DNA of 64,000 bases, taken from NCBI RefSeq assembly GCF_900114455.1, contig NZ_FOTC01000009.1:62001-126000 (forward strand), read 5' to 3'. The stretch comes from Halogranum rubrum. GTDB lineage: Archaea > Halobacteriota > Halobacteria > Halobacteriales > Haloferacaceae. The notes under the pieces were generated by a model, which worked only from the letters and a program-made list of their open reading frames with translations, did no database searches and was not told the origin of the DNA. Each line of letters begins with the position of its first letter. Positions within the stretch are counted from its first letter, which is position 1. The translations under genes and the position numbers were made by a program. Below, one piece after another: positions 1 to 64,000 of the stretch.

Positions 1-183
1 AATCACCTCGTCACTGAGAGGCGCTATTTCCATAAGTTATGGAGATCATTCGCGACTGATGCGCACACGAGATCGGCGATTTTCGGCGGTGTTTCTACGT
101 GTGTGTCCAGTTCCCAAGGGTCGCTGTCACGGGGCGACAGCCGAACCACAAAGCACGAAACCCTCCGTCTCTTTCTCCATGCT
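1..183. other. Intergenic leader, no gene seen
   Basis: No convincing coding sequence is seen upstream of the first ATG at 184. The stretch contains a 13-nt perfect palindrome (ccataa-g-ttatgg, 31-43). It probably carries the promoter of the UPF0212 gene and possibly that of a gene outside the window. Confidence 0.5.
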
Positions 184-552
184 ATGAGTAACTATCTCGT
201 CGCGATGGAGGCGGCGTGGCTCGTCCGCGACGTCGAGGATGTCGACGACGCTATCGGCGTCGCCGTGAGCGAAGCCGGGAAGCGCCTGAACCAGAAGAAC
301 AAGGAGTACGTCGAGGTCGAAGTCGGCGTCACGGGCTGTCCGGCCTGCGGTGAGCCGTTCGACTCGGCGTTCATCGCCGCCAACACGGCCCTCGTCGGTC
401 TCCTGATGGAGATCGAGATCTTCAACGCCGAGAACGAAGAGCACGCCTCCCGTATCGCCAAGAGCGAAGTCGGCGGCGCACTCCGCGACGTGCCGCTCTC
501 GGTCATCGACATCATAGAGCACGAAGGCGACGACGACGAGTCTCGCGACTGA
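184..552 (+). CDS. UPF0212 (DUF555) family protein
   Basis: A 122-residue acidic protein of a family restricted to archaea with no established biochemical role. The N-terminus MSNYLVAMEAAW and the central TGCPACGEPF segment (one CxxC pair) fit what I remember of UPF0212 members. The frame stays open upstream to 103, but the ATG at 184 gives the family N-terminus and the upstream extension reads as low-complexity basic sequence. The single CxxC could bind metal or form a disulfide. The next gene begins 51 nt downstream behind its own promoter. Confidence 0.85.
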   Translation: MSNYLVAMEAAWLVRDVEDVDDAIGVAVSEAGKRLNQKNKEYVEVEVGVTGCPACGEPFDSAFIAANTALVGLLMEIEIFNAENEEHASRIAKSEVGGALRDVPLSVIDIIEHEGDDDESRD

Positions 553-572
553 ACTCCCTGCCGCGTCGAAAG

Positions 573-595
573 ATTTTCTAATAACCTACGGTTAT
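573..595 (+). promoter_or_regulatory. Promoter and palindrome before the HTH-CBS gene
   Basis: An AT-rich TATA-like element (attttcta, 573-580) lies 24-31 nt before the ATG at 604, the position expected for a leaderless transcript. Immediately downstream is the perfect inverted repeat ataacc-tac-ggttat (581-595), between the TATA element and the start codon. That is a classical place for repressor binding. As the next gene encodes an XRE-type HTH protein, autoregulation is a reasonable inference. Confidence 0.5.
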
Positions 596-603
596 GAGGG
601 GGT

Positions 604-1143
604 ATGGAACTCCCCACGCCGCAAGACCTCAGAGAGAGACGGACGTCACTCGAACTGACGCAGAGTCAACTGGCCGAGATGGCTGGCGTCTCCCAACCGC
701 TCATCGCCCGTATCGAAGGCGGCGACGTCGACCCACGGCTGTCGACGCTGCGGCGTATCGTCAACGCACTCGACGAGGCGGAGGGGAGCGTCGTCCGCGC
801 CGACGACATCATGCACGAGACAATCATCAGCGTCGCACCCGACGAGTCAGTTCGACAGGCCGAACAGCAGATGGACGACGCCGCGTACTCCCAACTGCCC
901 GTGATCCAGAGTGGGATTCCGGTCGGCTCTATCAGCCACAGTGACATCATTCACGCGGGCGACGACGTCGGTGACCTCCCGGTCAGCGAAGTCATGAGCG
1001 AGTCGTTCCCCGCCGTCGCTCCCGACGCGACGGTCGACGAAGTCCGAAATCTGCTGGACCACTACAAAGCCGTCATGGTGACGCAAGCGGGCGAAGCAGT
1101 CGGCATCATCACCGAGGCGGACATCGCGCGACAACTCTCCTGA
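604..1143 (+). CDS. XRE-type HTH regulator with two CBS domains
   Basis: 179 residues. Residues 5-60 form a Cro/C1-type helix-turn-helix (LELTQSQLAEMAGVSQPLIARIE). Residues 68-178 hold a pair of CBS domains, which typically bind adenosyl ligands such as AMP, ATP or SAM. It is probably a DNA-binding regulator that reads a nucleotide signal. This HTH-CBS arrangement is common in haloarchaea and methanogens. A palindrome at 581-595 overlaps its own promoter. The targets cannot be told from the sequence. Confidence 0.88.
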   Translation: MELPTPQDLRERRTSLELTQSQLAEMAGVSQPLIARIEGGDVDPRLSTLRRIVNALDEAEGSVVRADDIMHETIISVAPDESVRQAEQQMDDAAYSQLPVIQSGIPVGSISHSDIIHAGDDVGDLPVSEVMSESFPAVAPDATVDEVRNLLDHYKAVMVTQAGEAVGIITEADIARQLS

Positions 1144-1208
1144 GACCCCCGCTCTCCGTTCTTGCACCGAGCAAAAAGCCGATAGGCTTCGACTGCGACG
1201 TGTTGACA

Positions 1209-1646
1209 ATGCGTCGCCTGTCGCCCTCCACCCAGTCCACCCTCACTCTCCTCGCGTCGATACTCGTCGCTACGGGGTCGATACTGCCGTGGCTTCGCGT
1301 CGACCCCGCACACGAGGGTCCGGTCATCGCCATCTACCTCGCCGGGATGGACTCGGGCCTCGACCTCTGGGGTCTCGTCTTGGTTCCCGCCGTCCTCGCA
1401 CTCGGCGTACTTCACGCGTTCGACGCTCGGCCGATTTCGGACCTCACGACACTCCTCGTCGGCTGTCTCTCGGTCGGACTCGTCACGCTGTACTGGCAGT
1501 CCGCCGTCGGTGGCTACTTCGTCCCCGACGTCGGCTGGTACGTCGCGCTCGCCGGGAGTCTGTTGCTTCTCACGGTCGGTGTCCAGCGCGTCTGGTCGCA
1601 CATGTACTACGAGAAGAGCAAGTCCGAGGAACTGCGGTCTGTCTGA
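1209..1646 (+). CDS. Four-helix membrane protein, unknown function
   Basis: 145 residues with about four hydrophobic helices (near residues 10-30, 35-70, 80-100 and 112-130) and a charged C-terminal tail. I do not recognise a family. An in-frame GTG exists at 1200, but the ATG at 1209 follows directly and gives a normal basic membrane-protein N-terminus (MRRLS). It is convergent with purM: the two stop codons abut at 1646/1647. Confidence 0.65.
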   Translation: MRRLSPSTQSTLTLLASILVATGSILPWLRVDPAHEGPVIAIYLAGMDSGLDLWGLVLVPAVLALGVLHAFDARPISDLTTLLVGCLSVGLVTLYWQSAVGGYFVPDVGWYVALAGSLLLLTVGVQRVWSHMYYEKSKSEELRSV

Positions 1647-2621
1647 CTACAGTTCCAGCCCGCGAATCGAGACGCCCTCACCTTCTTCGACGTGGCCGAT
1701 GACGCGGCCGTCCGTCTCGTCGGCGAGTGCCTCGGCGTCGTCGGGAGCGAGTGCGGCGACGAACCCGGTGCCCATGTTGAACGTCCGGTGCATCTCCTCG
1801 TCGGAGACGTTGCCCTCGGACTGGACGAACTCGAAGACCGACTGTGGTTCGAAGGCGTCCTCGATTTCGTAGTGGTAGTCGCCCATACGTGTGAGGTTCG
1901 TCCAGCCACCGCCGGTGACGTGGGCGGCGGCGTGGACGCCGTGTTCACGCATCGGGTCGAGGAGGTGTGTGTAGATTTTCGTCGGCTCCAGGAGCGCCTC
2001 GCCGACCGTGTCGTAGTCGTCGAACGGATACTCGTCCGTGTACTCGTGGTTTCTCGTGGCGGCTTTTCGCGCAAGCGTCAGGCCGTTCGAGTGAATTCCC
2101 GACGACTGGAAGCCGACGAGCGCGTCGCCGGGTTCGGCTTCGGCGGGGAAGATGGCGTCTTTCGCGGCCAGTCCGGCGACGGTGCCCGCGAGGTCCAGTC
2201 CCTTCACGACTTCGGGCATCACTGCCGTCTCGCCGCCGACGAGTTCCATGTTCGCCTCTGCGGCCCCGGCAGAGAGTCCTCTCCCGACCTGTTCGGCGAA
2301 GTTCTCGTCGGGTTCGTCGATGGCGAGGTAGTCGACGAACGCGACCGGTCGGACGCCCGCCGCGACGAGGTCGTTGACGTTCATCGCGATACAGTCGATA
2401 CCGACCGTCGAGTAGTCGCCGAGGGCTTCGGCGACGAGCAGTTTCGTGCCGACGCCGTCGGTCGCGAGTGCGAGATACCGGTCGCCGATGTCCAAGAGTC
2501 CCGCGTAGTCGCCTTCGCTTTCGCCGACTGCGCCGACGAGCGCCGCCGTGGCGGCCTCGCTTGCCTCGATGTCGACACCCGACTCCGCGTACGTGAGTTC
2601 GTCCTCGCCGTCGTCGCTCAT
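1647..2621 (-). CDS. purM: Phosphoribosylformylglycinamidine cyclo-ligase (AIR synthetase)
   Basis: 324 residues. It catalyses ATP-dependent closure of the imidazole ring from FGAM to AIR in de novo purine synthesis. The N-terminal TYAESGVDIEA motif, the GVGTKLLVA loop and the central VGGETAVMPEV segment are diagnostic of PurM. The frame runs on to 2702, but the ATG at 2621 (MSDDGEDELTYAESG) matches the family start. Cytosolic. No other purine gene is adjacent. The upstream intergenic region to 2970 contains an AT-rich element near 2680 that could serve as its promoter. Confidence 0.95.
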   Translation of the reverse strand: MSDDGEDELTYAESGVDIEASEAATAALVGAVGESEGDYAGLLDIGDRYLALATDGVGTKLLVAEALGDYSTVGIDCIAMNVNDLVAAGVRPVAFVDYLAIDEPDENFAEQVGRGLSAGAAEANMELVGGETAVMPEVVKGLDLAGTVAGLAAKDAIFPAEAEPGDALVGFQSSGIHSNGLTLARKAATRNHEYTDEYPFDDYDTVGEALLEPTKIYTHLLDPMREHGVHAAAHVTGGGWTNLTRMGDYHYEIEDAFEPQSVFEFVQSEGNVSDEEMHRTFNMGTGFVAALAPDDAEALADETDGRVIGHVEEGEGVSIRGLEL

Positions 2622-2970
2622 GTGCGAACCCGCGTAATGGGAGGGCAAAAGCCCACCGTTCGCCACGGCAGAGGCGATTATTACCTCGCTAACACCCACC
2701 ACAGAGGACCACAGCGTCGTCTATCAATCTGATAATTTGGCACGTATTTCGGCTATCTTCCACCTAAACGGACGGTTTTTGCGAGTCTCGGCGCTTAGTG
2801 ACACCCTTTACGAACGACATCTTCTGAGTTCAACTGACTTGCTAAAAAGCGGTTAAAACTACTCTAACGAGACGAAAACACGTTTCAGTAGTTCACGGCG
2901 GTGATAAATTCGCCTGAACGGTCTCGCTATTATATGCGTCTGTCAGTCGTCTTCTCCTGTAGGTGTCCAG
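2622..2970. promoter_or_regulatory. Divergent intergenic region between purM and a small membrane gene
   Basis: 349 nt without a supportable gene and clearly more AT-rich than its surroundings. A TATA-like element (tattatatg, about 2928-2936) lies about 35 nt before the ATG at 2971. On the other strand, ggtaataatcg near 2680 could serve purM. The middle part (2820-2920) has several A/T runs but no repeat or RNA fold that I can support by eye. Confidence 0.45.
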
Positions 2971-3222
2971 ATGTCAGGCGCGTCCACAACAGCTAACGAT
3001 CACTCGTCACTCGATTCGGAGTCCTCCAGCGGAACGAACGCCCTGCAGATGGTCATGGCGCCGGTACGGTTCCTCGGGTTCTGGGCGGCTATCGCCCTCC
3101 CGTTTCTCTACGTGCCCCTCCTCTTCGACGGCATCGGTGGCAGTCGAGCAATCGTCTTCGTCGTCCTGATTGCGCTCAACGCCGTCGCACTCGTCGCCGG
3201 GCACGACCACCGGCGGGCGTAG
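2971..3222 (+). CDS. Small two-helix membrane protein, unknown function
   Basis: 83 residues: a polar Ser/Thr-rich N-terminus (residues 1-25) followed by two hydrophobic helices (about 28-52 and 58-76) and a short basic C-terminus (HDHRRA). It resembles small haloarchaeal hypothetical membrane proteins but I cannot assign a function. A good TATA-like element sits about 35 nt upstream, which supports expression. Confidence 0.6.
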   Translation: MSGASTTANDHSSLDSESSSGTNALQMVMAPVRFLGFWAAIALPFLYVPLLFDGIGGSRAIVFVVLIALNAVALVAGHDHRRA

Positions 3223-3275
3223 CACACCGCGCGCATCGCCGCACGATACGGACTCCGCCTCCCTCGGAGGAACAG

Positions 3276-4853
3276 TTATCCGTCGAGCGGGACTTCTACG
3301 AGCGTCAACTCGTCGCTGGGAACTGCCGAAGCGAGCAGCGACGACAGTTCCTCCCACGACTCTGCGCGGTGAGCAGTGACGCCGAAACTCTCGGCGAACG
3401 TGACGAAGTCGGGGTTCGACAGTCGCGTCCCGAACGACTCGCCCGTGTGTGCCTCCTGTTTCTCCGAGATGAGTCCGTAGTCGTCGTCGACGAACAGGAG
3501 GACGGTGAAGCCGAGTCCGAGTCGAGCGGCCGTCTCCAACTCGGCGGCGTTCATCAGAAAGCCACCGTCGCCCGTCGCGACGACGACGTTCGAGTCGACG
3601 GCGAGGTCGGCGGCGACGCCGCCGGGGACGGCGATACCCATACTGGCCAGTCCGTTCGAGATGATGCAGGTGTTCGGTTCGTAGACCGGGAACCCCTTCG
3701 CGATAGCCATCTTGTGACTCCCGACGTCCGAGAGGAGTACGTCGTCGTCGGCCATCGCCTCACGCAGGTGCGGGAGCACGCCCGCCACCGTCATCGGGTC
3801 GTCTTCGTCGGGTTTCGTCAGCGCGTGCGAGTGCACCGTCTCGTGGACGTCGCTACACCACGGCTCCCACGTCCGGTCGACGGACTCGGTGAGTCGTTCG
3901 AGGCCGCGCGAGATGTCGGCGACGATTTCGACCTCCGGGTTGTAATGTTCGTACACCTCTGCGGGTTCGTGGTCGAGGTGGAGCACCGTCGTCTCCTTGT
4001 TCGGGTTCCACCCTTCGGGGTCGTGTTCGGCGATGTCGTAGCCGATAGCGAGCACGCAGTCGGCCCCCTCGACGACGCTCGCCGCCTCGTCGTTCGGTCC
4101 CGAGGCGAGCGTCATCAACGACTGCTCGTCTCTGTCGGAGATGGCTCCCTTCCCCATGAAGGTTGCAACGACCGGGAGACCGGTCGACTCGACGAAGTCG
4201 TGGAGACACGCCGAGGCGTCCGCTCTGACCGCGCCGTTTCCGGCCAAGACGACCGGTTCGTCGGCGTCGGCGAGGTGGCGGGCCGCACGCTCAACCGACT
4301 GTTCGTCCGGGTCGGGTCGGCGAACCGGGTCGCGGACGGGAAGTGGGTCGTCGTCGACGGCTTCGGCCGCGACGTCTTCGGGAATCTCCAGATGGGTCGC
4401 GCCCGGTTTCTCGTACTCGGCGAGTTTGAACGCCTTCCGGACCGACTCGTTGATGACCGCTACGTCGTCCAACTGGGTGTTCCACTTCACCACCGACTCG
4501 AACGTGTGGACGATGTCGAGATGCTGGTGGCTCTCTTTGTGGAGTCGCTCGCGACTCCCCTGTCCGGTGATGGCGACGAGCGGCGACTTGTCGAGGTGGG
4601 CGTCGGCGACGCCCGTAAGCAGGTTGGTCGCCCCCGGGCCGAGCGTCGCGAGACAGACGCCCGCCTCGCCCGTCAGTCGCCCGTGGACGTCGGCCATGAA
4701 CGCCGCGCCCTGTTCGTGACGGGTCGGGACGAACTCGATACTGGAGTCACGGAGCGCGAACAGCACGTCCTCCAGTTCCTCGCCTGGGAGACCGAACACG
4801 TGTTCGACGCCCTCCGCTTCGAGACAGGAGACGAGCAGTTCCGCGCCGTTCAT
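3276..4853 (-). CDS. Acetolactate synthase-like thiamine-pyrophosphate enzyme
   Basis: 525 residues, the usual length of acetolactate synthase large subunits and related decarboxylases. The catalytic Glu is E47 (PTRHEQGAA). Residues 1-170 are the pyrimidine-binding domain, about 190-330 the central domain, and the C-terminal third carries the ThDP/Mg motif beginning GDGGFLMNAAELETAARLGL. The ATG overlaps the TGA of the aldehyde dehydrogenase gene by 4 nt, so the two are translationally coupled. No small regulatory subunit (IlvN) gene is adjacent. Coupling to an aldehyde dehydrogenase suggests a decarboxylase making an aldehyde rather than branched-chain biosynthesis, but this is inference. 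Confidence 0.82.
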   Translation of the reverse strand: MNGAELLVSCLEAEGVEHVFGLPGEELEDVLFALRDSSIEFVPTRHEQGAAFMADVHGRLTGEAGVCLATLGPGATNLLTGVADAHLDKSPLVAITGQGSRERLHKESHQHLDIVHTFESVVKWNTQLDDVAVINESVRKAFKLAEYEKPGATHLEIPEDVAAEAVDDDPLPVRDPVRRPDPDEQSVERAARHLADADEPVVLAGNGAVRADASACLHDFVESTGLPVVATFMGKGAISDRDEQSLMTLASGPNDEAASVVEGADCVLAIGYDIAEHDPEGWNPNKETTVLHLDHEPAEVYEHYNPEVEIVADISRGLERLTESVDRTWEPWCSDVHETVHSHALTKPDEDDPMTVAGVLPHLREAMADDDVLLSDVGSHKMAIAKGFPVYEPNTCIISNGLASMGIAVPGGVAADLAVDSNVVVATGDGGFLMNAAELETAARLGLGFTVLLFVDDDYGLISEKQEAHTGESFGTRLSNPDFVTFAESFGVTAHRAESWEELSSLLASAVPSDELTLVEVPLDG

Positions 4854-6271
4854 TCGACGTCACCGCCGAGACCGTGCTGGACCCAGACGGTCTTTCGGTT
4901 GACGAATTCGCGAATCCCGTGCTCCGATAGTTCGCGGCCGTAGCCGGAGTCCTCGATACCGCCGAACGGGACTCGCGGGTCGGACTTGACGACTTCGTTG
5001 ACGAAACAACACCCCGCCTCGAAACCACGGGCGAACTGTTCGCCACGTTCTAAGTCGCTCGTCCAGACGCTCGCACCCAGGCCGAACGAGGTGTCGTTGG
5101 CGAGTTCGAGCGCCTCCTCTTCACTATCGACTTCGAAGACGGCGGCGGCGGGGCCGAACGTCTCCTCGGTCGCAGCGGGTGCATCGGTCGGCACGTCGAC
5201 GAGGACGGTCGGCGGGTAGAACGCCCCTTCTCTATCTAGTGGCTCGCCGCCGAGTCGACACTCCGCACCGGCGTCGATGGTTCCCTCGACCTGCTCGTGG
5301 AGGTCTTCCAGCAGGTCTTCGCGAGCCTGCGGGCCGACCTGTGTGTCTTCCTCGCTCGGGTCGCCGACGGTCCACGAGTCCATCTCCTCGACGAACTGCT
5401 CGACGAACTCGTCGTAGACGTCCGTGTGGACGATGAACCGCTTTGCGGCGATACAGGACTGCCCGGAGTTCTGGAGGCGTCCCTTCGCGGCTTTCTCGGC
5501 CGTCTCCGCTACGTGGGCGTCGTCGAGGACGACGAACGGGTCGCTCCCGCCGAGTTCGAGGACGGTCTTCTTCAGATTCTCACCTGCGCGCTTGGCGACG
5601 GCGCGACCCGCGGGTTCGCTCCCGGTGAGCGTCACCGCCTTCACGCGCCGGTCGTCGATAACGTCGTTCATCTTGTCCGACCCGGCGAGGAGCGTCGTGA
5701 ACGCCCCCTCGGGGAACCCCGCTTCTTCCAGCACTTCTTCGATAGCGAGTGCACACCCCGGCACGTTCGAGGCGTGTTTCAGCAGACCGACGTTGCCCGC
5801 ACAGAGGTTCGGGGCGACGAAGCGGAACACCTGCCAGAAGGGGAAGTTCCACGGCATCACCGCGAGGACGGGTCCGAGCGGTTCGTAGCTCACGAACGCG
5901 CTGGCGTCCGATTGGGTGCCGATGACCTCGTCCTGGAGATGCTCTTCGGCCGTCTCGGCGTAGTACTCACAGACCCACGCACACTTCTCGACTTCCGAGC
6001 GGGCCTGCTCGATTGGTTTGCCCATCTCTTCGGTCATCAGCGAAGCGTACTTCTCTTCGTTCTCGCGGAGGACGTCGGCGGCATTCTCCATCAGCGTCTG
6101 TCGATGCGCGAAGGAGGTCTCACGCCACTCTTCGAAGGTCTCCGACGCACGGTCGAGCGCGTCGTCGATGTCACTCTCGGTGTGTTCGTCGTACGACTCT
6201 ATCTGCTCGCCGGTTGCCGGATTTATCGACTCCATCTCGGTAAGGTCGTCGGGTGCATCGTACAAAGGCAT
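4850..6271 (-). CDS. NAD(P)-dependent aldehyde dehydrogenase (succinate-semialdehyde type)
   Basis: 473 residues, a typical ALDH superfamily length. Visible motifs are the catalytic Cys in NSGQSCIAAKRF, the general-base Glu in LELGGSDPF, the cofactor-loop TLTGSEPAG and the N-terminal INPATGE. Closest in style to succinate-semialdehyde or other semialdehyde dehydrogenases, but the substrate is not decidable here. The frame is open to 6427; the ATG at 6271 (MPLYDAPDDLTEM) is preferred because upstream residues are basic and unlike haloarchaeal protein. First gene of a two-gene operon with the ThDP enzyme. Confidence 0.88.
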   Translation of the reverse strand: MPLYDAPDDLTEMESINPATGEQIESYDEHTESDIDDALDRASETFEEWRETSFAHRQTLMENAADVLRENEEKYASLMTEEMGKPIEQARSEVEKCAWVCEYYAETAEEHLQDEVIGTQSDASAFVSYEPLGPVLAVMPWNFPFWQVFRFVAPNLCAGNVGLLKHASNVPGCALAIEEVLEEAGFPEGAFTTLLAGSDKMNDVIDDRRVKAVTLTGSEPAGRAVAKRAGENLKKTVLELGGSDPFVVLDDAHVAETAEKAAKGRLQNSGQSCIAAKRFIVHTDVYDEFVEQFVEEMDSWTVGDPSEEDTQVGPQAREDLLEDLHEQVEGTIDAGAECRLGGEPLDREGAFYPPTVLVDVPTDAPAATEETFGPAAAVFEVDSEEEALELANDTSFGLGASVWTSDLERGEQFARGFEAGCCFVNEVVKSDPRVPFGGIEDSGYGRELSEHGIREFVNRKTVWVQHGLGGDVE

Positions 6272-6524
6272 ACTCGCCGTTTTACAGAACGTGTGTTCCC
6301 AGCTTTCGGCACGCGGTGTTCGAGGCGGCGCTGCACCTGCTGGACGGTGAGGAGATAACTGCCGAGATTGAGATGTGACCGACCCACAGCGACGGGTCGA
6401 AGGCGTTCTTAGAAGACTACGAGGCACAGCGTGTCACGTTCCGAGACGTCTTGGAACGTCTCGGACGCAGACGCCGACCGGAACTGACGCTGTCGCCATC
6501 CACCGACCATCTCACCACCGACTG
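6272..6524. other. Intergenic region upstream of the aldehyde dehydrogenase gene
   Basis: 253 nt without a gene I can support. On the plus strand, 6304-6378 reads as an acidic peptide ending FEAALHLLDGEEITAEIEM with a stop codon but no credible start. It could be the remnant C-terminus of a lost gene, for example a binding protein, but this is weak. The rest shows nothing recognisable. Confidence 0.3.
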
Positions 6525-6674
6525 TCAGCGCTGTTGTGGAACGACCCGCGAGACGTCGTCGAGTCGCATCGACAGCCACGCGTCGTCGCGAGCGAGGTCG
6601 GCGACGACGAGTCGCTCCGTCGAGCCGTCTTCGTCGACCGAGCACATGACTTCGGAGTCGGATGTGTTGGACAT
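6525..6674 (-). CDS. Small DUF7556-like haloarchaeal protein
   Basis: 49 residues with the pattern VMCSVDEDG...RLVVADLARDDAWLSM. From memory this matches a family of about 50-residue haloarchaeal proteins of unknown function (DUF7556-like). The ATG at 6674 gives the short family length; the longer open frame to 7376 runs antisense to the M50 gene and is Arg-rich shadow. An AT-rich element (tgtttatcaaat on the minus strand, about 6708-6720) lies 35-45 nt upstream. Confidence 0.6.
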   Translation of the reverse strand: MSNTSDSEVMCSVDEDGSTERLVVADLARDDAWLSMRLDDVSRVVPQQR

Positions 6675-6796
6675 GTTCGATGAGGCTCCGTAGAAGGGGA
6701 CACAAGCTGTTATTTGATAAACATTTTTACGGACAGATAGACAGTCGACGTCGACTGAACGTCGGCGACGGACGAGCGAGCGGGGACGTGACTCGC

Positions 6797-7423
6797 TCAG
6801 AAGCCGAGTCCGTTTGCGAACAGAAGAATGTATGCGAGGATTGCGAGGCCCGCGCTGACGACGAAACTGACGACCCAGACGACCTTGCTCCATCCGACGA
6901 CGGTTCGCCCGTCGAGCGACCCGAACGGGATGAGGTTGAACGCGGCCAGGAAGAGGTTGATGATGATACCTTTCGCACCGATTTCGGTGATCAGCCCCGA
7001 CCCGCCGCCCGCGCCGACGACGAGGACGGGGACGAACACCACGGCGAGGACGAGGTTCATCACCGGGCCGGCGAAGGCGATGAGGCCGTGTTCGCGTTCG
7101 GTCAGATAGCCACGGTGGTGGACCGCGCCGGGCGCGGCGAAGAGGAAGCCGACGACGGCGCTCATGATGGCGACGAAGAGCATGCTGTAGTCGGCGCGGA
7201 ACTCCGCGACTTGGTCGAACCGGACGGCGACCACCTTGTGGGCGAGTTCGTGGAGGAGAAAGGCGACACCGGCAGTCAGGAGACTCACGACGAGTGGGAG
7301 GACGATACCCTCCTGCAACAGACCGTTCACGCTCCGCTCGAAGAAGATGGCGAAGGCGAGACCGAGCGCGAGCCACGCCACGAAGAGGTCTTGAACCTCT
7401 TTCGCGCTGAACTGGAGGTTCAC
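6797..7423 (-). CDS. M50-family (site-2-protease-like) membrane metalloprotease
   Basis: 208 residues and about six hydrophobic helices. The zinc motif HELAH is in the second to third helix and the downstream NLIPFGSLDG segment supplies the second conserved Asp of M50 proteases. Such enzymes cut transmembrane substrates inside the membrane. It overlaps the stop of the upstream TraB-family gene by 4 nt (ATGA), so the two are probably co-translated. It lacks an obvious PDZ or CBS domain. Substrate unknown. Confidence 0.85.
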   Translation of the reverse strand: MNLQFSAKEVQDLFVAWLALGLAFAIFFERSVNGLLQEGIVLPLVVSLLTAGVAFLLHELAHKVVAVRFDQVAEFRADYSMLFVAIMSAVVGFLFAAPGAVHHRGYLTEREHGLIAFAGPVMNLVLAVVFVPVLVVGAGGGSGLITEIGAKGIIINLFLAAFNLIPFGSLDGRTVVGWSKVVWVVSFVVSAGLAILAYILLFANGLGF

Positions 7424-9081
7424 GTCAGGGCCCCCACGATGACGTCGAAGCTACGGGTCGCCCCTTGAATCATCAGGCGCGTGACGCCGTCGAGTCCACC
7501 GAGTTCGGCACCGAACAGCGGCAGGATGTACGTCGCAAAGAGGATACTCGCGATGAGACTCCCGATGTTGGTCATCGCGACGACCATGATGAGTTTGAAC
7601 AGCGGCACGTCGAACATGTCGCCGACGATTTCACGGATGGGTCGCTCTTCGTCTGCGAGCAGTTTGTTCAACTGTGCGATGTCGGCGACGTTGACGTTCG
7701 TGTGTCGCAGTTCCATGTAGCCCGTGAACCAGCCGGGTGCGAGAAGCGGGTTGACGGAGGTCATCCACGCGACGCCGCCACCGACGGCGGCGGACGACCA
7801 GCGAGCACCGGCCAGTTTGGCGAGTCCCGCCGCGAAGACGCCGTTGACGACGAACCACGCCGCGAACAGCCGAAGCAGGAACCCGTTTCGCACGCCCGCC
7901 ATCGCCAGCAGGATGAAGAAGGCGACGAAGCCGACGGACATGGCGATTCCGATGAGTTTGAACCACGGAATCCCGCGACTCTTGGCCTCGCCGACGAGCG
8001 ACTCCATCGGCGGGAGCGTCTCCGGGTTCGCGAGGTAGCGTTCGATTCCTGCACGGTGGCCCGCGCCGACGACGGCGAGGACGTCGTGGCCCTGTGCGCG
8101 CAGGGCGACGAGTTTGTGGGCGATGTAGGCGTCACGTTCGTCGATGAGTGCCTCTGCACCGCCGGGACTGAACTCGCGGAACTCCTCCATCATCACGGTG
8201 ACGACGTCCTTGTCCGTCAGTTCCGACATGTCGAGTTCTTCGTAGTCTTCGTCGACGTTCAGCCCCATCACGGCGAAGAGACCGCCCGCGGCGACGCCGA
8301 CGAGTGCGCCGACGAGCAGTCCGAGCGCCATGCTTCCGATTGCTTGGGCGACGAAGCCACCGACGAGGCCGCTGCCGATACCGAGCGTCGCGGTGACGAG
8401 TGCGACGGTGATACCGCCGCCGATGGCGAGCAGCAGACTGTCGTCACCGTCGAGAAACAGGTCGCCGACGAAACTCAGCGCGATGCCGGCACCGAGGCCG
8501 ACGACGACGCCCCCGGTCACTCGGGCGAGGAGTGCGCTCGTGATACCGAGCGACCCACCGAAGAGCCCGATGAGCGGGCCGATGAAGATGCCGACCATCA
8601 GGCCGAACAGCAGTCCCACGACGCGACTGTCGGTGACGCCGAAGGCGAGTCCGCCGACCATCCGTAGCTTCTCGACGAAACTCATCCGTCGCCAGAACCG
8701 TTGGATGGTCGTCTGGATATCTCGGTCGACGAGCGCGACGTCGAGACCGTACTCTTCGGCCGTCTCGACGGCGGCCAGCATATCTGCACCGGGTTGGATG
8801 TCGAACCTCTCACCCATCTGTGCCTGCACGTAGGAGAGCATCCAGTAAGCGATGAACTGGAAGACGGTGTTGCCTCGCAGGAGGTCTCCCGCGTCGAGGT
8901 CGTCTGGCGTCTCGCCTTGCATCTGGCGATACCGCCCCTCGTCGAGTTCGACGGCGACGACGTCGGGACGTTCCGCCTCGATGGTCTCTTCGACCTCGCG
9001 GACGCTGTCCGCCGAGACGTGCGCCGTCCCGACCACGCGCACGTTCCCCTCGGAGGGGGCTGACTCCGCACGGTTACTCAT
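7420..9081 (-). CDS. TraB/PrgY family membrane protein
   Basis: 553 residues. The N-terminal 200 residues are a TraB/GumN-type domain beginning VRVVGTAHVSADSV, with the conserved VAVELDEGRY and later VVGAGHRAGI; a Gly-rich multi-helix membrane part is inserted and continues to the C-terminus. TraB-fold proteins are suspected to be metal-dependent peptidases: PrgY of Enterococcus limits pheromone activity. The ATG at 9081 is preferred over 9090. Coupled by ATGA to the M50 protease gene, hinting at a shared membrane proteolysis role. Confidence 0.85.
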   Translation of the reverse strand: MSNRAESAPSEGNVRVVGTAHVSADSVREVEETIEAERPDVVAVELDEGRYRQMQGETPDDLDAGDLLRGNTVFQFIAYWMLSYVQAQMGERFDIQPGADMLAAVETAEEYGLDVALVDRDIQTTIQRFWRRMSFVEKLRMVGGLAFGVTDSRVVGLLFGLMVGIFIGPLIGLFGGSLGITSALLARVTGGVVVGLGAGIALSFVGDLFLDGDDSLLLAIGGGITVALVTATLGIGSGLVGGFVAQAIGSMALGLLVGALVGVAAGGLFAVMGLNVDEDYEELDMSELTDKDVVTVMMEEFREFSPGGAEALIDERDAYIAHKLVALRAQGHDVLAVVGAGHRAGIERYLANPETLPPMESLVGEAKSRGIPWFKLIGIAMSVGFVAFFILLAMAGVRNGFLLRLFAAWFVVNGVFAAGLAKLAGARWSSAAVGGGVAWMTSVNPLLAPGWFTGYMELRHTNVNVADIAQLNKLLADEERPIREIVGDMFDVPLFKLIMVVAMTNIGSLIASILFATYILPLFGAELGGLDGVTRLMIQGATRSFDVIVGALT

Positions 9082-9201
9082 TGTTCTCACGCTACTTTCC
9101 CCCGGGGTTTACCGTTGTCGGAGTGGCGAACGGAAGTCGAGACGCTCGCAAACTCCACCGAAGCGGATGCGTTTTTCTCTCTCGACTGTGACCCGCCGGG
9201 T

Positions 9202-10542
9202 ATGACCGACATCGAGGACGCCGAGACGCTCGCGGCGACACCAGCACACGAGACGGCGCTCGCCTGCATCGAGGCGGGCATCGACGCCGCCCACCCCGAG
9301 CAGGTCGTCCACGACAGCGTCTCGCTCGACGGCGACACGCTCACGATTCGAGAGACGACGTACGACCTCACCGACTACGACCGGGTCCTCGTCGTCGGCG
9401 GCGGCAAGGCGGGCGGCGGCGTCACGACGGCGCTCGAATCGGTCCTCGGCGACCGCATCTCCGGCGGTGTCGTCGTCACACGCGACCCCGAGGAGACCGA
9501 GTACGTCGACGTCGTCGTCGGCTCTCATCCCGTGCCGAACGAGGCGGGCGTCGAGGGCGCACGACAGATACTCGAACTCCTCGCAGACGCCGACGAGCGG
9601 ACGCTCGTCCTCGGCGTCATCACCGGTGGCGCGAGCGCACTGTTGGCCGCACCCGCCGAGGGTATCTCGCTCGCGGACCTCCAGCAGACGACGACCGACC
9701 TCTTAGAGTCCGGAGCCGAAATCGACGAGATAAACGCCGTCCGAAAGCATCTATCGGCGGTCAAAGGCGGCCAGTTGGCCCGAGAAGCGTCGCCCGCGGC
9801 GGTGGCCGGTCTCGTCTTGAGCGACGTCGTCGGCAACGACCTGAGCGTCATCGCCAGCGGGCCGACTGCACCCGACGACTCGACGTTCGCGGAGGCGCTC
9901 GACGTACTGAACCACTACGGAATCGACGCACCCCAGTCGGTCCGCGACCGCCTCGAATCAGGTGTCGCAGGCGACGTCTCGGAGACGCCCCGCGCCGACG
10001 ACCCGGTGTTCGAGCGCGTGACGAACTACGTCCTCGCCGACGGCTTTACCGCGCTCGACGCGGCCCAGTCGGTGGCGACAGCGCGCGGGTACGAGACGTG
10101 TATCCTCTCGTCACGCATCCGCGGCGAGGCCCGTGAGGCGGCCAAGAGCCACGTCGCCGTCGGCGAGGAAGCGGCGGCGACCGGCAACCCAGTCGAAACG
10201 CCAGCAGTGATTCTCGCCGGGGGAGAGACGACGGTGACGGTCCGTGGCGACGGCAGTGGCGGTCCGAACCAGGAGTTCGCGCTCGCGGCGGCGCTGGAAC
10301 TCGATGAGTCGGGGACCGTGCTCGGCGCAGTCGACACCGACGGCCGGGACGGCGGCGTCGACGTCGCGGGCGCACTGGTCGACGGCGAGACGGTCGACGA
10401 TGTCACCGCCGCTCGTGAGGCACTCGCCACCAACGACGCGTTCCCCTACCTCGACGAGCGCGGGGCAATCGTCCGAACGGGGCCGACGGGCACGAACGTC
10501 AACGACTTGCGCGTGCTCGTCGTCGGCGAGGCGTCCGAGTAG
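9202..10542 (+). CDS. Glycerate 2-kinase (MOFRL family)
   Basis: 446 residues, as expected for DUF4147/MOFRL glycerate kinases, which phosphorylate glycerate to 2-phosphoglycerate. Motifs seen are VVGGGKAGGG near residue 65, GSHPVPN, ITGGASALLAAP, LSDVVGNDLSVIASGPT, GGETTVTVRG and the terminal DTDGRDG with GPTGTNVND. The frame is open from 9115, but a TATA-like gcgttttt lies about 27 nt before the ATG at 9202 and that start matches the family. Cytosolic; may connect to serine or sugar-acid metabolism. Not linked to the glycerol locus 12 kb away. Confidence 0.9.
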   Translation: MTDIEDAETLAATPAHETALACIEAGIDAAHPEQVVHDSVSLDGDTLTIRETTYDLTDYDRVLVVGGGKAGGGVTTALESVLGDRISGGVVVTRDPEETEYVDVVVGSHPVPNEAGVEGARQILELLADADERTLVLGVITGGASALLAAPAEGISLADLQQTTTDLLESGAEIDEINAVRKHLSAVKGGQLAREASPAAVAGLVLSDVVGNDLSVIASGPTAPDDSTFAEALDVLNHYGIDAPQSVRDRLESGVAGDVSETPRADDPVFERVTNYVLADGFTALDAAQSVATARGYETCILSSRIRGEAREAAKSHVAVGEEAAATGNPVETPAVILAGGETTVTVRGDGSGGPNQEFALAAALELDESGTVLGAVDTDGRDGGVDVAGALVDGETVDDVTAAREALATNDAFPYLDERGAIVRTGPTGTNVNDLRVLVVGEASE

Positions 10543-10548
10543 TCGGAG

Positions 10549-10779
10549 TCAGTCGTCGGCGAACAGCGCATCGCTGCCGAACTCTGGGTCTGCGAGTCGC
10601 TTCGTGGCCACGATGTCGCGGAGGGCGAGCGGCGGCACCACGAGGAGCACGAGCGCCGCGAGGAGGCCGCCGGGAACGGGGACGGTCGGGTCGGTGAGGG
10701 CACTGAGGGCGATGAGGAGACCGGAGAGGACGTAGGTCGCGGCGACGAACAGTTCGCCGCGAGTCAGTTCGTCGAACAC
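10549..10779 (-). CDS. Small two-helix membrane protein, unknown function
   Basis: 76 residues: a short polar start (MFDELTRGE), two hydrophobic helices (about 10-28 and 36-55) and an acidic tail ending FADD. No family recognised. It is convergent with the glycerate kinase gene (6-nt gap) and divergent from the ArsR-type regulator, sharing the palindrome-rich region at 10796-10855 with it. It could be a target of that regulator, which is inference from position only. Confidence 0.6.
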   Translation of the reverse strand: MFDELTRGELFVAATYVLSGLLIALSALTDPTVPVPGGLLAALVLLVVPPLALRDIVATKRLADPEFGSDALFADD

Positions 10780-10795
10780 AGGCGTATCAACGGAG

Positions 10796-10855
10796 GAGGC
10801 TTGAAAAGCCTCTCGGTGCGCGTGTGAGCCGATGACTCACACAACCACTGTTGTG
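10796..10855. promoter_or_regulatory. Cluster of three inverted repeats before the ArsR-type regulator
   Basis: Three perfect inverted repeats lie in 60 nt between divergent genes: gaggctt-gaa-aagcctc (10796-10812), gtgtgag-ccgatga-ctcacac (10822-10842) and cacaac-cact-gttgtg (10840-10855). The last ends 29 nt before the regulator's ATG. Such symmetry upstream of a winged-helix regulator suggests operator sites for autoregulation; the first could also be a hairpin. Confidence 0.5.
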
Positions 10856-10884
10856 AACAACAAGTTTGTCTCCCCCTGCGCTGT

Positions 10885-11523
10885 ATGAGACGTATGGCGA
10901 AGCTTCTGCCCTCCGCTCCCGACATCTCGGCCGTCGAGGAGTCCGAACCACGCGTCATCGGCGTCGACAGCGAGGACGCCGACGAGATGCTCTCGGCGCT
11001 CTCCTCGTCGACGGCGCGAAAACTCCTCTCGGAACTCCACGAGGAACCCGACTCCCCCTCGTCGCTCGCCGAACGCCTCGACACCTCGCTGCAGAACATC
11101 CAGTACCACCTCGGTAAACTCGAAGATGCGGACCTCGTCGCCGTCGTCGACACCGTCTACTCGGAGAAGGGTAGAGAGATGAAAGTCTACGCGCCGTCGA
11201 ATCGGCCGCTCGTCGTCTTCGCCGGTCGCGAGTCGGACTCGACGGGGCTGAAGAGCGCCCTCCAGCGTCTCCTCGGTGGCTTCGGTATCCTCGGTGGGAT
11301 GAGTCTCCTCGTCCAGTATCTGCTCGCCGACGGGCCGTTGCTCGGGTTCGGATTCGGAGCCACCGGTGGCGACGCGGCGACGGCCGAGAGTACCCAAGTC
11401 GCCGCCGACAGCGTCGCAGCGACGGCGGCTGCCGGAACTGTGCTCCCGCCCGGTCTCCTCTTCTTCCTCGGCGGTGCGCTGATGCTCACCATCGCGTTCG
11501 CAGTCTGGTACGCGCGGCGTTGA
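10885..11523 (+). CDS. Membrane-anchored ArsR-type winged-helix regulator
   Basis: 212 residues. Residues 35-110 form a winged helix (ALSSSTARKLLSELHEEPDSP, then LAERLDTSLQNIQYHLGKLEDADL). The C-terminal half has two hydrophobic helices (about 130-160 and 185-207), so the DNA-binding domain is tethered to the membrane. This arrangement is frequent in haloarchaea and suggests sensing at the membrane. An in-frame ATG at 10894 is an alternative start. Inverted repeats upstream may be its own operators. Confidence 0.82.
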   Translation: MRRMAKLLPSAPDISAVEESEPRVIGVDSEDADEMLSALSSSTARKLLSELHEEPDSPSSLAERLDTSLQNIQYHLGKLEDADLVAVVDTVYSEKGREMKVYAPSNRPLVVFAGRESDSTGLKSALQRLLGGFGILGGMSLLVQYLLADGPLLGFGFGATGGDAATAESTQVAADSVAATAAAGTVLPPGLLFFLGGALMLTIAFAVWYARR

Positions 11524-11619
11524 ATTCGCCGGCTCACCGGTCTACTGGTCCCCTCCATTCTCTCCTCGTTTCCCGCTCGCGGGGGTAGGTATTCATACCC
11601 ACAAAACGAACTCGATAGC

Positions 11620-12105
11620 ATGAATCACACTGCCGAAGTAGAGGGCATCGCCGTCGGCGTCGGCCCCGACGGGGCGAACGTCCCGGCGGTGGTGCTGTCG
11701 GCCCGCGGCGAGTACCTCCCCATCTTCGTCACCGGCGACCAAGCGCAGGCGATACAGCTCGGTCTCTCCGGCGATTCGTTCGAACGGCCGCTCACACACG
11801 ACCTGCTCATCGAGATGGTGACGGAGTTCGGCGGTGCCATAGACGGTATCCGCATCGACGACCTCGCGGACAACACGTTCTACGCGAAGATAGACGCCGA
11901 GCGGTATCAGAACGGCGAAGCGCGGCAGTTCGTCTTCGACGCGCGACCCAGCGACGCCGTCGCTCTCGCCGTCCGTGTCGACTGTCCCATCAGCATCTCC
12001 GACGAGATTCTCGACCACGCGGGACGTCCACCCTCGGCGGTCGACCTCGGCAGTGGGTCGGGGTCGAAGGGCGAAGACTCCGGCCCCGACGATTGGGGCG
12101 TCTGA
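11620..12105 (+). CDS. DUF151 bifunctional nuclease family protein
   Basis: 161 residues with the DUF151 core (residues 3-135): LPIFVTGDQAQAIQLGL, RPLTHDLLIEMV and FDARPSDAVALAVR. Plant and bacterial relatives include nucleases able to cut DNA and RNA, but most archaeal members are untested. The acidic Ser/Gly-rich tail (residues 138-161) is probably disordered. Soluble. Convergent with the next gene (9-nt gap). Confidence 0.88.
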   Translation: MNHTAEVEGIAVGVGPDGANVPAVVLSARGEYLPIFVTGDQAQAIQLGLSGDSFERPLTHDLLIEMVTEFGGAIDGIRIDDLADNTFYAKIDAERYQNGEARQFVFDARPSDAVALAVRVDCPISISDEILDHAGRPPSAVDLGSGSGSKGEDSGPDDWGV

Positions 12106-12114
12106 TTCGCCCCG

Positions 12115-12561
12115 TCAGTCGTCGAATCCGGCAGTGTGGTACTCCCCGTCACTCAACAGTCGTTCTTCTGGCGTCGTTTCCATCCCGAGTTCACGGTCGA
12201 GTCGTGAGAGTCCGACAGCGACGGCGACGCTGAGCACCGCTACGCCGACGGCGACGGTGACTCCAGAGACGACGGTGAGAGCGTCGCGTGCCGGATATCC
12301 GTAACTCACAACGGCGACACCTGTGCCCACGCCGGCGACGCCGAGAAGTCGGCCGAAGAGTCGCCGTGCCGCCTCGTACGGGAGATAACACGCACTGACG
12401 AACGTCGTTCCACCACTGAGGATGCCGAGGTTGAGACACAGCGCCGAGACGGCGTCGGAAGTCAGCTGTTGGGAGACACCGACGACGGAGGCGAGTACCA
12501 AGCCGACGACGCCCGCACCGATTCCAACGTACTGTCGAAGATTCGAAAATTCGTAACTCAT
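12115..12561 (-). CDS. Four-helix membrane protein, unknown function
   Basis: 148 residues with about four hydrophobic helices, including VGIGAGVVGLVLASVVGV near the N-terminus and a Val/Ala-rich helix around 100-125, then an acidic tail. ATG at 12561 (MSYEFSNLRQ) chosen over 12585. Family not recognised. It has its own promoter region in the 116-nt gap before the thioesterase gene, where an AT-rich gatataag sits about 30-40 nt upstream. Confidence 0.6.
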   Translation of the reverse strand: MSYEFSNLRQYVGIGAGVVGLVLASVVGVSQQLTSDAVSALCLNLGILSGGTTFVSACYLPYEAARRLFGRLLGVAGVGTGVAVVSYGYPARDALTVVSGVTVAVGVAVLSVAVAVGLSRLDRELGMETTPEERLLSDGEYHTAGFDD

Positions 12562-12677
12562 ACAGCCTGTATCTGACGCGGTCACCGTCGTCGATATAAG
12601 ACGCTAGCGGTCGTAGAATCGGTTGGCTCGCTCGACTTTCAGCTCTCTCGACGAGTTCGGCAGCCGTAACCGACCTT

Positions 12678-13133
12678 TCAGTTCCCGTTGTAGAGGTCCT
12701 CCATGTCCTCCTGTGCGTCTCTCTGGAGTTCTTCGCCTTCGTCGGTGTTGACGGTGAGGTCCGGGACGGGCGTCGGGTCCAGGTTGTCGTCGATAGCGAC
12801 GTAGACGAAGTGGGACTCGGTCGTCAACTCTCTGTCGCCGGTCTGTGGGTCCTCGCGGTAGGCTTTGATACGGATACGGACGCTCGTCCGGCCTGTCTCG
12901 TAGGCGTAGGCTTGAATCAGCGCCGTGTCGCCGCGCGGAACTGGCTGAACGAAGTTGACCTGTTCCATCCGGGCGGTGACGCAGGTGGTCTCGGCACACC
13001 GCATCGCCGAGAGCGCACCGACGACGTCCATCCACTTCAGGACGTTCCCCCCGTGGGCGACGTCGTAGTTGTTGGTGTGGTTGGGTTGGACGAGGTGACG
13101 GTTCTCGATGTAGGTGTCCATCAGGTCGCTCAT
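12678..13133 (-). CDS. Acyl-CoA thioesterase, hotdog fold
   Basis: 151 residues, a single hotdog domain of the YciA/BACH type that hydrolyses acyl-CoA. The N-terminal segment PNHTNNYDVAHGGNVLKWMD carries the Asn-His-His region typical of the family, followed by RMEQVNFVQPVPRGD. Start at 13133 (MSDLMDTYIENR) matches family length; the frame is open further upstream to 13184. Acidic C-terminal tail. Cytosolic, probably oligomeric. Substrate chain length unknown. Confidence 0.88.
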   Translation of the reverse strand: MSDLMDTYIENRHLVQPNHTNNYDVAHGGNVLKWMDVVGALSAMRCAETTCVTARMEQVNFVQPVPRGDTALIQAYAYETGRTSVRIRIKAYREDPQTGDRELTTESHFVYVAIDDNLDPTPVPDLTVNTDEGEELQRDAQEDMEDLYNGN

Positions 13134-13251
13134 GCGTGGCGCTTCACCGCCCCCGTGAATGAGCGTACTGGAAGCCACATTCACGATTCTTGGTTCGGAA
13201 TCCGTCTTCGGGAGCCGAACAGCCTTTGTTACTGTCGTGTGTCACTCCGAT

Positions 13252-14196
13252 ATGAACCGTCGTGCCCTCCTCGCCTCCGGTGCCGCGCTCGGTCTGTCGT
13301 CGCTCGCCGGGTGTACCGGATTCGGCGTGTCGTCGCTGGCGATACCCGGCCCGAACGCCCTCCTTCGAATGACGCCGATTACCGACACCGGCATCGCCGA
13401 GCGACTGACCTACGGCCGAGTTTCCGAAGACTCAGAGTCCTACGCCCTCGTCAGCGCCGCTATCGACGGCGAGCATCCACGAGCGGAGGGAACCAGCTGT
13501 CCGTTTCCCGCCGACCGGACGTTCGTCTTCGAGGAGTCGGTCTATCGACTCTCGTTCACCGTGGTCGACACGGAACCGGCGACGACGACGACGTTCTCGG
13601 TCACACTCGACCCGCCCGAGGGTGATGTCTCCCCCGCCGACGTCGTCGCCTACGAGTCGCTCCCCGACGTGGACAGAGCGCAGTTCGAGCGCCTCGGCTG
13701 GGAGAACCTGTCGTCGGTCGGGTACGGAACCTCGTTCCGATACACTACTGCGGAGATAGCTGACTCCGTGTTGGTACCAGACCCGGAGTACGCGGTCATC
13801 GAGTGGGAGAACGGCACGCGGGCGGCATTCGAGGTGACCGGGTCGAATGACGCGCCGGTGAAGACGTACGAGTACAGTTCGACACGAGTCGCCGAGTCGG
13901 CGTCGCAGTTCGGTCGCGAGATTCGCAGAGCGCACGCGTTCGTGCTGTCGGGACTCTCCGAGGACGAACGAGCCATCGTCGCCGACGCACTCGACGCCGA
14001 AGACGGCTACGTCGTCGACTCCGACGAACCTGTTCCCAACGCGATGCAGGAGTTGGGTGCGCGGTTCCGCGCCCACGACGACGTCGAAGACGTGGATATC
14101 GTCCGCGACGACGAGGAGGAATCGACTGTCGACGGGGACTACCTCGTCCGGTACGACGGCGACGTGTACTGGACGCGAGTGCACGTCGACGAGTAG
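13252..14196 (+). CDS. Lipoprotein, unknown function
   Basis: 314 residues. The N-terminus MNRRALLASGAALGLSSLAGC has a twin-Arg start and a lipobox LAGC with Cys21, so it is probably Tat-exported and lipid-anchored outside the membrane, as is usual in haloarchaea. The mature part is acidic and lacks a domain I recognise. The frame is open from 13159, but only the ATG at 13252 places the signal peptide correctly. Confidence 0.75.
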   Translation: MNRRALLASGAALGLSSLAGCTGFGVSSLAIPGPNALLRMTPITDTGIAERLTYGRVSEDSESYALVSAAIDGEHPRAEGTSCPFPADRTFVFEESVYRLSFTVVDTEPATTTTFSVTLDPPEGDVSPADVVAYESLPDVDRAQFERLGWENLSSVGYGTSFRYTTAEIADSVLVPDPEYAVIEWENGTRAAFEVTGSNDAPVKTYEYSSTRVAESASQFGREIRRAHAFVLSGLSEDERAIVADALDAEDGYVVDSDEPVPNAMQELGARFRAHDDVEDVDIVRDDEEESTVDGDYLVRYDGDVYWTRVHVDE

Positions 14197-14207
14197 GAGA
14201 GAGTACG

Positions 14208-15446
14208 CTACGCGTTGATGTGCCGAACCTCGTAGTCGTGGCTCCGAATCGTCCGCATGATGCGTCGGGCGTGTTCGGTTCCGCTGGTCTCGATTTGGAA
14301 GACGAGGTAGGCTTCGCCCACGTCGAGTTCCGGAGCGGCGCGTTCGTGGCGAATCGTCTGGATGTTCGCGCCGTGGTCGGCGATGATGCCCGACACTTCC
14401 TTCATCTTGCCCGGTTGGTCCTTGATGCGTACCCGGAGTTGGAGGAGTTGCTCACGCTCGGTCAGCGCGTGGACGAGCACCGTCTGCAGCATCGTCATGT
14501 CGAGGTTACCGCCGCAGAGCAGCGGCATCACCGTCTCGCCGCGTACGTCGACGCTCTCGCTGAGCAGTGCTGCGACGGACGCCGCGCCCGCCCCTTCGAC
14601 GACCTGTTTCGCTCGTTCGAGGAGGAACAGCACCGCGCGGGCGATGTCGCCGTCGGTGACGGTGACCACCTCGTCGACGTGGGCGTCGATGAGCGAGAGC
14701 GTGAGGTCGGAGATGCCGCCGGTGGCGATGCCGTCGGCGATGGTGTCGACCGAGTCGAGCGTCTGCGGGCTTCCTTTCTGCAACGAATCGGCGACAGTCG
14801 CGGCCCCGACGGCCTGTACGCCGACGATGCGCGTCTCGGGGGAGAGTTCCGCGAAGGCCGTGGCGATGCCGGAGATGAGGCCGCCGCCGCCGATGGGAAC
14901 GACGACGGTGTCGACGTCGGGCAGGTCCTCGTACATCTCGACGCCGAGCGTTCCCTGTCCGGCGACGATGGCCGGGTCGTCGTAGGCGTGGACGAACTCG
15001 ACGCCGTCGTCGTCGACGAGACCTTTCGCGTGCGACATCGCCTCTTGGAAGTCCCGGCCGACGAGTTCGACGTCAGCCCCGTAGTCGCGGGTCGCGTCGA
15101 CTTTCGTCTGTGGGGCCGTCGTCGGCATGACGATAGTCGAGTCGACGCCGAGTTTCGTCGACGCCAAGGCGACGCCCTGGGCGTGGTTGCCGGCGCTGGC
15201 GGCGACGGTTCGTTTCACGTCGCCTGCTTCGACACACTGGCGAATCTTGTTGTACGCGCCGCGCGTCTTGAACGACCCCGTCCACTGGAGATGTTCCATC
15301 TTGAGGTGGACTTCGCCACCCGTCACGGCGTCTAGCGAGGTGCTCCGTTCGACCGGCGTGTGTTTGACCACGCTCGGGTCGTCGAGGCGCTCTACTGCCT
15401 GTTCGATGTCGGTGAAGTCGACCGGTGGCGAGCGCGTCTGCGTCAT
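14208..15446 (-). CDS. ilvA: Threonine ammonia-lyase (threonine dehydratase) with ACT domain
   Basis: 412 residues. The PLP lysine is in the WTGSFKTRGAYNK segment, the phosphate-binding loop is GGGGLISG near residue 190, and a C-terminal ACT domain (about 335-412, RVRIKDQPGKM) gives allosteric control. It converts threonine to 2-oxobutanoate and ammonia, the first step toward isoleucine. The ThDP enzyme at 3276-4853 could in principle use 2-oxobutanoate, but the two are 10 kb apart. The length fits single-ACT dehydratases. Confidence 0.93.
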   Translation of the reverse strand: MTQTRSPPVDFTDIEQAVERLDDPSVVKHTPVERSTSLDAVTGGEVHLKMEHLQWTGSFKTRGAYNKIRQCVEAGDVKRTVAASAGNHAQGVALASTKLGVDSTIVMPTTAPQTKVDATRDYGADVELVGRDFQEAMSHAKGLVDDDGVEFVHAYDDPAIVAGQGTLGVEMYEDLPDVDTVVVPIGGGGLISGIATAFAELSPETRIVGVQAVGAATVADSLQKGSPQTLDSVDTIADGIATGGISDLTLSLIDAHVDEVVTVTDGDIARAVLFLLERAKQVVEGAGAASVAALLSESVDVRGETVMPLLCGGNLDMTMLQTVLVHALTEREQLLQLRVRIKDQPGKMKEVSGIIADHGANIQTIRHERAAPELDVGEAYLVFQIETSGTEHARRIMRTIRSHDYEVRHINA

Positions 15447-15533
15447 CGATACTGTGGCTCTCGTGGGATTCGTGAAGAAACCTCGTGATTGTTTTTCGAT
15501 AGGCGCAAAATTGACCGGACGCGTACCGAGCGG

Positions 15534-16637
15534 TCAGGGCGCGGGTCGTCGTCCAAGCGTCACCTCGACCGTCTGCTGCTCACCGTCGCGGAGGACGGTC
15601 ACTCGGACGGTGTCGCCCGGACTCGTCTCCAGTGCCAGGTAGGTGCCGAGGTCCGTCTGCGTGCGAATCGGCGTCTCGTCGACGGCGACGACGACGTCGC
15701 CACCGACGGGGACTTGTCGCCCGTTGATGCTCGTCCGGTCGTCGCTCCCGCGGAGGAGACCTTCGGCGGGACCGCCCTGCACCGTACTGACGACGAGGAC
15801 GCCGCGTGCTCTGTCGAGGCCGTTCGCCTCCGCGACGAGCGGCGACACCTGCTGTAACTGGACGCCGAGGAAGGAGTGTTCGTAGCTCCCCGACTCGATA
15901 AGGGCCGGAACGACTCGCTGGGTGAGTGCCGCCGAGATGGCGAAGCCGATGTTGTCGCCGCCACCGGAGTTGATGACGCCGGCAACCTCGCCATCGAGCG
16001 TCACCAGTGGTCCGCCGCTGTTGCCGGGGTTGACGGCGGCGTCCGTCTGCACCGCGTCGGCGATGGTGAACCCCGTCGAACTCGGGAGCGCGCGGTTCTG
16101 GCCGCTGACGATGCCGGCGGAGACGGAGCCACCGAGGTCGAACGGTGCACCGACGGCGACGACGCGAGTCCCGACCGGTGGCTCTGCTTCGACGAACGAG
16201 AGGGGAGTCGCGTACTCGGGTTTGTTCGGGATGCGTAACACGGCGAGGTCGCTGTAGACGTCGGTGCCGACCACGCTGGCGACGCGCCACTCGCCGTCAC
16301 GAAACTGGACTCGAACCTCCGACTTGCCACGGACGACGTGTTCGTTCGTGACGAGATGTCGGCCGTCGTAGACGAACCCCGACCCCTGCCCGGCGCTGCC
16401 GTCTTCCCGATAGACTCGGACGAGGACGATAGAGGAGACGACGTCGCGGTAGACCTGCGTGTACGGTTCGTCGCTGGCGACGGTCTGTGTCTGTGAGACG
16501 CCGCTTGACGCGACCGACTCCGCTGCTGTCGACGTGTCCGCACCCTCTGCACTGCTCGTCGGCGCGGAGCACCCGGCACTGGCGGCGACGGCGACGCTCC
16601 CGAGTCCGGCGAGAAACCGACGTCGACTCGCGTTCAT
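15534..16637 (-). CDS. HtrA/DegP-like S1C serine protease, lipid-anchored
   Basis: 367 residues. A Tat signal (SRRRFLAG) is followed by a lipobox ending AGC at Cys23. The trypsin-like domain has the triad His in TNEHVV, Asp in YSDLAV and Ser in NPGNSGGPL; one PDZ domain follows (about 265-362). It is probably an extracellular quality-control protease on the membrane surface. The ATG at 16637 is fixed by the signal peptide. It lies alone, 87 nt from ilvA, in the same direction. Confidence 0.9.
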   Translation of the reverse strand: MNASRRRFLAGLGSVAVAASAGCSAPTSSAEGADTSTAAESVASSGVSQTQTVASDEPYTQVYRDVVSSIVLVRVYREDGSAGQGSGFVYDGRHLVTNEHVVRGKSEVRVQFRDGEWRVASVVGTDVYSDLAVLRIPNKPEYATPLSFVEAEPPVGTRVVAVGAPFDLGGSVSAGIVSGQNRALPSSTGFTIADAVQTDAAVNPGNSGGPLVTLDGEVAGVINSGGGDNIGFAISAALTQRVVPALIESGSYEHSFLGVQLQQVSPLVAEANGLDRARGVLVVSTVQGGPAEGLLRGSDDRTSINGRQVPVGGDVVVAVDETPIRTQTDLGTYLALETSPGDTVRVTVLRDGEQQTVEVTLGRRPAP

Positions 16638-16710
16638 AGACGTGGTTAGCTCTCGCACGCATAAACACTCACGCCTCGTTTCTCGTTTCGGTCGGTTCGA
16701 CGGGTGCCAG

Positions 16711-16851
16711 TTACTCCAGTTCGTCGGCGTGTGAGCGGAGGGCCTCGGCGAGCGCCGCATCCGGTACGCCGCTGTCCTGTGCGCTCTCGATTACCTCGCC
16801 GAGCGCTTGGTCGAAGAGGTCGACCGTCTGGATGTCGCGATTCGTGATCAT
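16711..16851 (-). CDS. Small acidic protein of 46 residues
   Basis: ATG at 16851 and TAA at 16711-16713 enclose a 46-residue acidic peptide, MITNRDIQTVDLFDQ to RSHADELE, with typical haloarchaeal codon and residue bias and two probable amphipathic helices. The opposite strand has no sensible reading here. I do not recognise it. It precedes the HtrA gene in the same direction (73-nt gap). Confidence 0.5.
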   Translation of the reverse strand: MITNRDIQTVDLFDQALGEVIESAQDSGVPDAALAEALRSHADELE

Positions 16852-16938
16852 CGACTGGAGTATGTGTCTACCCAGACATAGTGGCTGGGGTCAACACGTC
16901 CGACGAGACTTTACTGCTACCCGTCTTCAGAGTACGGT

Positions 16939-17397
16939 ATGCCCCTTGACGTCGAGACGCCGACGCCGCCCGAACTGGAGGAGATAGACCCAAACCAGTA
17001 CGAGGACGCCGAGATTCTCGGCGACACCGACTACCACCGCGACGAACTCGACGAGTTCCTTCGCGAAGGCGCGTGGGACCAAGCGTTCGACGAGTGGGCC
17101 GCCCACACCGACGTGACGCCCGAGGAGTGGGACATCGTCCTCGAGTTAGACCTCCTGAAACAGTTCGACTTCTTCTGGGACGACTTTGCAGATAGGGTTG
17201 GCTACCACGCGCCGGGACTGCCGCAAGACTGGAAGGAGCGAAAACTCCACCCCGAACTCACGAGTTGGGGACAGGTCTCCTCTATCAACGCCGGGTTGAC
17301 CGAACTCGGACAGGTCGTCTCGGAGACACTGAAGGAAGACTACATCGACTGGGAGGCGGAGTACGAAGCGCCCGACGACCTGCCGGATTTCGGCTGA
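16939..17397 (+). CDS. Acidic soluble protein, unknown function
   Basis: 152 residues, about a quarter Asp plus Glu, no signal or membrane helix. It is rich in aromatic residues (DFFWDDFADRVGYHAPG, WKERKLHPELTSWG), which suggests a compact folded domain. Looks like a conserved haloarchaeal protein but I cannot name a family. An AT-rich element (ctttactgc) about 30 nt upstream of the ATG may be its promoter. Confidence 0.65.
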   Translation: MPLDVETPTPPELEEIDPNQYEDAEILGDTDYHRDELDEFLREGAWDQAFDEWAAHTDVTPEEWDIVLELDLLKQFDFFWDDFADRVGYHAPGLPQDWKERKLHPELTSWGQVSSINAGLTELGQVVSETLKEDYIDWEAEYEAPDDLPDFG

Positions 17398-17434
17398 ACG
17401 GTAGACTCTTGTCGTATCGTACTACTGACTAGTC

Positions 17435-18010
17435 ATGCGCAGACGTGCCCTCCTCGCTAGCGCCGCCGTCGCCACCACTTCGCTCTCCGGCTGTCTCGGC
17501 AGAGTGTACAGTCCAGTCGGTGGTGACGTTCGTTCGGACTTCGGCAGTTCCCACCTCCATCCGCACGACGACCCACTCGTCGAGGGCGGACTCGGTGACG
17601 ACAACGACGCGCAGTTTCACGCTCGACTCGTCGTCTCGCCGGAGACTGCACCGTCGTTTCTCGACACGGAGCGCAACGATACTGCAGACAACATGCGGAA
17701 CCGAGTCGGCGACGTCGACTTCGAGACGACGTTCTTGCTCCTTTTCGAGGCTCGAATGTCTCGTGAGGAGACGTATCACGTCCACAACCGTACCGGAACG
17801 AATCCGAAGTGGACTGGCTGGTCGACGCTCGATATCTCGCTCGAAACCGACTCGGCGACGGACGTCGCCGACGAGTACTATCCCAACGCCGACGAACTGG
17901 TCTGTACGGCACTCATCAGTTACGAGTCGAAGTCGTCGCCGGCGGCCGCGAAAGTGACGCTCTACGACGAGAACGGTCGAGTCGAGGCCGGACCGTTGCA
18001 GACCGACTGA
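17435..18010 (+). CDS. Small lipoprotein, unknown function
   Basis: 191 residues starting MRRRALLASAAVATTSLSGC, with a twin-Arg-like start and lipobox LSGC (Cys20): an exported, lipid-anchored protein. The mature part is acidic, with no recognised domain. Its 3' end lies inside a short direct repeat (cagaccgactgacggg at 17999-18014 and 18031-18046), so the stop codon region has been locally duplicated. Confidence 0.7.
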   Translation: MRRRALLASAAVATTSLSGCLGRVYSPVGGDVRSDFGSSHLHPHDDPLVEGGLGDDNDAQFHARLVVSPETAPSFLDTERNDTADNMRNRVGDVDFETTFLLLFEARMSREETYHVHNRTGTNPKWTGWSTLDISLETDSATDVADEYYPNADELVCTALISYESKSSPAAAKVTLYDENGRVEAGPLQTD

Positions 18011-18084
18011 CGGGCCACGGGCGAGCGTTACAGACCGACTGACGGGTCGACGACGGTCCGACATCCGCGCGTGCAACACCACCG

Positions 18085-18095
18085 TTTTGATATAC
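18085..18095 (+). promoter_or_regulatory. TATA-like promoter of ileS
   Basis: The element tttgatata (ending 18092) lies 25-32 nt before the ATG at 18117, the expected spacing for a leaderless haloarchaeal transcript. It supports 18117 over the upstream in-frame ATA/ATG-like extension. Confidence 0.5.
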
Positions 18096-18116
18096 GCACG
18101 GCCAGTTTCCCCCCGT

Positions 18117-21100
18117 ATGGAGGATATCAGCGACCAGTACACTCCCGAGGACGTCGAATCCTCGGCGGAGTCGTACTGGGACGAGCACGACGCCTACGAG
18201 GCGACGAAGGAGGCACACGCCGAGGACCCCGCCTTCTTCTTCGTCGACGGGCCGCCGTACACCTCGGGGCAGATGCACCTCGGGACGGCGTGGAACAAGA
18301 CGCTGAAGGACGCGGTCATCCGGTACAAGCGGATGACCGGCCACCGCGTCACCGACCGTCCGGGCTACGACATGCACGGACTCCCCATCGAGGTCAAAGT
18401 CGAGGAGGAACTCGGCTTCGACTCGAAGAAGGACATCGAGGAGTTCGGCGTCGAGGCGTTCATCGAGGAGTGTAAGGAGTTCGCCGAGCGCAACCGCGCG
18501 AACATGGACGGCGACTTCCAGTCTATCGGCGCGTGGATGGACTGGGACAACCCCTACAAGACGATGTCGCCGGAGTACATGGAGGCGACGTGGTGGGCGT
18601 TCCAGAACGTCCACGAGAACGGTCTCGTCAAGCAGGGCAAACGCGCCATCAACCAGTGTCCACGCTGTGAGACGGCCATCGCCGACAACGAGGTGGAGTA
18701 CCACGAAATCGAGTCTCCGAGCATCTACGTGAAGTTCCCCCTGAAAGAGCAGGAGGGGAACCTCGTCATCTGGACGACGACGCCGTGGACGATTCCGGCC
18801 AACACGTTCGTCGCCGTCGCAGAGGAGATGACGTACCAGAAGGTCGAAGCCACGAAGAACGGCGAGAGCGAAGTGCTCTACCTCGCCGAACCGTGCGTCG
18901 AAGAGGCCCTGAAGAAGGGCCGATACGACGACTACGAAGTCCTCGACGAGTTCGAGGGGAGCGAGATGGTCGGCTGGGAGTACGACCACCCACTGGCCGA
19001 GGAAGTACCGGACCACGCCGACTTCGAGGGTGCCGGACAGGTCTACACCGGCGACTACGTCGAAGCCGACCGAACCGGACTCGTCCACTCCGCACCCGGC
19101 CACGGTCAGGAGGACTTCGAGCGCGGACAGGAACTCGGACTCGACGTGTTCTCGCCCGTCGCCGGCAACGGCGACTTCACCGCCGAGGCGGGCAAGTACG
19201 AGGGGACGTTCGTCCGCGACGCCAACGACGACATCATCGAGGACCTCGACGCGAAGGGACTACTCCTGCACAGCGGGACGCACCACCATCGCTACGGCCA
19301 GTGTTGGCGCTGCGACACGGACATCATCTTCCTCGCGACCGACCAGTGGTTCATCACCATCACGGACGTCAAAGAGGACCTGCTCGACAACATCGACGAG
19401 AGCGAGTGGCACCCACAGTGGGCGCGCGACAACCGCTTCCGGAACTTCGTCGAGGACGCGCCCGACTGGAACGTCTCCCGCCAGCGCTACTGGGGCATCC
19501 CGCTCCCCATCTGGAAGCCGAAGGGCGAGTCGACGCCGGACCCCGAGGACCTCGTCGTCGTCGGCACACGCGAGGAACTCGCCGAACGTGTCGACCAAGA
19601 CGTCGACCCCGAGTCGATGGACCTCCACCGTCCGGCGGTCGACCCGCTGACCATCACCGAAGACGGCGTCACCTACGAACGCGTCCCCGACGTGTTCGAC
19701 GTCTGGATCGACTCCTCTGTCGCCTCGTGGGGGACGCTCGACTACCCCGGTACGGAAGACGACTTCGAGGAACTGTGGCCCGCCGACCTCATCATCGAGG
19801 CCCACGACCAGACCCGCGGGTGGTTCTGGTCGCAACTTGGGATGGGAACCGCCGCAGTCGGCGAAGTCCCGTACAAGGAGGTCATCATGCACGGGTTCGC
19901 CAACGACAAGGACGGCCGGAAGATGTCCAAGTCCGTCGGCAACATCGTCACGCCCGAGGAGGCTATCGACCGTGCGGGCCGTGACCCGCTTCGTGCCTAC
20001 CTCCTGAGCCACGACCAGCAGGGTGTCGACCTCTCGTTCGAGTGGGACGGCCTCGCCGACATGCAGTCGGGGCTGAACATCTTCTGGAACGTGTTCCGCT
20101 TCCCGCTGCCGTACATGCGACTCGACGGCTACGACCCGTCGGAGGCCGACCTCTCCGACGGCGAACTCACCGTCGTCGACGAGTGGGTGCTCTCGCGCCT
20201 CCAGAGCGTGAAACAGGAGATGGCCGACGCGTGGGACGACTACGAAGTCCACGAGGCGCTCAACACCCTCTTGGACTTCGTGACGCAGGACGTCTCGCGC
20301 TTCTACGTGAAGGCCATCCGCGAGCGGATGTGGGAGGAGGAGGACTCCGACTCGAAGCGCGGCGCGTACGCCACGCTCTCGACAGTTCTTCTCGAATCCG
20401 TCAAACTCATCGCGCCGTTCACGCCGTACCTCGCAGAGGAGATGTACCAGCATCTCGACGGGAACGACACGACGGTCCACATGCTCGATTACCCCGAGGT
20501 AGATGCCGAGTACCACGACCCCGACCTGGAGACGAACATGGCCGTGCTCCGGAAAGTCGAGGAAGCCGCCGCGAACGCCCGCCAGCAGGGCGGTCGAAAG
20601 CTTCGCTGGCCCGTCACACGGGTCGTCGTCGAGAGCGACGACGAAGAGGTCACAAAGGCGATGCGCTCGCTGGAGGACCTCTTCCTCGACCGCGTGAACT
20701 CGCGGTCGCTCGACGTGGTTGAGCAGTTCGACGAACTCGTCGAACACGCCGACCCGAAGATGAGCGTCATCGGACCGGAGTTCGGCGGGCAGGCGCAGAA
20801 GATCATGCAGGCCGTCGAGGGCAAGCCTCGCGCCGAAGTCGAGGCTGGCGTCGACGTCGACGGCGAGACGGTGAACCTCACCGACGAGATGGTCGAGTAT
20901 CACGCCGAACCGCCGGAGGGTATCTCGGGTGCCGACTTCGAGGGCGGGAGCGTCTACGTCGACACGACGCTGACCGAAGAAATCGAGGCGGAGGGCTACG
21001 CTCGCGACATCGTCCGGCGCGTCCAAGAGATGCGAAAGCAACTCGACCTCGACGTGGAGGAGACCATCCACACGCGACTGGACGTCGCCGACGACCGGGT

Positions 21101-21254
21101 CGCTGGCTTCGTCGACCAGCACCGCGAGTTCATCGCCGAGGAAACTCGAACGAAAGAGTTCGTCGACGGCGACGAACAGGCGTTCGACCTCGTCGAAGAG
21201 TGGGACGTCGAAGGCGTCGAGGTGACTATCGGCGTCGCACGTACCGAAGAGTGA
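18117..21254 (+). CDS. ileS: Isoleucyl-tRNA synthetase
   Basis: 1045 residues, full length for the class Ia enzyme. The HIGH-type signature is HLGT near residue 55 (TSGQMHLGTAWNKTLKD) and the second signature is KMSKS near residue 601. The CP1 editing domain lies between them (about 200-400) and the tRNA-binding region with the anticodon-binding fold follows from about 680. It charges tRNA-Ile. Downstream, an inverted repeat plus T-run at 21268-21296 may terminate transcription. Confidence 0.97.
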   Translation: MEDISDQYTPEDVESSAESYWDEHDAYEATKEAHAEDPAFFFVDGPPYTSGQMHLGTAWNKTLKDAVIRYKRMTGHRVTDRPGYDMHGLPIEVKVEEELGFDSKKDIEEFGVEAFIEECKEFAERNRANMDGDFQSIGAWMDWDNPYKTMSPEYMEATWWAFQNVHENGLVKQGKRAINQCPRCETAIADNEVEYHEIESPSIYVKFPLKEQEGNLVIWTTTPWTIPANTFVAVAEEMTYQKVEATKNGESEVLYLAEPCVEEALKKGRYDDYEVLDEFEGSEMVGWEYDHPLAEEVPDHADFEGAGQVYTGDYVEADRTGLVHSAPGHGQEDFERGQELGLDVFSPVAGNGDFTAEAGKYEGTFVRDANDDIIEDLDAKGLLLHSGTHHHRYGQCWRCDTDIIFLATDQWFITITDVKEDLLDNIDESEWHPQWARDNRFRNFVEDAPDWNVSRQRYWGIPLPIWKPKGESTPDPEDLVVVGTREELAERVDQDVDPESMDLHRPAVDPLTITEDGVTYERVPDVFDVWIDSSVASWGTLDYPGTEDDFEELWPADLIIEAHDQTRGWFWSQLGMGTAAVGEVPYKEVIMHGFANDKDGRKMSKSVGNIVTPEEAIDRAGRDPLRAYLLSHDQQGVDLSFEWDGLADMQSGLNIFWNVFRFPLPYMRLDGYDPSEADLSDGELTVVDEWVLSRLQSVKQEMADAWDDYEVHEALNTLLDFVTQDVSRFYVKAIRERMWEEEDSDSKRGAYATLSTVLLESVKLIAPFTPYLAEEMYQHLDGNDTTVHMLDYPEVDAEYHDPDLETNMAVLRKVEEAAANARQQGGRKLRWPVTRVVVESDDEEVTKAMRSLEDLFLDRVNSRSLDVVEQFDELVEHADPKMSVIGPEFGGQAQKIMQAVEGKPRAEVEAGVDVDGETVNLTDEMVEYHAEPPEGISGADFEGGSVYVDTTLTEEIEAEGYARDIVRRVQEMRKQLDLDVEETIHTRLDVADDRVAGFVDQHREFIAEETRTKEFVDGDEQAFDLVEEWDVEGVEVTIGVARTEE

Positions 21255-21267
21255 GAAAGTAATAAAA

Positions 21268-21296
21268 GCGATACTTATCGCATAACAAACCTTTTT
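21268..21296 (+). terminator. Possible terminator after ileS (inverted repeat plus T-run)
   Basis: A perfect inverted repeat gcgata-ct-tatcgc (21268-21281) is followed by cctttttg. The AT-rich segment could equally be the promoter of the next gene (GTG at 21338), as haloarchaeal terminators are mainly T-runs. Confidence 0.35.
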
Positions 21297-21337
21297 GCTG
21301 TCTCGGCCGACACCGATGCCATGGAGTTGGTCGCCCG

Positions 21338-22165
21338 GTGACTCGGGTTGCAATCGTTCCGCTCGGTGACGTCGCTCAGGAGGACCTACAGACGGCGAGC
21401 GACGCGCTCGAACACGTATACGGCGTGAACGCGACGGTGTTGGGGGCGCGACCGCTTCCCGGCGTCGGCGACGACGCCGAGAGAGACCAGTACGACGCCG
21501 AGACGCTCTCGGACGTCGCTCTCTGGGACGGAGGGGACGCCTTCGACGTGGTGTTGGGAATCACAGATGCCGATGTGTCGCATCGGCGCGGTCCGGTTGA
21601 CTCCGACCGTGGCCGTGTGCTACTCTCGACGGACCGATTCGGTGATTCCGGTTACAGACGTAGTGCTCGGGTTCGACGACAGATGATAAAGCAGGTCGGA
21701 CACGCTCTCGGGCTCGACCGGTGCGACGGGAACTGCGTCATGCAGTCCTCGTCGACGGTCGGCGAACTGGACCGCTACCCCGACCGACTGTGCCGGACCT
21801 GTCACTCGGCGCTTCCACGGGAACTCAGCGGGGACTCCGAACCGGTCGGTGGCCTCTCATCGCCGTCGACCCCGACGTTCGCTGAGTGGCGACGGGGCGT
21901 GCGAGACGTCGTGCTCGAACCGCTTCTGTGGGTCTACGGCGCGCGTCGGTGGCTTCCGTTCGCCGGGCGGCGACTCGACTCCGATTCGGTCTCGGTGACG
22001 CCAGTAGAGTGGGCCGTCGCCGTGGTCGGTCTCCTCTTGACGCCGCTGTTCTGGCTCTTGGGTGCAGTGATTCGCACGCCGCCATCTCCGGACGACCCGA
22101 ACTCGACATCTCGGTCTGGGGACGAACGCACTTCATCTCCTCGTTGGCGGAAGCGCGCGCCGTAA
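21338..22165 (+). CDS. Archaemetzincin-like protein with degenerate active site and membrane helix
   Basis: 275 residues from a GTG start. Archaemetzincins carry HExxHxxGxxxC(x4)CxM(x17)CxxC. Here the segment reads K118-Q-V-G-H122-A-L-G-L-D-R-C129, then CDGNCVM and CRTC (C152, C155). The structural Cys4 zinc site and the Met turn remain, but the first zinc-binding His and the catalytic Glu are replaced by Lys and Gln, so protease activity is unlikely. A hydrophobic helix near 225-250 and a basic tail form an unusual C-terminal extension. No in-frame ATG exists upstream. Confidence 0.72.
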   Translation: MTRVAIVPLGDVAQEDLQTASDALEHVYGVNATVLGARPLPGVGDDAERDQYDAETLSDVALWDGGDAFDVVLGITDADVSHRRGPVDSDRGRVLLSTDRFGDSGYRRSARVRRQMIKQVGHALGLDRCDGNCVMQSSSTVGELDRYPDRLCRTCHSALPRELSGDSEPVGGLSSPSTPTFAEWRRGVRDVVLEPLLWVYGARRWLPFAGRRLDSDSVSVTPVEWAVAVVGLLLTPLFWLLGAVIRTPPSPDDPNSTSRSGDERTSSPRWRKRAP

Positions 22166-22202
22166 CCGCGAGAGTTAGCCTTCCTCGCCCTCTCGGGTAC
22201 GT

Positions 22203-23426
22203 ATGAAGACCACAGTTTTGGTGGTCGGTGGCGGTGCGACCGGTGTCGGCGTCGCTCGTGACCTCGCGATGCGGGGCGTCGACGTGACACTCGTGGAGCG
22301 TGGCGGCCTCTCGTCCGGAACCTCTGGGCGCTCCCACGGGTTACTACACAGCGGCGCTCGGTACGCCGAGGCCGACGCACTGGGCGCACAGGAGTGTCTC
22401 CGTGAGAACGACATCCTCCGCGACATCGCCGGCGAGGCGATTCGAGACACCGGTGGCCTGTTCGTCTCGCTCGGAGACGACGACTCCGAATACTTCGAGG
22501 AGAAGCTAGCGGCGTGCCACGAACACGACATTCCGGCCGAAGAGATTTCGGTCGAGGAGGCCCGCGAACTGGTCTCGGACCTCGCCGCCGACGTCGCCCG
22601 CATCATGCACGTCCCCGACGGCGTCATCTACCCCTCCCGACTCGTCGCTGCGAACGCGGCCAGTGCCGAAGAACACGGCGCGACGATGTTCACACACGCG
22701 CCGCTGGAGAATCTCCACGTCGAGGACGGTAGGGTCGTCGCCGCCGACGTCGGTGGAAGCGTCGGCGACACCGTCGAAGCGGAGTACGTGGTGAACGCGA
22801 CGGGCGCGTGGGCCGGCGAGTGTGCTGCGTTAGCTGGTGTCGACGTGGCGATGCGCCCGAACAGGGGCGTGATGGTCGCCGTCGACTACGACGAGTTGGG
22901 GCCGGTGCTCAACCGCTGTCGCGACCCCGAAGACGGCGACATCGTCATCCCGCACGAGCGACAGGTGGTGCTCGGAACGACGAGCGTCGACGTCGACGAC
23001 CCCGACGAGTACGACGAGGAACAGTGGGAAGTCGAGAAGATGTTCGAGGAGTGCGGCCGGATGCTCCCGCCCGTCGCGGACCTCGACGTGTCTCGCACCT
23101 ACTGGGGCGTCCGCCCGCTCTACGGTCCCGACGAAGACACTCGAGCGGGGTCCCGCGGTATCTCGCGCGGGTTCTTCCTGCTCGACCACGCCGACGATGG
23201 CGTCGAGAACTTCGCCAGCATCGTCGGCGGCAAGTTGACCACCTATCGGATGATGGCCGAGGCGACGGCCGACCACGTCTGCGACGAACTCGGCGTCGAT
23301 GCCACCTCGACGACGGCGGAGACGACGCTCCCCGGTGCCGACGACCCGGCGACGCTGAACCGACTGGTCGAGAAGTACGACGCGCACTCGCCTGCAGACG
23401 AGGACGTCGTCGCGAGTGCGGACTGA
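22203..23426 (+). CDS. Glycerol-3-phosphate dehydrogenase subunit A-like oxidoreductase (short paralogue)
   Basis: 407 residues, an FAD-dependent DAO-fold protein with the dinucleotide motif VGGGATGVG near the N-terminus, the SHGLLHSGARYA loop, [10 protein letters not shown] and the C-terminal [14 protein letters not shown]. It is close in sequence to GlpA at 26146-27915 but ends before the C-terminal BFD-type [2Fe-2S] domain found there. It may oxidise glycerol-3-phosphate or a related substrate on its own. Plus-strand, convergent with the glpABC operon. Confidence 0.8.
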   Translation: MKTTVLVVGGGATGVGVARDLAMRGVDVTLVERGGLSSGTSGRSHGLLHSGARYAEADALGAQECLRENDILRDIAGEAIRDTGGLFVSLGDDDSEYFEEKLAACHEHDIPAEEISVEEARELVSDLAADVARIMHVPDGVIYPSRLVAANAASAEEHGATMFTHAPLENLHVEDGRVVAADVGGSVGDTVEAEYVVNATGAWAGECAALAGVDVAMRPNRGVMVAVDYDELGPVLNRCRDPEDGDIVIPHERQVVLGTTSVDVDDPDEYDEEQWEVEKMFEECGRMLPPVADLDVSRTYWGVRPLYGPDEDTRAGSRGISRGFFLLDHADDGVENFASIVGGKLTTYRMMAEATADHVCDELGVDATSTTAETTLPGADDPATLNRLVEKYDAHSPADEDVVASAD

Positions 23427-23607
23427 CGAGCGACGTCGCTCTAGCTCTGGGGACTGCTCGTCGCGACGAGAGTAACGGACAGCCGACACGACCACTCCAC
23501 GACGCACTGTGTCGGACACTCGCAGGATGCGTCGTGGTTCGGATTACAGCACGCTACCGAGCAGTGGTCCCGACTTCGTTCAAAAAGGTTCGCAGGTGAG
23601 GCGGCCC

Positions 23608-24897
23608 TCAGACGAGTGCTTCTTCGAGCAACTGGAGCGGATGTCGAATCTCGTAGCCCGTCCCGTGGTTCATCTGCATCGAACAGGTCGGACATTCGGT
23701 CATGCCGACGTTCCCCTCGGCGTGGTGCATGTGGTCGAACATCTCCTCGCCGATGGCCATCGACGTGTCGTACTTCTCCTCTTTCCAGCCGTAGGTTCCC
23801 GAGATGCCCGAACAGGAGTCGCCGACGTCTTGGATGGTGACGCCGTCGAGGTCACGAAACAGTTCGACCGCCTGCCGGTCGAGTCCTTGGTTCCGGGCGT
23901 GACACGGCGCGTGGTACGCGAACGCCTGCTCGGAGACTTCGGCGTCCTCGATTGCGCCGTGGAGGTCCTCGTGGATGCGGAGATACTCCAGCGCCTCGTA
24001 GGTGTGCGTCGAGAGGTCCTCGATGCCGTCGATGTCGAACAGTTCGGGGTACTCCTGTCGGAGCGACATCGAACACGAGGTACAGGAGGCGATGATGTCG
24101 TACCCCTCCGGGATGAGGCCCGTGAAGTTCTCGACGTTGATGCCCGCGGCGCGCTTCGCGTCGTCGAGCATCCCGTTTGCGAACATCGGCGTCCCCGAAC
24201 ATCGCTGTTTGGGCACGACGACTTCGTAGCCAAACTGTTCGAAGACGCGGACCATCGCCTTGCCGACTTCGGGCGTGTTGTAGTTGGAGTAACAGCCGTG
24301 GAAGTAGGCGACGCGCTTCTCCTCGGAGCGCACCTGCGGGCCGCCGCGCTCCTCCCACCACTCGCGGAACGTCTGTTCGGCGAACTCCGGAAACTCACGT
24401 TCTCCCGTGATGCCGAGCACCTTCGCGTTCACCTTCTGGACGAGCGAGTTGCCCATCACGAAGTTGGTGAGTCGAGGTACCTTGCTCCCGAGCATCGCGA
24501 GCGTGTTGTAGTTCGCGAGGATGCGGTTGCGGATGTACTCTCGCGACAACTTGTCCATCTGTTCCTCTACGTACTCCCCGCGGGCCGTGTTGTGCATCTG
24601 CGACAGCGGCACCGACGACGGGCAGGCGTCGTCACACCGCATGCAGTTCGAACACGACATGATGGAGTCGTCGACGCCCTCGTCTTCTTTGCGCTTCAGA
24701 CGCCACTGTTCCGGGCCTTGGAACTTCGGCCCGGGGAACTTGTCGTCGACTTCCGCCACTGGGCACGCCGTGTCGCAGGTCGTACACTTGTAGCAGTTGT
24801 CTGCGCCCGGACGGAGGTCCATGTCCTCGCTCTCCGGAAACACCTGTACTGGCTCGAACTCGTTGAGATTATCGTTGACGTTCTCTGCGTCGCTCAT
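23608..24897 (-). CDS. glpC: Anaerobic-type glycerol-3-phosphate dehydrogenase subunit C
   Basis: 429 residues. Two ferredoxin-type clusters near the N-terminus (CYKCTTCDTACP and CSNCMRCDDACP) each fit a [4Fe-4S] site, and two CCG/cysteine-rich domains follow (HGCYSNYN..., HAPCHARNQG) as in heterodisulfide-reductase-like electron carriers. GlpC passes electrons from GlpAB to the membrane quinone pool. Third gene of glpA-glpB-glpC; its ATG overlaps the glpB stop by 4 nt. Length matches known GlpC. Confidence 0.95.
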   Translation of the reverse strand: MSDAENVNDNLNEFEPVQVFPESEDMDLRPGADNCYKCTTCDTACPVAEVDDKFPGPKFQGPEQWRLKRKEDEGVDDSIMSCSNCMRCDDACPSSVPLSQMHNTARGEYVEEQMDKLSREYIRNRILANYNTLAMLGSKVPRLTNFVMGNSLVQKVNAKVLGITGEREFPEFAEQTFREWWEERGGPQVRSEEKRVAYFHGCYSNYNTPEVGKAMVRVFEQFGYEVVVPKQRCSGTPMFANGMLDDAKRAAGINVENFTGLIPEGYDIIASCTSCSMSLRQEYPELFDIDGIEDLSTHTYEALEYLRIHEDLHGAIEDAEVSEQAFAYHAPCHARNQGLDRQAVELFRDLDGVTIQDVGDSCSGISGTYGWKEEKYDTSMAIGEEMFDHMHHAEGNVGMTECPTCSMQMNHGTGYEIRHPLQLLEEALV

Positions 24898-26159
24898 TGA
24901 CTAGCCTCCGTCCCTGCGTTGCGCCCGGCCACGAGTCCCGTGGCGAGCGAGATGCCGCTTCCCGATTTCTCCGCTGCGAAGTCCGCACCGCCGACGACGC
25001 CGCCCGCGGCCCGGAGGTTCTCGAACTCTACGTTCCCCTCTGGCCCCGTCGGTCGGAGTTCCTCGTCCGGCACGACGCCGAACTTGGCGAAGGGGTGGTC
25101 GCCGAAGGCGTCGACGTCGAACCACTCGTAGCGGTCCGCCGCGTGCGGAACGTGACAGCCGAAAATCGGCTCTTCGACGCTCTCGCGTGAGGAGTCGATG
25201 CCTTTGCCGACGAGTCCGCCCGTCGCCAAGACGACCTGTTCGGCGTGATACGGCACGCGCTGACCCTTCCGGTCGACGTAGACGGCGGCGATTCGGTCGC
25301 CGCTCTCGTCTGTCTCGTAGTCGACGGCAGGGTTCCCCGCCGAGATACGGACACCCGCCTCGTCGAGCGCGTGGAAGAACCGGTCTTCCAGTCGGAGACC
25401 CGGAAGACTCGGCGGTCCCATCGGCACCTCGAACACGTCGACGCCGAGTTCCGCGGCGAGTTCCTCGTGGACTTCGTCGTTGTGGTCGTCGCCGAGGAGT
25501 GACGGGAACCCGACGCGCTCGGCCCCGTCGAGATGTGGCCGAACCGCGTTGGCGAGTCGACGCCGGACGCGGTCGGTGTCGTTGTCGAGCGTCTTGGCAA
25601 AACGCGTCACCTTCGCGTCCGCGCGGAGTTCGACGGGGAACTCGACGGTGACGCCGCGAACGTCGAACGGGACGCCCGCCGCGGCCATGTGTTTCGCCGC
25701 GAGCGGTGCGTCGAGGTCGGTCAACGACTCGAAGCCGACCAAGAGCGTGTCTCGGGCGTCGCTGGCGAGGCCGTGCTTCGCCGACTTTGGGTAGCGAGCC
25801 GTCGGTTTCACCGTCCCACCGTGTGTCGGCAGGAGGGCGTTCGCGTCGGTGTGACTGCCCACGTAGAGGTCGCCCGCAACCTCGTCGAAGAGGCTGAACG
25901 CCTCGCGAATCGCGTCCTCGCCGACGATGCTGTACGGGTGGTCGTCGGGGAGGGAGTGGAGTGCCTCGTAGGGGTCTGCGATGGGTCCCTCTCCGTCGGG
26001 CGTGTATCCTAAGATATCGACCAGTCCGCTGGCGAAGCGCATGGTAGACTTCTTGTAGGTGACGAGACGGACGGACGCGCCCGTCTCGGCCGCCGCGAGC
26101 GCCGCCGTCGACCCGGCGATGCCGCCGCCGACGACGAGCACGTCTTCACTTATCGGCAC
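24894..26159 (-). CDS. glpB: Anaerobic-type glycerol-3-phosphate dehydrogenase subunit B
   Basis: 421 residues from a GTG at 26157-26159 (reading [10 protein letters not shown]). The start is chosen because [14 protein letters not shown] must be near the N-terminus; the frame is open further upstream but overlaps glpA and is basic. It is a flavoprotein with an N-terminal dinucleotide fold and a second nucleotide-binding segment ([23 protein letters not shown]). Partner of GlpA and GlpC; overlaps the 3' end of glpA by 14 nt. Confidence 0.92.
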
Positions 26160-27915
26160 GTGTACCTCCGGTGGACGCGTCTCGTTCGTCCGACTTCGAC
26201 CCGCCGTCGGCGACGGCAGTCGTTCCCGACTCGTCGCCTGCGACGTCCGTCCCCGAGTCGAACGCGCCGAAGTCCACGTCGGCACCCGTCTCGGCGGGGT
26301 CGCCGTCCTGGTTCATCGTCGTCGCGTGCAGCGCGTACTTCAACATCGCCTGCGACAACTGTCGGCCCCAAAGCGCGTGTCGCTCGCCCTTCCAGCGTTC
26401 CTGATACAGTTCGTGGTAGGCCTCGCGGGCGACGGCTTCGTCGTACTCGGGGGCGAGTTCGTTCGCCATCCGCTGACAACAGAACGCGCCCTGACAGTTA
26501 CCCATCGAAGCACGGGTGCGGATGCGGACCGCGTTGAGGTCCGACCCGGAGCCCTCGATGGCGTCGCGAATCTCCGCGCGGGTGACGGCTTCACACTCAC
26601 AGACGACCGGGTTCGGCCCGTCCGTCTTGAGCACCTCGTCCGTGCGCGACCCGAGACGCTGGGCGCTCCGGCGGCCGATTGGCGACCGAAGTCCGAACTC
26701 GTCCATGTAGTCGCGGAGGACGGTGAAGTCCTCGCTCCCGGGAAGCGGCACGTCGGCGGTTCGGCACTCGGCGTCGACACCGAGTTTCTCACAGACGTGG
26801 TCGGAAATCTGCTCGGCCATCATCCGGTAGGTCGTGAGTTTGCCGCCGACGATGCTGGTCATCCCCGGCAGGTCGTCTCGCTCGTCGTGGTCGAGCAGGA
26901 AGAACTCGCGGGTGATGTCCGTCGGGTCTTCGGTGCCCGTGCCCGGCGGTTCGTAGAGCGGGCGAACGCCCCAGAAGGAGCGAATCGTCCGGGCATCTTT
27001 GAGCATCGGGACGAGTTCCGAGAGGGTGTCTATCATCAGGTCGACCTCCCACCCCTCTTCGGGGTAGTCTTCGGGGTCTTCGACCTCTTCGTCGGTGGTC
27101 CCGAGGATACACGTCGTCTCGTGGGGGACGATGATGTCGGCGTCGCCCTTCGGCCGACAGCGGTTGACGACGGTGTCGACCTGTCGGGTGTTCATGATGG
27201 TCATGACGCCCTTCGAGGGTCGGACCTCGACGTCGACACCGGCCATCTCGCCGAGTTGCCCGGCCCACGCGCCCGTCGCGTTGACGACGTAGTCGGCGTA
27301 AATCTTCTCCGTCGTGCCCGGTTGCTTGTGCGTTCGGGTACCCGGTCCGGAGTCGTGTTTCACTTCGACGCCGACGACTTCGCCGTCTTCGACGAGTACG
27401 TCGACGACTTCGGCGTGTGTCTCGATGCGCGCGCCGTGTTGTTCGGCGCTGGCCGCGTTGGCGACGCAGAGACGGAACGGGTCGACTGCGCCGTCCGGCA
27501 CGCGGATGGCGCGTTTGATGTCCTTCGCGAGGTAGGGTTCCATCTCGCGGGCTTCCTCCGCCGAGAGAACCTCGGCGGGGATACCGCACTCGCGACAGCC
27601 ATCCAGTTTCTGCTGGAAGTAGTCGTCTGAGTCCTCGGGACGTTGGACGAACAACCCGCCGGTCATCTCGACACAGTGACTGGCGATCTCCCGCAGCACT
27701 CGGTTCTCCTCGATACATTCCTTTGCGCTGGCTTGGTCGGAGACGGCGTAGCGTCCACCGCTGTGAAGGAGTCCGTGCATCCGCCCGGTCGTTCCGTGCG
27801 TCAGGTTCCCCTTCTCGACGAGCGTCGCGTCCATCCCTCGCATCGCGAGGTCACGGACGATACCACACCCGGTGGAGCCGCCTCCGATGACGAGCACTGA
27901 CGGTGTCTCGGTCAT
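26146..27915 (-). CDS. glpA: Anaerobic-type glycerol-3-phosphate dehydrogenase subunit A
   Basis: 589 residues. N-terminal FAD-binding DAO fold ([11 protein letters not shown]), [14 protein letters not shown] near residue 370, then a BFD-like [2Fe-2S] domain (about 430-500) with [10 protein letters not shown] and NCQGAFCC. It oxidises glycerol-3-phosphate to dihydroxyacetone phosphate. The C-terminal 50 residues are a low-complexity acidic tail. ATG at 27915 chosen ([13 protein letters not shown]). First gene of the operon glpA-glpB-glpC, divergent from glpK across a long regulatory region. Confidence 0.95.
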
Positions 27916-28578
27916 CGGTTCGTCTGAGAGTTGGAGCGGGAACACTTTACTTTACCGCTGAACCCCACGTTACCAGTAAATTTAATCGGAAATGATGAGT
28001 GTCTTGCCGCAACATGGGCAGTGATATCACACGAAATTCACTCGATTTTACACGAACTGTCGGCGACGAAAACACCATTCACAGCACCCATATTGCGCAC
28101 GAACGGCAGAAGAAAAATCTCGACGACGAGGTGAAATACGTGGTTCGAGTTACTTACTCTGCGTGCGACATCGGCAGTAACAATCATCGCCGACAGCCGT
28201 TCGTTGGAGAAAATGTGACCACCGAGACGGCTGTCCACCGTTGCTCAGACGGAACACTGTCCAACTATTGGGGGCGAACGCGCATCGTTCGTCCCATCTA
28301 CACGACTTGTACTCTGTGTTACGCACGCGCGCGGAGCGTGGACACGAACTGTCGTCGTCGCCGCCGACCTGTCGACGCCGGCAGCGACGTTCTCGCAACC
28401 GCCGGACGAACACGAAAACGGTCCGAGACGGACGCTACGGGGCTTCAAAGCACTCTCGGACGGACATTCTTTACTGGCAGTGAGAAGGTCATGAGTAATC
28501 TTTATAATGATTCACCATATTGTTTACCGGTAGGGCACGACCTCGGATAAATAAGGTTGGCCAACGGAGAACATTCAG
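27916..28578. promoter_or_regulatory. glpA/glpK divergent regulatory region
   Basis: 663 nt with no supportable gene: the open frames in it are Arg/Thr/Ser-rich and lack the acidic bias of real neighbours. TATA-like elements lie at 27945-27956 (for glpA, minus strand) and at 28546-28556 (gataaataagg, about 28 nt before glpK). About 14 nt upstream of each TATA is the same motif: tttactggtaa (minus strand, 27970-27980) and tttaccggtag (plus, 28523-28533). A third copy, tttactggcag, is at 28470-28480. A positively acting regulator is the simplest reading. Confidence 0.6.
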
Positions 28579-30111
28579 ATGGTAGACACATACGTCGGTT
28601 CGATCGACCAGGGGACGACAGGGACACGCTTCATGGTCTTCGACCACAGTGGCCAGGTCGTCGCAAACGCGTACAAGAAACACGAACAAATCTATCCGAA
28701 CCCCGGTTGGGTCGAACACGACCCCATCGAGATTTGGGAGAACACGAAGGAAGTCGTGCAGGAGGGTCTCGAAGAGGGGGGTATCGACGCCAGCCAACTC
28801 GAAGCGATTGGTATCACGAATCAGCGTGAGACGACCATCGTGTGGGACAAAGAGACGGGGAAGCCGGTACACAACGCGCTCGTCTGGCAGGACCGCCGGA
28901 CGACCGACCGTGTCGAAGAACTGCAAGACGAGGACAAAGTCGAGTGGATTCGCGAGAAGACGGGACTCGAAGCCGACGCCTACTTCTCGGCGACGAAGAC
29001 CGAGTGGATTCTCGACAACGCCGAACCGCTCAAGCTCCAGAGCTCTCGCGGCGACAGCCTGCGAAGTCGCGCCGAAGACGGCGAACTTCTCATGGGAACG
29101 GTCGACGCGTGGCTCATCTACAACCTGACCGGGAACCACATCACGGACGTCACCAACGCGTCGCGGACGATGCTCTACAACATCCGTGACATGGAGTGGG
29201 ACGACGAACTCCTCGAAGAGTTCGGCGTGTCGAAGGAGATGGTTCCGGAAGTCCGTCCGTCTTCGGACGAAGACTTCTACGGCCACACCGACGCCGACGG
29301 TTTCCTGGGCGAAGAAGTGCCCGTCGCCGGTGCGCTGGGTGACCAGCAGGCCGCACTCTTCGGGCAGACCTGTTTCGACAAGGGCGACGCCAAGAACACC
29401 TACGGTACCGGTTCGTTCTATCTGATGAACACCGGCAACGAGGCGGTCAAGTCCGACCACGGACTCCTGACCACCATCGGCTTCCAGATGTCGGGCGAAC
29501 CCGTCCAGTACGCTCTCGAAGGCTCCATCTTCATCACGGGTGCCGCCATCGAGTGGCTCGAAGACGTCGACCTCATCAATAACGCCGCACAGACGGCGGA
29601 ACTCGCTAGTTCCGTCGATTCGACCGACGGCGTCTACATGGTCCCGGCGTTCACCGGTCTGGGTGCACCGCACTGGGACGGCCGTGCACGCGGTACCATC
29701 GTCGGCATGACGCGTGGGACGCGAAAAGAGCACATCGTCCGGGCGACGCTGGAGTCAATCGCCTACCAGACGCGCGACGTCGCCGACGCGATGGAGGCCG
29801 ACTCCGGCGTCGAAATGACGTCGCTCCGCGTCGACGGCGGCGCGGTCAAGAACAACTTCCTCTGTCAACTCCAGTCGGACATCATCCAGACCGACATCGC
29901 TCGTCCGGAAGTCGACGAGACGACCGCACTCGGTTCGGCCTACGCCGCCGGACTCGCCGTCGGCTACTGGGACACCGTCGACGAACTCCGCGACAACTGG
30001 CAGATCGACCGCGAGTTCTCCCCCGAGCGCAGTTCCGAAGAAGTCGACAAGCTGTACGACCGCTGGCACGACGCGGTCGAGCGCTCGCTCAACTGGGCAC
30101 AGGAGGAGTAG
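28579..30111 (+). CDS. glpK: Glycerol kinase
   Basis: 510 residues, the standard FGGY kinase length. Motifs are the N-terminal phosphate loop GSIDQGTTGTR, PGWVEHDP, the ATP-binding region GLGAPHWDGRARG and VDGGAVKNNFL. It phosphorylates glycerol to glycerol-3-phosphate, the substrate of GlpABC encoded divergently. Starts about 28 nt after a TATA element; 3 nt from the next gene, so co-transcribed with the putative facilitator. Glycerol is a major carbon source in hypersaline waters (Dunaliella osmolyte). Confidence 0.97.
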   Translation: MVDTYVGSIDQGTTGTRFMVFDHSGQVVANAYKKHEQIYPNPGWVEHDPIEIWENTKEVVQEGLEEGGIDASQLEAIGITNQRETTIVWDKETGKPVHNALVWQDRRTTDRVEELQDEDKVEWIREKTGLEADAYFSATKTEWILDNAEPLKLQSSRGDSLRSRAEDGELLMGTVDAWLIYNLTGNHITDVTNASRTMLYNIRDMEWDDELLEEFGVSKEMVPEVRPSSDEDFYGHTDADGFLGEEVPVAGALGDQQAALFGQTCFDKGDAKNTYGTGSFYLMNTGNEAVKSDHGLLTTIGFQMSGEPVQYALEGSIFITGAAIEWLEDVDLINNAAQTAELASSVDSTDGVYMVPAFTGLGAPHWDGRARGTIVGMTRGTRKEHIVRATLESIAYQTRDVADAMEADSGVEMTSLRVDGGAVKNNFLCQLQSDIIQTDIARPEVDETTALGSAYAAGLAVGYWDTVDELRDNWQIDREFSPERSSEEVDKLYDRWHDAVERSLNWAQEE

Positions 30112-30114
30112 TGA

Positions 30115-31182
30115 ATGTACGAACTGGCTCTGCAAATCCCGCTCATCAACATGGAGGTGGAGGCGTTCGTCCTACTCCTCATCACCGCGCTCGCTGGCGG
30201 CGCGTTCGGTGCCGCAGTCGGTGCACTTCCGGGGTTCATCCTCACGGGATTCGTCGTCTTCCTCGGTGAAGGCATCGCAATCTTAGAGCGGAACCTCGGC
30301 GGTGTCGAGGGCATCCCTGCCGGTGAAATCGCGACCGGAATCACGGGCGTCATCGGGTTCGGTGCCATCACCGGTCCACACATCGTCTTCGCCGGCGGTG
30401 TCGCCGCGTCCGCCTACGCTGGCAAGAAGTATCCCGAGATGGGCTCTACCGAGGGCTACCACTTCGGGAAGGACATCACCTACGCGTTCGGGACGAAGCC
30501 GGACATTCTCGCCGTCGGTGCGGCGTTCGGTGTGCTCGGCGTGCTGCTCAATCAGGTCGCCATCGGCTTCGGAATGCCGTTCGACACTATCGCGATGGCG
30601 GTGTTCGTCTCTGCGCTCATCGCCCGTCTCGTGTTCAGCTACCCGCTCATCGGCAGTCCGGCCGGAAGTGGCTACCTCGACATGTCTCCCTTCGAGCGCG
30701 GTGAAGAGCGCACGGAGACCGACGGCGGCGTCGAGCGCGTTCGCCCCGCGACCGAACCGTGGCTCCCCCACCAGTACAAGTGGCCCGGCGTCACCGTCAT
30801 CGGTCTCGTCGGTGGCATCCTCGGTGCCTACATCTGGATTCAGACGGGGAGTTTCTTCCTCGGCTACGGTCTGTCGGCCATCAGTCTGCTCTTCCTCAAC
30901 CTCGGGGTCGAGAAGATTCCGGTGACACACCACATCACGCTGCTCGGGTCGAGCGGTGCAGCAATCGGCGCGGCCATCGGTGGTCCCGTCGTCGCTCTGC
31001 TCGTCGGTGGGGTCTTCGGCCTGCTCAGCGGCCTCTTCGGTGAGGTCACGCAGCGGGTCTTCTACTCCCACTCGGGGACCCACGTCGACCCGCCTGCGAT
31101 GGCGATCTTCGTCATGACGATCCTCATCGGCGTGCTCTACCTGGCGGGGATCCTGCCCAACTCGGCGTATCTCGGCCTCTAA
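30115..31182 (+). CDS. Multi-helix membrane protein, putative glycerol facilitator
   Basis: 355 residues with about ten hydrophobic helices split by a polar loop near 190-220, and Gly-rich helices such as GALPGFILTGFVVFLG. It is not an aquaporin (no NPA motifs) and not a known GlpF. Its tight link to glpK (3-nt gap), which from memory recurs in other haloarchaea, suggests glycerol uptake. Function is inferred from context only. A T-rich stretch follows the stop (31203-31211). Confidence 0.7.
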   Translation: MYELALQIPLINMEVEAFVLLLITALAGGAFGAAVGALPGFILTGFVVFLGEGIAILERNLGGVEGIPAGEIATGITGVIGFGAITGPHIVFAGGVAASAYAGKKYPEMGSTEGYHFGKDITYAFGTKPDILAVGAAFGVLGVLLNQVAIGFGMPFDTIAMAVFVSALIARLVFSYPLIGSPAGSGYLDMSPFERGEERTETDGGVERVRPATEPWLPHQYKWPGVTVIGLVGGILGAYIWIQTGSFFLGYGLSAISLLFLNLGVEKIPVTHHITLLGSSGAAIGAAIGGPVVALLVGGVFGLLSGLFGEVTQRVFYSHSGTHVDPPAMAIFVMTILIGVLYLAGILPNSAYLGL

Positions 31183-31252
31183 CTCGCTCGACCGAAGAGC
31201 GATTTTATTTTCGCATACGAGCAACACACCAACATACACCTGCAGCTACACT

Positions 31253-32431
31253 ATGGACATCGAAGCGCGAATCAAACGACGACGCCGCCGTGATGGCGAA
31301 CCTCGATTGATTCTGGAGTACGAGTCGCTCTCACCGGTCACGCACATCAGCGAACCGGTCGACCGCGGGCCGGTCCTAGAGCGACTGCTCGACTATCTCG
31401 ACCCCGTCTTCGACGGTAACCTCCCACCGAACGCCTACGTGTACGGTCCGAAAGGGTCGGGGAAGTCGGCCGTCGTTACCGCGCTGTTCAGCCACCTCAC
31501 GCGCCTCCTGGCCGAGCGTAACGCGGCAATATACACGACGACGCGCGCACAGTCAGCGATTTCACCAGCGTTCGTCTACGTCGACGCCAGAGAGACGACG
31601 AGCGAGTTCGCGTTCTACCACGCGGTACTGGACGCACTCGTCGAGGAGTCCGTCCCCGAACACGGTATCGGGACGGAGACGCTCAAGTCGCGACTTCACC
31701 AGTCACTCGGTGGCTCTCGAACCGGCGTCGTCGTCGCAATCGACCATCTCGGCGAACCCGGCAACATCACCGAAGCCGAGTTCGTCGACCTGTTTGCGGG
31801 GCTTCCGAGCAACGTCAGTTGGCTAGCTATCGGCCGGGCGCTTCCCTCCGAGACGGTGTTGACCGAGTACACCGCCGAGTCCATCCAGGTCGAACCGTAC
31901 CAGCGGCAGATGCTCGTCGACGTGTTGATGACACGGGCCTCGGTCGGTCTCGCCCAACAGGGACTCGACCACAGAGCGGCCAGAACCATCGCCGAGTGGG
32001 CCGACGGCGACGCTCACGACGCCCTCGCCGCGCTGTTCGGAGCGGCGGAGACGGCGACTGCCGCCGGTCACGACAGTATCGACACGGCTGACCTCGATGC
32101 GGGCATCGACGCCGTTCCTCGACCCAGCGTCTCACTCGGCCGCGTCCTCGCACTCCCGGCGAATCGCCAGCGAGTGCTTCGACGGCTCTTGGAACTGAAC
32201 GACGACGAGCGGAGTTCGGTGCAAGAAGCCAGCGAACACATCTCACAGACGGTCGACCTCTCGTCGACGACGGTCAAACGAATCCTCTACGAACTGGCCG
32301 AGAGCGGCATCACTCGCCGCGTCACCATCGAAGAAGCCGAAGGGAAAGGCCGCCCACCGAGTCGACTCGAACCCCGGTTTCCGACCGTCGTGTTCAAACG
32401 CCTGTTCGAACTGAACGGCGGCCGCGAGTAG
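31253..32431 (+). CDS. Orc1/Cdc6-like AAA+ ATPase with altered Walker B
   Basis: 392 residues. Walker A is GPKGSGKS near residue 65; the Walker B position reads VVVAIDHLG, where initiator proteins have an Asp-Glu pair (hhhhDE), so the catalytic Glu is His. A C-terminal winged helix (about 305-390, including SSTTVKRILYELAESGITRR) fits the Orc1/Cdc6 layout. It may bind ATP without efficient hydrolysis and act as a regulator, not an initiator. No origin-like repeat cluster is seen nearby. It sits inside the glycerol locus, 70 nt after the facilitator gene. Confidence 0.78.
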   Translation: MDIEARIKRRRRRDGEPRLILEYESLSPVTHISEPVDRGPVLERLLDYLDPVFDGNLPPNAYVYGPKGSGKSAVVTALFSHLTRLLAERNAAIYTTTRAQSAISPAFVYVDARETTSEFAFYHAVLDALVEESVPEHGIGTETLKSRLHQSLGGSRTGVVVAIDHLGEPGNITEAEFVDLFAGLPSNVSWLAIGRALPSETVLTEYTAESIQVEPYQRQMLVDVLMTRASVGLAQQGLDHRAARTIAEWADGDAHDALAALFGAAETATAAGHDSIDTADLDAGIDAVPRPSVSLGRVLALPANRQRVLRRLLELNDDERSSVQEASEHISQTVDLSSTTVKRILYELAESGITRRVTIEEAEGKGRPPSRLEPRFPTVVFKRLFELNGGRE

Positions 32432-32513
32432 CGTAATCGACTCCAATCGACTCCAACCGACCGTAGTCGGCCGCAACCAGACGAGTAAAGTCGGCGTCTT
32501 TCGTCTCCCCTCC

Positions 32514-32786
32514 ATGGAACGAATCGTCACTGTCGTCCCGGAAGCAGGTCTTCACGCTCGTCCCGCCGCGAAGTTCGTCGAGACTGCGGGCGAGTACGAC
32601 GCCGAAGTCACCATCGCCCCCGTCGACGGCGACCAAGACCCGGTGAAGGCGAGCAGCATGCTGGCCGTGACGGGGATGAACGTCCCCTCGGGGACGGAGG
32701 TCCGACTCGTCGCCGAGGGCGACGACGCCGAAGCGGCCCTCGACGCCTTAGAGGAGATTCTCACGACACCCGAAGACGACGAGTAA
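32514..32786 (+). CDS. ptsH: PTS phosphocarrier protein HPr
   Basis: 90 residues, typical HPr length. The phosphorylated His is H14 in GLHARPAA, and KASSMLAVTG marks the Ser46-type region. HPr carries phosphate from enzyme I to EIIA-type proteins. Here the likely acceptor is DhaM of the dihydroxyacetone kinase encoded 1.2 kb downstream. No enzyme I gene is in the window. From memory the same ptsH-dha linkage is seen in Haloferax. Confidence 0.95.
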   Translation: MERIVTVVPEAGLHARPAAKFVETAGEYDAEVTIAPVDGDQDPVKASSMLAVTGMNVPSGTEVRLVAEGDDAEAALDALEEILTTPEDDE

Positions 32787-32813
32787 CTGTTCTCGCGACG
32801 CTTTCGAACTCGC

Positions 32814-33053
32814 TCACCACTGCCACGACGCATCGAAGAGTGCGACCAGTGTCAACCCGAGGTACGTGCCGAGCGTGTGAATGGCGAGCTGTGTCGCGAT
32901 ATCCGCCGTCGTCTCGATACCCCGCAAGTGAAACACGAACGCGTCGGCAAGCACCAAGACGAGTACGATTGAGAGACAGAACAGCAATCGTCTCGCGCTG
33001 AAGAGCGGACTCTTTCGGACGAATCTGCGGACGCCGTCGATGTCGCTGCTCAC
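32814..33053 (-). CDS. Small two-helix membrane protein, unknown function
   Basis: 79 residues with two hydrophobic helices (about 22-44 and 52-74) after a basic N-terminus (RRFVRKSPLFSARR). It resembles small haloarchaeal orphan membrane proteins; no family recognised. Convergent with ptsH. An AT-rich element (gataactatt, plus strand about 33079-33088) could be its promoter on the minus strand. Confidence 0.55.
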   Translation of the reverse strand: MSSDIDGVRRFVRKSPLFSARRLLFCLSIVLVLVLADAFVFHLRGIETTADIATQLAIHTLGTYLGLTLVALFDASWQW

Positions 33054-33167
33054 GTTACTTCGCTGTTATCTCTTTTCGGTGATAACTATTGGGCGGTGGT
33101 TTCGACGACGTCGAAGCGCACCCCTCTGTGAGCCACTGTTATGTTTCACACACTCGAAGCGCGACGT

Positions 33168-33968
33168 ATGCGACTCGCCCTCCACCTCTCACTCGCACTC
33201 CTCCTCGCCTGCGCCGGATGCAGCGCCGCACCCGGCGTCGGGCCGAGTGAATCGACGATGACTCAGCAACCGACGGCGACGCCCGCCGCCCCACCCGCCG
33301 GACTCTCGATGGAGCGGGTCACCGACGCACGTTCGCTCACCGAGAGTCACAGTTCGGTGCTCGACGACGCCTCGTACACTGTCGACCTTCGACGGGTCGT
33401 TCGATACGAGAACGGCACGGTCCTTTCGCGGACGAACGTGACGCACCGCGTCGGTGCGAACGGACGCGCGTGGTACCAGACCCGCGCTGATGGGACGCGC
33501 CCGCTGTTCCTCGGGGGTTCGACCGGGGGTGTCGAACACTGGGAGAACGAGAGCGTCTCCGTCTCGAAGGTGACGCAGGACGGCGACAGCGTGTACCGAC
33601 GCGGACTCCACCGGGGTCGTCCGGCGTCGTTCAGCACCGTCTACTCCATCTCGAGTTCGTTCGACCTGACGACCACGGGTCGGACTGGCGGCGGTGCAGA
33701 GACGCGCTACCACCTCACATCGGCCGAGCCGACCGAGACACGAGCGTTCGGCATCGGCCGTGAACCCGCCCGAAACGCCACACTCACCGCCGCCGTCGAC
33801 GGTGACGGGGTACTCAGACACTACGAACTCCGGTACAAGACGGTGTTCCGAAACGAGACGCTTCAGGTCACGCAGACGATGCGCGTCAGCGATATCGGCG
33901 AGACGACGGTGCCGCGACCCGAGTGGGTCGACACGGCGCTCGACGAGACGAGAGACAGGGTGCGCTGA
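33168..33968 (+). CDS. Lipoprotein, unknown function
   Basis: 266 residues from ATG 33168 (an ATG at 33141 is also in frame). The N-terminus MRLALHLSLALLLACAGC has a hydrophobic core and lipobox ending AGC (Cys18), without a strict twin-Arg, so Sec or Tat export is open. A Thr/Pro/Ala linker follows, then a domain of alternating strands (TVDLRRVVRYENGTVLSR...), reminiscent of outer-surface lipid/protein-binding lipoproteins such as the LolA/RseB type; this is a weak resemblance only. Confidence 0.68.
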   Translation: MRLALHLSLALLLACAGCSAAPGVGPSESTMTQQPTATPAAPPAGLSMERVTDARSLTESHSSVLDDASYTVDLRRVVRYENGTVLSRTNVTHRVGANGRAWYQTRADGTRPLFLGGSTGGVEHWENESVSVSKVTQDGDSVYRRGLHRGRPASFSTVYSISSSFDLTTTGRTGGGAETRYHLTSAEPTETRAFGIGREPARNATLTAAVDGDGVLRHYELRYKTVFRNETLQVTQTMRVSDIGETTVPRPEWVDTALDETRDRVR

Positions 33969-33989
33969 CGGGGAAACCGTCAGTTCGAC

Positions 33990-34385
33990 TCAGTTCAGCT
34001 TTCGGTACTCACGCGCGTCTTCGGCCGCTTCGACCACCGACTCCAGGGTCGCCTTCGACCCGGCGGCGTTGACGGCGGCGTTCAGCGTCCCTTCCAGAAT
34101 CGGCGCGTCGGCGATACGGACGTCGTCGTCCTCCGCCTCCAGCATCTCGATGGCGAGTTCGGTGTTCATCACCGCGCTGCCGAGGTCCACGAGGACGACG
34201 ACGCCGTCGTCGTCGCGGGCCTGCTCGATAGCGTCCTGAATCCGGGGGGCGCTCGTCCCGATACTGCCGTCTTCGTCGCCACCGGCGGCGACGATTTCGG
34301 CCTCCGCGCTCCCCATCTCGGCGGCGACGTCGCAGATGCCTTCGGCGGCCTTCGCGCTGTGGGAGACGACGACGAGTCCGACCAT
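33990..34385 (-). CDS. dhaM: Dihydroxyacetone kinase phosphotransfer subunit (EIIA-type)
   Basis: 131 residues, a single EIIA-Man-type domain, unlike the multi-domain E. coli DhaM. The phosphorylatable His is H9 (VVVSHSAKAAEG) and the LVDLGSAVMNTE segment is conserved. It rephosphorylates ADP held in DhaL, taking phosphate from HPr. Last gene of dhaK-dhaL-dhaM: it shares one nucleotide with the dhaL stop (34385). Confidence 0.93.
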   Translation of the reverse strand: MVGLVVVSHSAKAAEGICDVAAEMGSAEAEIVAAGGDEDGSIGTSAPRIQDAIEQARDDDGVVVLVDLGSAVMNTELAIEMLEAEDDDVRIADAPILEGTLNAAVNAAGSKATLESVVEAAEDAREYRKLN

Positions 34386-35083
34386 TATTCGGCCTCCCGT
34401 TCGACGGCCTCGGGTGACGTCGCGTCGACGTCTGTCTCACCTTCGAGATGCTCGCTCGCGACGTCCAGCAGTTCCTCCATGATGAACAGCGTGCTCGTCG
34501 CGCCGGGGTCTTGATGGCCGACGGAGCGCCAGTCGAGATAGGAGGCACGGCCCTTCTTCGCCTTCAGGGGAACGGTGAAGTTGACACCGCGTTCGGCGGC
34601 GTCGACGGCCTTCGCCAGTGCGGTCAGCGGCGGTAGGTCGTCCTGCTCGATAGACTTCTTGAACGTGTGGACAGCGGGAGTGAGCGCGTCGACCATCGTC
34701 TTCGAACCAATCTGTGCGTCGCCGCGGTCCTGTACCTTATCGAGGTAGGCTTCGGCGAAGGCGACGCTGGTCTCGGCGGTGATGCCGCCTTCCAACTCTT
34801 GGCTGGCGAACATGATAGAGCCACCGTAGAGCGGCCCGGACGCGCCGCCGACTTCGGAGATGAGCGTCGTACCGACCGTCTTGACGACGTCGTCGATGTC
34901 ACCGTCTAACTCGTCGGTCTTCTCGGCGACCGCGCCGAATCCACGACTCATGTTCGCGCCGTGGTCGGCGTCGCCGATCGCCGAGTCGAGGTCGGTGAGG
35001 TACGACTTCTCCGCCGAGAGGCGCTCGGCGACGGCGTCGATGGCGGCCAAAACCGCTTCTCGCTGTGTCTCCGTATCTGCCAT
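34385..35083 (-). CDS. dhaL: Dihydroxyacetone kinase ADP-binding subunit
   Basis: 232 residues. The Mg/nucleotide-binding aspartates are in LDSAIGDADHGANMSRGF, and GGASGPLYGG is the DhaL signature. In PTS-type kinases DhaL holds ADP as a cofactor that DhaM rephosphorylates. It has its own TATA-like element about 25-35 nt upstream (acaaacgctttc on the minus strand), in addition to any read-through from dhaK 75 nt upstream. Confidence 0.95.
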   Translation of the reverse strand: MADTETQREAVLAAIDAVAERLSAEKSYLTDLDSAIGDADHGANMSRGFGAVAEKTDELDGDIDDVVKTVGTTLISEVGGASGPLYGGSIMFASQELEGGITAETSVAFAEAYLDKVQDRGDAQIGSKTMVDALTPAVHTFKKSIEQDDLPPLTALAKAVDAAERGVNFTVPLKAKKGRASYLDWRSVGHQDPGATSTLFIMEELLDVASEHLEGETDVDATSPEAVEREAE

Positions 35084-35103
35084 ACGCTACAGGTGTCGTG
35101 AAA

Positions 35104-35119
35104 AGTGAAAGCGTTTGTG
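35104..35119 (-). promoter_or_regulatory. Promoter element upstream of dhaL
   Basis: On the minus strand the sequence acaaacgctttcact lies 22-36 nt before the dhaL ATG. Its core acaaacgcttt is identical to the element upstream of dhaK (36186-36196). Position fits a BRE/TATA pair; a shared regulator site cannot be excluded. Confidence 0.45.
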
Positions 35120-35158
35120 TCCCGCGGCGACGCGTCAGCGCACCAGCGTGTCAACGTA

Positions 35159-36154
35159 TCAGCGTTTCAGTGCGAGTGTGTCGGCCGGGGCGTCGAGGAG
35201 TTCTTTCAACTCGTCGTCGACGGCGCAGACGGTGACCGAACAGCCCATCATGTCCAGCGAGGTCATGTAGTCGCCGACCCACGCGTCGTGGACCTGTAGG
35301 TCGTGGTCGTCCATGAGTTCTTGCAGACGCTTGTTCACGACGAACAGTTCCATCTCGGGCGTGCCGCCCATCCCGTTGACGATGGTGACGACTTCCTGGC
35401 CCGAATCGAGGTCGAGGTCGTCGAGCACTTTCTCCGTCAGATGCTCGGTGATCTCGTCGGCGCTCATCATGTCCGCACGCTGGGTGCCGGGTTCACCGTG
35501 AATCCCGATACCGAGTTCTAACTCGTCCTCGCCGAGGTCGAACGTCGGTTCACCCTTCTCCGGGGTGACACAGGAGGTGAGCGCCATCCCCATCGTGCCG
35601 ACGTTGTCGACGACTTTCTCGGCGACGCGCTTGACCTCGGCCAACTCCGCGCCTTCGGCCGCCTTCGCGCCAGCGACTTTGTGGACGAGAATCGTCCCGC
35701 AGACCCCGCGTCGACCGGAGGTGTAGAGCGAGTCCTCGACGGCGACGTCGTCGTTGACGACGACCTGTTCGACCTCGACGTCGTCCATCGCGGCCATCTC
35801 ACCGGCCGTCTCGAAGTTCATCACGTCGCCCTCGTAGTTCTTGACGACACAGAGGACGCCTTCGCCCGCGTCGCAGGCTTTGACCATCTCGTTCAACTGG
35901 TCTGCCGTCGGCGAGGTGAAGACCTGTCCTGCGGCCGCGCCGTCGAGCATCCCGTCGCCGATGTAGCCCGCGTGTGTCGGTTCGTGGCCGCTCCCCCCGC
36001 CGGAGACGACACCAACCTTTCCGTCGACCGGTGCATCTGCGCGTACGAGGACTTCGTACCCGTCGAGACGGCGGAGTCGGTCGGGGTAGGCAGCGACCAT
36101 CCCGTCGAGCATCTCGTCGACCACGTCTGCCGGGTCGTTGATGAGTTTCTTCAT
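35159..36154 (-). CDS. dhaK: Dihydroxyacetone kinase substrate-binding subunit
   Basis: 331 residues. His219 in GIGIHGEPG is the residue that binds dihydroxyacetone covalently as a hemiaminal (E. coli His218); His57 (GGGSGHEPTH) and Asp110 (KNYEGDVMNF) match the catalytic pair. With DhaL and DhaM it makes dihydroxyacetone phosphate using PTS phosphate. ATG at 36154 chosen (MKKLINDPADVV); the frame is open to 36223. First gene of the dhaKLM cluster. Confidence 0.95.
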   Translation of the reverse strand: MKKLINDPADVVDEMLDGMVAAYPDRLRRLDGYEVLVRADAPVDGKVGVVSGGGSGHEPTHAGYIGDGMLDGAAAGQVFTSPTADQLNEMVKACDAGEGVLCVVKNYEGDVMNFETAGEMAAMDDVEVEQVVVNDDVAVEDSLYTSGRRGVCGTILVHKVAGAKAAEGAELAEVKRVAEKVVDNVGTMGMALTSCVTPEKGEPTFDLGEDELELGIGIHGEPGTQRADMMSADEITEHLTEKVLDDLDLDSGQEVVTIVNGMGGTPEMELFVVNKRLQELMDDHDLQVHDAWVGDYMTSLDMMGCSVTVCAVDDELKELLDAPADTLALKR

Positions 36155-36181
36155 GGTTCGTGATACACCTAGACGTGCCGA

Positions 36182-36197
36182 CGCAAAAGCGTTTGTA
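36182..36197 (-). promoter_or_regulatory. Promoter element upstream of dhaK
   Basis: Minus-strand ctacaaacgcttttgc lies about 28-43 nt before the dhaK ATG and shares acaaacgcttt with the dhaL element. Spacing fits a core promoter with a short leader. Confidence 0.45.
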
Positions 36198-36308
36198 GAG
36201 CGGTGTGTCGGATCGGCTGACACTCGCTCGGGCAGGGGAATCGAACGGTCGTCGTCGACGAGTCCGAGAGGCCACCCGATTTACGTGCTCGCCCGCGAAG
36301 GGTCGGCC

Positions 36309-36980
36309 ATGACGCCACCACTCGCACTCGACATCGACGGGACGCTGACGACGCCGGACGGAACCATCGACCCTCGCGTGTTCGACGTCCTCCCGTCGTG
36401 GGACGCCCCAGTCGTCTTAGCGACCGGGAAATCCTTCCCGTACCCGGTCACGCTCTGTCACTACATCGGCATCCCCGAGACTGTCGTCGCCGAGAACGGC
36501 GGCGTCGTCCTCGCCGACGAACAGGTGTCGTACACCGGCGACCGTGAGAAGGCGGTAGCCGTCGCCGAAGAGTTCGAGTCGCGCGGCGGTGACCTCGGAT
36601 GGGGGGCCGCCGACACGACCAACCGCTGGCGAGAGACCGAAATCGCCGTCCACATCGACAGCGACGAAGAACTGCTCCGCAAGGTGGCCGCCGAGTACGA
36701 CATGGAAGTCGTCGACACGGGGTACGCTTACCACGTCAAGACGCCCGGTGTCGAGAAAGGCGTCGGGTTGAAAGAAGTTGCAGACATCCTCGGTGTCGAC
36801 GCCGAGTCGTTCGTCGCCGTCGGCGACAGCGAAAACGACGTCTCGACGTTCCACGTCGCCGCCGAATCCTACGCCGTCGCCAACGCCGACGACCGGGCGC
36901 GCGCCGCCGCCGACGTCGTTCTCGACGAGGGGTACATGGACGGGACGCTGTCGGTGCTGGAGGAGATTGCGGACCGGTAG
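36309..36980 (+). CDS. Phosphoglycolate phosphatase, archaeal HAD type
   Basis: 223 residues. HAD motif I is LDIDGTLTTPDG with nucleophile Asp9, motif II is VLATGKS, and the last motif is VAVGDSENDVSTF. The IIB-type cap lies between about 80 and 155. Archaeal members of this length dephosphorylate 2-phosphoglycolate. ATG at 36309 gives the family start; the longer open frame from 36138 overlaps dhaK. Separate from the glycerol genes by direction. Confidence 0.85.
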   Translation: MTPPLALDIDGTLTTPDGTIDPRVFDVLPSWDAPVVLATGKSFPYPVTLCHYIGIPETVVAENGGVVLADEQVSYTGDREKAVAVAEEFESRGGDLGWGAADTTNRWRETEIAVHIDSDEELLRKVAAEYDMEVVDTGYAYHVKTPGVEKGVGLKEVADILGVDAESFVAVGDSENDVSTFHVAAESYAVANADDRARAAADVVLDEGYMDGTLSVLEEIADR

Positions 36981-36993
36981 CCAAACTCGATTC

Positions 36994-37530
36994 TCACGTT
37001 TCGGTCGATTCGGTCGGCGGCGGCCGCCCGTGGCCGGGGACGGTCCACACACCCAGCGTCTCGCCGCTCTCGGCGTCGACGACTGTCGTCTCGGGCGTCC
37101 CCGTCGTCTTCGTCACCTTCCAGACGTATACCGGGCGGTCCGACGGCGGGACGTCGAGTCGCTCGGGAATTTGCGTCCCCGACGCCCCCGGTGAGTCGTC
37201 GACGAAGATACCCGGAACGACGTCACCGTCGGGGACAGCCGACCCGACTGTTCCATCGGTGTCCGCTCGGTGCCACACGCCCTCGGCGTCGACGTAGTAC
37301 AGACGCAGGTCGTACGCGTCGGGGTCTCCACCCGTCTCGGCGAGTGTGGCCCGGAGGTCACTTCGAGAGACGAGTCGCGTCTCGGCCGACGAGAGATGGA
37401 CCGTCGACTCGTCGGCTTGTGTCGTCACTCTCTGGCCCACATCCGGACCACTGCCCGACGGACTCCCCGCGAGACACCCGCTCAGTACCACCAGCAGTTG
37501 GAGCACGGCGAGCACCGCGGTCAGACGCAT
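36994..37530 (-). CDS. Small lipoprotein, unknown function
   Basis: 178 residues. MRLTAVLAVLQLLVVLSGC is a signal sequence with lipobox LSGC (Cys19). The mature part is soluble and acidic, with a C-terminal stretch (RPVYVWKVTKTTGTPETTVVDAESGETLG) that resembles PepSY-like repeats seen in secreted proteins; I hold this only loosely. Convergent with the phosphatase gene (13-nt gap). Confidence 0.65.
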   Translation of the reverse strand: MRLTAVLAVLQLLVVLSGCLAGSPSGSGPDVGQRVTTQADESTVHLSSAETRLVSRSDLRATLAETGGDPDAYDLRLYYVDAEGVWHRADTDGTVGSAVPDGDVVPGIFVDDSPGASGTQIPERLDVPPSDRPVYVWKVTKTTGTPETTVVDAESGETLGVWTVPGHGRPPPTESTET

Positions 37531-37584
37531 AGCCTAACTACACGCCGGAGCGGCAAGTAGCTTCGAACACGCTCACCGCCCCCG

Positions 37585-37896
37585 CTACTCTTCGTCGGTC
37601 ACGACGTCGTCGCGCCACTGTGCGAACGGTTCGAAGCTGTCTCTCTCGTCGAATCGTTCGAGACAGGGAACGTCGTACGGGTGCACGTCGACGACTCGCT
37701 CTGTGAGCGCGTCGTACCGCTCGTCTGTCGTCTTCGCGAGCAACACTACCTCTTCGTCCTCCTGAATCGCTCCCTCCCAGCGATAGACCGAGTCGCAGGC
37801 GACACGGTTGACGCACGCGGCGAGACGTTCCTCGACCAGCGTTCGGGCGATGTGTTCGGCTGCCGTCGGTGGCGCGGTGATGTACACTGTGACCAT
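37585..37896 (-). CDS. cutA: Divalent-cation tolerance protein CutA
   Basis: 103 residues, the standard trimeric CutA1 length. Diagnostic segments are LAACVNRV, SVYRWEGAIQED, VVLLAKTT and HPYDVPCL. Linked to copper and other divalent cation tolerance; the exact function is unsettled. A strong palindrome lies 46-67 nt upstream of its start and may be a metal-responsive operator. Cytosolic. Confidence 0.93.
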   Translation of the reverse strand: MVTVYITAPPTAAEHIARTLVEERLAACVNRVACDSVYRWEGAIQEDEEVVLLAKTTDERYDALTERVVDVHPYDVPCLERFDERDSFEPFAQWRDDVVTDEE

Positions 37897-37941
37897 GCAG
37901 GCTGCTCACGCCGAGTGTGATTTATCGTTTCGGGGGGCGGT

Positions 37942-37963
37942 TATCCAGATGGCTATCTGGATA
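37942..37963. promoter_or_regulatory. Perfect 9-bp inverted repeat upstream of cutA
   Basis: tatccagat-ggct-atctggata is perfectly symmetric. A partial second copy, ggatatctg, follows at 37971. It lies between the 3' end of the HEWD gene and the cutA start (both minus strand), so operator for cutA or hairpin terminator of the HEWD gene are both possible; the AT content and the half-repeat favour an operator. Confidence 0.5.
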
Positions 37964-38034
37964 GACGTTCGGATATCTGTGTAGAAATACAGAGCGCGTC
38001 GGTGTATCGTCCGGTCACTCGCTGCGTCGACCGC

Positions 38035-38241
38035 TCAGGCGTCGGCCTGTTCGCCGCCATCGATCGCTTCGAACGGGAGGAACGTCCCGTCGATGTCCCA
38101 CTCGTGGATGCAGTAGGGACTTCCCGTCGCTCGCTCGCCGTCGATGGTCACGACGCGCCAACTGTCGTCGGTCCAGCGTTCCTGTCGTCCGCATCGCTCA
38201 CAGTTCCGCTCGGTCGGTTTCCTGAGTCGAACATCGTCCAT
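38035..38241 (-). CDS. HEWD family zinc-ribbon-like small protein
   Basis: 68 residues. CERCGRQERW near residue 13 and the signature CIHEWD near residue 44 mark a small haloarchaeal family named after this tetrapeptide. The CxxC plus a later Cys and His could bind one zinc. Function unknown. ATG at 38241 (MDDVRLRKPTERN) is the likely start. Confidence 0.8.
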   Translation of the reverse strand: MDDVRLRKPTERNCERCGRQERWTDDSWRVVTIDGERATGSPYCIHEWDIDGTFLPFEAIDGGEQADA

Positions 38242-38292
38242 ACCCGTGTCAGTGTTTCCCGAGGGATATAACCGTGACTTCATCGGCCGATT

Positions 38293-38817
38293 TCACTCGG
38301 CGAGTGTGTCGAGCGGTGCACGAAGAATCAACTCTTCGTGGTCGTTGCCGTCGAACGCTTCGGTTCGCCGACCGACCACCTCGAACCCGTGTGACTCGTA
38401 GAACCCTCGTCCAACCGCATTGTTCGCGAAGACGAGCGCCGAGAGGAACTCGTGGCCCGCGTCGGTGTCGAGGTCCGCGACGACCCGGTGGAGTAACTGC
38501 GTCCCAACACCGCTTCCCCAGTACGACTCGCGAGCGTAGAGACGGGTGAGCGTCGGTCGCGTCCCGTCGCTCGCGACGACGGCGTGGGCGAAGGCGACTA
38601 TGTCGTCGCTCTCCGGCCTCTCTTCGTCGACGGCGACGACGAACGCACCCTCCTCGACCTGTTCGCGGAGGTCCACCGGGTCGTACCAGGCGTCGACCGT
38701 CTCGTCGATGGTGACCGTCGAGAGGAAGTCGCCGTAGGCGGCGTGCCACGATTCGCGGGCGACCGCCGCGATAACGCCAGTGTCGGCCGGCCGGGCAGGA
38801 CGGAGGTGGAGGTGCAT
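38293..38817 (-). CDS. GNAT family N-acetyltransferase
   Basis: 174 residues with the GNAT core: N-terminal strand LHLRPARPAD, the acetyl-CoA loop in the segment LYARESYWGSGVGTQLLHR (Q/RxxGxG/A type) and the C-terminal FYESHGFEVVGRR. It transfers an acetyl group to an unknown amine substrate. ATG at 38817 gives the family start. Divergent from the methyltransferase at 38935. Confidence 0.9.
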   Translation of the reverse strand: MHLHLRPARPADTGVIAAVARESWHAAYGDFLSTVTIDETVDAWYDPVDLREQVEEGAFVVAVDEERPESDDIVAFAHAVVASDGTRPTLTRLYARESYWGSGVGTQLLHRVVADLDTDAGHEFLSALVFANNAVGRGFYESHGFEVVGRRTEAFDGNDHEELILRAPLDTLAE

Positions 38818-38934
38818 ATCCGTCCCTGGAGTCCGGTGAGCAAAGTACTGTTGTCTCCGTAATCCTCGTCGCCGACAGCGGTCGAACGAGAGACGAAGGT
38901 CGACGTTTTTGCACTCGCCGCCCCAAGCGACGCT

Positions 38935-39495
38935 ATGGGCTTTCACACCTTCGACATCGACCGCGCGGCCAACCTCGACGACCCGGGTCGCTACCGCTTC
39001 TGCTCGCGTGAGGAACTGCTCTCACTTCTCGACCCCGACTCGACGATGGTCGTCGCCGACCTCGGCAGCGGGACGGGCTTTTACACCGACGACGTCGCAC
39101 CCTACGTCGACACCTGCTACGCCGTCGACGTCCAATCGGAGATGCACGACCTGTATCGAGAAAAGGGCCTCCCGGAGACGGTCGAGACGGTCACCGCCGA
39201 CGTGTCGGACCTGCCGTTCGACGACGACGCACTCGACGCCGCCTTCTCGACGATGACCTACCACGAGTACGCGAGCGACGAGTCGCTCGCCGAACTCGCT
39301 CGGGTCCTCCGTCCCGGTGGTCGTCTCGTCACCGTCGACTGGAGCGCAGACGGCGAAGGGAACGACGGCCCACCGCGCGAAGAACGGTTCTCGCTCGGAG
39401 ACGCCGTCTCGGCACTCGCCGACGCCGGGTTCACCGTCGCCCGTGCCGAGACTCGTCGGGAGACGTTTGTCTGTGTCGCACGGCGCGGCGAGTGA
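38935..39495 (+). CDS. Class I SAM-dependent methyltransferase
   Basis: 186 residues. Motif I is VVADLGSGTGFYT (residues 40-52), the acidic end of strand 2 is AVDVQSEM, and the DALDAAFSTMTYHEY and LRPGGRLVTVDW segments complete the UbiE/type-11 fold. Substrate unknown. A TATA-like gacgtttttgc lies about 30 nt upstream of the ATG. Confidence 0.9.
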   Translation: MGFHTFDIDRAANLDDPGRYRFCSREELLSLLDPDSTMVVADLGSGTGFYTDDVAPYVDTCYAVDVQSEMHDLYREKGLPETVETVTADVSDLPFDDDALDAAFSTMTYHEYASDESLAELARVLRPGGRLVTVDWSADGEGNDGPPREERFSLGDAVSALADAGFTVARAETRRETFVCVARRGE

Positions 39496-39611
39496 CTGAA
39501 CGACCAGTCTTAGCAGTAAATCCGGTCTGGATTGTCTGCTTGTTCACTTTTCGGCGAACGTTCTCGTCGAACGTCTCTTAGGTGCTTATATCTGTGTAAG
39601 GTGTTTCAGGC

Positions 39612-39624
39612 GAACGCTTATCTC
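39612..39624 (+). promoter_or_regulatory. Core promoter of the rubrerythrin-like ribbon gene
   Basis: gcgaacgcttatc shows a BRE-like purine-rich part followed by a TATA-like cttatc about 24-31 nt before the ATG at 39647, a textbook leaderless haloarchaeal arrangement. Confidence 0.5.
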
Positions 39625-39646
39625 TCGCTATTCGTGAACTCGGGAC

Positions 39647-39802
39647 ATGGTACTACACAACACGGAACTCGACCCGTACAGCCCCGAAGAGCGGTACTAC
39701 GAGTGTCTCTCTTGTGGAACCCGACGGACGAGCACAGAACACGTCGCGGCCTGTGCAGAGTGTGATGGAGAGGTCCGAAACATCGCCGTCGCTCGCGAAT
39801 AG
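39647..39802 (+). CDS. Rubrerythrin-like zinc-ribbon small protein
   Basis: 51 residues. Two CxxC pairs (CLSCGTR and CAECDGE), spaced by 14 residues, form a rubredoxin-like or zinc ribbon. From memory this matches haloarchaeal proteins annotated as rubrerythrin-like domain (DUF7129). Role unknown; such ribbons often bind zinc or iron. Confidence 0.8.
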   Translation: MVLHNTELDPYSPEERYYECLSCGTRRTSTEHVAACAECDGEVRNIAVARE

Positions 39803-39829
39803 CGCCGTAGAAAACGAAGTTCGCTCGTC

Positions 39830-40798
39830 TCAGTACTCGATGTCGGCCGCGGTGTAGCGGTCGACGACGAGCACGAGCGCCGCACCGACGACGCCCGCGG
39901 CGAAGAAGATGCCGACGAGTTCTGCCGTCCAGAGACTGTAGTCGACGACGTCGCCGCCGCCGAGATGTCGCGTCGCCTCGCTGACCGGCGCGCGGAGCGC
40001 ACCGAGGATGAGGCTGACGAGGAACGCGAGCGTCGCCTCGCGGTAGTGTTCGAGCGCCCACTTGACCGCGTGGGCGATAGTGAACAGGCCGACGACGGCC
40101 CCCGAGATGAACGCGACGACGACGGTGCCGTCCGCGACGAGCGACGACACCGACGCCTGTCCGAGAGCGACGTTGAGGAGGCCATCGGTGAACTCCTTCA
40201 GCGTCGTCACCATGAACTCGTACTTCCCGAGGATGAGCAAGAGCAGCGACCCCGAGATACCGGGGAGAATCATCGCACTCACGGCGACTGCGCCCGCGAG
40301 GACGACGAAGACGAGGCTATCGTCGAGTGCAGCAGAAGCGGGTCCGGAGACGAAGAACGCGAGTGCGAACCCGGTGACTGCGGCGGCGATGCGCTTCGGC
40401 GTGTCGAGTTCGACCTCGGTGTAGAGGACGATAGCCGACGCCAGGATGAGACCGGAGAAGAACCCGAAGGTGAGGACGGGCACCTCCTCGATGGCCCACT
40501 CCAGCGCGCGCGTCATGGCGATGACGGCGGACATGATACCCGCACCGAGCACGAGCAGGAACACGCCGTCCATCTCGATGAACGCGTCGTAGGCTTCCCG
40601 CTGGTGACCCGGGCGAACGCCGCCGAGGATGGTCAAGATGCGGTCGACGTCGATGCCGGTGACCGCGCCGATGAGGCGCTCGTAGATGCCCGTGATGAGT
40701 GCGATGGTCCCTCCCGAGACGCCGGGGACGGCGTCTGCAGAGCCCATACAGAGGCCCTTGAGGTAGACCGCCAGCCACGAGCGGAAGTCAGTCGACAT
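39830..40798 (-). CDS. DUF368 (PopT-type) membrane protein, candidate polyprenyl-phosphate translocase
   Basis: 322 residues with about eight to ten hydrophobic helices and the DUF368 N-terminal signature LKGLCMGSADAVPGVSGGTI; a second ILPGISGSLLLLILGKYE half-repeat follows. Bacterial DUF368 proteins (PopT) were recently shown to return undecaprenyl phosphate across the membrane. Here the gene shares one nucleotide with the aglB stop (TGATG), so translation is coupled. A role in flipping dolichyl phosphate back after AglB transfer is a strong inference, not established in archaea. Confidence 0.85.
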   Translation of the reverse strand: MSTDFRSWLAVYLKGLCMGSADAVPGVSGGTIALITGIYERLIGAVTGIDVDRILTILGGVRPGHQREAYDAFIEMDGVFLLVLGAGIMSAVIAMTRALEWAIEEVPVLTFGFFSGLILASAIVLYTEVELDTPKRIAAAVTGFALAFFVSGPASAALDDSLVFVVLAGAVAVSAMILPGISGSLLLLILGKYEFMVTTLKEFTDGLLNVALGQASVSSLVADGTVVVAFISGAVVGLFTIAHAVKWALEHYREATLAFLVSLILGALRAPVSEATRHLGGGDVVDYSLWTAELVGIFFAAGVVGAALVLVVDRYTAADIEY

Positions 40799-43700
40799 CA
40801 GTTGTGTGTGGCAGCGAGCGGTTCGGAGACGAGCACGCCGACCGAGTCGGCCGTCGACGATGCCGACAGCGACTCGGTAGTGTTGGCAGACGCGTTCGTC
40901 GCGGTGTCGTTGCCTTCACTCGTCGTGGCCGTGGCGTCGTCGGACGCCGTCTCGTTCGTCGTCGCGTTCTGGTTCTGGTTCTGGTTGCCGAGCACCTGCT
41001 CTTCGAGTTGGACCTGCGCGGCGGCGTCGTCCTCGCCGAGCACCTGTGCCTCGGTGACGTCCGCCGACCCGCTGTAGGCGACGATAGAGCCGTTGTCGGC
41101 GGCGGTCAGTCCGGTGCTGAACGAGTACGAACTGTTCGCACGGACGCTGACGTTGGTGTGGCCGTTGTCCGGGCCGAACTCGTCGTAGCCGGTCGTTGAG
41201 TACGGGACCGTCATCGTGAACTCGCCGTCCTCGTTCGTCTCTGCCTGCTGGGTGTAGACGAACGTGGAGTCCTGCGAGGGGACGTTCATCTGGACGCGAG
41301 CGGTCACCGTCGCGTTCGCCGGTGCACCGCTTCCTTCGACGGTGGCACCGTCGACGCGTTCGAACGTCTTGACCCACGCCGGACCGGACCCTTGTTGGGT
41401 CGCAGCACTGGACTCACTGGCCTTCACGAGTCGGTAGTGTTCGAGTGCGGGCACGCGCTCCGACGGGATGTTGCCGAGGCCGCCGACCTGTGCCGTGCCG
41501 TCTTCGGCGACGAACTGGCGGGCGGCGCTCATGTTCTGGAACTGCTTGACGGCGCTCTCGTTACCCGAGGGCAGTGTCCGAATGTTGAGCGACTCGCCCG
41601 TGTTCGGGTTCGTCACCGTCTGCATCTCGTAGTCGAGGACGATTGGCTGCGGACTCACGGAACTACCGTGGTACTGGTACAGCCTGACCATCATGCTGTC
41701 GTAGTAGCGCTGCTCGTTGACTGTCGAGACGCCCTGATAGCCCTGCTGTTGATTGCCCTGATACAGGGTGTAGTAGAAGTCGCTCTGTGAGACGTTGTCG
41801 GCGTCGTAGAAGACGATGGGTGCGCCGAACTTCTGTCCCGGCGTCGCCATCTGGTAGTCGACCATCACGTAGCGGGTCTGGTTACCCTCGTCCGCTTGCT
41901 GGTCGTCCATGCCGGTCAGGACGTCCTGTGCGTCACCCTCACTCGGTGCGAGGAGGAAGTTCGCGGCAGTGTTCGCACCCTGCTGGAACGGGTTGGCGTT
42001 CGGGATACGTTCACCTTGGACCGTAATCCAGTGACCGTAGTCCCACCACGACATGACGCCGTACGCGCCTTCGGGGTAGTCGTGGTTACCCTGTCCTTCC
42101 TGATACGTGCCGTAGTAGTCCAACTGCTGGGCGTTTCCGGCACCGCCGTAGTTGCCCTCGGCGGGCGTGTTGTTCTGCATCCAGGTGAGACTGTCGTCCC
42201 ACTGCGTAATTGCGCCCGGACCGTGGTTCTGCGAGCGCTCCCACGCGGCACCGCTCGCGGCACCGAGTCCGGCCAGCGGTGCGAAGACGACGAGGAGGAT
42301 GGCGGCGAGCGTCATGACCTGCCAGCCACCGATGCCGGAGTCGCCGGACCGGTCCGTGACCGACCCGAGGTCGAGTGCTTGGACCGTCTCTGCGACCAGG
42401 AAGCCGGTCAGGACGGCGACGACGACGGCGAGGTAGTAGTTGAATCGAATCTGCGTGAACGCCGCGGCGGTGATGAACGCCGCCCAGACGACGACGAACA
42501 ACTGCTCGGCGTCGTATCGCGCCAATAGCGTCGCACCCACGATGAGTGCCGTCACGATGACGAGGCCGAGCAGTTGCGACGTCACCGGAATGTTCCCGAA
42601 CGCACCGTCGAGGGGTTCGGCGACGGCGCTGAGAAGACCCGGCGCGAGGAAGATGAGTGCGATGACGGCGAAACTGATGCCGACGTAGGCGTACTCACGC
42701 GTCTCACCCTTGCGGAGCAGCGGGCGGATGAGAATCGAGGCGACGGCGACGATGCCGAGGAACAGCGTCAGGCCGTACTCGCGGAGAATCTGGTCCGTCG
42801 CCGACGCGCCGCCGAGGAGCGCCGGGTCGAGGAACGGTCGCGCTTCGGCGATGGTCCGCGTCTGCGCGCCGGCGTTGAAGCCGACGGTTCGGAGGAGGTT
42901 CGTCCGAATCGTCCCGAACGCGTCGGGCGCGACGACGGCGAGTGCGCCGAGACCGACGAGGATGAGCCCGAAGATTGCGACGGGGAACAGCGTCAGCGAG
43001 AGGTCACGTGACTCCCACTGTCGGGCGAGGAAGGCGACGAAGACGCTGCCGAGTGCGACGGCGAACGCGAGTCCCGGTTGGATGAGCGAGAAGCGCGTCG
43101 CCGTGAAGCCGATGGTGTCGACTTGGAGGAGCATGAGCAGACCGGTGACGGTCATCGACACCGCGCCCGCGAAGGCGATGTGTTCGGGACTGCCGCCGTT
43201 GACCGTGTCGCTCACCTGCTTGAGGACGATGAACCCGCCGACGACACCGACGAGGAGGACGCCCGGCGGCCACACCCACATGTAGAGGGCGGTGGCGACA
43301 CCGGCGAGGGCGCCCCAGAGGAGGGGCGTTCGGAGAGCGTCGAGGTCACGGTCGGAGACGAGTTCCCAGACGGGTTTCTCGCGCTCTGCGATGCCGAACG
43401 CGACGAGGAGGGCGAAGACGGCGAACGCCTGAAACAGCGGCTCGACCCCGTTGTGGTCGGCGACGCCGACGAGCGTTCGCTGGAGGAACGTGCCGGGGAG
43501 CAGCATCAAGACGACGGCGCTGACGACGCCGGCGAGTCGGCCGCCGAGACGCTTGCCGATGAGGTAGACCGGAATCGCGGTCAGCGCACCGAAGACGGCT
43601 GGTGCGACGAGGAGGGTCTTCGCGACGAGCGCCTCACTCGGACTGCCGAGACCGACGATCAGTGCGACTGTCGCGACCAGTTGGTCGTACAGCGTCCCGA

Positions 43701-43995
43701 ACTGTCCCGTACTCGTCCCGAACGGGAAGTAGGTCCACGGGTCGAACGGGATAGTGCTCGGCCAGTTCCGGACGGTGTACTGGACTTCTCGAAGGTGATA
43801 CCACGCGTCGTTCCCCGAAAAGAGCACCTCGCCGTCGACGATGAATCTCCCGTAGGGGATGAGACGCACGTACAACATGACCGCCACCACGGCGAGGAGG
43901 GCGGGGACGTGATACTTCTCTCGAAGGGTGTCGACGAGCGACCCGTCCGTGTTCAGGACGGAGCGTTCGTCGGCACTCTCGCTACGCTCACTCAT
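40798..43995 (-). CDS. aglB: Dolichyl-(di)phosphate oligosaccharide-protein glycotransferase AglB
   Basis: 1065 residues, STT3 family. The N-terminal half has about thirteen hydrophobic helices; the first external loop keeps SGNDAWYHLREVQY (acidic metal-binding part). The catalytic signature WWDYG lies near residue 650 (GVMSWWDYGHW). The extracellular C-terminal domain ends in a Thr/Asn/Ala-rich tail. It moves the glycan from the dolichol carrier to Asn of S-layer and other exported proteins. ATG 43995 chosen; a TATA element (cttatg) sits 26-31 nt upstream. Coupled to the DUF368 gene. Confidence 0.96.
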   Translation of the reverse strand: MSERSESADERSVLNTDGSLVDTLREKYHVPALLAVVAVMLYVRLIPYGRFIVDGEVLFSGNDAWYHLREVQYTVRNWPSTIPFDPWTYFPFGTSTGQFGTLYDQLVATVALIVGLGSPSEALVAKTLLVAPAVFGALTAIPVYLIGKRLGGRLAGVVSAVVLMLLPGTFLQRTLVGVADHNGVEPLFQAFAVFALLVAFGIAEREKPVWELVSDRDLDALRTPLLWGALAGVATALYMWVWPPGVLLVGVVGGFIVLKQVSDTVNGGSPEHIAFAGAVSMTVTGLLMLLQVDTIGFTATRFSLIQPGLAFAVALGSVFVAFLARQWESRDLSLTLFPVAIFGLILVGLGALAVVAPDAFGTIRTNLLRTVGFNAGAQTRTIAEARPFLDPALLGGASATDQILREYGLTLFLGIVAVASILIRPLLRKGETREYAYVGISFAVIALIFLAPGLLSAVAEPLDGAFGNIPVTSQLLGLVIVTALIVGATLLARYDAEQLFVVVWAAFITAAAFTQIRFNYYLAVVVAVLTGFLVAETVQALDLGSVTDRSGDSGIGGWQVMTLAAILLVVFAPLAGLGAASGAAWERSQNHGPGAITQWDDSLTWMQNNTPAEGNYGGAGNAQQLDYYGTYQEGQGNHDYPEGAYGVMSWWDYGHWITVQGERIPNANPFQQGANTAANFLLAPSEGDAQDVLTGMDDQQADEGNQTRYVMVDYQMATPGQKFGAPIVFYDADNVSQSDFYYTLYQGNQQQGYQGVSTVNEQRYYDSMMVRLYQYHGSSVSPQPIVLDYEMQTVTNPNTGESLNIRTLPSGNESAVKQFQNMSAARQFVAEDGTAQVGGLGNIPSERVPALEHYRLVKASESSAATQQGSGPAWVKTFERVDGATVEGSGAPANATVTARVQMNVPSQDSTFVYTQQAETNEDGEFTMTVPYSTTGYDEFGPDNGHTNVSVRANSSYSFSTGLTAADNGSIVAYSGSADVTEAQVLGEDDAAAQVQLEEQVLGNQNQNQNATTNETASDDATATTSEGNDTATNASANTTESLSASSTADSVGVLVSEPLAATHN

Positions 43996-44019
43996 TGGAC
44001 GAACAGACTCGAAAAAACT

Positions 44020-44034
44020 CCATAAGCCTTGTGA
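44020..44034 (-). promoter_or_regulatory. Promoter of aglB
   Basis: Minus-strand caaggcttatgg has a TATA-like cttatg 26-31 nt before the aglB ATG. The 147-nt gap to the upstream glycosyltransferase gene otherwise holds no gene. Confidence 0.5.
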
Positions 44035-44142
44035 AAGCACACTGTCGTCGATTCGCCGTCTCTCCCGCTCTGACACCCAAATTCGGGCTTGTTACGCCAG
44101 ACACTCCAGCGGGCGGAACGGTTCAGTCAGGTCCGCTCAGGC

Positions 44143-45045
44143 TCACTCGTCGAGACAGAACAGTGCCCGTCCTCGCTCCGAGAGTGCCTCGCGGTCTACA
44201 GCAACATCGTACTCGGCCTCCAACTCGGCGAGCGGCTTTCGAGCGTCGGCGATGAGTCCCTCGACGGTTCCGCGCCGCTCCAAGCCCGGCGGCGTCTCGA
44301 AGCGCGGCAACTCGCGCGCCGCGCGGTACGCCAGCGGGTACGTTACGAGGTCGTAGAGACTCTTGGCCACTCGACCAACGGGACCGCGCTCCTCTTCGAG
44401 GATGTGGTACCGCGGATGGCTCACGCTCCACGCGAGACACGAGAGGAAGTCGATGCCAACCTGCGCGTCGGCGACCTTGCCGCTCCAGTCGCGCCGGAGG
44501 TGGTCTCGAAACGACTTCTCGTAGCCGATCTGCTCGCGAATCTGGTCGTGTTCCAGCCACAGGACGGCCCGCGCGGCGAACAGTCGTCGCCACAGGTCGC
44601 GGTCCTCGGAACTGGCGAGGTTTCGGTACGGAATCGCCTGATACAGCGACTTCGGAGCCATGTTGATACCCGTCCCCGAGAGCAGGAACTCGCGGTCGAT
44701 ACCGGCCTCGAAGTCGTGGTAGATGGAGACGAAGTCCTCGATGACTGGTTCGTACTCGTCGTCGACGTCCAACTGCGTGAGGACGTACTCGCCCTCGCAC
44801 TCCTCGATAGACCGTTGGCGGTCCGCGCCCAGTCGGCGCTCGGGGTCGGGGTCGAGCGTGAACACGCGAAATCGGTCGTCTTCGGCTTCGAGACGGCGGA
44901 GTTCGATACCCGTCCCGTCTGTCGACCCGCCGTCGACGACGACGAACTCGAAGTCGTCGCCGACTTGGTCGAGCATGCTTCGGAGGGAGGGGACGACTGT
45001 CTCGACCATGTTGTAGCTACAGATTGCGATGCTGTACCGCGGCAT
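44143..45045 (-). CDS. Family 2 glycosyltransferase
   Basis: 300 residues, a GT-A fold enzyme. Strand 1 region SIAICSYNMVETV, nucleotide-sugar site VVVDGGSTDGT and DVDDEYEP as the DxD-type metal site are visible. No membrane helix. It lacks the usual C-terminal transmembrane pair of dolichol-phosphate transferases, so it may add an internal sugar to the lipid-linked glycan. ATG 45045 gives the family start; a TATA-like gtttatcacc lies about 30 nt upstream. Next to aglB. Confidence 0.87.
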   Translation of the reverse strand: MPRYSIAICSYNMVETVVPSLRSMLDQVGDDFEFVVVDGGSTDGTGIELRRLEAEDDRFRVFTLDPDPERRLGADRQRSIEECEGEYVLTQLDVDDEYEPVIEDFVSIYHDFEAGIDREFLLSGTGINMAPKSLYQAIPYRNLASSEDRDLWRRLFAARAVLWLEHDQIREQIGYEKSFRDHLRRDWSGKVADAQVGIDFLSCLAWSVSHPRYHILEEERGPVGRVAKSLYDLVTYPLAYRAARELPRFETPPGLERRGTVEGLIADARKPLAELEAEYDVAVDREALSERGRALFCLDE

Positions 45046-45225
45046 GAGTGATGAAGACTGTCGGCGCGGTGATAAACGGGTCGGGTTCTCTGTTACGACG
45101 ACCGATTGATCGAGCGTTCTGGCGCGTGGCTTCGCGTCGCTCGTCGGCGCGAGACACGCACGCGAGGGATAGAGCACCGGAAGGAACGAAGTGACTGAGG
45201 AGCGGAATCGGCTGGGGAGGACGTG

Positions 45226-45362
45226 GCTGTTGCGGGTGGGACTGAAAGGGGACGCGCTATCGACGAAGGCAGACGACGCAAGCACCGCAGGAACGAGCGT
45301 AGCGAGTGACGAGGAGCACAGCGAGTCTCCCGAGTCGATAGCGCGTGGGCTTTCGAGGGGTT
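45226..45362. repeat. Dispersed-repeat-like element with long inverted arms
   Basis: Non-coding stretch with gaaag-ggg-acgcgctatcgac at 45244-45264 and its near-complement at 45334-45355: a perfect 12-bp core (cgcgctatcgac / gtcgatagcgcg) flanked by further pairing gaaag/ctttc. The 69-nt interior has the quasi-repetitive gaacgagcgtagcgagtgacgag pattern often found between haloarchaeal genes. It resembles repeats I recall from many haloarchaeal genomes. The whole gap 45046-45407 holds no gene. Confidence 0.55.
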
Positions 45363-45407
45363 CAAGAATTCACTACTGAGAGCAGTTGAAGCGACAAAAC
45401 AACCGAC

Positions 45408-46904
45408 TCACTCCGCGTAGCCCAAGTCCCGCAACCGCTGACGCGTCGAGTCGTCGACGTCGTCGACGTCTGTTCCGGACTCACGAACTCCAGCGTCCGA
45501 AAACCGCCCAAAGACCTCACCGACTCGCCCACCATCACCTCGTTCGCGCACGTACGACGTGTGCGAGTCGAGCACTCGAACGCCCACTGACTCGTCTTCC
45601 CAGTCGGCGTACTTCGACACCGCGCCGTCGACGTCTCCTTCTCTCTCCGCCTCGAACACTGCCCGCATCTCGCCGCGGAACTGCCAGAGTTCGTCGGCGT
45701 CACAGTACTCCCGCGCGAGTTTCATGTTCGGTTCGGTCAACCCAGCAGAGGAGGACACAATCGGCCCCTCGGCGAACCCTCCTTGAGCATCCTCGCCATC
45801 TCCATCCAGCACCGCGCGGACGACGTCGGGGAAGTTGGTCAACGACGCAGGCTCTGACACTACTTCACCTTCGCGCTGTCCCGGATGCTTCACGACCAGC
45901 GGGACGTGCAACTGCGACTCGTGGATTCCTTCGACGTGGCCGACCAACCGCGTCCCTTTCAGCCGCGACACCTCACCGAAGCCCTCGCCGTGGTCGCTCG
46001 TGACCACGAGCAGGGTGTCGTCCAACTCGCCGCGGCGTTCGAGCACGTCGACGATGCGGCGCAACTGGGCGTCCATCTGGTGGATAGCCCCGTCGTAGAG
46101 CGCCTCGAACGCCCGGCACTGCCACCACGGGGCGTCGCCAGCGTGGAACGACCAGACGTGTTTCTCCAAGTCGGCCTGAATCTTCTTCAGACGCTTGCCA
46201 CCCCACCGGTCGTGTTCCGGCGCGGGTTCGTAGGGCGCGTGGCCGTCCATGAGGTTGATGCAGGCCGCCCACTGCTCGTCTCGCTCGCTTTGCCAGTCGA
46301 CGAACCGGTCGACGTAGGCGCTCGCCGGGGCCGACGCCATCAGCCAATCGGGAACGAGATTTGGGTAGTCCCACGCGAGTTTCGTCCCCACGCCGTTCAG
46401 GAGCGACTTCACCGGATGGTCGCCGTCCAGACAGCGTCTGACGTACTCGGCGTACTGGCCCTGTCCCTCGGCGGCCGTGAACTCCGTCGGGTTCGCCGCT
46501 TCCGGGAAGAGAACGTTCTGCGCGCCAGATACCTCGTCGAAGCCAGCGTCGAGACCCACGTCCATTATCGTCAGCCACGGGTTCTCCGAGAAGACGGCCG
46601 TCTCGTAGCCCGATTCCTGTAGCTCCTCGAAAATCGTGTTCCCGGCAGCCAGTCTGTGTTTCGGCTCCGTCACGCCGTGTTCGGCGACGTGCAGACCGGT
46701 GAAGATGCTCGTGTGACTCGGTAGACTCCACGACCCGGGCGAGCGCGCCTGCTCGTACCGCGTCGCCGACGCGGCAAAGTCGTCGAGGAACGGCGTCGTC
46801 TCGTTCGCGTGGCCGTGCAGGGAGGTGTTGCTCGCGCGGACGCTGTCGAGGACGACGAGTAGGACGTTCGGATTCATCGGACGCTTCGCACTCCTCGAAC
46901 TCAT
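45408..46904 (-). CDS. Sulfatase / alkaline-phosphatase superfamily protein
   Basis: 498 residues. N-terminal metal Asp in NVLLVVLDSVRA, the nucleophile region is GSWSLPSHTSIFTG (Ser, not Cys), and the distal metal site is VVTSDHGEGFGE. No signal peptide is seen. The protein ends RLRDLGYAE, a C-terminal motif shared with three relatives in this window. Start at 46904 gives an ATGA overlap with the upstream superfamily gene; ATG 46877 is an alternative. Could hydrolyse or transfer a sulfate or phosphate ester on a glycan; specificity is open. Confidence 0.85.
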   Translation of the reverse strand: MSSRSAKRPMNPNVLLVVLDSVRASNTSLHGHANETTPFLDDFAASATRYEQARSPGSWSLPSHTSIFTGLHVAEHGVTEPKHRLAAGNTIFEELQESGYETAVFSENPWLTIMDVGLDAGFDEVSGAQNVLFPEAANPTEFTAAEGQGQYAEYVRRCLDGDHPVKSLLNGVGTKLAWDYPNLVPDWLMASAPASAYVDRFVDWQSERDEQWAACINLMDGHAPYEPAPEHDRWGGKRLKKIQADLEKHVWSFHAGDAPWWQCRAFEALYDGAIHQMDAQLRRIVDVLERRGELDDTLLVVTSDHGEGFGEVSRLKGTRLVGHVEGIHESQLHVPLVVKHPGQREGEVVSEPASLTNFPDVVRAVLDGDGEDAQGGFAEGPIVSSSAGLTEPNMKLAREYCDADELWQFRGEMRAVFEAEREGDVDGAVSKYADWEDESVGVRVLDSHTSYVRERGDGGRVGEVFGRFSDAGVRESGTDVDDVDDSTRQRLRDLGYAE

Positions 46905-47887
46905 ACGTAGCCCAGGTCTGCCAGTCGGTCTTCCAGGTCGTCGGCGTCCGAGTCCGTCGTCGACTGGGTTTCACCGGTACTGATGGTCCGACGCTCGCCG
47001 ACGTCTTTGACGGCCCACGGCACCTCTACCAACTCCTTGCTCCGAATCCCCTTCGGGTGGCCGTACACCCGCAGGGGAAGCGGAAACGTCCGCTCGCCGA
47101 GCATGTTGCCGTGGTCGCTCGTGACCGCGACGCGACCTTCGACGTCGTCCAGCAGGTCCTCGACGGCGTCGAGTGCGAGCGTCAGATTGTCGCCGTAAGC
47201 CTGCCAGACGTCGTCTTTCGAGACGCGGCCCATCCACAGCGCGTCCCACGGGGTGTAGGGACGCTGGCGTTCGGTCGTGTGGTCGGGTTCGATTCGTTCC
47301 CCCGCACCCCCGTGCGTCTCACCTTCTATCTGCCACCCGGCAAAGGAGAGTTCGTGCTCGCCGATGAAGGGGTGGTGTGGCTGCATGAAGTGGACGATGA
47401 CGCGCTTCTCGGGGTACTCCTCGTGGGCGCGTTTTGCGGCGTCGACGACAGCCTCCGGGGGAACGGTCTTGCGCTCCTCGTCGAAGTCCTCCAGCCAACA
47501 CTCGACGAGTTCGTGGAAGGCGTCACCCGCCTCGCGGGAGACGTAGGGGTTCGAGGTGACGTAGACGGTGTCGCCGAAGTCGCCGCCAGCGAAGTTCTGC
47601 CGGACCCACTCGCGGGTCGTACTGCCGCGACTGGTCACCGTCCGGTAGTCGTCGTACTCGGTCAGCGGTGCTCGTTCGGCGAACAGGTCGGCACGACACG
47701 CGTCGAGGACGACGAGCGTGTCCCAGTCTTCGTCCATGACGCGGACCGACCCGTGTCGGGTCGGGTAGACGTTCGTGTGAAACGGGCCGACGAGGAACTC
47801 GAAGACGCGTTCGCGCCACCAAAACGGGTCGTCGTAGCTCTCTCGCAGGCCGTCGAGGACGTAGGAGGCGGTGTCTGTCAGACCCAT
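46901..47887 (-). CDS. Alkaline-phosphatase superfamily protein
   Basis: 328 residues. LVVLDACRADLF supplies the first metal Asp, a Ser/Thr nucleophile probably lies in SRGSTTREW, VHFMQPHHPFIG carries metal-binding His and AVTSDHGNMLGE the distal Asp-His. Ends DRLADLGYV, the same C-terminal motif as its neighbours. Shorter than typical sulfatases. Translationally coupled to the next superfamily gene by ATGA. Cytoplasmic as far as sequence shows. Confidence 0.83.
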   Translation of the reverse strand: MGLTDTASYVLDGLRESYDDPFWWRERVFEFLVGPFHTNVYPTRHGSVRVMDEDWDTLVVLDACRADLFAERAPLTEYDDYRTVTSRGSTTREWVRQNFAGGDFGDTVYVTSNPYVSREAGDAFHELVECWLEDFDEERKTVPPEAVVDAAKRAHEEYPEKRVIVHFMQPHHPFIGEHELSFAGWQIEGETHGGAGERIEPDHTTERQRPYTPWDALWMGRVSKDDVWQAYGDNLTLALDAVEDLLDDVEGRVAVTSDHGNMLGERTFPLPLRVYGHPKGIRSKELVEVPWAVKDVGERRTISTGETQSTTDSDADDLEDRLADLGYV

Positions 47888-47947
47888 CGAGACCCACTCA
47901 TTGTCCTACAGGCTTCGAGGAGAAGGTAAAAGTCTTCTATCTCTGAC

Positions 47948-49324
47948 TCATCGCCGACGGCTGAGCGGCGACCGGAGTTCCCACGCCGACCACCGGAACT
48001 CGGCGACGGCCCAGACGAAGGTAACGAAACCCATCCCGACGACGGTCAGCACGTCGCGGAAGCCGACCCACGCGGGCATGATGAAGACCACACCGTTGAC
48101 GATGAGACTCGGGACGAGTCCCTGAATGAGGTTCCACAACTGCCGCGAGGGGTTGGTGTGGCGTTGCTCCTCTTCGCCGGTCGACTCGACGGCCGCCGTG
48201 TCGCCGCGAGAGTCGAGGCCGAGTCGCTGGGCGCTCTCGCCGCCCTCGCTCTCGTCGGGCGTACTCAGACGCTCCGCCTCGTAGGGCGTGTCGATGCCGA
48301 CGCTCCAGACGACGTCGCCCGCGCGGTCGATTTCGACGACGCGGTTGCCGTTCGAGTCCGTGATCAGGGTGTGGCCGTTCGGCATCCGGTCGGCGTCGCG
48401 CGGCCACTGGAGTTCGCTGTCGGCCCACGCCCACGACGCGTTCCACCCGTCGTCGGTACGCTGGTACTCGATGACCCGCCCGTTCTCCGAGTCAGCGACG
48501 AGAACGGCCGGACCGCCCTCGGACTCGGGGATGTAGTCGGGATTGTGCTGTTCGTACAGGACGTCGTGGTCGTTCTCGCTGCCGAGCGTCCAGTTCTCCT
48601 GTAGTCCCTGCTCGGGATGGAGGAACGCGACTTGGTCTTGGTTCCGGAGACCGACCATGATGCGCCCGTCGTCCAGTCGCTCGACGTCGTTCATGTGCGT
48701 CCAGTCGTCGGGGTAGAAGCCGCCGCCCTTGATGGGGTAGTCGGCCTGCGCGTCCCACGCGAGGTCCTGCATTCCCGTCGTCGTGTTGACGACGAAGACG
48801 CGGTCCTCGGCGATGTCGGCGACGAGCAGGCGGTCGGGGCCCAGTCGGTCGACGTCGTGCCAGTCTTTGTGCGTCACGCGCTCGTAGACGTGCGTCGTCT
48901 CGCCCGTCGAGACGTTGACGCGGACGACGGCGTTGAGGATACACTCCTCTCGGGCGGCCTCGATGGGACACTCCGCGCTCGGGAGGTTCCGCGAAGCGAC
49001 GTACTCCACCGTCCGAGTAGTCCCGGGAACCGGGTCGACGTCGAAGAACTTCCGGAAGGAGTCGTTGTAGTACGCGACGGTTCCGTTCGGGTTGAACGCA
49101 GCGAGTTCGGCTTGGCTCCCCGGACGCGAGGAGGTGGTGACGACGGTCATCCCGTCGCGTTCGGCGGCGACCTGTGTCCGCTCGTCCGCCGGGAGCGACG
49201 CCTGTCGAGCGAGTTCCGCCTCGCCACCTCGGGCGGTCGAACTCAGATAGCCGTTGAGGAGAAAGCCCGACGAGACGATGAGGAGTGCCACGAAGACGAA
49301 GCGATAGGTGCGCTTGGAGGGCAT
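47948..49324 (-). CDS. Arylsulfotransferase-like beta-propeller membrane protein
   Basis: 458 residues. One N-terminal membrane helix (about 8-28), then a beta-propeller with repeats such as HDVDRLGPDRLLVAD, HMNDVERLDDGRIMVG, DADRMPNGHTLITDSNGNRV, as in the arylsulfotransferase (ASST) families, and two C-terminal helices (about 395-440). The catalytic propeller would lie outside the cell. It may move sulfate between phenolic or glycan acceptors, but activity of archaeal members is untested. TATA-like gaatttaca about 30 nt upstream. Confidence 0.78.
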   Translation of the reverse strand: MPSKRTYRFVFVALLIVSSGFLLNGYLSSTARGGEAELARQASLPADERTQVAAERDGMTVVTTSSRPGSQAELAAFNPNGTVAYYNDSFRKFFDVDPVPGTTRTVEYVASRNLPSAECPIEAAREECILNAVVRVNVSTGETTHVYERVTHKDWHDVDRLGPDRLLVADIAEDRVFVVNTTTGMQDLAWDAQADYPIKGGGFYPDDWTHMNDVERLDDGRIMVGLRNQDQVAFLHPEQGLQENWTLGSENDHDVLYEQHNPDYIPESEGGPAVLVADSENGRVIEYQRTDDGWNASWAWADSELQWPRDADRMPNGHTLITDSNGNRVVEIDRAGDVVWSVGIDTPYEAERLSTPDESEGGESAQRLGLDSRGDTAAVESTGEEEQRHTNPSRQLWNLIQGLVPSLIVNGVVFIMPAWVGFRDVLTVVGMGFVTFVWAVAEFRWSAWELRSPLSRRR

Positions 49325-49445
49325 CTACCCAACAGTTCGACCACTGCTAGTTGTAAATTCTGGTTGCCGAGATAGTGTCCATCCCGCGTCCGACCGCTCC
49401 CGGCGAACGAACCATATAACACCACGGGCGGGCGACTCCTGAGTA

Positions 49446-50345
49446 ATGACCGACACCATCGCGGTCCTCGCGCTCGACGCGGCGGACGTGCGCCTCGCCC
49501 GCGAGTGGGACTGCACGAACCTCCTCCTCGACGACCACGCGAAACTGGAGACGTACGCCCACACGCTCGACTTCCCGCGGACGATGGAGGTCTGGCCTAC
49601 CGTCGCCACCGGCCTCGGACCCGACGAACACGGCGTCGTCGGCGACGCCAACGAGTGGGACAACCCGGCGCTCCGCGCCGCAAGCAAGGTGACGCAGTAT
49701 CTCCCGCGCGAGGTTCGCTCGACGCTCGGCCGCCCGTTCCAACGTGCCGGGCAGGAACGCTCGATGGCCCAAACCGACGCGAGCCATCTGTTCGACGAGG
49801 GTGTCGTCCGCTACTGGCCCGGCATCACCCCCGCCGACCACGTCCGCGAGGCGTGGCGACTGATGGCGATGGCCAGCGGCGGTGACGTCACGGAAGAGCA
49901 GTTAAAACGCGAACTCGTCGGCTTCGCGGGCGAGGAGTTGGGGTGGCTCTCCGTCGCCAGCGAGTGGGACGTCCCCATCGCGGGCGTCCACTCCCACGTC
50001 GTCGACATCATGGGCCACACCTACGCGAACCGCGAGGGACGGTTGAAGGAGACCTACGAGTGGATAGACCGGGAAGTCGGCTACCTCCGAGAGCGCGTCG
50101 ACCGACTCGTCATCCTCTCGGACCACGGGATGCAGGTCGGTTGGCTCGACGACGCGGACCCCGGAACGCACAGTTTCGAGGCGCTCGTCTCGGCCGAGGG
50201 CGTCGACGGCCCGCTTCCGAACTCCGTCTACGACGTACGCGAGTGGCTCGAAGCGCACGTCGACGAGACAGCGACTGTGGACGACACCGCCGCCTCCTCC
50301 GATACGCCGGTCCAGCATCTCAAAGACCTCGGCTACATGGAGTAG
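49446..50345 (+). CDS. Phosphodiesterase/nucleotide-pyrophosphatase-like alkaline-phosphatase superfamily protein
   Basis: 299 residues. VLALDAADVRLA (metal Asp), MEVWPTVATGLGPDEHGV with the probable Thr nucleophile, VHSHVVDIMGH (metal ligands) and LVILSDHGMQVGW fit the type I phosphodiesterase/pyrophosphatase branch. Ends HLKDLGYME, the shared C-terminal motif. Divergent from the arylsulfotransferase-like gene; a TATA-like catataac lies about 33 nt upstream. Confidence 0.85.
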   Translation: MTDTIAVLALDAADVRLAREWDCTNLLLDDHAKLETYAHTLDFPRTMEVWPTVATGLGPDEHGVVGDANEWDNPALRAASKVTQYLPREVRSTLGRPFQRAGQERSMAQTDASHLFDEGVVRYWPGITPADHVREAWRLMAMASGGDVTEEQLKRELVGFAGEELGWLSVASEWDVPIAGVHSHVVDIMGHTYANREGRLKETYEWIDREVGYLRERVDRLVILSDHGMQVGWLDDADPGTHSFEALVSAEGVDGPLPNSVYDVREWLEAHVDETATVDDTAASSDTPVQHLKDLGYME

Positions 50346-50372
50346 CGGTCGAACAGAGAGGGACGGTCTCGC

Positions 50373-53300
50373 TCAGTTCGACCAGGTGGCGCTCGACGGA
50401 ATCACGACGTCTCCGTTCTCTCGGAGCAGATACTCGTACCCGGCGTTGGGGTTATCCGGATTCGAGAACTGCTTCACCGTCGTCAGTTCGCCCAACTTGA
50501 GCGTCGCCGTCGTACTCGTGACGTTCTCGACACCGACGATTTCGTAGGCACCGTTTCGTTCGTCGACCGCGTCGGCGTACACCCACGACCCGACGACCCC
50601 TTCCAACAGTTGGCTGTCGACGGCCCCGTTCGTCACTCGAATCTGCAGTTCGTTGTCGAGCGAGAGACTCCGAGTGAAGTCCTCGACGACGCCTTCGATT
50701 CGAGACCGCTGTTCGAGCAGTGTCTCACCGGCGACGGTGAGTGTCGACCCGTCCAGCAGGTAGGCGTGTTCGTGGTTCCCACTGGCGTCCACGGAGTACA
50801 CCGCGAACGCACCGTCGAACGTGAAGACACCGTCGACAGTGTGCTCGGTCGACTCACCCGCATGTCCCGGCGCACTGGCGACGTAGTCGGTTCGACCGTT
50901 CGTCAGTGTGACGCGCACCGCCCGAGCAGTCGGGTCGTCGCTCGTCACCGGGACCGCAGTCACCGACTCGACGAACCGCTCGCCGTCGTACGCTTCGATG
51001 ACCGACTGGAACGTCGAACTGCCGCCGAGTACGCGTCGGTGTGCGACGAGATACTTGAACGTCTCCGGGTTGTTCCATCGTTGTGGTGGGTCGCCACTTG
51101 CGAGTACGACGTCGTCGCAGGCCGTGAGCATCGTCAACCGTAGCTTCACGTCTTCGGCGTTGTCCGACCGCGTGTCCCAGTGGTCTCGAACGTCCCACTC
51201 GACGCCGAACTGCGCACTCGGGTCGGTGTCGCGTTCCACGTCGTACAGATAGTTGAACCCGTTTCCGACGGCGTCGTTGTACGCGGTATCTTCGCCGTGT
51301 CCGGGTTTGGGCACGTCTATCCCCGCGTAGGTTCCTTCGGACTGCTCCGTGAGCGAGAGGCCGGTCATCGTGACCGTCCGCGTCTCGCCGAACTCGGAGT
51401 CGAGAAACTCCAGTTGTGCGCCGTCGAGAGTGAACCCGTCGAAGAAGAGTTCACCAGTCTGTCCCTCCCCGAGCGCACCGAAGATGCCGACCATCTGTTC
51501 AGTTTCGCTCGGGAGTTGGTACGACCCAGTCGCGTGGACGTTTCCGCCCGTTGGCGACTGAAGCGAGATGTCGACGGTCGAGCCGCGTACCGAGACGTCG
51601 AGGGCGTACCACGTGTCTTTCTCCCAATCCGCCATGGAGTCGTAGCTCACCCACTCGTCGTCTTCCGGATAGTAGAGTCCGATTCGGGGGTCCTGTCCGC
51701 TCCCGTGGTTGCCGACGCCCGCACAGACGTGTCTACCGGTCGAATCTCGGCCCAGATACACCGCTTGGGCGTGTTGCCAGTAGTCGTAGGTCCCCGTCGG
51801 GGCGGCGTTGACGTACACGCGGACGTCTCTGTCGGTACTCTCGGTGGCGACGGCGAGTCCGCGCCACTCGTATGAGCCCCCCGACGGGTCGTAGACGACC
51901 GTCGACCAGTCCCCCTGGTAGGCGTGCTCGCGGGAGACACCGACCCCTCCGCTCCCCTGTCTGACGACGAACTCGGAGACACCGGGGCGGAGACTGTACT
52001 CGAACTGCGTGGCGGGGCCAGCGGGACCGTGGAAGCTGAAGTGGTGGTCGTCGCCGCCGTCGACGCGGAAGAAGTCCACTACGTAGGAGTTCTCCGCGTC
52101 GACGGTGACCTGTCCGGTCGTCCGCCGGTACTGGGTGGTCTCTCGGTAGGCGTCGTTCGATTCGACGTCGAACACTTGGACACGGTCGGTGTGGTCGAAC
52201 AGCGTCGGCGACCCGACGTACTGTCTGTCCTGCGTCCGCTCGTCGACGACGACTGTGTTGTGACTGATGGTGTTCGACGTCCAGTTCCACCGCTTCGGCC
52301 AGTCGCCCGTCTCTTCGGGGTAGCCGAGGTCGGGTGAGAGATTCAAGCCGTGGCCGAACAGCCCGATGTTGAGTGCGTCACGGTGACAGTGGCTGGTTCC
52401 GTATCCCGAGTCCGGCCCGTAGGCGTTCCGTCCGTAGTACGTCCAGACACCGCGTCCAGTGCCTGTTTCGGTGTCGCCCGCCCGCAGTGCAGTCAGGCCG
52501 AAGCCGGCGAGTTGTGTGCTCGCCAAATCGAGCGGCCCGGACGCCGACAGGACGCTGTCGATGTCGTCGCTGACGGCGTTCGGGTCCGGATCGAAGATGC
52601 TCCCACGCAAGCCACTGGTCGACTTCCCGTTGCGCAGGTAGATCCACTTGACCAGTTCGAGGTTCTCGTACGTCTGGTACGCGCGAACGAGGTTGTCCGG
52701 GCTGAGCATGTTCCCGAACCCTGGTTTTCCTGCACCGGCGGTGTCACCGAGTCGGGGGTTGTACTGGTCGAGATACGTCAACTGCGATTGCGTCAAGAAG
52801 GTCCGCTTGAACTGCGGCGTCTGATACAGGTCGGCGTTGCTGTACCCGGTGTACCCGTTCAGCACGTCGGCGGTCCCCTGGAGGCCACCGCTGACGATTC
52901 CGTTGTACTGGACGCTCTCTTCGTTCGCGAACCCGTCGCGGTCGAAGTCGGTGAGGAGTCGAGAGAGGACGCCCCCGCCAGTGATGTACCAGTGTCCGAA
53001 CGCCGTGCCGTCGGATTCTTTCTTCAACTCTCCCGCCTTGAACAGGAAGTCGAGCGTCTCGTCCGTGTAGCCACCTTGGTCGTCTTGGACGACGGCCGAC
53101 AGCGCCAGCGTCTGCTGGTGACTCCCGAAGTTCCCGCGAATCTGTGCGTTCTTGACTCCGGGGAGCATCTGCTTGACGAACCCCTCTTCGATGTTCGCAC
53201 GAACCGCGTTCGTCGTGTTCTTGGCGGGTAGTCCCGGATACTGCGTGGTCTTCTGGTCCAAGAACGCCGTCAGCGTCGAGTCGACGTCGAGTGCCGGAAA

Positions 53301-54299
53301 AATCGCATCGTAGGCCTTCATCACCGACTTGACCCAGTACGACTCCCAGATGGACCCGATCTGTTTGCCCTGACCGGTCCCGCCGTGAGTTGGGTTCGGG
53401 AACCCGTTTCGTTCCGTGTACCCACCGTCTGTGAAGTACGTCGTGTTCTGGAGGTCCATGTCGGGATACACGTCGGCGAGGCGGTCGAGCAAGACGGCCA
53501 CCGGGCGTGCGTACCGCTCGTCGTCCGTGTACAGATACGCCTTGTAGAGCGGGTCGAGCAGCGCACGAACGCCGTAGACGACGTGCCAGTGGTGTGCCCA
53601 CGCGACCGGCGCCCATCTCGTCCCTGCGGGTCCGAGGTCACCGGCCTCGTCGACCCACCCTAACCCGTCGTCGACACCCCACGTCGGTCCCATCTCGGGG
53701 TGCCCCTCGTTGACGAGCAAGGAGTCGTCGGCACGAGTCGGATCGAACGCGCCCGTGTCGTCGAGGCCGCTTCGCCGATACGCCTCGAAGTCGTTCGTGG
53801 GGAGCGTGTACTCGCCGTTCGTACTCTTCCACTGTCGACCGGGTTTCGCCGCGTACGAGACGCCGGACGCGGGGTACTTGACGCTCCACTCGCTCGACCA
53901 CGGGTAGTAGCCGGCCGTCCCCTCCGCGAGGTAGGCGGCACGGGGGATGTGCTGTGACCCGACGTAGTGCCAGAGGTCGTCGAGCGTGAACTGTTCGAGA
54001 ATCGTCTCCGAGACGTCGACTGCCCGGTCCCGCATCGACCGAGCCCAACTGTACGCGGCGATGTTCTCGCGGGCGGCCTGTCGTTTCGCTTCGGTGTAGT
54101 AACTGGCGCGAGTCTTGCGAGGTGATTGTGCCGCCACAGAACCTGTGCCCGAAACGAGCGCGGCGAGCACGCCGCTTCCCGCGGTCTTCAAGAAGTCACG
54201 ACGCACGAGCGGCGGATTCAGTGCTTCGAGGACGCGTTCGGTATCGGTGGCCGAGTCGGTGGTCTCGGGGTCACCTGACTCGGTATCGTTGGGGGCCAT
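50373..54299 (-). CDS. Exported heparinase II/III-family polysaccharide lyase-like protein
   Basis: 1308 residues. Tat signal LVRRDFLKTAGSGVLAALVSG at residues 31-51 preceded by a long acidic n-region. Residues 75-560 look like an alpha/alpha toroid with GNFGSHQQTLAL near 390; 600-830 is the heparinase II/III beta part with GTSHCHRDALNIGLFGH (635-650) and SHNTVVVDERTQ (689-700). A LamG-like or similar beta-sandwich follows (about 850-990). It should act outside the cell on acidic polysaccharides. The ATG at 54299 is fixed by the signal region. Confidence 0.82.
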   Translation of the reverse strand: MAPNDTESGDPETTDSATDTERVLEALNPPLVRRDFLKTAGSGVLAALVSGTGSVAAQSPRKTRASYYTEAKRQAARENIAAYSWARSMRDRAVDVSETILEQFTLDDLWHYVGSQHIPRAAYLAEGTAGYYPWSSEWSVKYPASGVSYAAKPGRQWKSTNGEYTLPTNDFEAYRRSGLDDTGAFDPTRADDSLLVNEGHPEMGPTWGVDDGLGWVDEAGDLGPAGTRWAPVAWAHHWHVVYGVRALLDPLYKAYLYTDDERYARPVAVLLDRLADVYPDMDLQNTTYFTDGGYTERNGFPNPTHGGTGQGKQIGSIWESYWVKSVMKAYDAIFPALDVDSTLTAFLDQKTTQYPGLPAKNTTNAVRANIEEGFVKQMLPGVKNAQIRGNFGSHQQTLALSAVVQDDQGGYTDETLDFLFKAGELKKESDGTAFGHWYITGGGVLSRLLTDFDRDGFANEESVQYNGIVSGGLQGTADVLNGYTGYSNADLYQTPQFKRTFLTQSQLTYLDQYNPRLGDTAGAGKPGFGNMLSPDNLVRAYQTYENLELVKWIYLRNGKSTSGLRGSIFDPDPNAVSDDIDSVLSASGPLDLASTQLAGFGLTALRAGDTETGTGRGVWTYYGRNAYGPDSGYGTSHCHRDALNIGLFGHGLNLSPDLGYPEETGDWPKRWNWTSNTISHNTVVVDERTQDRQYVGSPTLFDHTDRVQVFDVESNDAYRETTQYRRTTGQVTVDAENSYVVDFFRVDGGDDHHFSFHGPAGPATQFEYSLRPGVSEFVVRQGSGGVGVSREHAYQGDWSTVVYDPSGGSYEWRGLAVATESTDRDVRVYVNAAPTGTYDYWQHAQAVYLGRDSTGRHVCAGVGNHGSGQDPRIGLYYPEDDEWVSYDSMADWEKDTWYALDVSVRGSTVDISLQSPTGGNVHATGSYQLPSETEQMVGIFGALGEGQTGELFFDGFTLDGAQLEFLDSEFGETRTVTMTGLSLTEQSEGTYAGIDVPKPGHGEDTAYNDAVGNGFNYLYDVERDTDPSAQFGVEWDVRDHWDTRSDNAEDVKLRLTMLTACDDVVLASGDPPQRWNNPETFKYLVAHRRVLGGSSTFQSVIEAYDGERFVESVTAVPVTSDDPTARAVRVTLTNGRTDYVASAPGHAGESTEHTVDGVFTFDGAFAVYSVDASGNHEHAYLLDGSTLTVAGETLLEQRSRIEGVVEDFTRSLSLDNELQIRVTNGAVDSQLLEGVVGSWVYADAVDERNGAYEIVGVENVTSTTATLKLGELTTVKQFSNPDNPNAGYEYLLRENGDVVIPSSATWSN

Positions 54300-54398
54300 T
54301 GACGCATATTTAACAATCGTATAACGATAAGTGTATTGCAAAAAAGAATGTCTTCTTATCCAGAGAAATCGCGGGTGAGTGGTGACTCGTCCTCGGTA

Positions 54399-55265
54399 CT
54401 ATCGCCTCACGGAGGCCCACCGACCACTCGGCAGGTAGTCGGCGACTTTCGCGACACCGGTCGCGACCGACCAGAGTCGGTCGCGCACCGAGACGGGGAG
54501 GCGGCCGAGGATAGAGAAGAGTCGTCCCTGCCACCCGACGGGGTAGCGCCACTTCGGCGAGTCGGCCGTCGCCGCCTCCTGAATACGGTCTGCGACTTCT
54601 GCTGGAGTGTTCCCGGTCCGCGTGAGCAGCGGCAACCAGAACCGGAGCATCCGGTAGAGGTCGTCGTACTCGCGGCCCATCTGCCGACGGGCAGCAATCG
54701 TCGTCATCGCTGTCTCCATGAACCCCGTGCGGGTGACGCCAGGTTCGACGAGGACGACGTCGACGTCGTGCGGTCCCAACTCGACGCGCAGGCCGTCCAT
54801 CAGTCCCGTAACCGCGTCTTTGCTCGCGGTGTAGGCGCTCATCCCCGGCACCGGCCAGTGGGCGATGACGCTCCCGACGGTGACGATGCGACCCGAACTC
54901 TGCTCGCGCATCGTGGGTAGGACGGCCCGGACGACGCGGTGGACGCCGACGACGTTGACCGCGAGTCCCGCCGCCACGCTGGCCGTCGGAACGTCTTCGA
55001 ACGCGCCGGTGACGCCGACACCGGCGTTGTTGACGAGACAGTCGAGTCTCCCTGCCTCGGCGAGAATCGCCCTCACGACGCGCTCGGCTTCTCGTGGCTT
55101 GGTGACGTCGAGTTCGCGGGTCCGACAGCCGAAGTCGGTGAGTGGTGCCATCGCGTCGGTGTCGAGCCCCGTCGCGTATACGGTCCACCCGGCCTGTGCG
55201 AACCGCTCGGCTGTCGCGTAGCCGATGCCGGAGTCACAGCCAGTCACGAGGACGACCTGTTCCAT
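54399..55265 (-). CDS. Short-chain dehydrogenase/reductase
   Basis: 288 residues, classical SDR. Cofactor motif TGCDSGIG near residue 8, NNAGVG near 85, catalytic Ser in GSVIAHWP and Tyr-Lys in AYTASK (about 150-154). Asp or polar residue after strand 2 does not decide NAD from NADP by eye. The basic C-terminal extension (230-288) is longer than usual and may associate with membranes. Substrate unknown. TATA-like gtttaatcc about 27 nt upstream. Confidence 0.9.
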   Translation of the reverse strand: MEQVVLVTGCDSGIGYATAERFAQAGWTVYATGLDTDAMAPLTDFGCRTRELDVTKPREAERVVRAILAEAGRLDCLVNNAGVGVTGAFEDVPTASVAAGLAVNVVGVHRVVRAVLPTMREQSSGRIVTVGSVIAHWPVPGMSAYTASKDAVTGLMDGLRVELGPHDVDVVLVEPGVTRTGFMETAMTTIAARRQMGREYDDLYRMLRFWLPLLTRTGNTPAEVADRIQEAATADSPKWRYPVGWQGRLFSILGRLPVSVRDRLWSVATGVAKVADYLPSGRWASVRR

Positions 55266-55359
55266 CTCTCTCCCTTCGAGAGACGAGGATTAAACAGTAG
55301 GGGCAGAGACGAGCGGCGGAAAGTTGCCTAACAGTGGTGTCGTCTACCTCGGTCCGGAG

Positions 55360-56388
55360 TCAAGACGAGGATTTGAACCCGCGGAGTCGGGCGACGAGTG
55401 TCGGCGTCGCAATCGTCGTCGCGGCCGCGAGTGCCGTCCCGACGACCGTCACGACGAGCGGCGGTTCCATCACGTAGATTCCGATCCAGAGCACGGCGAT
55501 GGGAACCCCTGCGAGAATCGTCCCGCGGAGGTCGAGCGTTCGGGACGGGCGCGCGACGTACCACGCAGTGCCAGCCCCGAGTGAGGCTCCGAGCCACTGG
55601 CCTGCCTTCCAGACTTCGCCCGCCGGCGACATCGCACTCGCAACCACCGCCAAGAGACCGAGGACGACACCGAGTGCGAACACGCGGAGCGGTTCTCGAT
55701 TGCCGACGGAGGCAGCGACGGCGAAGAGGCTCAGCCCCGCGACGACACCAGCGACGATGTCGACGAAGAAGTGGACGCCGAGGACGACACGGGACGCCGT
55801 GACCAACACGACGACCACAGACCCGGCGACCCACCTGCTGGTTCGCGACCCGACGTTCAGCGTGTACGCCAGCGCGGCGACGACGGCCGTCGTTCCGAGA
55901 GCGTGCCCGCTCGGGAAGGCGTATCCGGTTCCGGTCGTGATACTCTTGAACGCTCCTCCGAGGGCAGTTGGAAGCCACTCCGGGACGGTGGCGGTACTCG
56001 CCCCGGGAGGCCGTGGAGCGACGAAGAAGTTCTTGAGCAGGTCCGTCAGCGAGAACGCACTGAACGTCACGCCGAGGACGAACGCACCGTCTCGAAGCCC
56101 CGCGACGAGTGAGCGTTCGACACCGAGGAGATAGACGAGGGTGGCGGCCATCAGGAGAAACCAGGGGTCACCGACTTGGGTGACCAACCCCGCGAGCGTC
56201 AGCACGCTCCCGAACTGTACCGAGAGCCCTTCCAAGAGGCCGAGACCACGCTCTGGAACCGCGATTTCGAACACCAACACCAGCGCGACGAGGAGAGCGA
56301 ACACGGTGGTCACGAGCCCCACGACTGCTTTCCAGTGCTGTTGTGTCCAATCGACGGAGTCGGAGTCGAAGCGTTCGCGTTGTGACAT
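55360..56388 (-). CDS. PAP2-family membrane phosphatase
   Basis: 342 residues with about nine helices. The three PAP2 motifs are present: KNFFVAPRPP (K-x6-RP), the PSGHALGTT segment and SRVVLGVHFFVD. The active site should face outside. PAP2 enzymes hydrolyse lipid phosphates, including polyprenyl pyrophosphates. In a glycosylation region it is a candidate dolichyl-pyrophosphate phosphatase, by context only. The C-terminal third adds extra helices beyond the core. Confidence 0.88.
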   Translation of the reverse strand: MSQRERFDSDSVDWTQQHWKAVVGLVTTVFALLVALVLVFEIAVPERGLGLLEGLSVQFGSVLTLAGLVTQVGDPWFLLMAATLVYLLGVERSLVAGLRDGAFVLGVTFSAFSLTDLLKNFFVAPRPPGASTATVPEWLPTALGGAFKSITTGTGYAFPSGHALGTTAVVAALAYTLNVGSRTSRWVAGSVVVVLVTASRVVLGVHFFVDIVAGVVAGLSLFAVAASVGNREPLRVFALGVVLGLLAVVASAMSPAGEVWKAGQWLGASLGAGTAWYVARPSRTLDLRGTILAGVPIAVLWIGIYVMEPPLVVTVVGTALAAATTIATPTLVARLRGFKSSS

Positions 56389-56482
56389 TGGCTAGATCTC
56401 TCTTCTGTATCCACGTCTACGCCCGTCGCCCTCTTGAAGCGTACGGGAGACCGCCCGAAGGCGACTCCACCCCGTCTCCAAG

Positions 56483-56493
56483 CGATTTATACG
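56483..56493 (+). promoter_or_regulatory. TATA-like promoter of the sulfatase-flippase operon
   Basis: gatttatacg lies 24-33 nt before the ATG at 56516, fitting a leaderless start for the two-gene unit. Confidence 0.5.
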
Positions 56494-56515
56494 CCCGACC
56501 ACCGACCCTCCGGTA

Positions 56516-57952
56516 ATGCGTAACGTCGTCCTCATCTGCCTCGACACGGTCCGCAAGGACTTCTTCGACGAGTACGCGCCCCGCCTCCAGGCGCGTGCCG
56601 AGGTGTCGTTCGAGCAGTGCCGTGCCGCGAGTTCGTGGTCCATCCCGAGTCACGCGAGCATGATGACCGGGAAACTCCCCCACCAACACGGTGTCCACGA
56701 CCACAACCGCGACTTCTCTGCCATCGCGGCGGAAGACACCTTCCTCGCCGACCTACCGGAACACTTCACTACCGGCGTCTCCGCGAACGTCTACGCCTCC
56801 TCCGGGTTCGGATTCGACCGGATGTTCGACGACTTCTGCGACGTCTCGCCCGACCGCCGGTTCCCCGAGGGCATCCACGTCGGTCGGTTCGGCTACGAGC
56901 ACAAAGGCGAGGGTGCAAAGAAGTTCGTCTCGTTCGCGAAGGCGTGTCTCGACCACGACCACCCGCTGAAGAGTCTCGCCAACGGGGCCGCCGTCGAACT
57001 CGACAAGGCACTCGCCTCGCTCCCCGTCCCGAAACTGCTCGACGAGGGCGCGAGCATCATCGCCCGCGAGGGGGTAAAGACGGTCTCGAACAGTTCGGAA
57101 CCGCTGTTCCTGTTTACGAACTTCATGGACGCCCACGCGCCGTTGCGGCACGTCCGCGGCTACGACCGGTCGCTGCACAACGCCTCGAACACGTGGTCCT
57201 CCGGCGACTACGACAAGTGGGAACTCAACCTCGACGGGAAGGAGGGCCTCGAACGCAACGTGACCGACGTCCAGACCCACCGCGGTCTCTACGGCGCGGC
57301 CATCGACTACCTCGACCGCAAAGTCACGCAGTTCATCGACGACGTCCAGGCCGCCACCGACGAGGAGACGACGTTCGTCGTCACCGCCGACCACGGCGAG
57401 AACCTCGGTTACGAGGCCGAAGACTATCTCTTCGGACACGACTCCAGTCTCTCGGAGGGCCTCCAACACGTGCCCTTGCTCATCGTCAATCCGCCGGAAG
57501 ACTCCGAGTACAGTGCAGCGGAACACGGCTACTTCTCGCATCTCCGACTCGGCGAACTCGTCGTCGGTCTCGCCAACGAGGAGACGCCGGACGTGTTCGA
57601 CGAGCAGATTCCGGCCGAACTAATCGGGAGCAGTATCGCCAGTCCTCCCGAGAACCCCGAGTACTGGAACCGGATGCTTCGGTGCGTGTACGGCGTCGAC
57701 GACGCAGAAGCGAAAGTCGAGTGGGACTCGCTCGGCGACAGCGACCGATACGAACTCGACCACGACAGACCCTGTTGGCAACGTCGTGTCGAAGAAGGTG
57801 TTCCCTTCGCAGAACTCGACGCGGAGTTCTTCGACGAAGAGATTACGGCGTACAAGCGTCGGGCCGAAGCGGGTGAAGCCGAAGGGACAGACGACGGACC
57901 CGACGTCGACGAAGCCACGCAGGACCGACTGCAGGACTTGGGTTATCTCTAA
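56516..57952 (+). CDS. Sulfatase / alkaline-phosphatase superfamily protein
   Basis: 478 residues. NVVLICLDTVRKDFF (metal Asp), nucleophile region SSWSIPSHASMMTG (Ser), LFTNFMDAHAPLRH and VVTADHGENLGYE complete the metal sites. Ends RLQDLGYL, the C-terminal motif of its relatives. 3 nt before the flippase gene, so probably one transcript with it. Nearest in layout to the 45408-46904 protein. Confidence 0.87.
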   Translation: MRNVVLICLDTVRKDFFDEYAPRLQARAEVSFEQCRAASSWSIPSHASMMTGKLPHQHGVHDHNRDFSAIAAEDTFLADLPEHFTTGVSANVYASSGFGFDRMFDDFCDVSPDRRFPEGIHVGRFGYEHKGEGAKKFVSFAKACLDHDHPLKSLANGAAVELDKALASLPVPKLLDEGASIIAREGVKTVSNSSEPLFLFTNFMDAHAPLRHVRGYDRSLHNASNTWSSGDYDKWELNLDGKEGLERNVTDVQTHRGLYGAAIDYLDRKVTQFIDDVQAATDEETTFVVTADHGENLGYEAEDYLFGHDSSLSEGLQHVPLLIVNPPEDSEYSAAEHGYFSHLRLGELVVGLANEETPDVFDEQIPAELIGSSIASPPENPEYWNRMLRCVYGVDDAEAKVEWDSLGDSDRYELDHDRPCWQRRVEEGVPFAELDAEFFDEEITAYKRRAEAGEAEGTDDGPDVDEATQDRLQDLGYL

Positions 57953-57955
57953 CTG

Positions 57956-59407
57956 ATGAAGGAGACGCAGTCGCTCAGTATCGGTCGAGAGACGCTCCTC
58001 TCGGTCGGGTCGAAGGCCATCATGGCGGCCATCGGCTTCGGTGGCTTCCTCCTGTTCGCCAACTGGCTCGGGCCGACGGTGTGGGGTGACTACAAGACCG
58101 CCGTCGCCGCGGCGTTCGTGCTCGTGCAGGTTCCTGCCGGTGTCGGCCTCGCGCTCCGAAAGCGTGTCAGCGAAGTCGACTCGGACCCCTCGGGCTACCT
58201 CGGCGTCGGCCTCATCGTTCATCTCGGCTTCTCCGCGATGGTCGTCGCGGCCTTTCTGCTCTTGCGACCGTTCGCCGCCGACTACTTCGGGTCGGTCGAA
58301 CTCGCGTTCGGCGTCGTCGCCATCACCGTCGCACTCGGCCTGTTCGACATCACTAACCGGTTCTACGCGGGTATCGGCTACCCGGCGAAGGCCTCGTGGG
58401 TCGACGGCGCGCGGAGCGTCCTCACCTTCGGCTTCCAACTCGGGTTCGTCCTCCTGAGTCTGAGCGCGTTCGGTCTCACACTGGGCCTCGCAGTCGCGAC
58501 GCTCCTGACGGGTGTCTTCTCTCTCGTTCTCGCGAAGGTGACACCGTCGATGCCGACGGTCCACTCGGCCCAGCGCGTCTACGACTTCGCGCGGTTCAGT
58601 GTCCCCAACTCCCTGCTCAAGAACCTCTACGACAGCGCCGACGTGCTCATCGTGAAGTGGGTCGCCGGAAGTACGGCAGTCGGGTTCTACAGCGCGGGTG
58701 CCCAACTCGCCATGCCCGCGGCGATGTTCGCCGGGAGCATCCGCGACGCCCTTACGGTCAAGTCGAGCGGGCTGAGTTCGGTCGGCGAAGGCGTCCGCGC
58801 CGACCTCGCGAACGCCGTCTCCTACGCCGGTCTCATCGCTGTGCCACTCTTTTTCGGGTCGCTCGCCATGCCGACCGAGATAATCGTCACGCTCCTCTCG
58901 GGGTCGTTCCGCGGGGCCGCCCCGGCGCTCGTCGGGCTGACGCTCTATCAGCTGTTCAACGTCTATCGACTCCCGTTCGAGGCGACCATCGAGGGCACGG
59001 ACCGCCCGAACCTCATCTTCCGAGTCAACGTCGGGACGCTCCTCGTCCACCTGCCGCTGGCCGTCGTCCTCGGACTGGAGTACCAACTCGTCGGTGTCAT
59101 CACGGCAACCGTCGTCGCGGAGGCGACGCGCGTCGTCGCGTACCAGTACGTCGCGCACACCGACTACGGCGGCGTCGTGCTCACGCGCCCCATCCTCGAC
59201 CAGTTCGTCGCGGGCGCGGTGATGTGTCTCGCCGTCTTCGGCGTCGAACGGTTCGTCTTTCCCGTTACCGGCTGGCCGTGGCTCGTCGTCGACGTCGCCA
59301 TCGGCGCGGCCGTCTACTTCCTCGTGTTGCTCGCCGTGAGCCCGCACTTCCGTGAGACGCTTCGACACACCCTGCCGATGTTGGAACCGCGAGAGTCTGC
59401 GCCCTAA
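57956..59407 (+). CDS. Wzx-type polysaccharide/lipid-glycan flippase
   Basis: 483 residues with about twelve to fourteen hydrophobic helices of the MOP (RfbX/Wzx) superfamily; FSVPNSLLKNLYDSADVLIV near residue 220 is typical. Probably moves the lipid-linked glycan to the outer face for AglB, comparable with AglR of Haloferax. Its 3' end overlaps the convergent glycosyltransferase gene by 4 nt. ATG at 57956 lies 3 nt after the sulfatase stop. Confidence 0.88.
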   Translation: MKETQSLSIGRETLLSVGSKAIMAAIGFGGFLLFANWLGPTVWGDYKTAVAAAFVLVQVPAGVGLALRKRVSEVDSDPSGYLGVGLIVHLGFSAMVVAAFLLLRPFAADYFGSVELAFGVVAITVALGLFDITNRFYAGIGYPAKASWVDGARSVLTFGFQLGFVLLSLSAFGLTLGLAVATLLTGVFSLVLAKVTPSMPTVHSAQRVYDFARFSVPNSLLKNLYDSADVLIVKWVAGSTAVGFYSAGAQLAMPAAMFAGSIRDALTVKSSGLSSVGEGVRADLANAVSYAGLIAVPLFFGSLAMPTEIIVTLLSGSFRGAAPALVGLTLYQLFNVYRLPFEATIEGTDRPNLIFRVNVGTLLVHLPLAVVLGLEYQLVGVITATVVAEATRVVAYQYVAHTDYGGVVLTRPILDQFVAGAVMCLAVFGVERFVFPVTGWPWLVVDVAIGAAVYFLVLLAVSPHFRETLRHTLPMLEPRESAP

Positions 59408-60486
59408 TCGTCCGAAGCGAGCGACTCGTACACGCCTTCGATTGCGTCGACGACGTCGTGCCACGTCGGCAGTGGTTGGGTTGGTGCGTCGCGTTCGACT
59501 GCCTGCCGGACCGCCTCGGCGACAGCGGTCGGACTCCTCTCGTCGCCGTCGGCGACACCGACCACGTCGTCGCGCTCGACCCAGTCGACGAGTGCGCCCG
59601 TCTCGCGGACGACACAGGGAGTCCCCGCTGCGAGCGCCTCCGCGACGGTCATCCCGTACGCCTCGAACCCCGAGAGCGTGAGGAACGCCGCGGCCCCGGC
59701 GTAGAGTCCCGGTAAGTCGTCGTCTGCGACGTAGCCGAGAAACTCGACTCGGTCGGCAACATTTGCGCTGCGAGCGACCCGGCGCAAGTCGTCCGCGAAT
59801 GGGCCGCTCCCGGCGACGGCGAGGTCGTACTCAGGGAGTTCAGCGAGTGCACGAATCGCGTGCTGGACGCCCTTGTACTCCTCCAGTCGGCCGACAGAGA
59901 GGAGGTAGGGTCGGTCGCGAGTGGTCGGTGTCGCGTCAGCGAACCGTTCGACGTGGAGACCGTTCGGAATCACGCGGGTGGTCACGTCAAAGTCGCGAGC
60001 CAACGCCGCGGCCTCCCACTCGCTGACGGCGACGAGCGCATCCGCTCGGCGCAGTGCCCACCCGCCCAGCGGGCGGTAGAGTGAGAGCAGTCGGTCGCGG
60101 AACTCCGACGCACTCGCACCGTGGTAGTGCGGCGTCGCGACGAGTGGACGCCCGCGCTTCCCCCCGCGCTCGTTCCCGAGAGCGGCGAAACAGAGCGGGA
60201 GCGAGTGATAGTTGTGTGCGTGGACGACGTCGGCGTCGCTCTCGCGGACGGCGCGGACGATACCAGGGGCGACGTGGAACGCGCCGCCCGGCGCGACGCC
60301 GCGGTGGCGAATCACCCGGACGCCGTCTCGTCGTTGGCGACGGGGTGCGTCTGCCGAGCGAGCGTCGGCGGTGAGCACTGTCACTTCGTGGCCGCGAGCG
60401 ACGAGCCCTTCGGCGAGTTCGGCGACGTGTGTCTCGACGCCGCCGGTGTGGGGTGGGTAGCGGGTCGTGACCTGCAGAACCTTCAC
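59404..60486 (-). CDS. Family 4 glycosyltransferase
   Basis: 360 residues, GT-B fold. N-terminal acceptor domain starts LQVTTRYPPHTGGVETHV; the C-terminal donor domain shows LLSVGRLEEYKGVQHAI and the E-x7-E region GFEAYGMTVAEALAAGTP. Adds a sugar from a nucleotide donor, cytosolic side. Start overlaps the stop of the upstream family 2 glycosyltransferase by ATGA; 3' end overlaps the flippase gene tail to tail. Confidence 0.93.
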   Translation of the reverse strand: MKVLQVTTRYPPHTGGVETHVAELAEGLVARGHEVTVLTADARSADAPRRQRRDGVRVIRHRGVAPGGAFHVAPGIVRAVRESDADVVHAHNYHSLPLCFAALGNERGGKRGRPLVATPHYHGASASEFRDRLLSLYRPLGGWALRRADALVAVSEWEAAALARDFDVTTRVIPNGLHVERFADATPTTRDRPYLLSVGRLEEYKGVQHAIRALAELPEYDLAVAGSGPFADDLRRVARSANVADRVEFLGYVADDDLPGLYAGAAAFLTLSGFEAYGMTVAEALAAGTPCVVRETGALVDWVERDDVVGVADGDERSPTAVAEAVRQAVERDAPTQPLPTWHDVVDAIEGVYESLASDD

Positions 60487-61625
60487 TCGAAGGCCTCCCG
60501 CGACTCGCGGTCTATCTCCCAGATGCCGCTTCCCTCACCCCGGAGGAGGCGAACGCTGGCCACGAGTAGCGAGACCTGCGAGTCCACGATGGCGTAGAGC
60601 GGTTGGGCGGGTCCGAGACTGTCACGCTGGCCGAGGTAGCCGAACCCGAGGATAGCGAGAGGGACGACGAGTCCGAAGAGGCCGACGAGCGACACGGCGG
60701 CGGCCGTGACGAGAAGCGAACCGAGCACGAACAGCCACGGCGAGATAACCATGAACCACCAGTTGAACGGGAGGACGACGCGGCCGTAGTAGCCGTAGCC
60801 GCCGAGCATGTCCCGATGTTGGACGAGCAGTTTCAGGAGACCCATCGCGCGGCGGTCCTTGCGCTGACGGCGCTTTCGGAAGTCCGAGACGCCGGATTCG
60901 ACGAACTGGAGTGTGGGGTCCATGACGACGCGTTTCCCGCCGCGCCGGATGCGGAGGGCGACTTCCGTGTCGTCGGCGAGCGAGTTCGGGTCGATTGGAT
61001 GGAAGTCCTCGCGGCGGAAAGCGAAGCAAGGGCCGTGAAAGATGAACGTCGAGTCGAGATGTGATTCGAGACTCTGGAGTTTCGATTGGATGCCCCGGTA
61101 GTCGGCTTCGACTTCGCTGTCACCGAGAACTTCGGTCTGTTGACCCGTGACGGCCCCGATATCGGCATCGGCGAGGGTGGCGACGGCTTGCCGGAGGACG
61201 TCCGTCGCGAGCGCGGAGTCGGCGTCGGTCCGGAAGATGACGTCACCGGTCGCCTTTTGGAAGGCGTCGTTCAGCGCGGGTGCGACACCGCGGCGTTCGT
61301 CGTCGTGGAGGACGGTGAGCGTCGGCCCGTCGCGCTGACCGAGGAACTCGCGGGCGACGTCGGCGGTGCCGTCGTCACTAGCGTCTGCGAGGACGACTTC
61401 GAGTTTCGAGGGAGGATAGTCCAGTGCGAGGATGTCTTCGAGCTTGTGCTCGATGATCTTTGCCTCGTTGTACGTCGGAATGACGACGCTGACGCTCGGT
61501 TCGCAGGTGCGTTTCGTCGCGGGAGACCCCGATGGGCGCACGAGGACGTAGAGAGCGACGTACCCTAAGTACGGGAGGGCAGTGACGCCGACGAGGAGGG
61601 CTGCGGCGACGACGAGCACGTTCAT
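60483..61625 (-). CDS. Membrane-bound family 2 glycosyltransferase
   Basis: 380 residues. One N-terminal helix (1-22), GT-A domain with VVIPTYNEAKIIEHKL, ADASDDGT, DADSALA (DxD) and EVALRIRRGGKRV, then about three C-terminal helices (260-340). Resembles processive or dolichol-linked transferases. TATA-like actttatcgg about 29 nt upstream. First gene of the pair with the family 4 enzyme and divergent from aglJ. Confidence 0.9.
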   Translation of the reverse strand: MNVLVVAAALLVGVTALPYLGYVALYVLVRPSGSPATKRTCEPSVSVVIPTYNEAKIIEHKLEDILALDYPPSKLEVVLADASDDGTADVAREFLGQRDGPTLTVLHDDERRGVAPALNDAFQKATGDVIFRTDADSALATDVLRQAVATLADADIGAVTGQQTEVLGDSEVEADYRGIQSKLQSLESHLDSTFIFHGPCFAFRREDFHPIDPNSLADDTEVALRIRRGGKRVVMDPTLQFVESGVSDFRKRRQRKDRRAMGLLKLLVQHRDMLGGYGYYGRVVLPFNWWFMVISPWLFVLGSLLVTAAAVSLVGLFGLVVPLAILGFGYLGQRDSLGPAQPLYAIVDSQVSLLVASVRLLRGEGSGIWEIDRESREAFE

Positions 61626-61785
61626 GCGAGAGCGTAGGCACTACGGCCGATAAAGTCAGTGGAATGTTTCGCGTGTCCGAGGGTCTGTCGGAGCCAACAG
61701 CAGACATGGCGACGCTCGACTGGAGCGGATACTCGATTCGTACCGACAGAACAAGCCACGTCCACGAGAGTCTCTATCAGAAGCG

Positions 61786-61793
61786 CTTTTACC
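61786..61793 (+). promoter_or_regulatory. TATA-like promoter of aglJ
   Basis: cttttacc lies 24-31 nt before the ATG at 61817 and supports that start over the in-frame upstream ATGs at 61664 and 61706. Confidence 0.5.
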
Positions 61794-61816
61794 GCCGCCG
61801 CGTCCAGTTGGCGGCA

Positions 61817-62833
61817 ATGGACCCCGTCGAAACCGTAGTCGCAGCTGACGCGGCGAGCATCTCTCCTGACGAGGTGTGCGTCCTCGTCCCGACCTACGAC
61901 GAGGCCGAGACTATCGGCGGCGTCATCGCCGGATTTCGGCGGGAGGGGTTTACGAACGTGCTCGTCGTCGACGGCGGATCGACGGACGGCACCAGAGATA
62001 TCGCCACCGAGCACGGTGCTCGCGTCGTCGTCCAATCCGGCTCTGGGAAGGGACAGGCCGTCCGCGAGGCACTCGACTACGTCGACGTGGACTACGTGTT
62101 GATGGTCGACGGCGACGGGACGTATCGACCGGAAGACGCCGCTCTGATGCTCGAACCGCTCGCAGAGGGGTACGAACACGTCATCGGAGACCGTTTCGCA
62201 GATATGAAGAACGGAGCGATGACTCGGTTGAACAAAGTCGGTAACGGCTTTACGAACCGGGCGTTCTCGCTCATCCACGGCGACGACTATCAGGACATCC
62301 TCAGTGGGTATCGAGCGTTCTCTCGGGAGTCGTTCGAGCGGTTGAACCTCACTGCCGACGGGTTCGGCATCGAGACCCAGATGGCCGTGGAGTGCGCCAA
62401 ACACGGTGTGCGGACCGCAGTCGTCCCCATCACCTATCGCCCGCGACCCGACGGCTCCGATACGAACCTCCACCCGATTCGCGACGGCGGAATCATCTTC
62501 CTCGAACTGTACCGCAGAGCGAAGACGAACAACCCGCTGTTCTACTTCGGGAGCGTCGGGTTCGCGTCGACGTTCGCCGGTCTCCTGTTGGCCGCGTACG
62601 TCGGGTACGAGTGGTTCATCCGCGTCCCCCGCATCTCACACGAAGTGCTCGCCGTCGTCGCAGCCGCCGCTATCCTGTTCGGAGTACAGTTGCTGATGTT
62701 CGGGGTGCTCTCGGATATGATTCTCAGTCTGCACCGCGAGCAGGTCGACCGCCTAGAACAGCTCGAACGGCGTGGTAAATCGGAGTACGAGCACGAGTTC
62801 GAGGGGCGCGACCCGTTCGACGAACCCCGCTAG
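61817..62833 (+). CDS. aglJ: Dolichyl-phosphate hexose transferase AglJ-like glycosyltransferase
   Basis: 338 residues. GT-A domain: VLVPTYDEAETIGGVI, VDGGSTDGTRD, the metal motif DGDGTYRPED and the YQDILSGYRAFSRESF segment characteristic of AglJ and DPM1-like enzymes; two C-terminal helices (about 245-310). In Haloferax volcanii AglJ loads the first hexose on dolichyl phosphate for S-layer N-glycosylation, so it starts the pathway completed by AglB. The basic C-terminal tail is cytosolic. Confidence 0.88.
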   Translation: MDPVETVVAADAASISPDEVCVLVPTYDEAETIGGVIAGFRREGFTNVLVVDGGSTDGTRDIATEHGARVVVQSGSGKGQAVREALDYVDVDYVLMVDGDGTYRPEDAALMLEPLAEGYEHVIGDRFADMKNGAMTRLNKVGNGFTNRAFSLIHGDDYQDILSGYRAFSRESFERLNLTADGFGIETQMAVECAKHGVRTAVVPITYRPRPDGSDTNLHPIRDGGIIFLELYRRAKTNNPLFYFGSVGFASTFAGLLLAAYVGYEWFIRVPRISHEVLAVVAAAAILFGVQLLMFGVLSDMILSLHREQVDRLEQLERRGKSEYEHEFEGRDPFDEPR

Positions 62834-63156
62834 AACGGAAGCATCCCGCGGAGTCGTCCGACGACGTCTGTGGAGGCAGCTTTTCGGTGTTCTTCGAAGA
62901 CAGGATGCAGTACGTTGAGGAGTTCGGTCTCCGTCTCGAAGCGGTCACGGCCGAGTTCGTCCAACGCCCGCGATAGGTCGAGGGTGTTGCCAGAGGCGTC
63001 GCAGGGAACGGCCGTGTCGTCGACGGCGCGGAGAATCTCCGATTGGGTCGCAGGGAACGTGAGGTTCGTCTCGTCGAGGCGGGCGTTCACTGCGGCGATA
63101 CCGAACTCGATCGTATCGGGGGGTGAACTGTCCCCTTGCGGCGGTCTGGCTGCCAT
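62830..63156 (-). CDS. Small haloarchaeal protein, unknown function
   Basis: 108 residues, soluble, helical. The segment ETNLTFPATQSEILRAVDDT recalls DUF5789-like haloarchaeal proteins, from memory and not firmly. Start at 63156 is supported by a TATA-like acttttatcc about 26 nt upstream. Its 3' end overlaps aglJ tail to tail by 4 nt. Confidence 0.62.
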   Translation of the reverse strand: MAARPPQGDSSPPDTIEFGIAAVNARLDETNLTFPATQSEILRAVDDTAVPCDASGNTLDLSRALDELGRDRFETETELLNVLHPVFEEHRKAASTDVVGRLRGMLPF

Positions 63157-63242
63157 CGACACGGCGTTTGGACTGGAAGGATAAAAGTTTCCGGTGACTG
63201 TGGGCAACAGCACTTATCCCATACGACCCCCTTCGGCCGATT

Positions 63243-63452
63243 ATGACCGAGTACACGACGGTCTCCATCCCGAAGGAACTCGCCGAACGTGTCGAAGACA
63301 CTATCGAAGGAACGAGTTTCTCCAGTACGAGTGACCTCGTGCGGTTCCTCTTGCGGAGTATCGTCATCCAGCATCAGCGGTCGGGTCGACTCACCGAGGC
63401 GGAGTTCGAAGAGATTGCAGACCAACTGACCGACCTCGGCTATCTGGAGTAA
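63243..63452 (+). CDS. Ribbon-helix-helix (CopG-type) regulator
   Basis: 69 residues. TTVSIPKELAERVEDTI forms the ribbon and first helix, SSTSDLVRFLLRSI the second: a MetJ/Arc/CopG DNA-binding dimer. The C-terminal helix ends QLTDLGYLE, like the C-terminal motif of the sulfatase-like proteins. A TATA-like cttatccc is about 27 nt upstream. Targets unknown; it lies divergent from the 62830-63156 gene. Confidence 0.88.
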   Translation: MTEYTTVSIPKELAERVEDTIEGTSFSSTSDLVRFLLRSIVIQHQRSGRLTEAEFEEIADQLTDLGYLE

Positions 63453-63459
63453 CGCGTTT

Positions 63460-63936
63460 CTACGCCAACGACTCCTGCGGCGGTTCGGCGTCGAGAACGA
63501 CGAGGTCGACTCGTCGTCCCGCACGGTCGAACGCGGCGTAGGACTGCTCGTCCCACGGCGGCACCGCGACGACCATCACCGCCGCCATATGGTCTCGTTC
63601 GGAAACTTCGAGGCGTCCCTGTGGGTGTGAGATAAACCGAGCACGGCCTTGACCGGCCGGTGTCCCGATGTCCATCCCGAAGACCGCAGAGACGGGCCAC
63701 CCAGCCTCGGGAAGATCGAAGTGCGTCAGTATCGGTGTCTCGCCGTCGACGCCGAGGTCGGTGTCGAATTCCTTGGCTGGCGTCGTCGACAGTGTGACAT
63801 CTAGTGGCTTCGGTTCTGCGTCTTCTGCGAGGCCGAGAAGCACGTCGACGAGGCCGCGTGTGACGTAAACCACACCACAGCTACGTGGTTCACCTGCATA
63901 ACACCGTCGGCAGATTGACGTAAAAATCTCAGACAT
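63460..63936 (-). CDS. JAMM/MPN-like protein with an incomplete metal site
   Basis: 158 residues from ATG 63936, or 137 from a GTG at 63873 (reading MVYVTRGLVDVLL), which looks like the domain start. The motif I-S-H-P-x-G-x-x-x-V-S-x-x-D (FISHPQGRLEVSERD) matches the JAMM pattern HxHx7SxxD except that the first His is Ile. The following VMVVAVPPWDEQSYAAF also suits an MPN core. Active archaeal JAMM enzymes remove ubiquitin-like SAMPs; this one may be inactive. A TATA-like tttaatcta supports the longer form. Assignment is tentative. Confidence 0.55.
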   Translation of the reverse strand: MSEIFTSICRRCYAGEPRSCGVVYVTRGLVDVLLGLAEDAEPKPLDVTLSTTPAKEFDTDLGVDGETPILTHFDLPEAGWPVSAVFGMDIGTPAGQGRARFISHPQGRLEVSERDHMAAVMVVAVPPWDEQSYAAFDRAGRRVDLVVLDAEPPQESLA

Positions 63937-64000
63937 TCTTTACTTCAATCATAGATTAAATGGCCGTAATGGTTGCTTACTTACGGTTCTTGACGTTGTG
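63937..64000. promoter_or_regulatory. Upstream region of the JAMM-like gene
   Basis: Contains the AT-rich TATA-like element (minus-strand tttaatcta, about 63953-63961) and an inverted repeat ccgtaa-(11 nt)-ttacgg at 63964-63986 just upstream of it. Nothing else is seen before the window edge. Confidence 0.4.

Follow-up and report, generated by a model that had tools for sequence, protein, structure and literature searches.

In the 64,000-nt stretch of Halogranum rubrum DNA analysed here (the window), the gene directly behind aglB encodes a DUF368 membrane protein, and this gene order recurs across the haloarchaea. The protein is probably a haloarchaeal PopT-type translocase that returns dolichyl phosphate after glycan transfer by AglB and is co-expressed with AglB. 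It represents a known kind of protein; the new part is the conserved operon with aglB, of which no published description was found by title or abstract in an incomplete coverage of the literature. The features of the window that bear on this reading are:

39830..40798, minus strand: putative PopT-like polyprenyl-phosphate translocase, DUF368 (PF04018 match), 322 aa
40796..40800, minus strand: TGATG junction, in which the aglB stop and the DUF368 start have one base in common (from the sequence)
40798..43995, minus strand: aglB, oligosaccharyltransferase of the STT3 family, 1065 aa (TIGR04154, PF02516, PF22627, PF18079, WWDYG motif)
44143..45285, minus strand: family 2 glycosyltransferase upstream of aglB (PF00535; conserved in only about 5 loci)
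55360..56388, minus strand: PAP2 phosphatase of the same glycan island, possibly a carrier-pyrophosphatase (PF01569, 55.6 bits)
57956..59407, plus strand: Wzx-type flippase candidate, which may act in outward transport (PF01943, 49.9 bits)

The aglB product is an archaeal STT3 enzyme by both its profile score (943 bits against TIGR04154, cut-off 450) and its catalytic motif WWDYG, present in the translation as ...SWWDYGHW.... The downstream gene is single copy across the whole genome, and its assignment to DUF368 in the first-pass annotation is borne out by a PF04018 match of 221.5 bits (cut-off 26) covering residues 18-270. Two PGxSG motifs occur in the protein (residues 25-29 and 179-183), and P25, G26, S28, and G29 as well as P179, G180, S182, and G183 are invariant among 63 archaeal sequences. 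The AlphaFold2 model, for which an alignment of 63 archaeal sequences was the input, is a confident multi-pass fold that is entirely helical (pLDDT 92.7, pTM 0.87). Each PGxSG sits between one long and one short helix in the model, and these regions may form re-entrant hairpins. Scores against the NCBIfam PopT equivalogs NF052563 and NF052564 (82 and 198 bits) are below the cut-off of 400 bits; judged by these profiles, the protein shares a Pfam family with the equivalogs but belongs to a different subfamily. No sequence relative was found among solved structures, and a Foldseek search of the model against solved structures returned nothing at E <= 0.001, while VIA-align gave only middling Z scores, with BbZIP at the top (Z 8.9, 160 residues at 4.4 A).

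The two genes meet on the minus strand in ...CACACAACTGATGTCGACTGAC..., where the TGA of aglB and the ATG of the DUF368 gene share the A, giving a 1-nt overlap. The first-pass annotation had placed the DUF368 start on the final base of the aglB stop with the right coordinates and strand, but it had also called the gene "fused" to aglB. A protein fusion was ruled out, as stop and start codons are both there, and the genes are separate and overlapping. A lone TGATG junction carries little weight because co-directed overlapping genes are frequent among prokaryotes (PMC6728339); a chance junction was rejected, given its conservation in 13 GTDB families. The window pair (-1 nt) shows the overlap or gap of about -8 to +10 nt that is expected of a translationally coupled pair. 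The spacing is within -8 to +10 nt in 31 of the 54 linked haloarchaeal loci and greater than +10 nt in 23, based on automated start choice, and in several further linked loci an upstream in-frame start would place the gap within that range. In the window, a simple string check ahead of the DUF368 start codon found no Shine-Dalgarno-like motif. Termination-reinitiation at the junction is plausible (PMC6728339, PMC10666635), whereas the direct stoichiometric coupling claimed earlier is an overstatement in view of the 23 wider gaps. Among gene pairs of Haloferax volcanii spaced at -8 to +10 nt, 45% are subunits of heteromeric complexes, compared to 5.6% of widely spaced pairs (PMC10666635).

At least one DUF368 gene is present in 65 of the 66 haloarchaeal genomes with aglB, and a near-complete genome (G033) has aglB and lacks DUF368. 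In 54 of the 65 DUF368-bearing genomes, representing 13 GTDB families, DUF368 follows aglB in the same orientation; 52 of these pairs are directly adjacent, and two (L083 and L085) are interrupted by a gene for UDP-glucose dehydrogenase, the enzyme family to which AglM of the N-glycosylation pathway belongs. A gene of the same family adjoins DUF368 in an unlinked genome (L129), and four genomes of family f7 without a linked DUF368 retain an unlinked copy. Non-orthologous replacement behind aglB was considered for the unlinked genomes and rejected, as the downstream gene is not common to the eight such loci. In a second, name-bearing collection, DUF368 is linked to aglB in 11 of 19 haloarchaeal loci, including those of Halorubrum coriense, Halolamina, Haladaptatus, Halorhabdus, and Natrinema. 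The best-kept other neighbour is retained in 22 of the 54 linked loci, and the remaining ones are kept in fewer (HAD phosphatase, 16; CutA, 11; methyltransferase, 9; upstream family 2 glycosyltransferase, about 5). On this comparative evidence, the linkage of aglB and DUF368 exceeds chance.

The linkage was found in none of 31 loci from other Halobacteriota and none of 20 loci from Methanobacteriota by tblastn with haloarchaeal AglB, a search that a very divergent AglB could escape. In 11 of these Halobacteriota genomes, the STT3 coordinates from Pfam confirmed the separation, with DUF368 far away or on another contig. The survey of aglB neighbourhoods proposed in the first-pass annotation thus upholds the pairing within the class Halobacteria, but its generality across archaea does not hold. 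Among 157 non-haloarchaeal Halobacteriota genomes, STT3 occurs in 150 and DUF368 in only 31, so that AglB function in general is independent of DUF368. DUF368 is present in 104 of 120 Methanobacteriota genomes; so wide an occurrence, with no aglB linkage detected in the 20 loci, speaks for a general role centred on polyprenyl phosphate. Next to DUF368 in other Halobacteriota lie an NAD epimerase gene, the identity of which was confirmed, and a gene resembling phosphoglycerate mutase, each in 23 of 31 loci.

Haloarchaea use dolichol phosphate as the carrier (PMC3871713, PMC11980604). With glycans on a monophosphate carrier, AglB would release dolichyl phosphate itself, the lipid type that PopT proteins handle, and a phosphatase step would therefore be unnecessary. 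In the proposed cycle, AglB would move the glycan to asparagine and free the spent dolichyl phosphate at the outer leaflet, and the DUF368 protein would carry it to the cytoplasmic leaflet for reloading. As both proteins would come from one operon, carrier return would scale with carrier release. We infer that dolichyl phosphate is the substrate, the direction inward, and N-glycosylation the main client. No protein assigned to the return of the empty carrier in archaeal N-glycosylation was found in the literature, and the position of DUF368 almost always directly behind haloarchaeal aglB makes it a strong, testable candidate for the recycling step, in support of the role suggested in the first-pass annotation.

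Roney and Rudner reportedly studied the DUF368/PopT family in 2022 and are cited by Sit et al. Like the window protein, VCA0040 of Vibrio cholerae, SAOUHSC_00846 of S. aureus, and HVO_RS12060 of H. volcanii are multi-pass membrane proteins with a PF04018 domain. In contrast to the two bacterial proteins, the window protein is expected to act on dolichyl rather than undecaprenyl phosphate (Und-P) and to serve N-glycosylation rather than peptidoglycan, and its gene is coupled to aglB. In bacteria, Und-P recycling serves several polymers, and Und-P accumulates on the outer leaflet of those without DedA and DUF368 proteins. Translocation by bacterial PopT had been described as shown, but the evidence for transport is carrier exposure in mutants and genetics rather than reconstitution, and no direct transport assay of any DUF368 protein was found in the literature. 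The H. volcanii homologue partially complements a delta-vca0040 Vibrio mutant, which is without its C55-P translocase (Sit et al. 2022, PMC9876793); that the complementation is only partial counts against the translocase reading. By published locus-tag numbers, its gene lies two locus tags on from aglB (HVO_RS12050) and adjoins the agl cluster, the last gene of which is aglM, and HVO_RS12055 is thus most likely aglM. Both the complementation and this location were overlooked in the first-pass annotation. No biochemical or genetic test of an archaeal DUF368 protein within an archaeon was found in the literature.

DUF368 has a rival candidate for carrier return, as DedA-domain proteins are present in all 40 haloarchaeal genomes tested (a phylum sample). 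The window genome has four matches to PF09335 (DedA), all separate from the DUF368 protein, in which Pfam profiles detected no such match. The job proposed for the DedA family (UptA, YghB, PA4029) is the same as that of DUF368, the return of C55-P, and carrier return is probably carried out by the DUF368 protein and DedA proteins alike. No DedA gene was recognised beside aglB among the loci examined. Bacteria tend to have either DedA or DUF368 (PMC10127716), an alternation that is weak here (9 of 31 versus 64 of 126, Fisher p = 0.04, a statistic that ignores kinship). AglR and Agl15 of H. volcanii and Agl29 of Hbt. salinarum are likewise membrane proteins of the same pathway concerned with dolichol-phosphate lipids, but they move the loaded carrier outwards, whereas DUF368 is a candidate for the return of the empty one. 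Agl15 and Agl29 are termed flippases, while AglR is only said to take part in delivery (PMC3871713, PMC11980604).

The protein could alternatively be a general polyprenyl-phosphate translocase for all dolichyl-phosphate pathways (AglB, AglD/AglS mannose transfer, and other surface glycans), placed behind aglB only because that gene is the fixed point of the glycan island and not through a specific partnership. The methanogen genes without aglB linkage, the unlinked haloarchaeal copies, and the several polymers fed by Und-P recycling in bacteria are in line with this, as is the second glycan of H. volcanii, which is attached without AglB (PMC3871713). We nevertheless consider it rather unlikely, because the tight spacing in most linked loci and a retention far above that of other island genes suggest more than a common location with aglB.

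The close spacing, along with the high share of complex subunits among close H. volcanii pairs, would also fit a role within an AglB complex, as subunit or chaperone, in which the protein is translationally coupled for co-assembly and transports nothing. AglB, however, acts as a single-subunit enzyme, unlinked and distant DUF368 copies are common, and the H. volcanii homologue functions in Vibrio, which has no haloarchaeal AglB, all of which makes such a role very improbable. It is equally hard to believe that DUF368 is a salt or pH adaptation transporter of another lipid or ion whose linkage to aglB arose by chance and persisted through vertical descent: its enrichment in halophiles and its sodium- and alkaline-dependent phenotype (Sit et al. 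2022, PMC9876793) would agree, but vertical descent by itself failed to retain the other neighbours. As an extension of the preferred carrier-return reading, AglB and DUF368 might form a dedicated physical module in which empty dolichyl phosphate passes from the active site of AglB to the translocase without mixing into the membrane pool, which we regard as unlikely.

If true, such a hand-over module would, to our knowledge, be the first assigned carrier-return step in archaeal protein N-glycosylation. Glycosyltransferases, outward flippases, and the transferase have been assigned in this pathway, and the conserved aglB-DUF368 operon addresses the gap at carrier return. The H. volcanii homologue beside the agl cluster, with its complementation data, makes the question directly testable in a standard strain, and the PopT family would reach from undecaprenyl to dolichyl phosphate.

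The pair comprising aglB, the gene of the STT3-family oligosaccharyltransferase AglB, and a downstream DUF368 gene was confirmed by its coordinates, family matches, and junction sequence:

40798-43995, minus strand, aglB: 1065 aa, TIGR04154 at 943 bits (cut-off 450)
39830-40798, minus strand, DUF368 gene: 322 aa, PF04018 at 221 bits (cut-off 26)

The junction reads ...CACAACTGATGTCGACT..., with the final A of the aglB stop codon TGA doubling as the opening base of the DUF368 start codon ATG. The two genes overlap by one base and no fused protein is encoded; the first-pass annotation had described them as "fused by translation". The window copy was the single DUF368 gene found in the Halogranum rubrum genome. 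A small cysteine-rich, zinc-ribbon-like ORF (39647-39802, plus strand, about 50 aa) is convergent with it, and genes that by sequence appearance resemble DhaM/DhaL/DhaK (dihydroxyacetone kinase-type) lie further downstream (33990-36223, minus strand).

A large surface-glycan island (44143-62473) lies upstream of aglB. It encodes glycosyltransferases of the GT2 and GT4 families, several sulfatase/phosphodiesterase-like proteins, an arylsulfotransferase-like protein, a PAP2 phosphatase, a flippase of the Wzx type, and a giant heparinase II/III-like ORF (1322 aa). The genome also encodes one BacA/UppP.

The window DUF368 protein belongs to a known family. Its AlphaFold2 model (pLDDT 92.7, pTM 0.87) gave no significant Foldseek match, and none of the solved structures is related to it in sequence. 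Two PGxSG motifs (residues 25-29 and 179-183), each placed between one long and one short helix, are invariant in an alignment of 63 archaeal sequences.

A single TGATG-type junction is weak evidence on its own because co-directed gene overlaps are frequent in prokaryotes (PMC6728339). DUF368 neighborhoods were retrieved in a survey of 68 haloarchaeal genomes from the order that includes Halogranum rubrum; 65 contain DUF368 and 66 contain aglB. In 54 of these 65, spanning 13 of 17 family codes, DUF368 follows aglB on the same strand. With automated start choice, the gap is −8 to +10 nt in 31 of the 54 linked loci (15 being overlaps), and in several others, choosing an in-frame start further upstream would place the gap within this range. 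A UDP-glucose dehydrogenase gene (AglM family) separates the pair in two linked genomes (G007 and G009) and adjoins DUF368 in G186, where aglB is located elsewhere. As a control for shared descent, the next best kept neighbor was a divergent family 2 glycosyltransferase (22/54), followed by a HAD phosphatase (15) and others (≤13); the pairing has survived rearrangement of all surrounding genes. A second, name-bearing collection had 11 of 19 haloarchaeal DUF368 loci linked, including those of Halorubrum coriense, Halolamina salifodinae, Haladaptatus salinisoli, Halorhabdus amylolytica, and Natrinema ejinorense. No description of this operon was found in the literature searched.

In a quick maximum-likelihood tree, linked copies broadly track families, and 11 of the unlinked haloarchaeal copies form one separate group (support 98):

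L070-L072, L074-L077, L102, L119, L120, L126: unlinked DUF368 loci

Two genomes (G074 and G164) carry both a linked copy and a member of this group. Relatives without a linked copy retain an unlinked one, and thus at least one DUF368 is kept in 65 of 66 aglB-bearing haloarchaea. The exception, G033 (L137), is a near-complete genome with aglB and no DUF368, a natural knock-out.

The expectation that DUF368 and aglB co-occur across archaea held for linkage in haloarchaea and not in the loci examined elsewhere, with 0 of 31 loci linked in other Halobacteriota (Fisher p = 3e-16 against 54/65, uncorrected for relatedness) and 0 of 20 in Methanobacteriota. DUF368 is not a universal partner of AglB, since STT3 occurs in 190 of 197 Halobacteriota genomes whereas DUF368 occurs in only 70. 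In 23 of the 31 other-Halobacteriota loci (L038-L068), genes for an NAD-dependent sugar epimerase and a phosphoglycerate-mutase-like protein lie nearby, typically on the opposite strand. DUF368 was present in 104 of 120 Methanobacteriota genomes (G226-G348), and no conserved glycan-gene neighbor was recognized at the 20 loci. Many Methanobacteriota make pseudomurein on a C55 carrier; together with this distribution, that fits a general polyprenyl-phosphate role for DUF368, which in Methanobacteriota could possibly be the recycling of the pseudomurein carrier.

The Haloferax volcanii DUF368 protein (HVO_RS12060) partially rescues the alkaline growth defect of Vibrio cholerae lacking its own DUF368 protein, VCA0040, and relevance to dolichol phosphate was suggested (Sit et al., PMC9876793); the word "aglB" is absent from the main text of that study. 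Two further papers give the locus tags of aglB (HVO_RS12050) and of aglG, aglI, and aglF (12045, 12040, and 12035), and the agl cluster is described as spanning aglJ to aglM. As numbered, DUF368 is two tags after aglB, and the order is most likely aglB-aglM-DUF368, as in G007.

Haloarchaeal glycans are assembled on dolichol phosphate; flippase-type proteins carry them outward, and AglB performs the transfer (PMC3871713, PMC11980604). Transfer from a monophosphate carrier would release dolichyl phosphate, which would have to go back inside. Homology and linkage indicate that this return is most likely the function of DUF368; the interpretation in the first-pass annotation is partly supported. 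As late as 2026, a study of the DedA protein PA4029 (PMC12893004) still asked for direct reconstitution. Judged from spacing, coupled translation of aglB and DUF368 is plausible; in H. volcanii, spacing of the −8 to +10 nt type is enriched for complex subunits (45.2% vs. 5.6%; PMC10666635).

Every one of the 40 haloarchaeal genomes in the phylum sample encodes DedA-domain proteins, another candidate family for carrier return, and Halogranum rubrum has four. Across the remaining 157 Halobacteriota genomes, a weak anticorrelation separates DUF368 from DedA (9 genomes have both; p = 0.04, uncorrected for relatedness), which agrees with a report for bacteria (PMC10127716). Given this redundancy, deleting DUF368 alone may produce a phenotype that is mild or conditional. 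The haloarchaeal aglB-DUF368 operon makes a good starting point for work on the carrier-return step of archaeal N-glycosylation.
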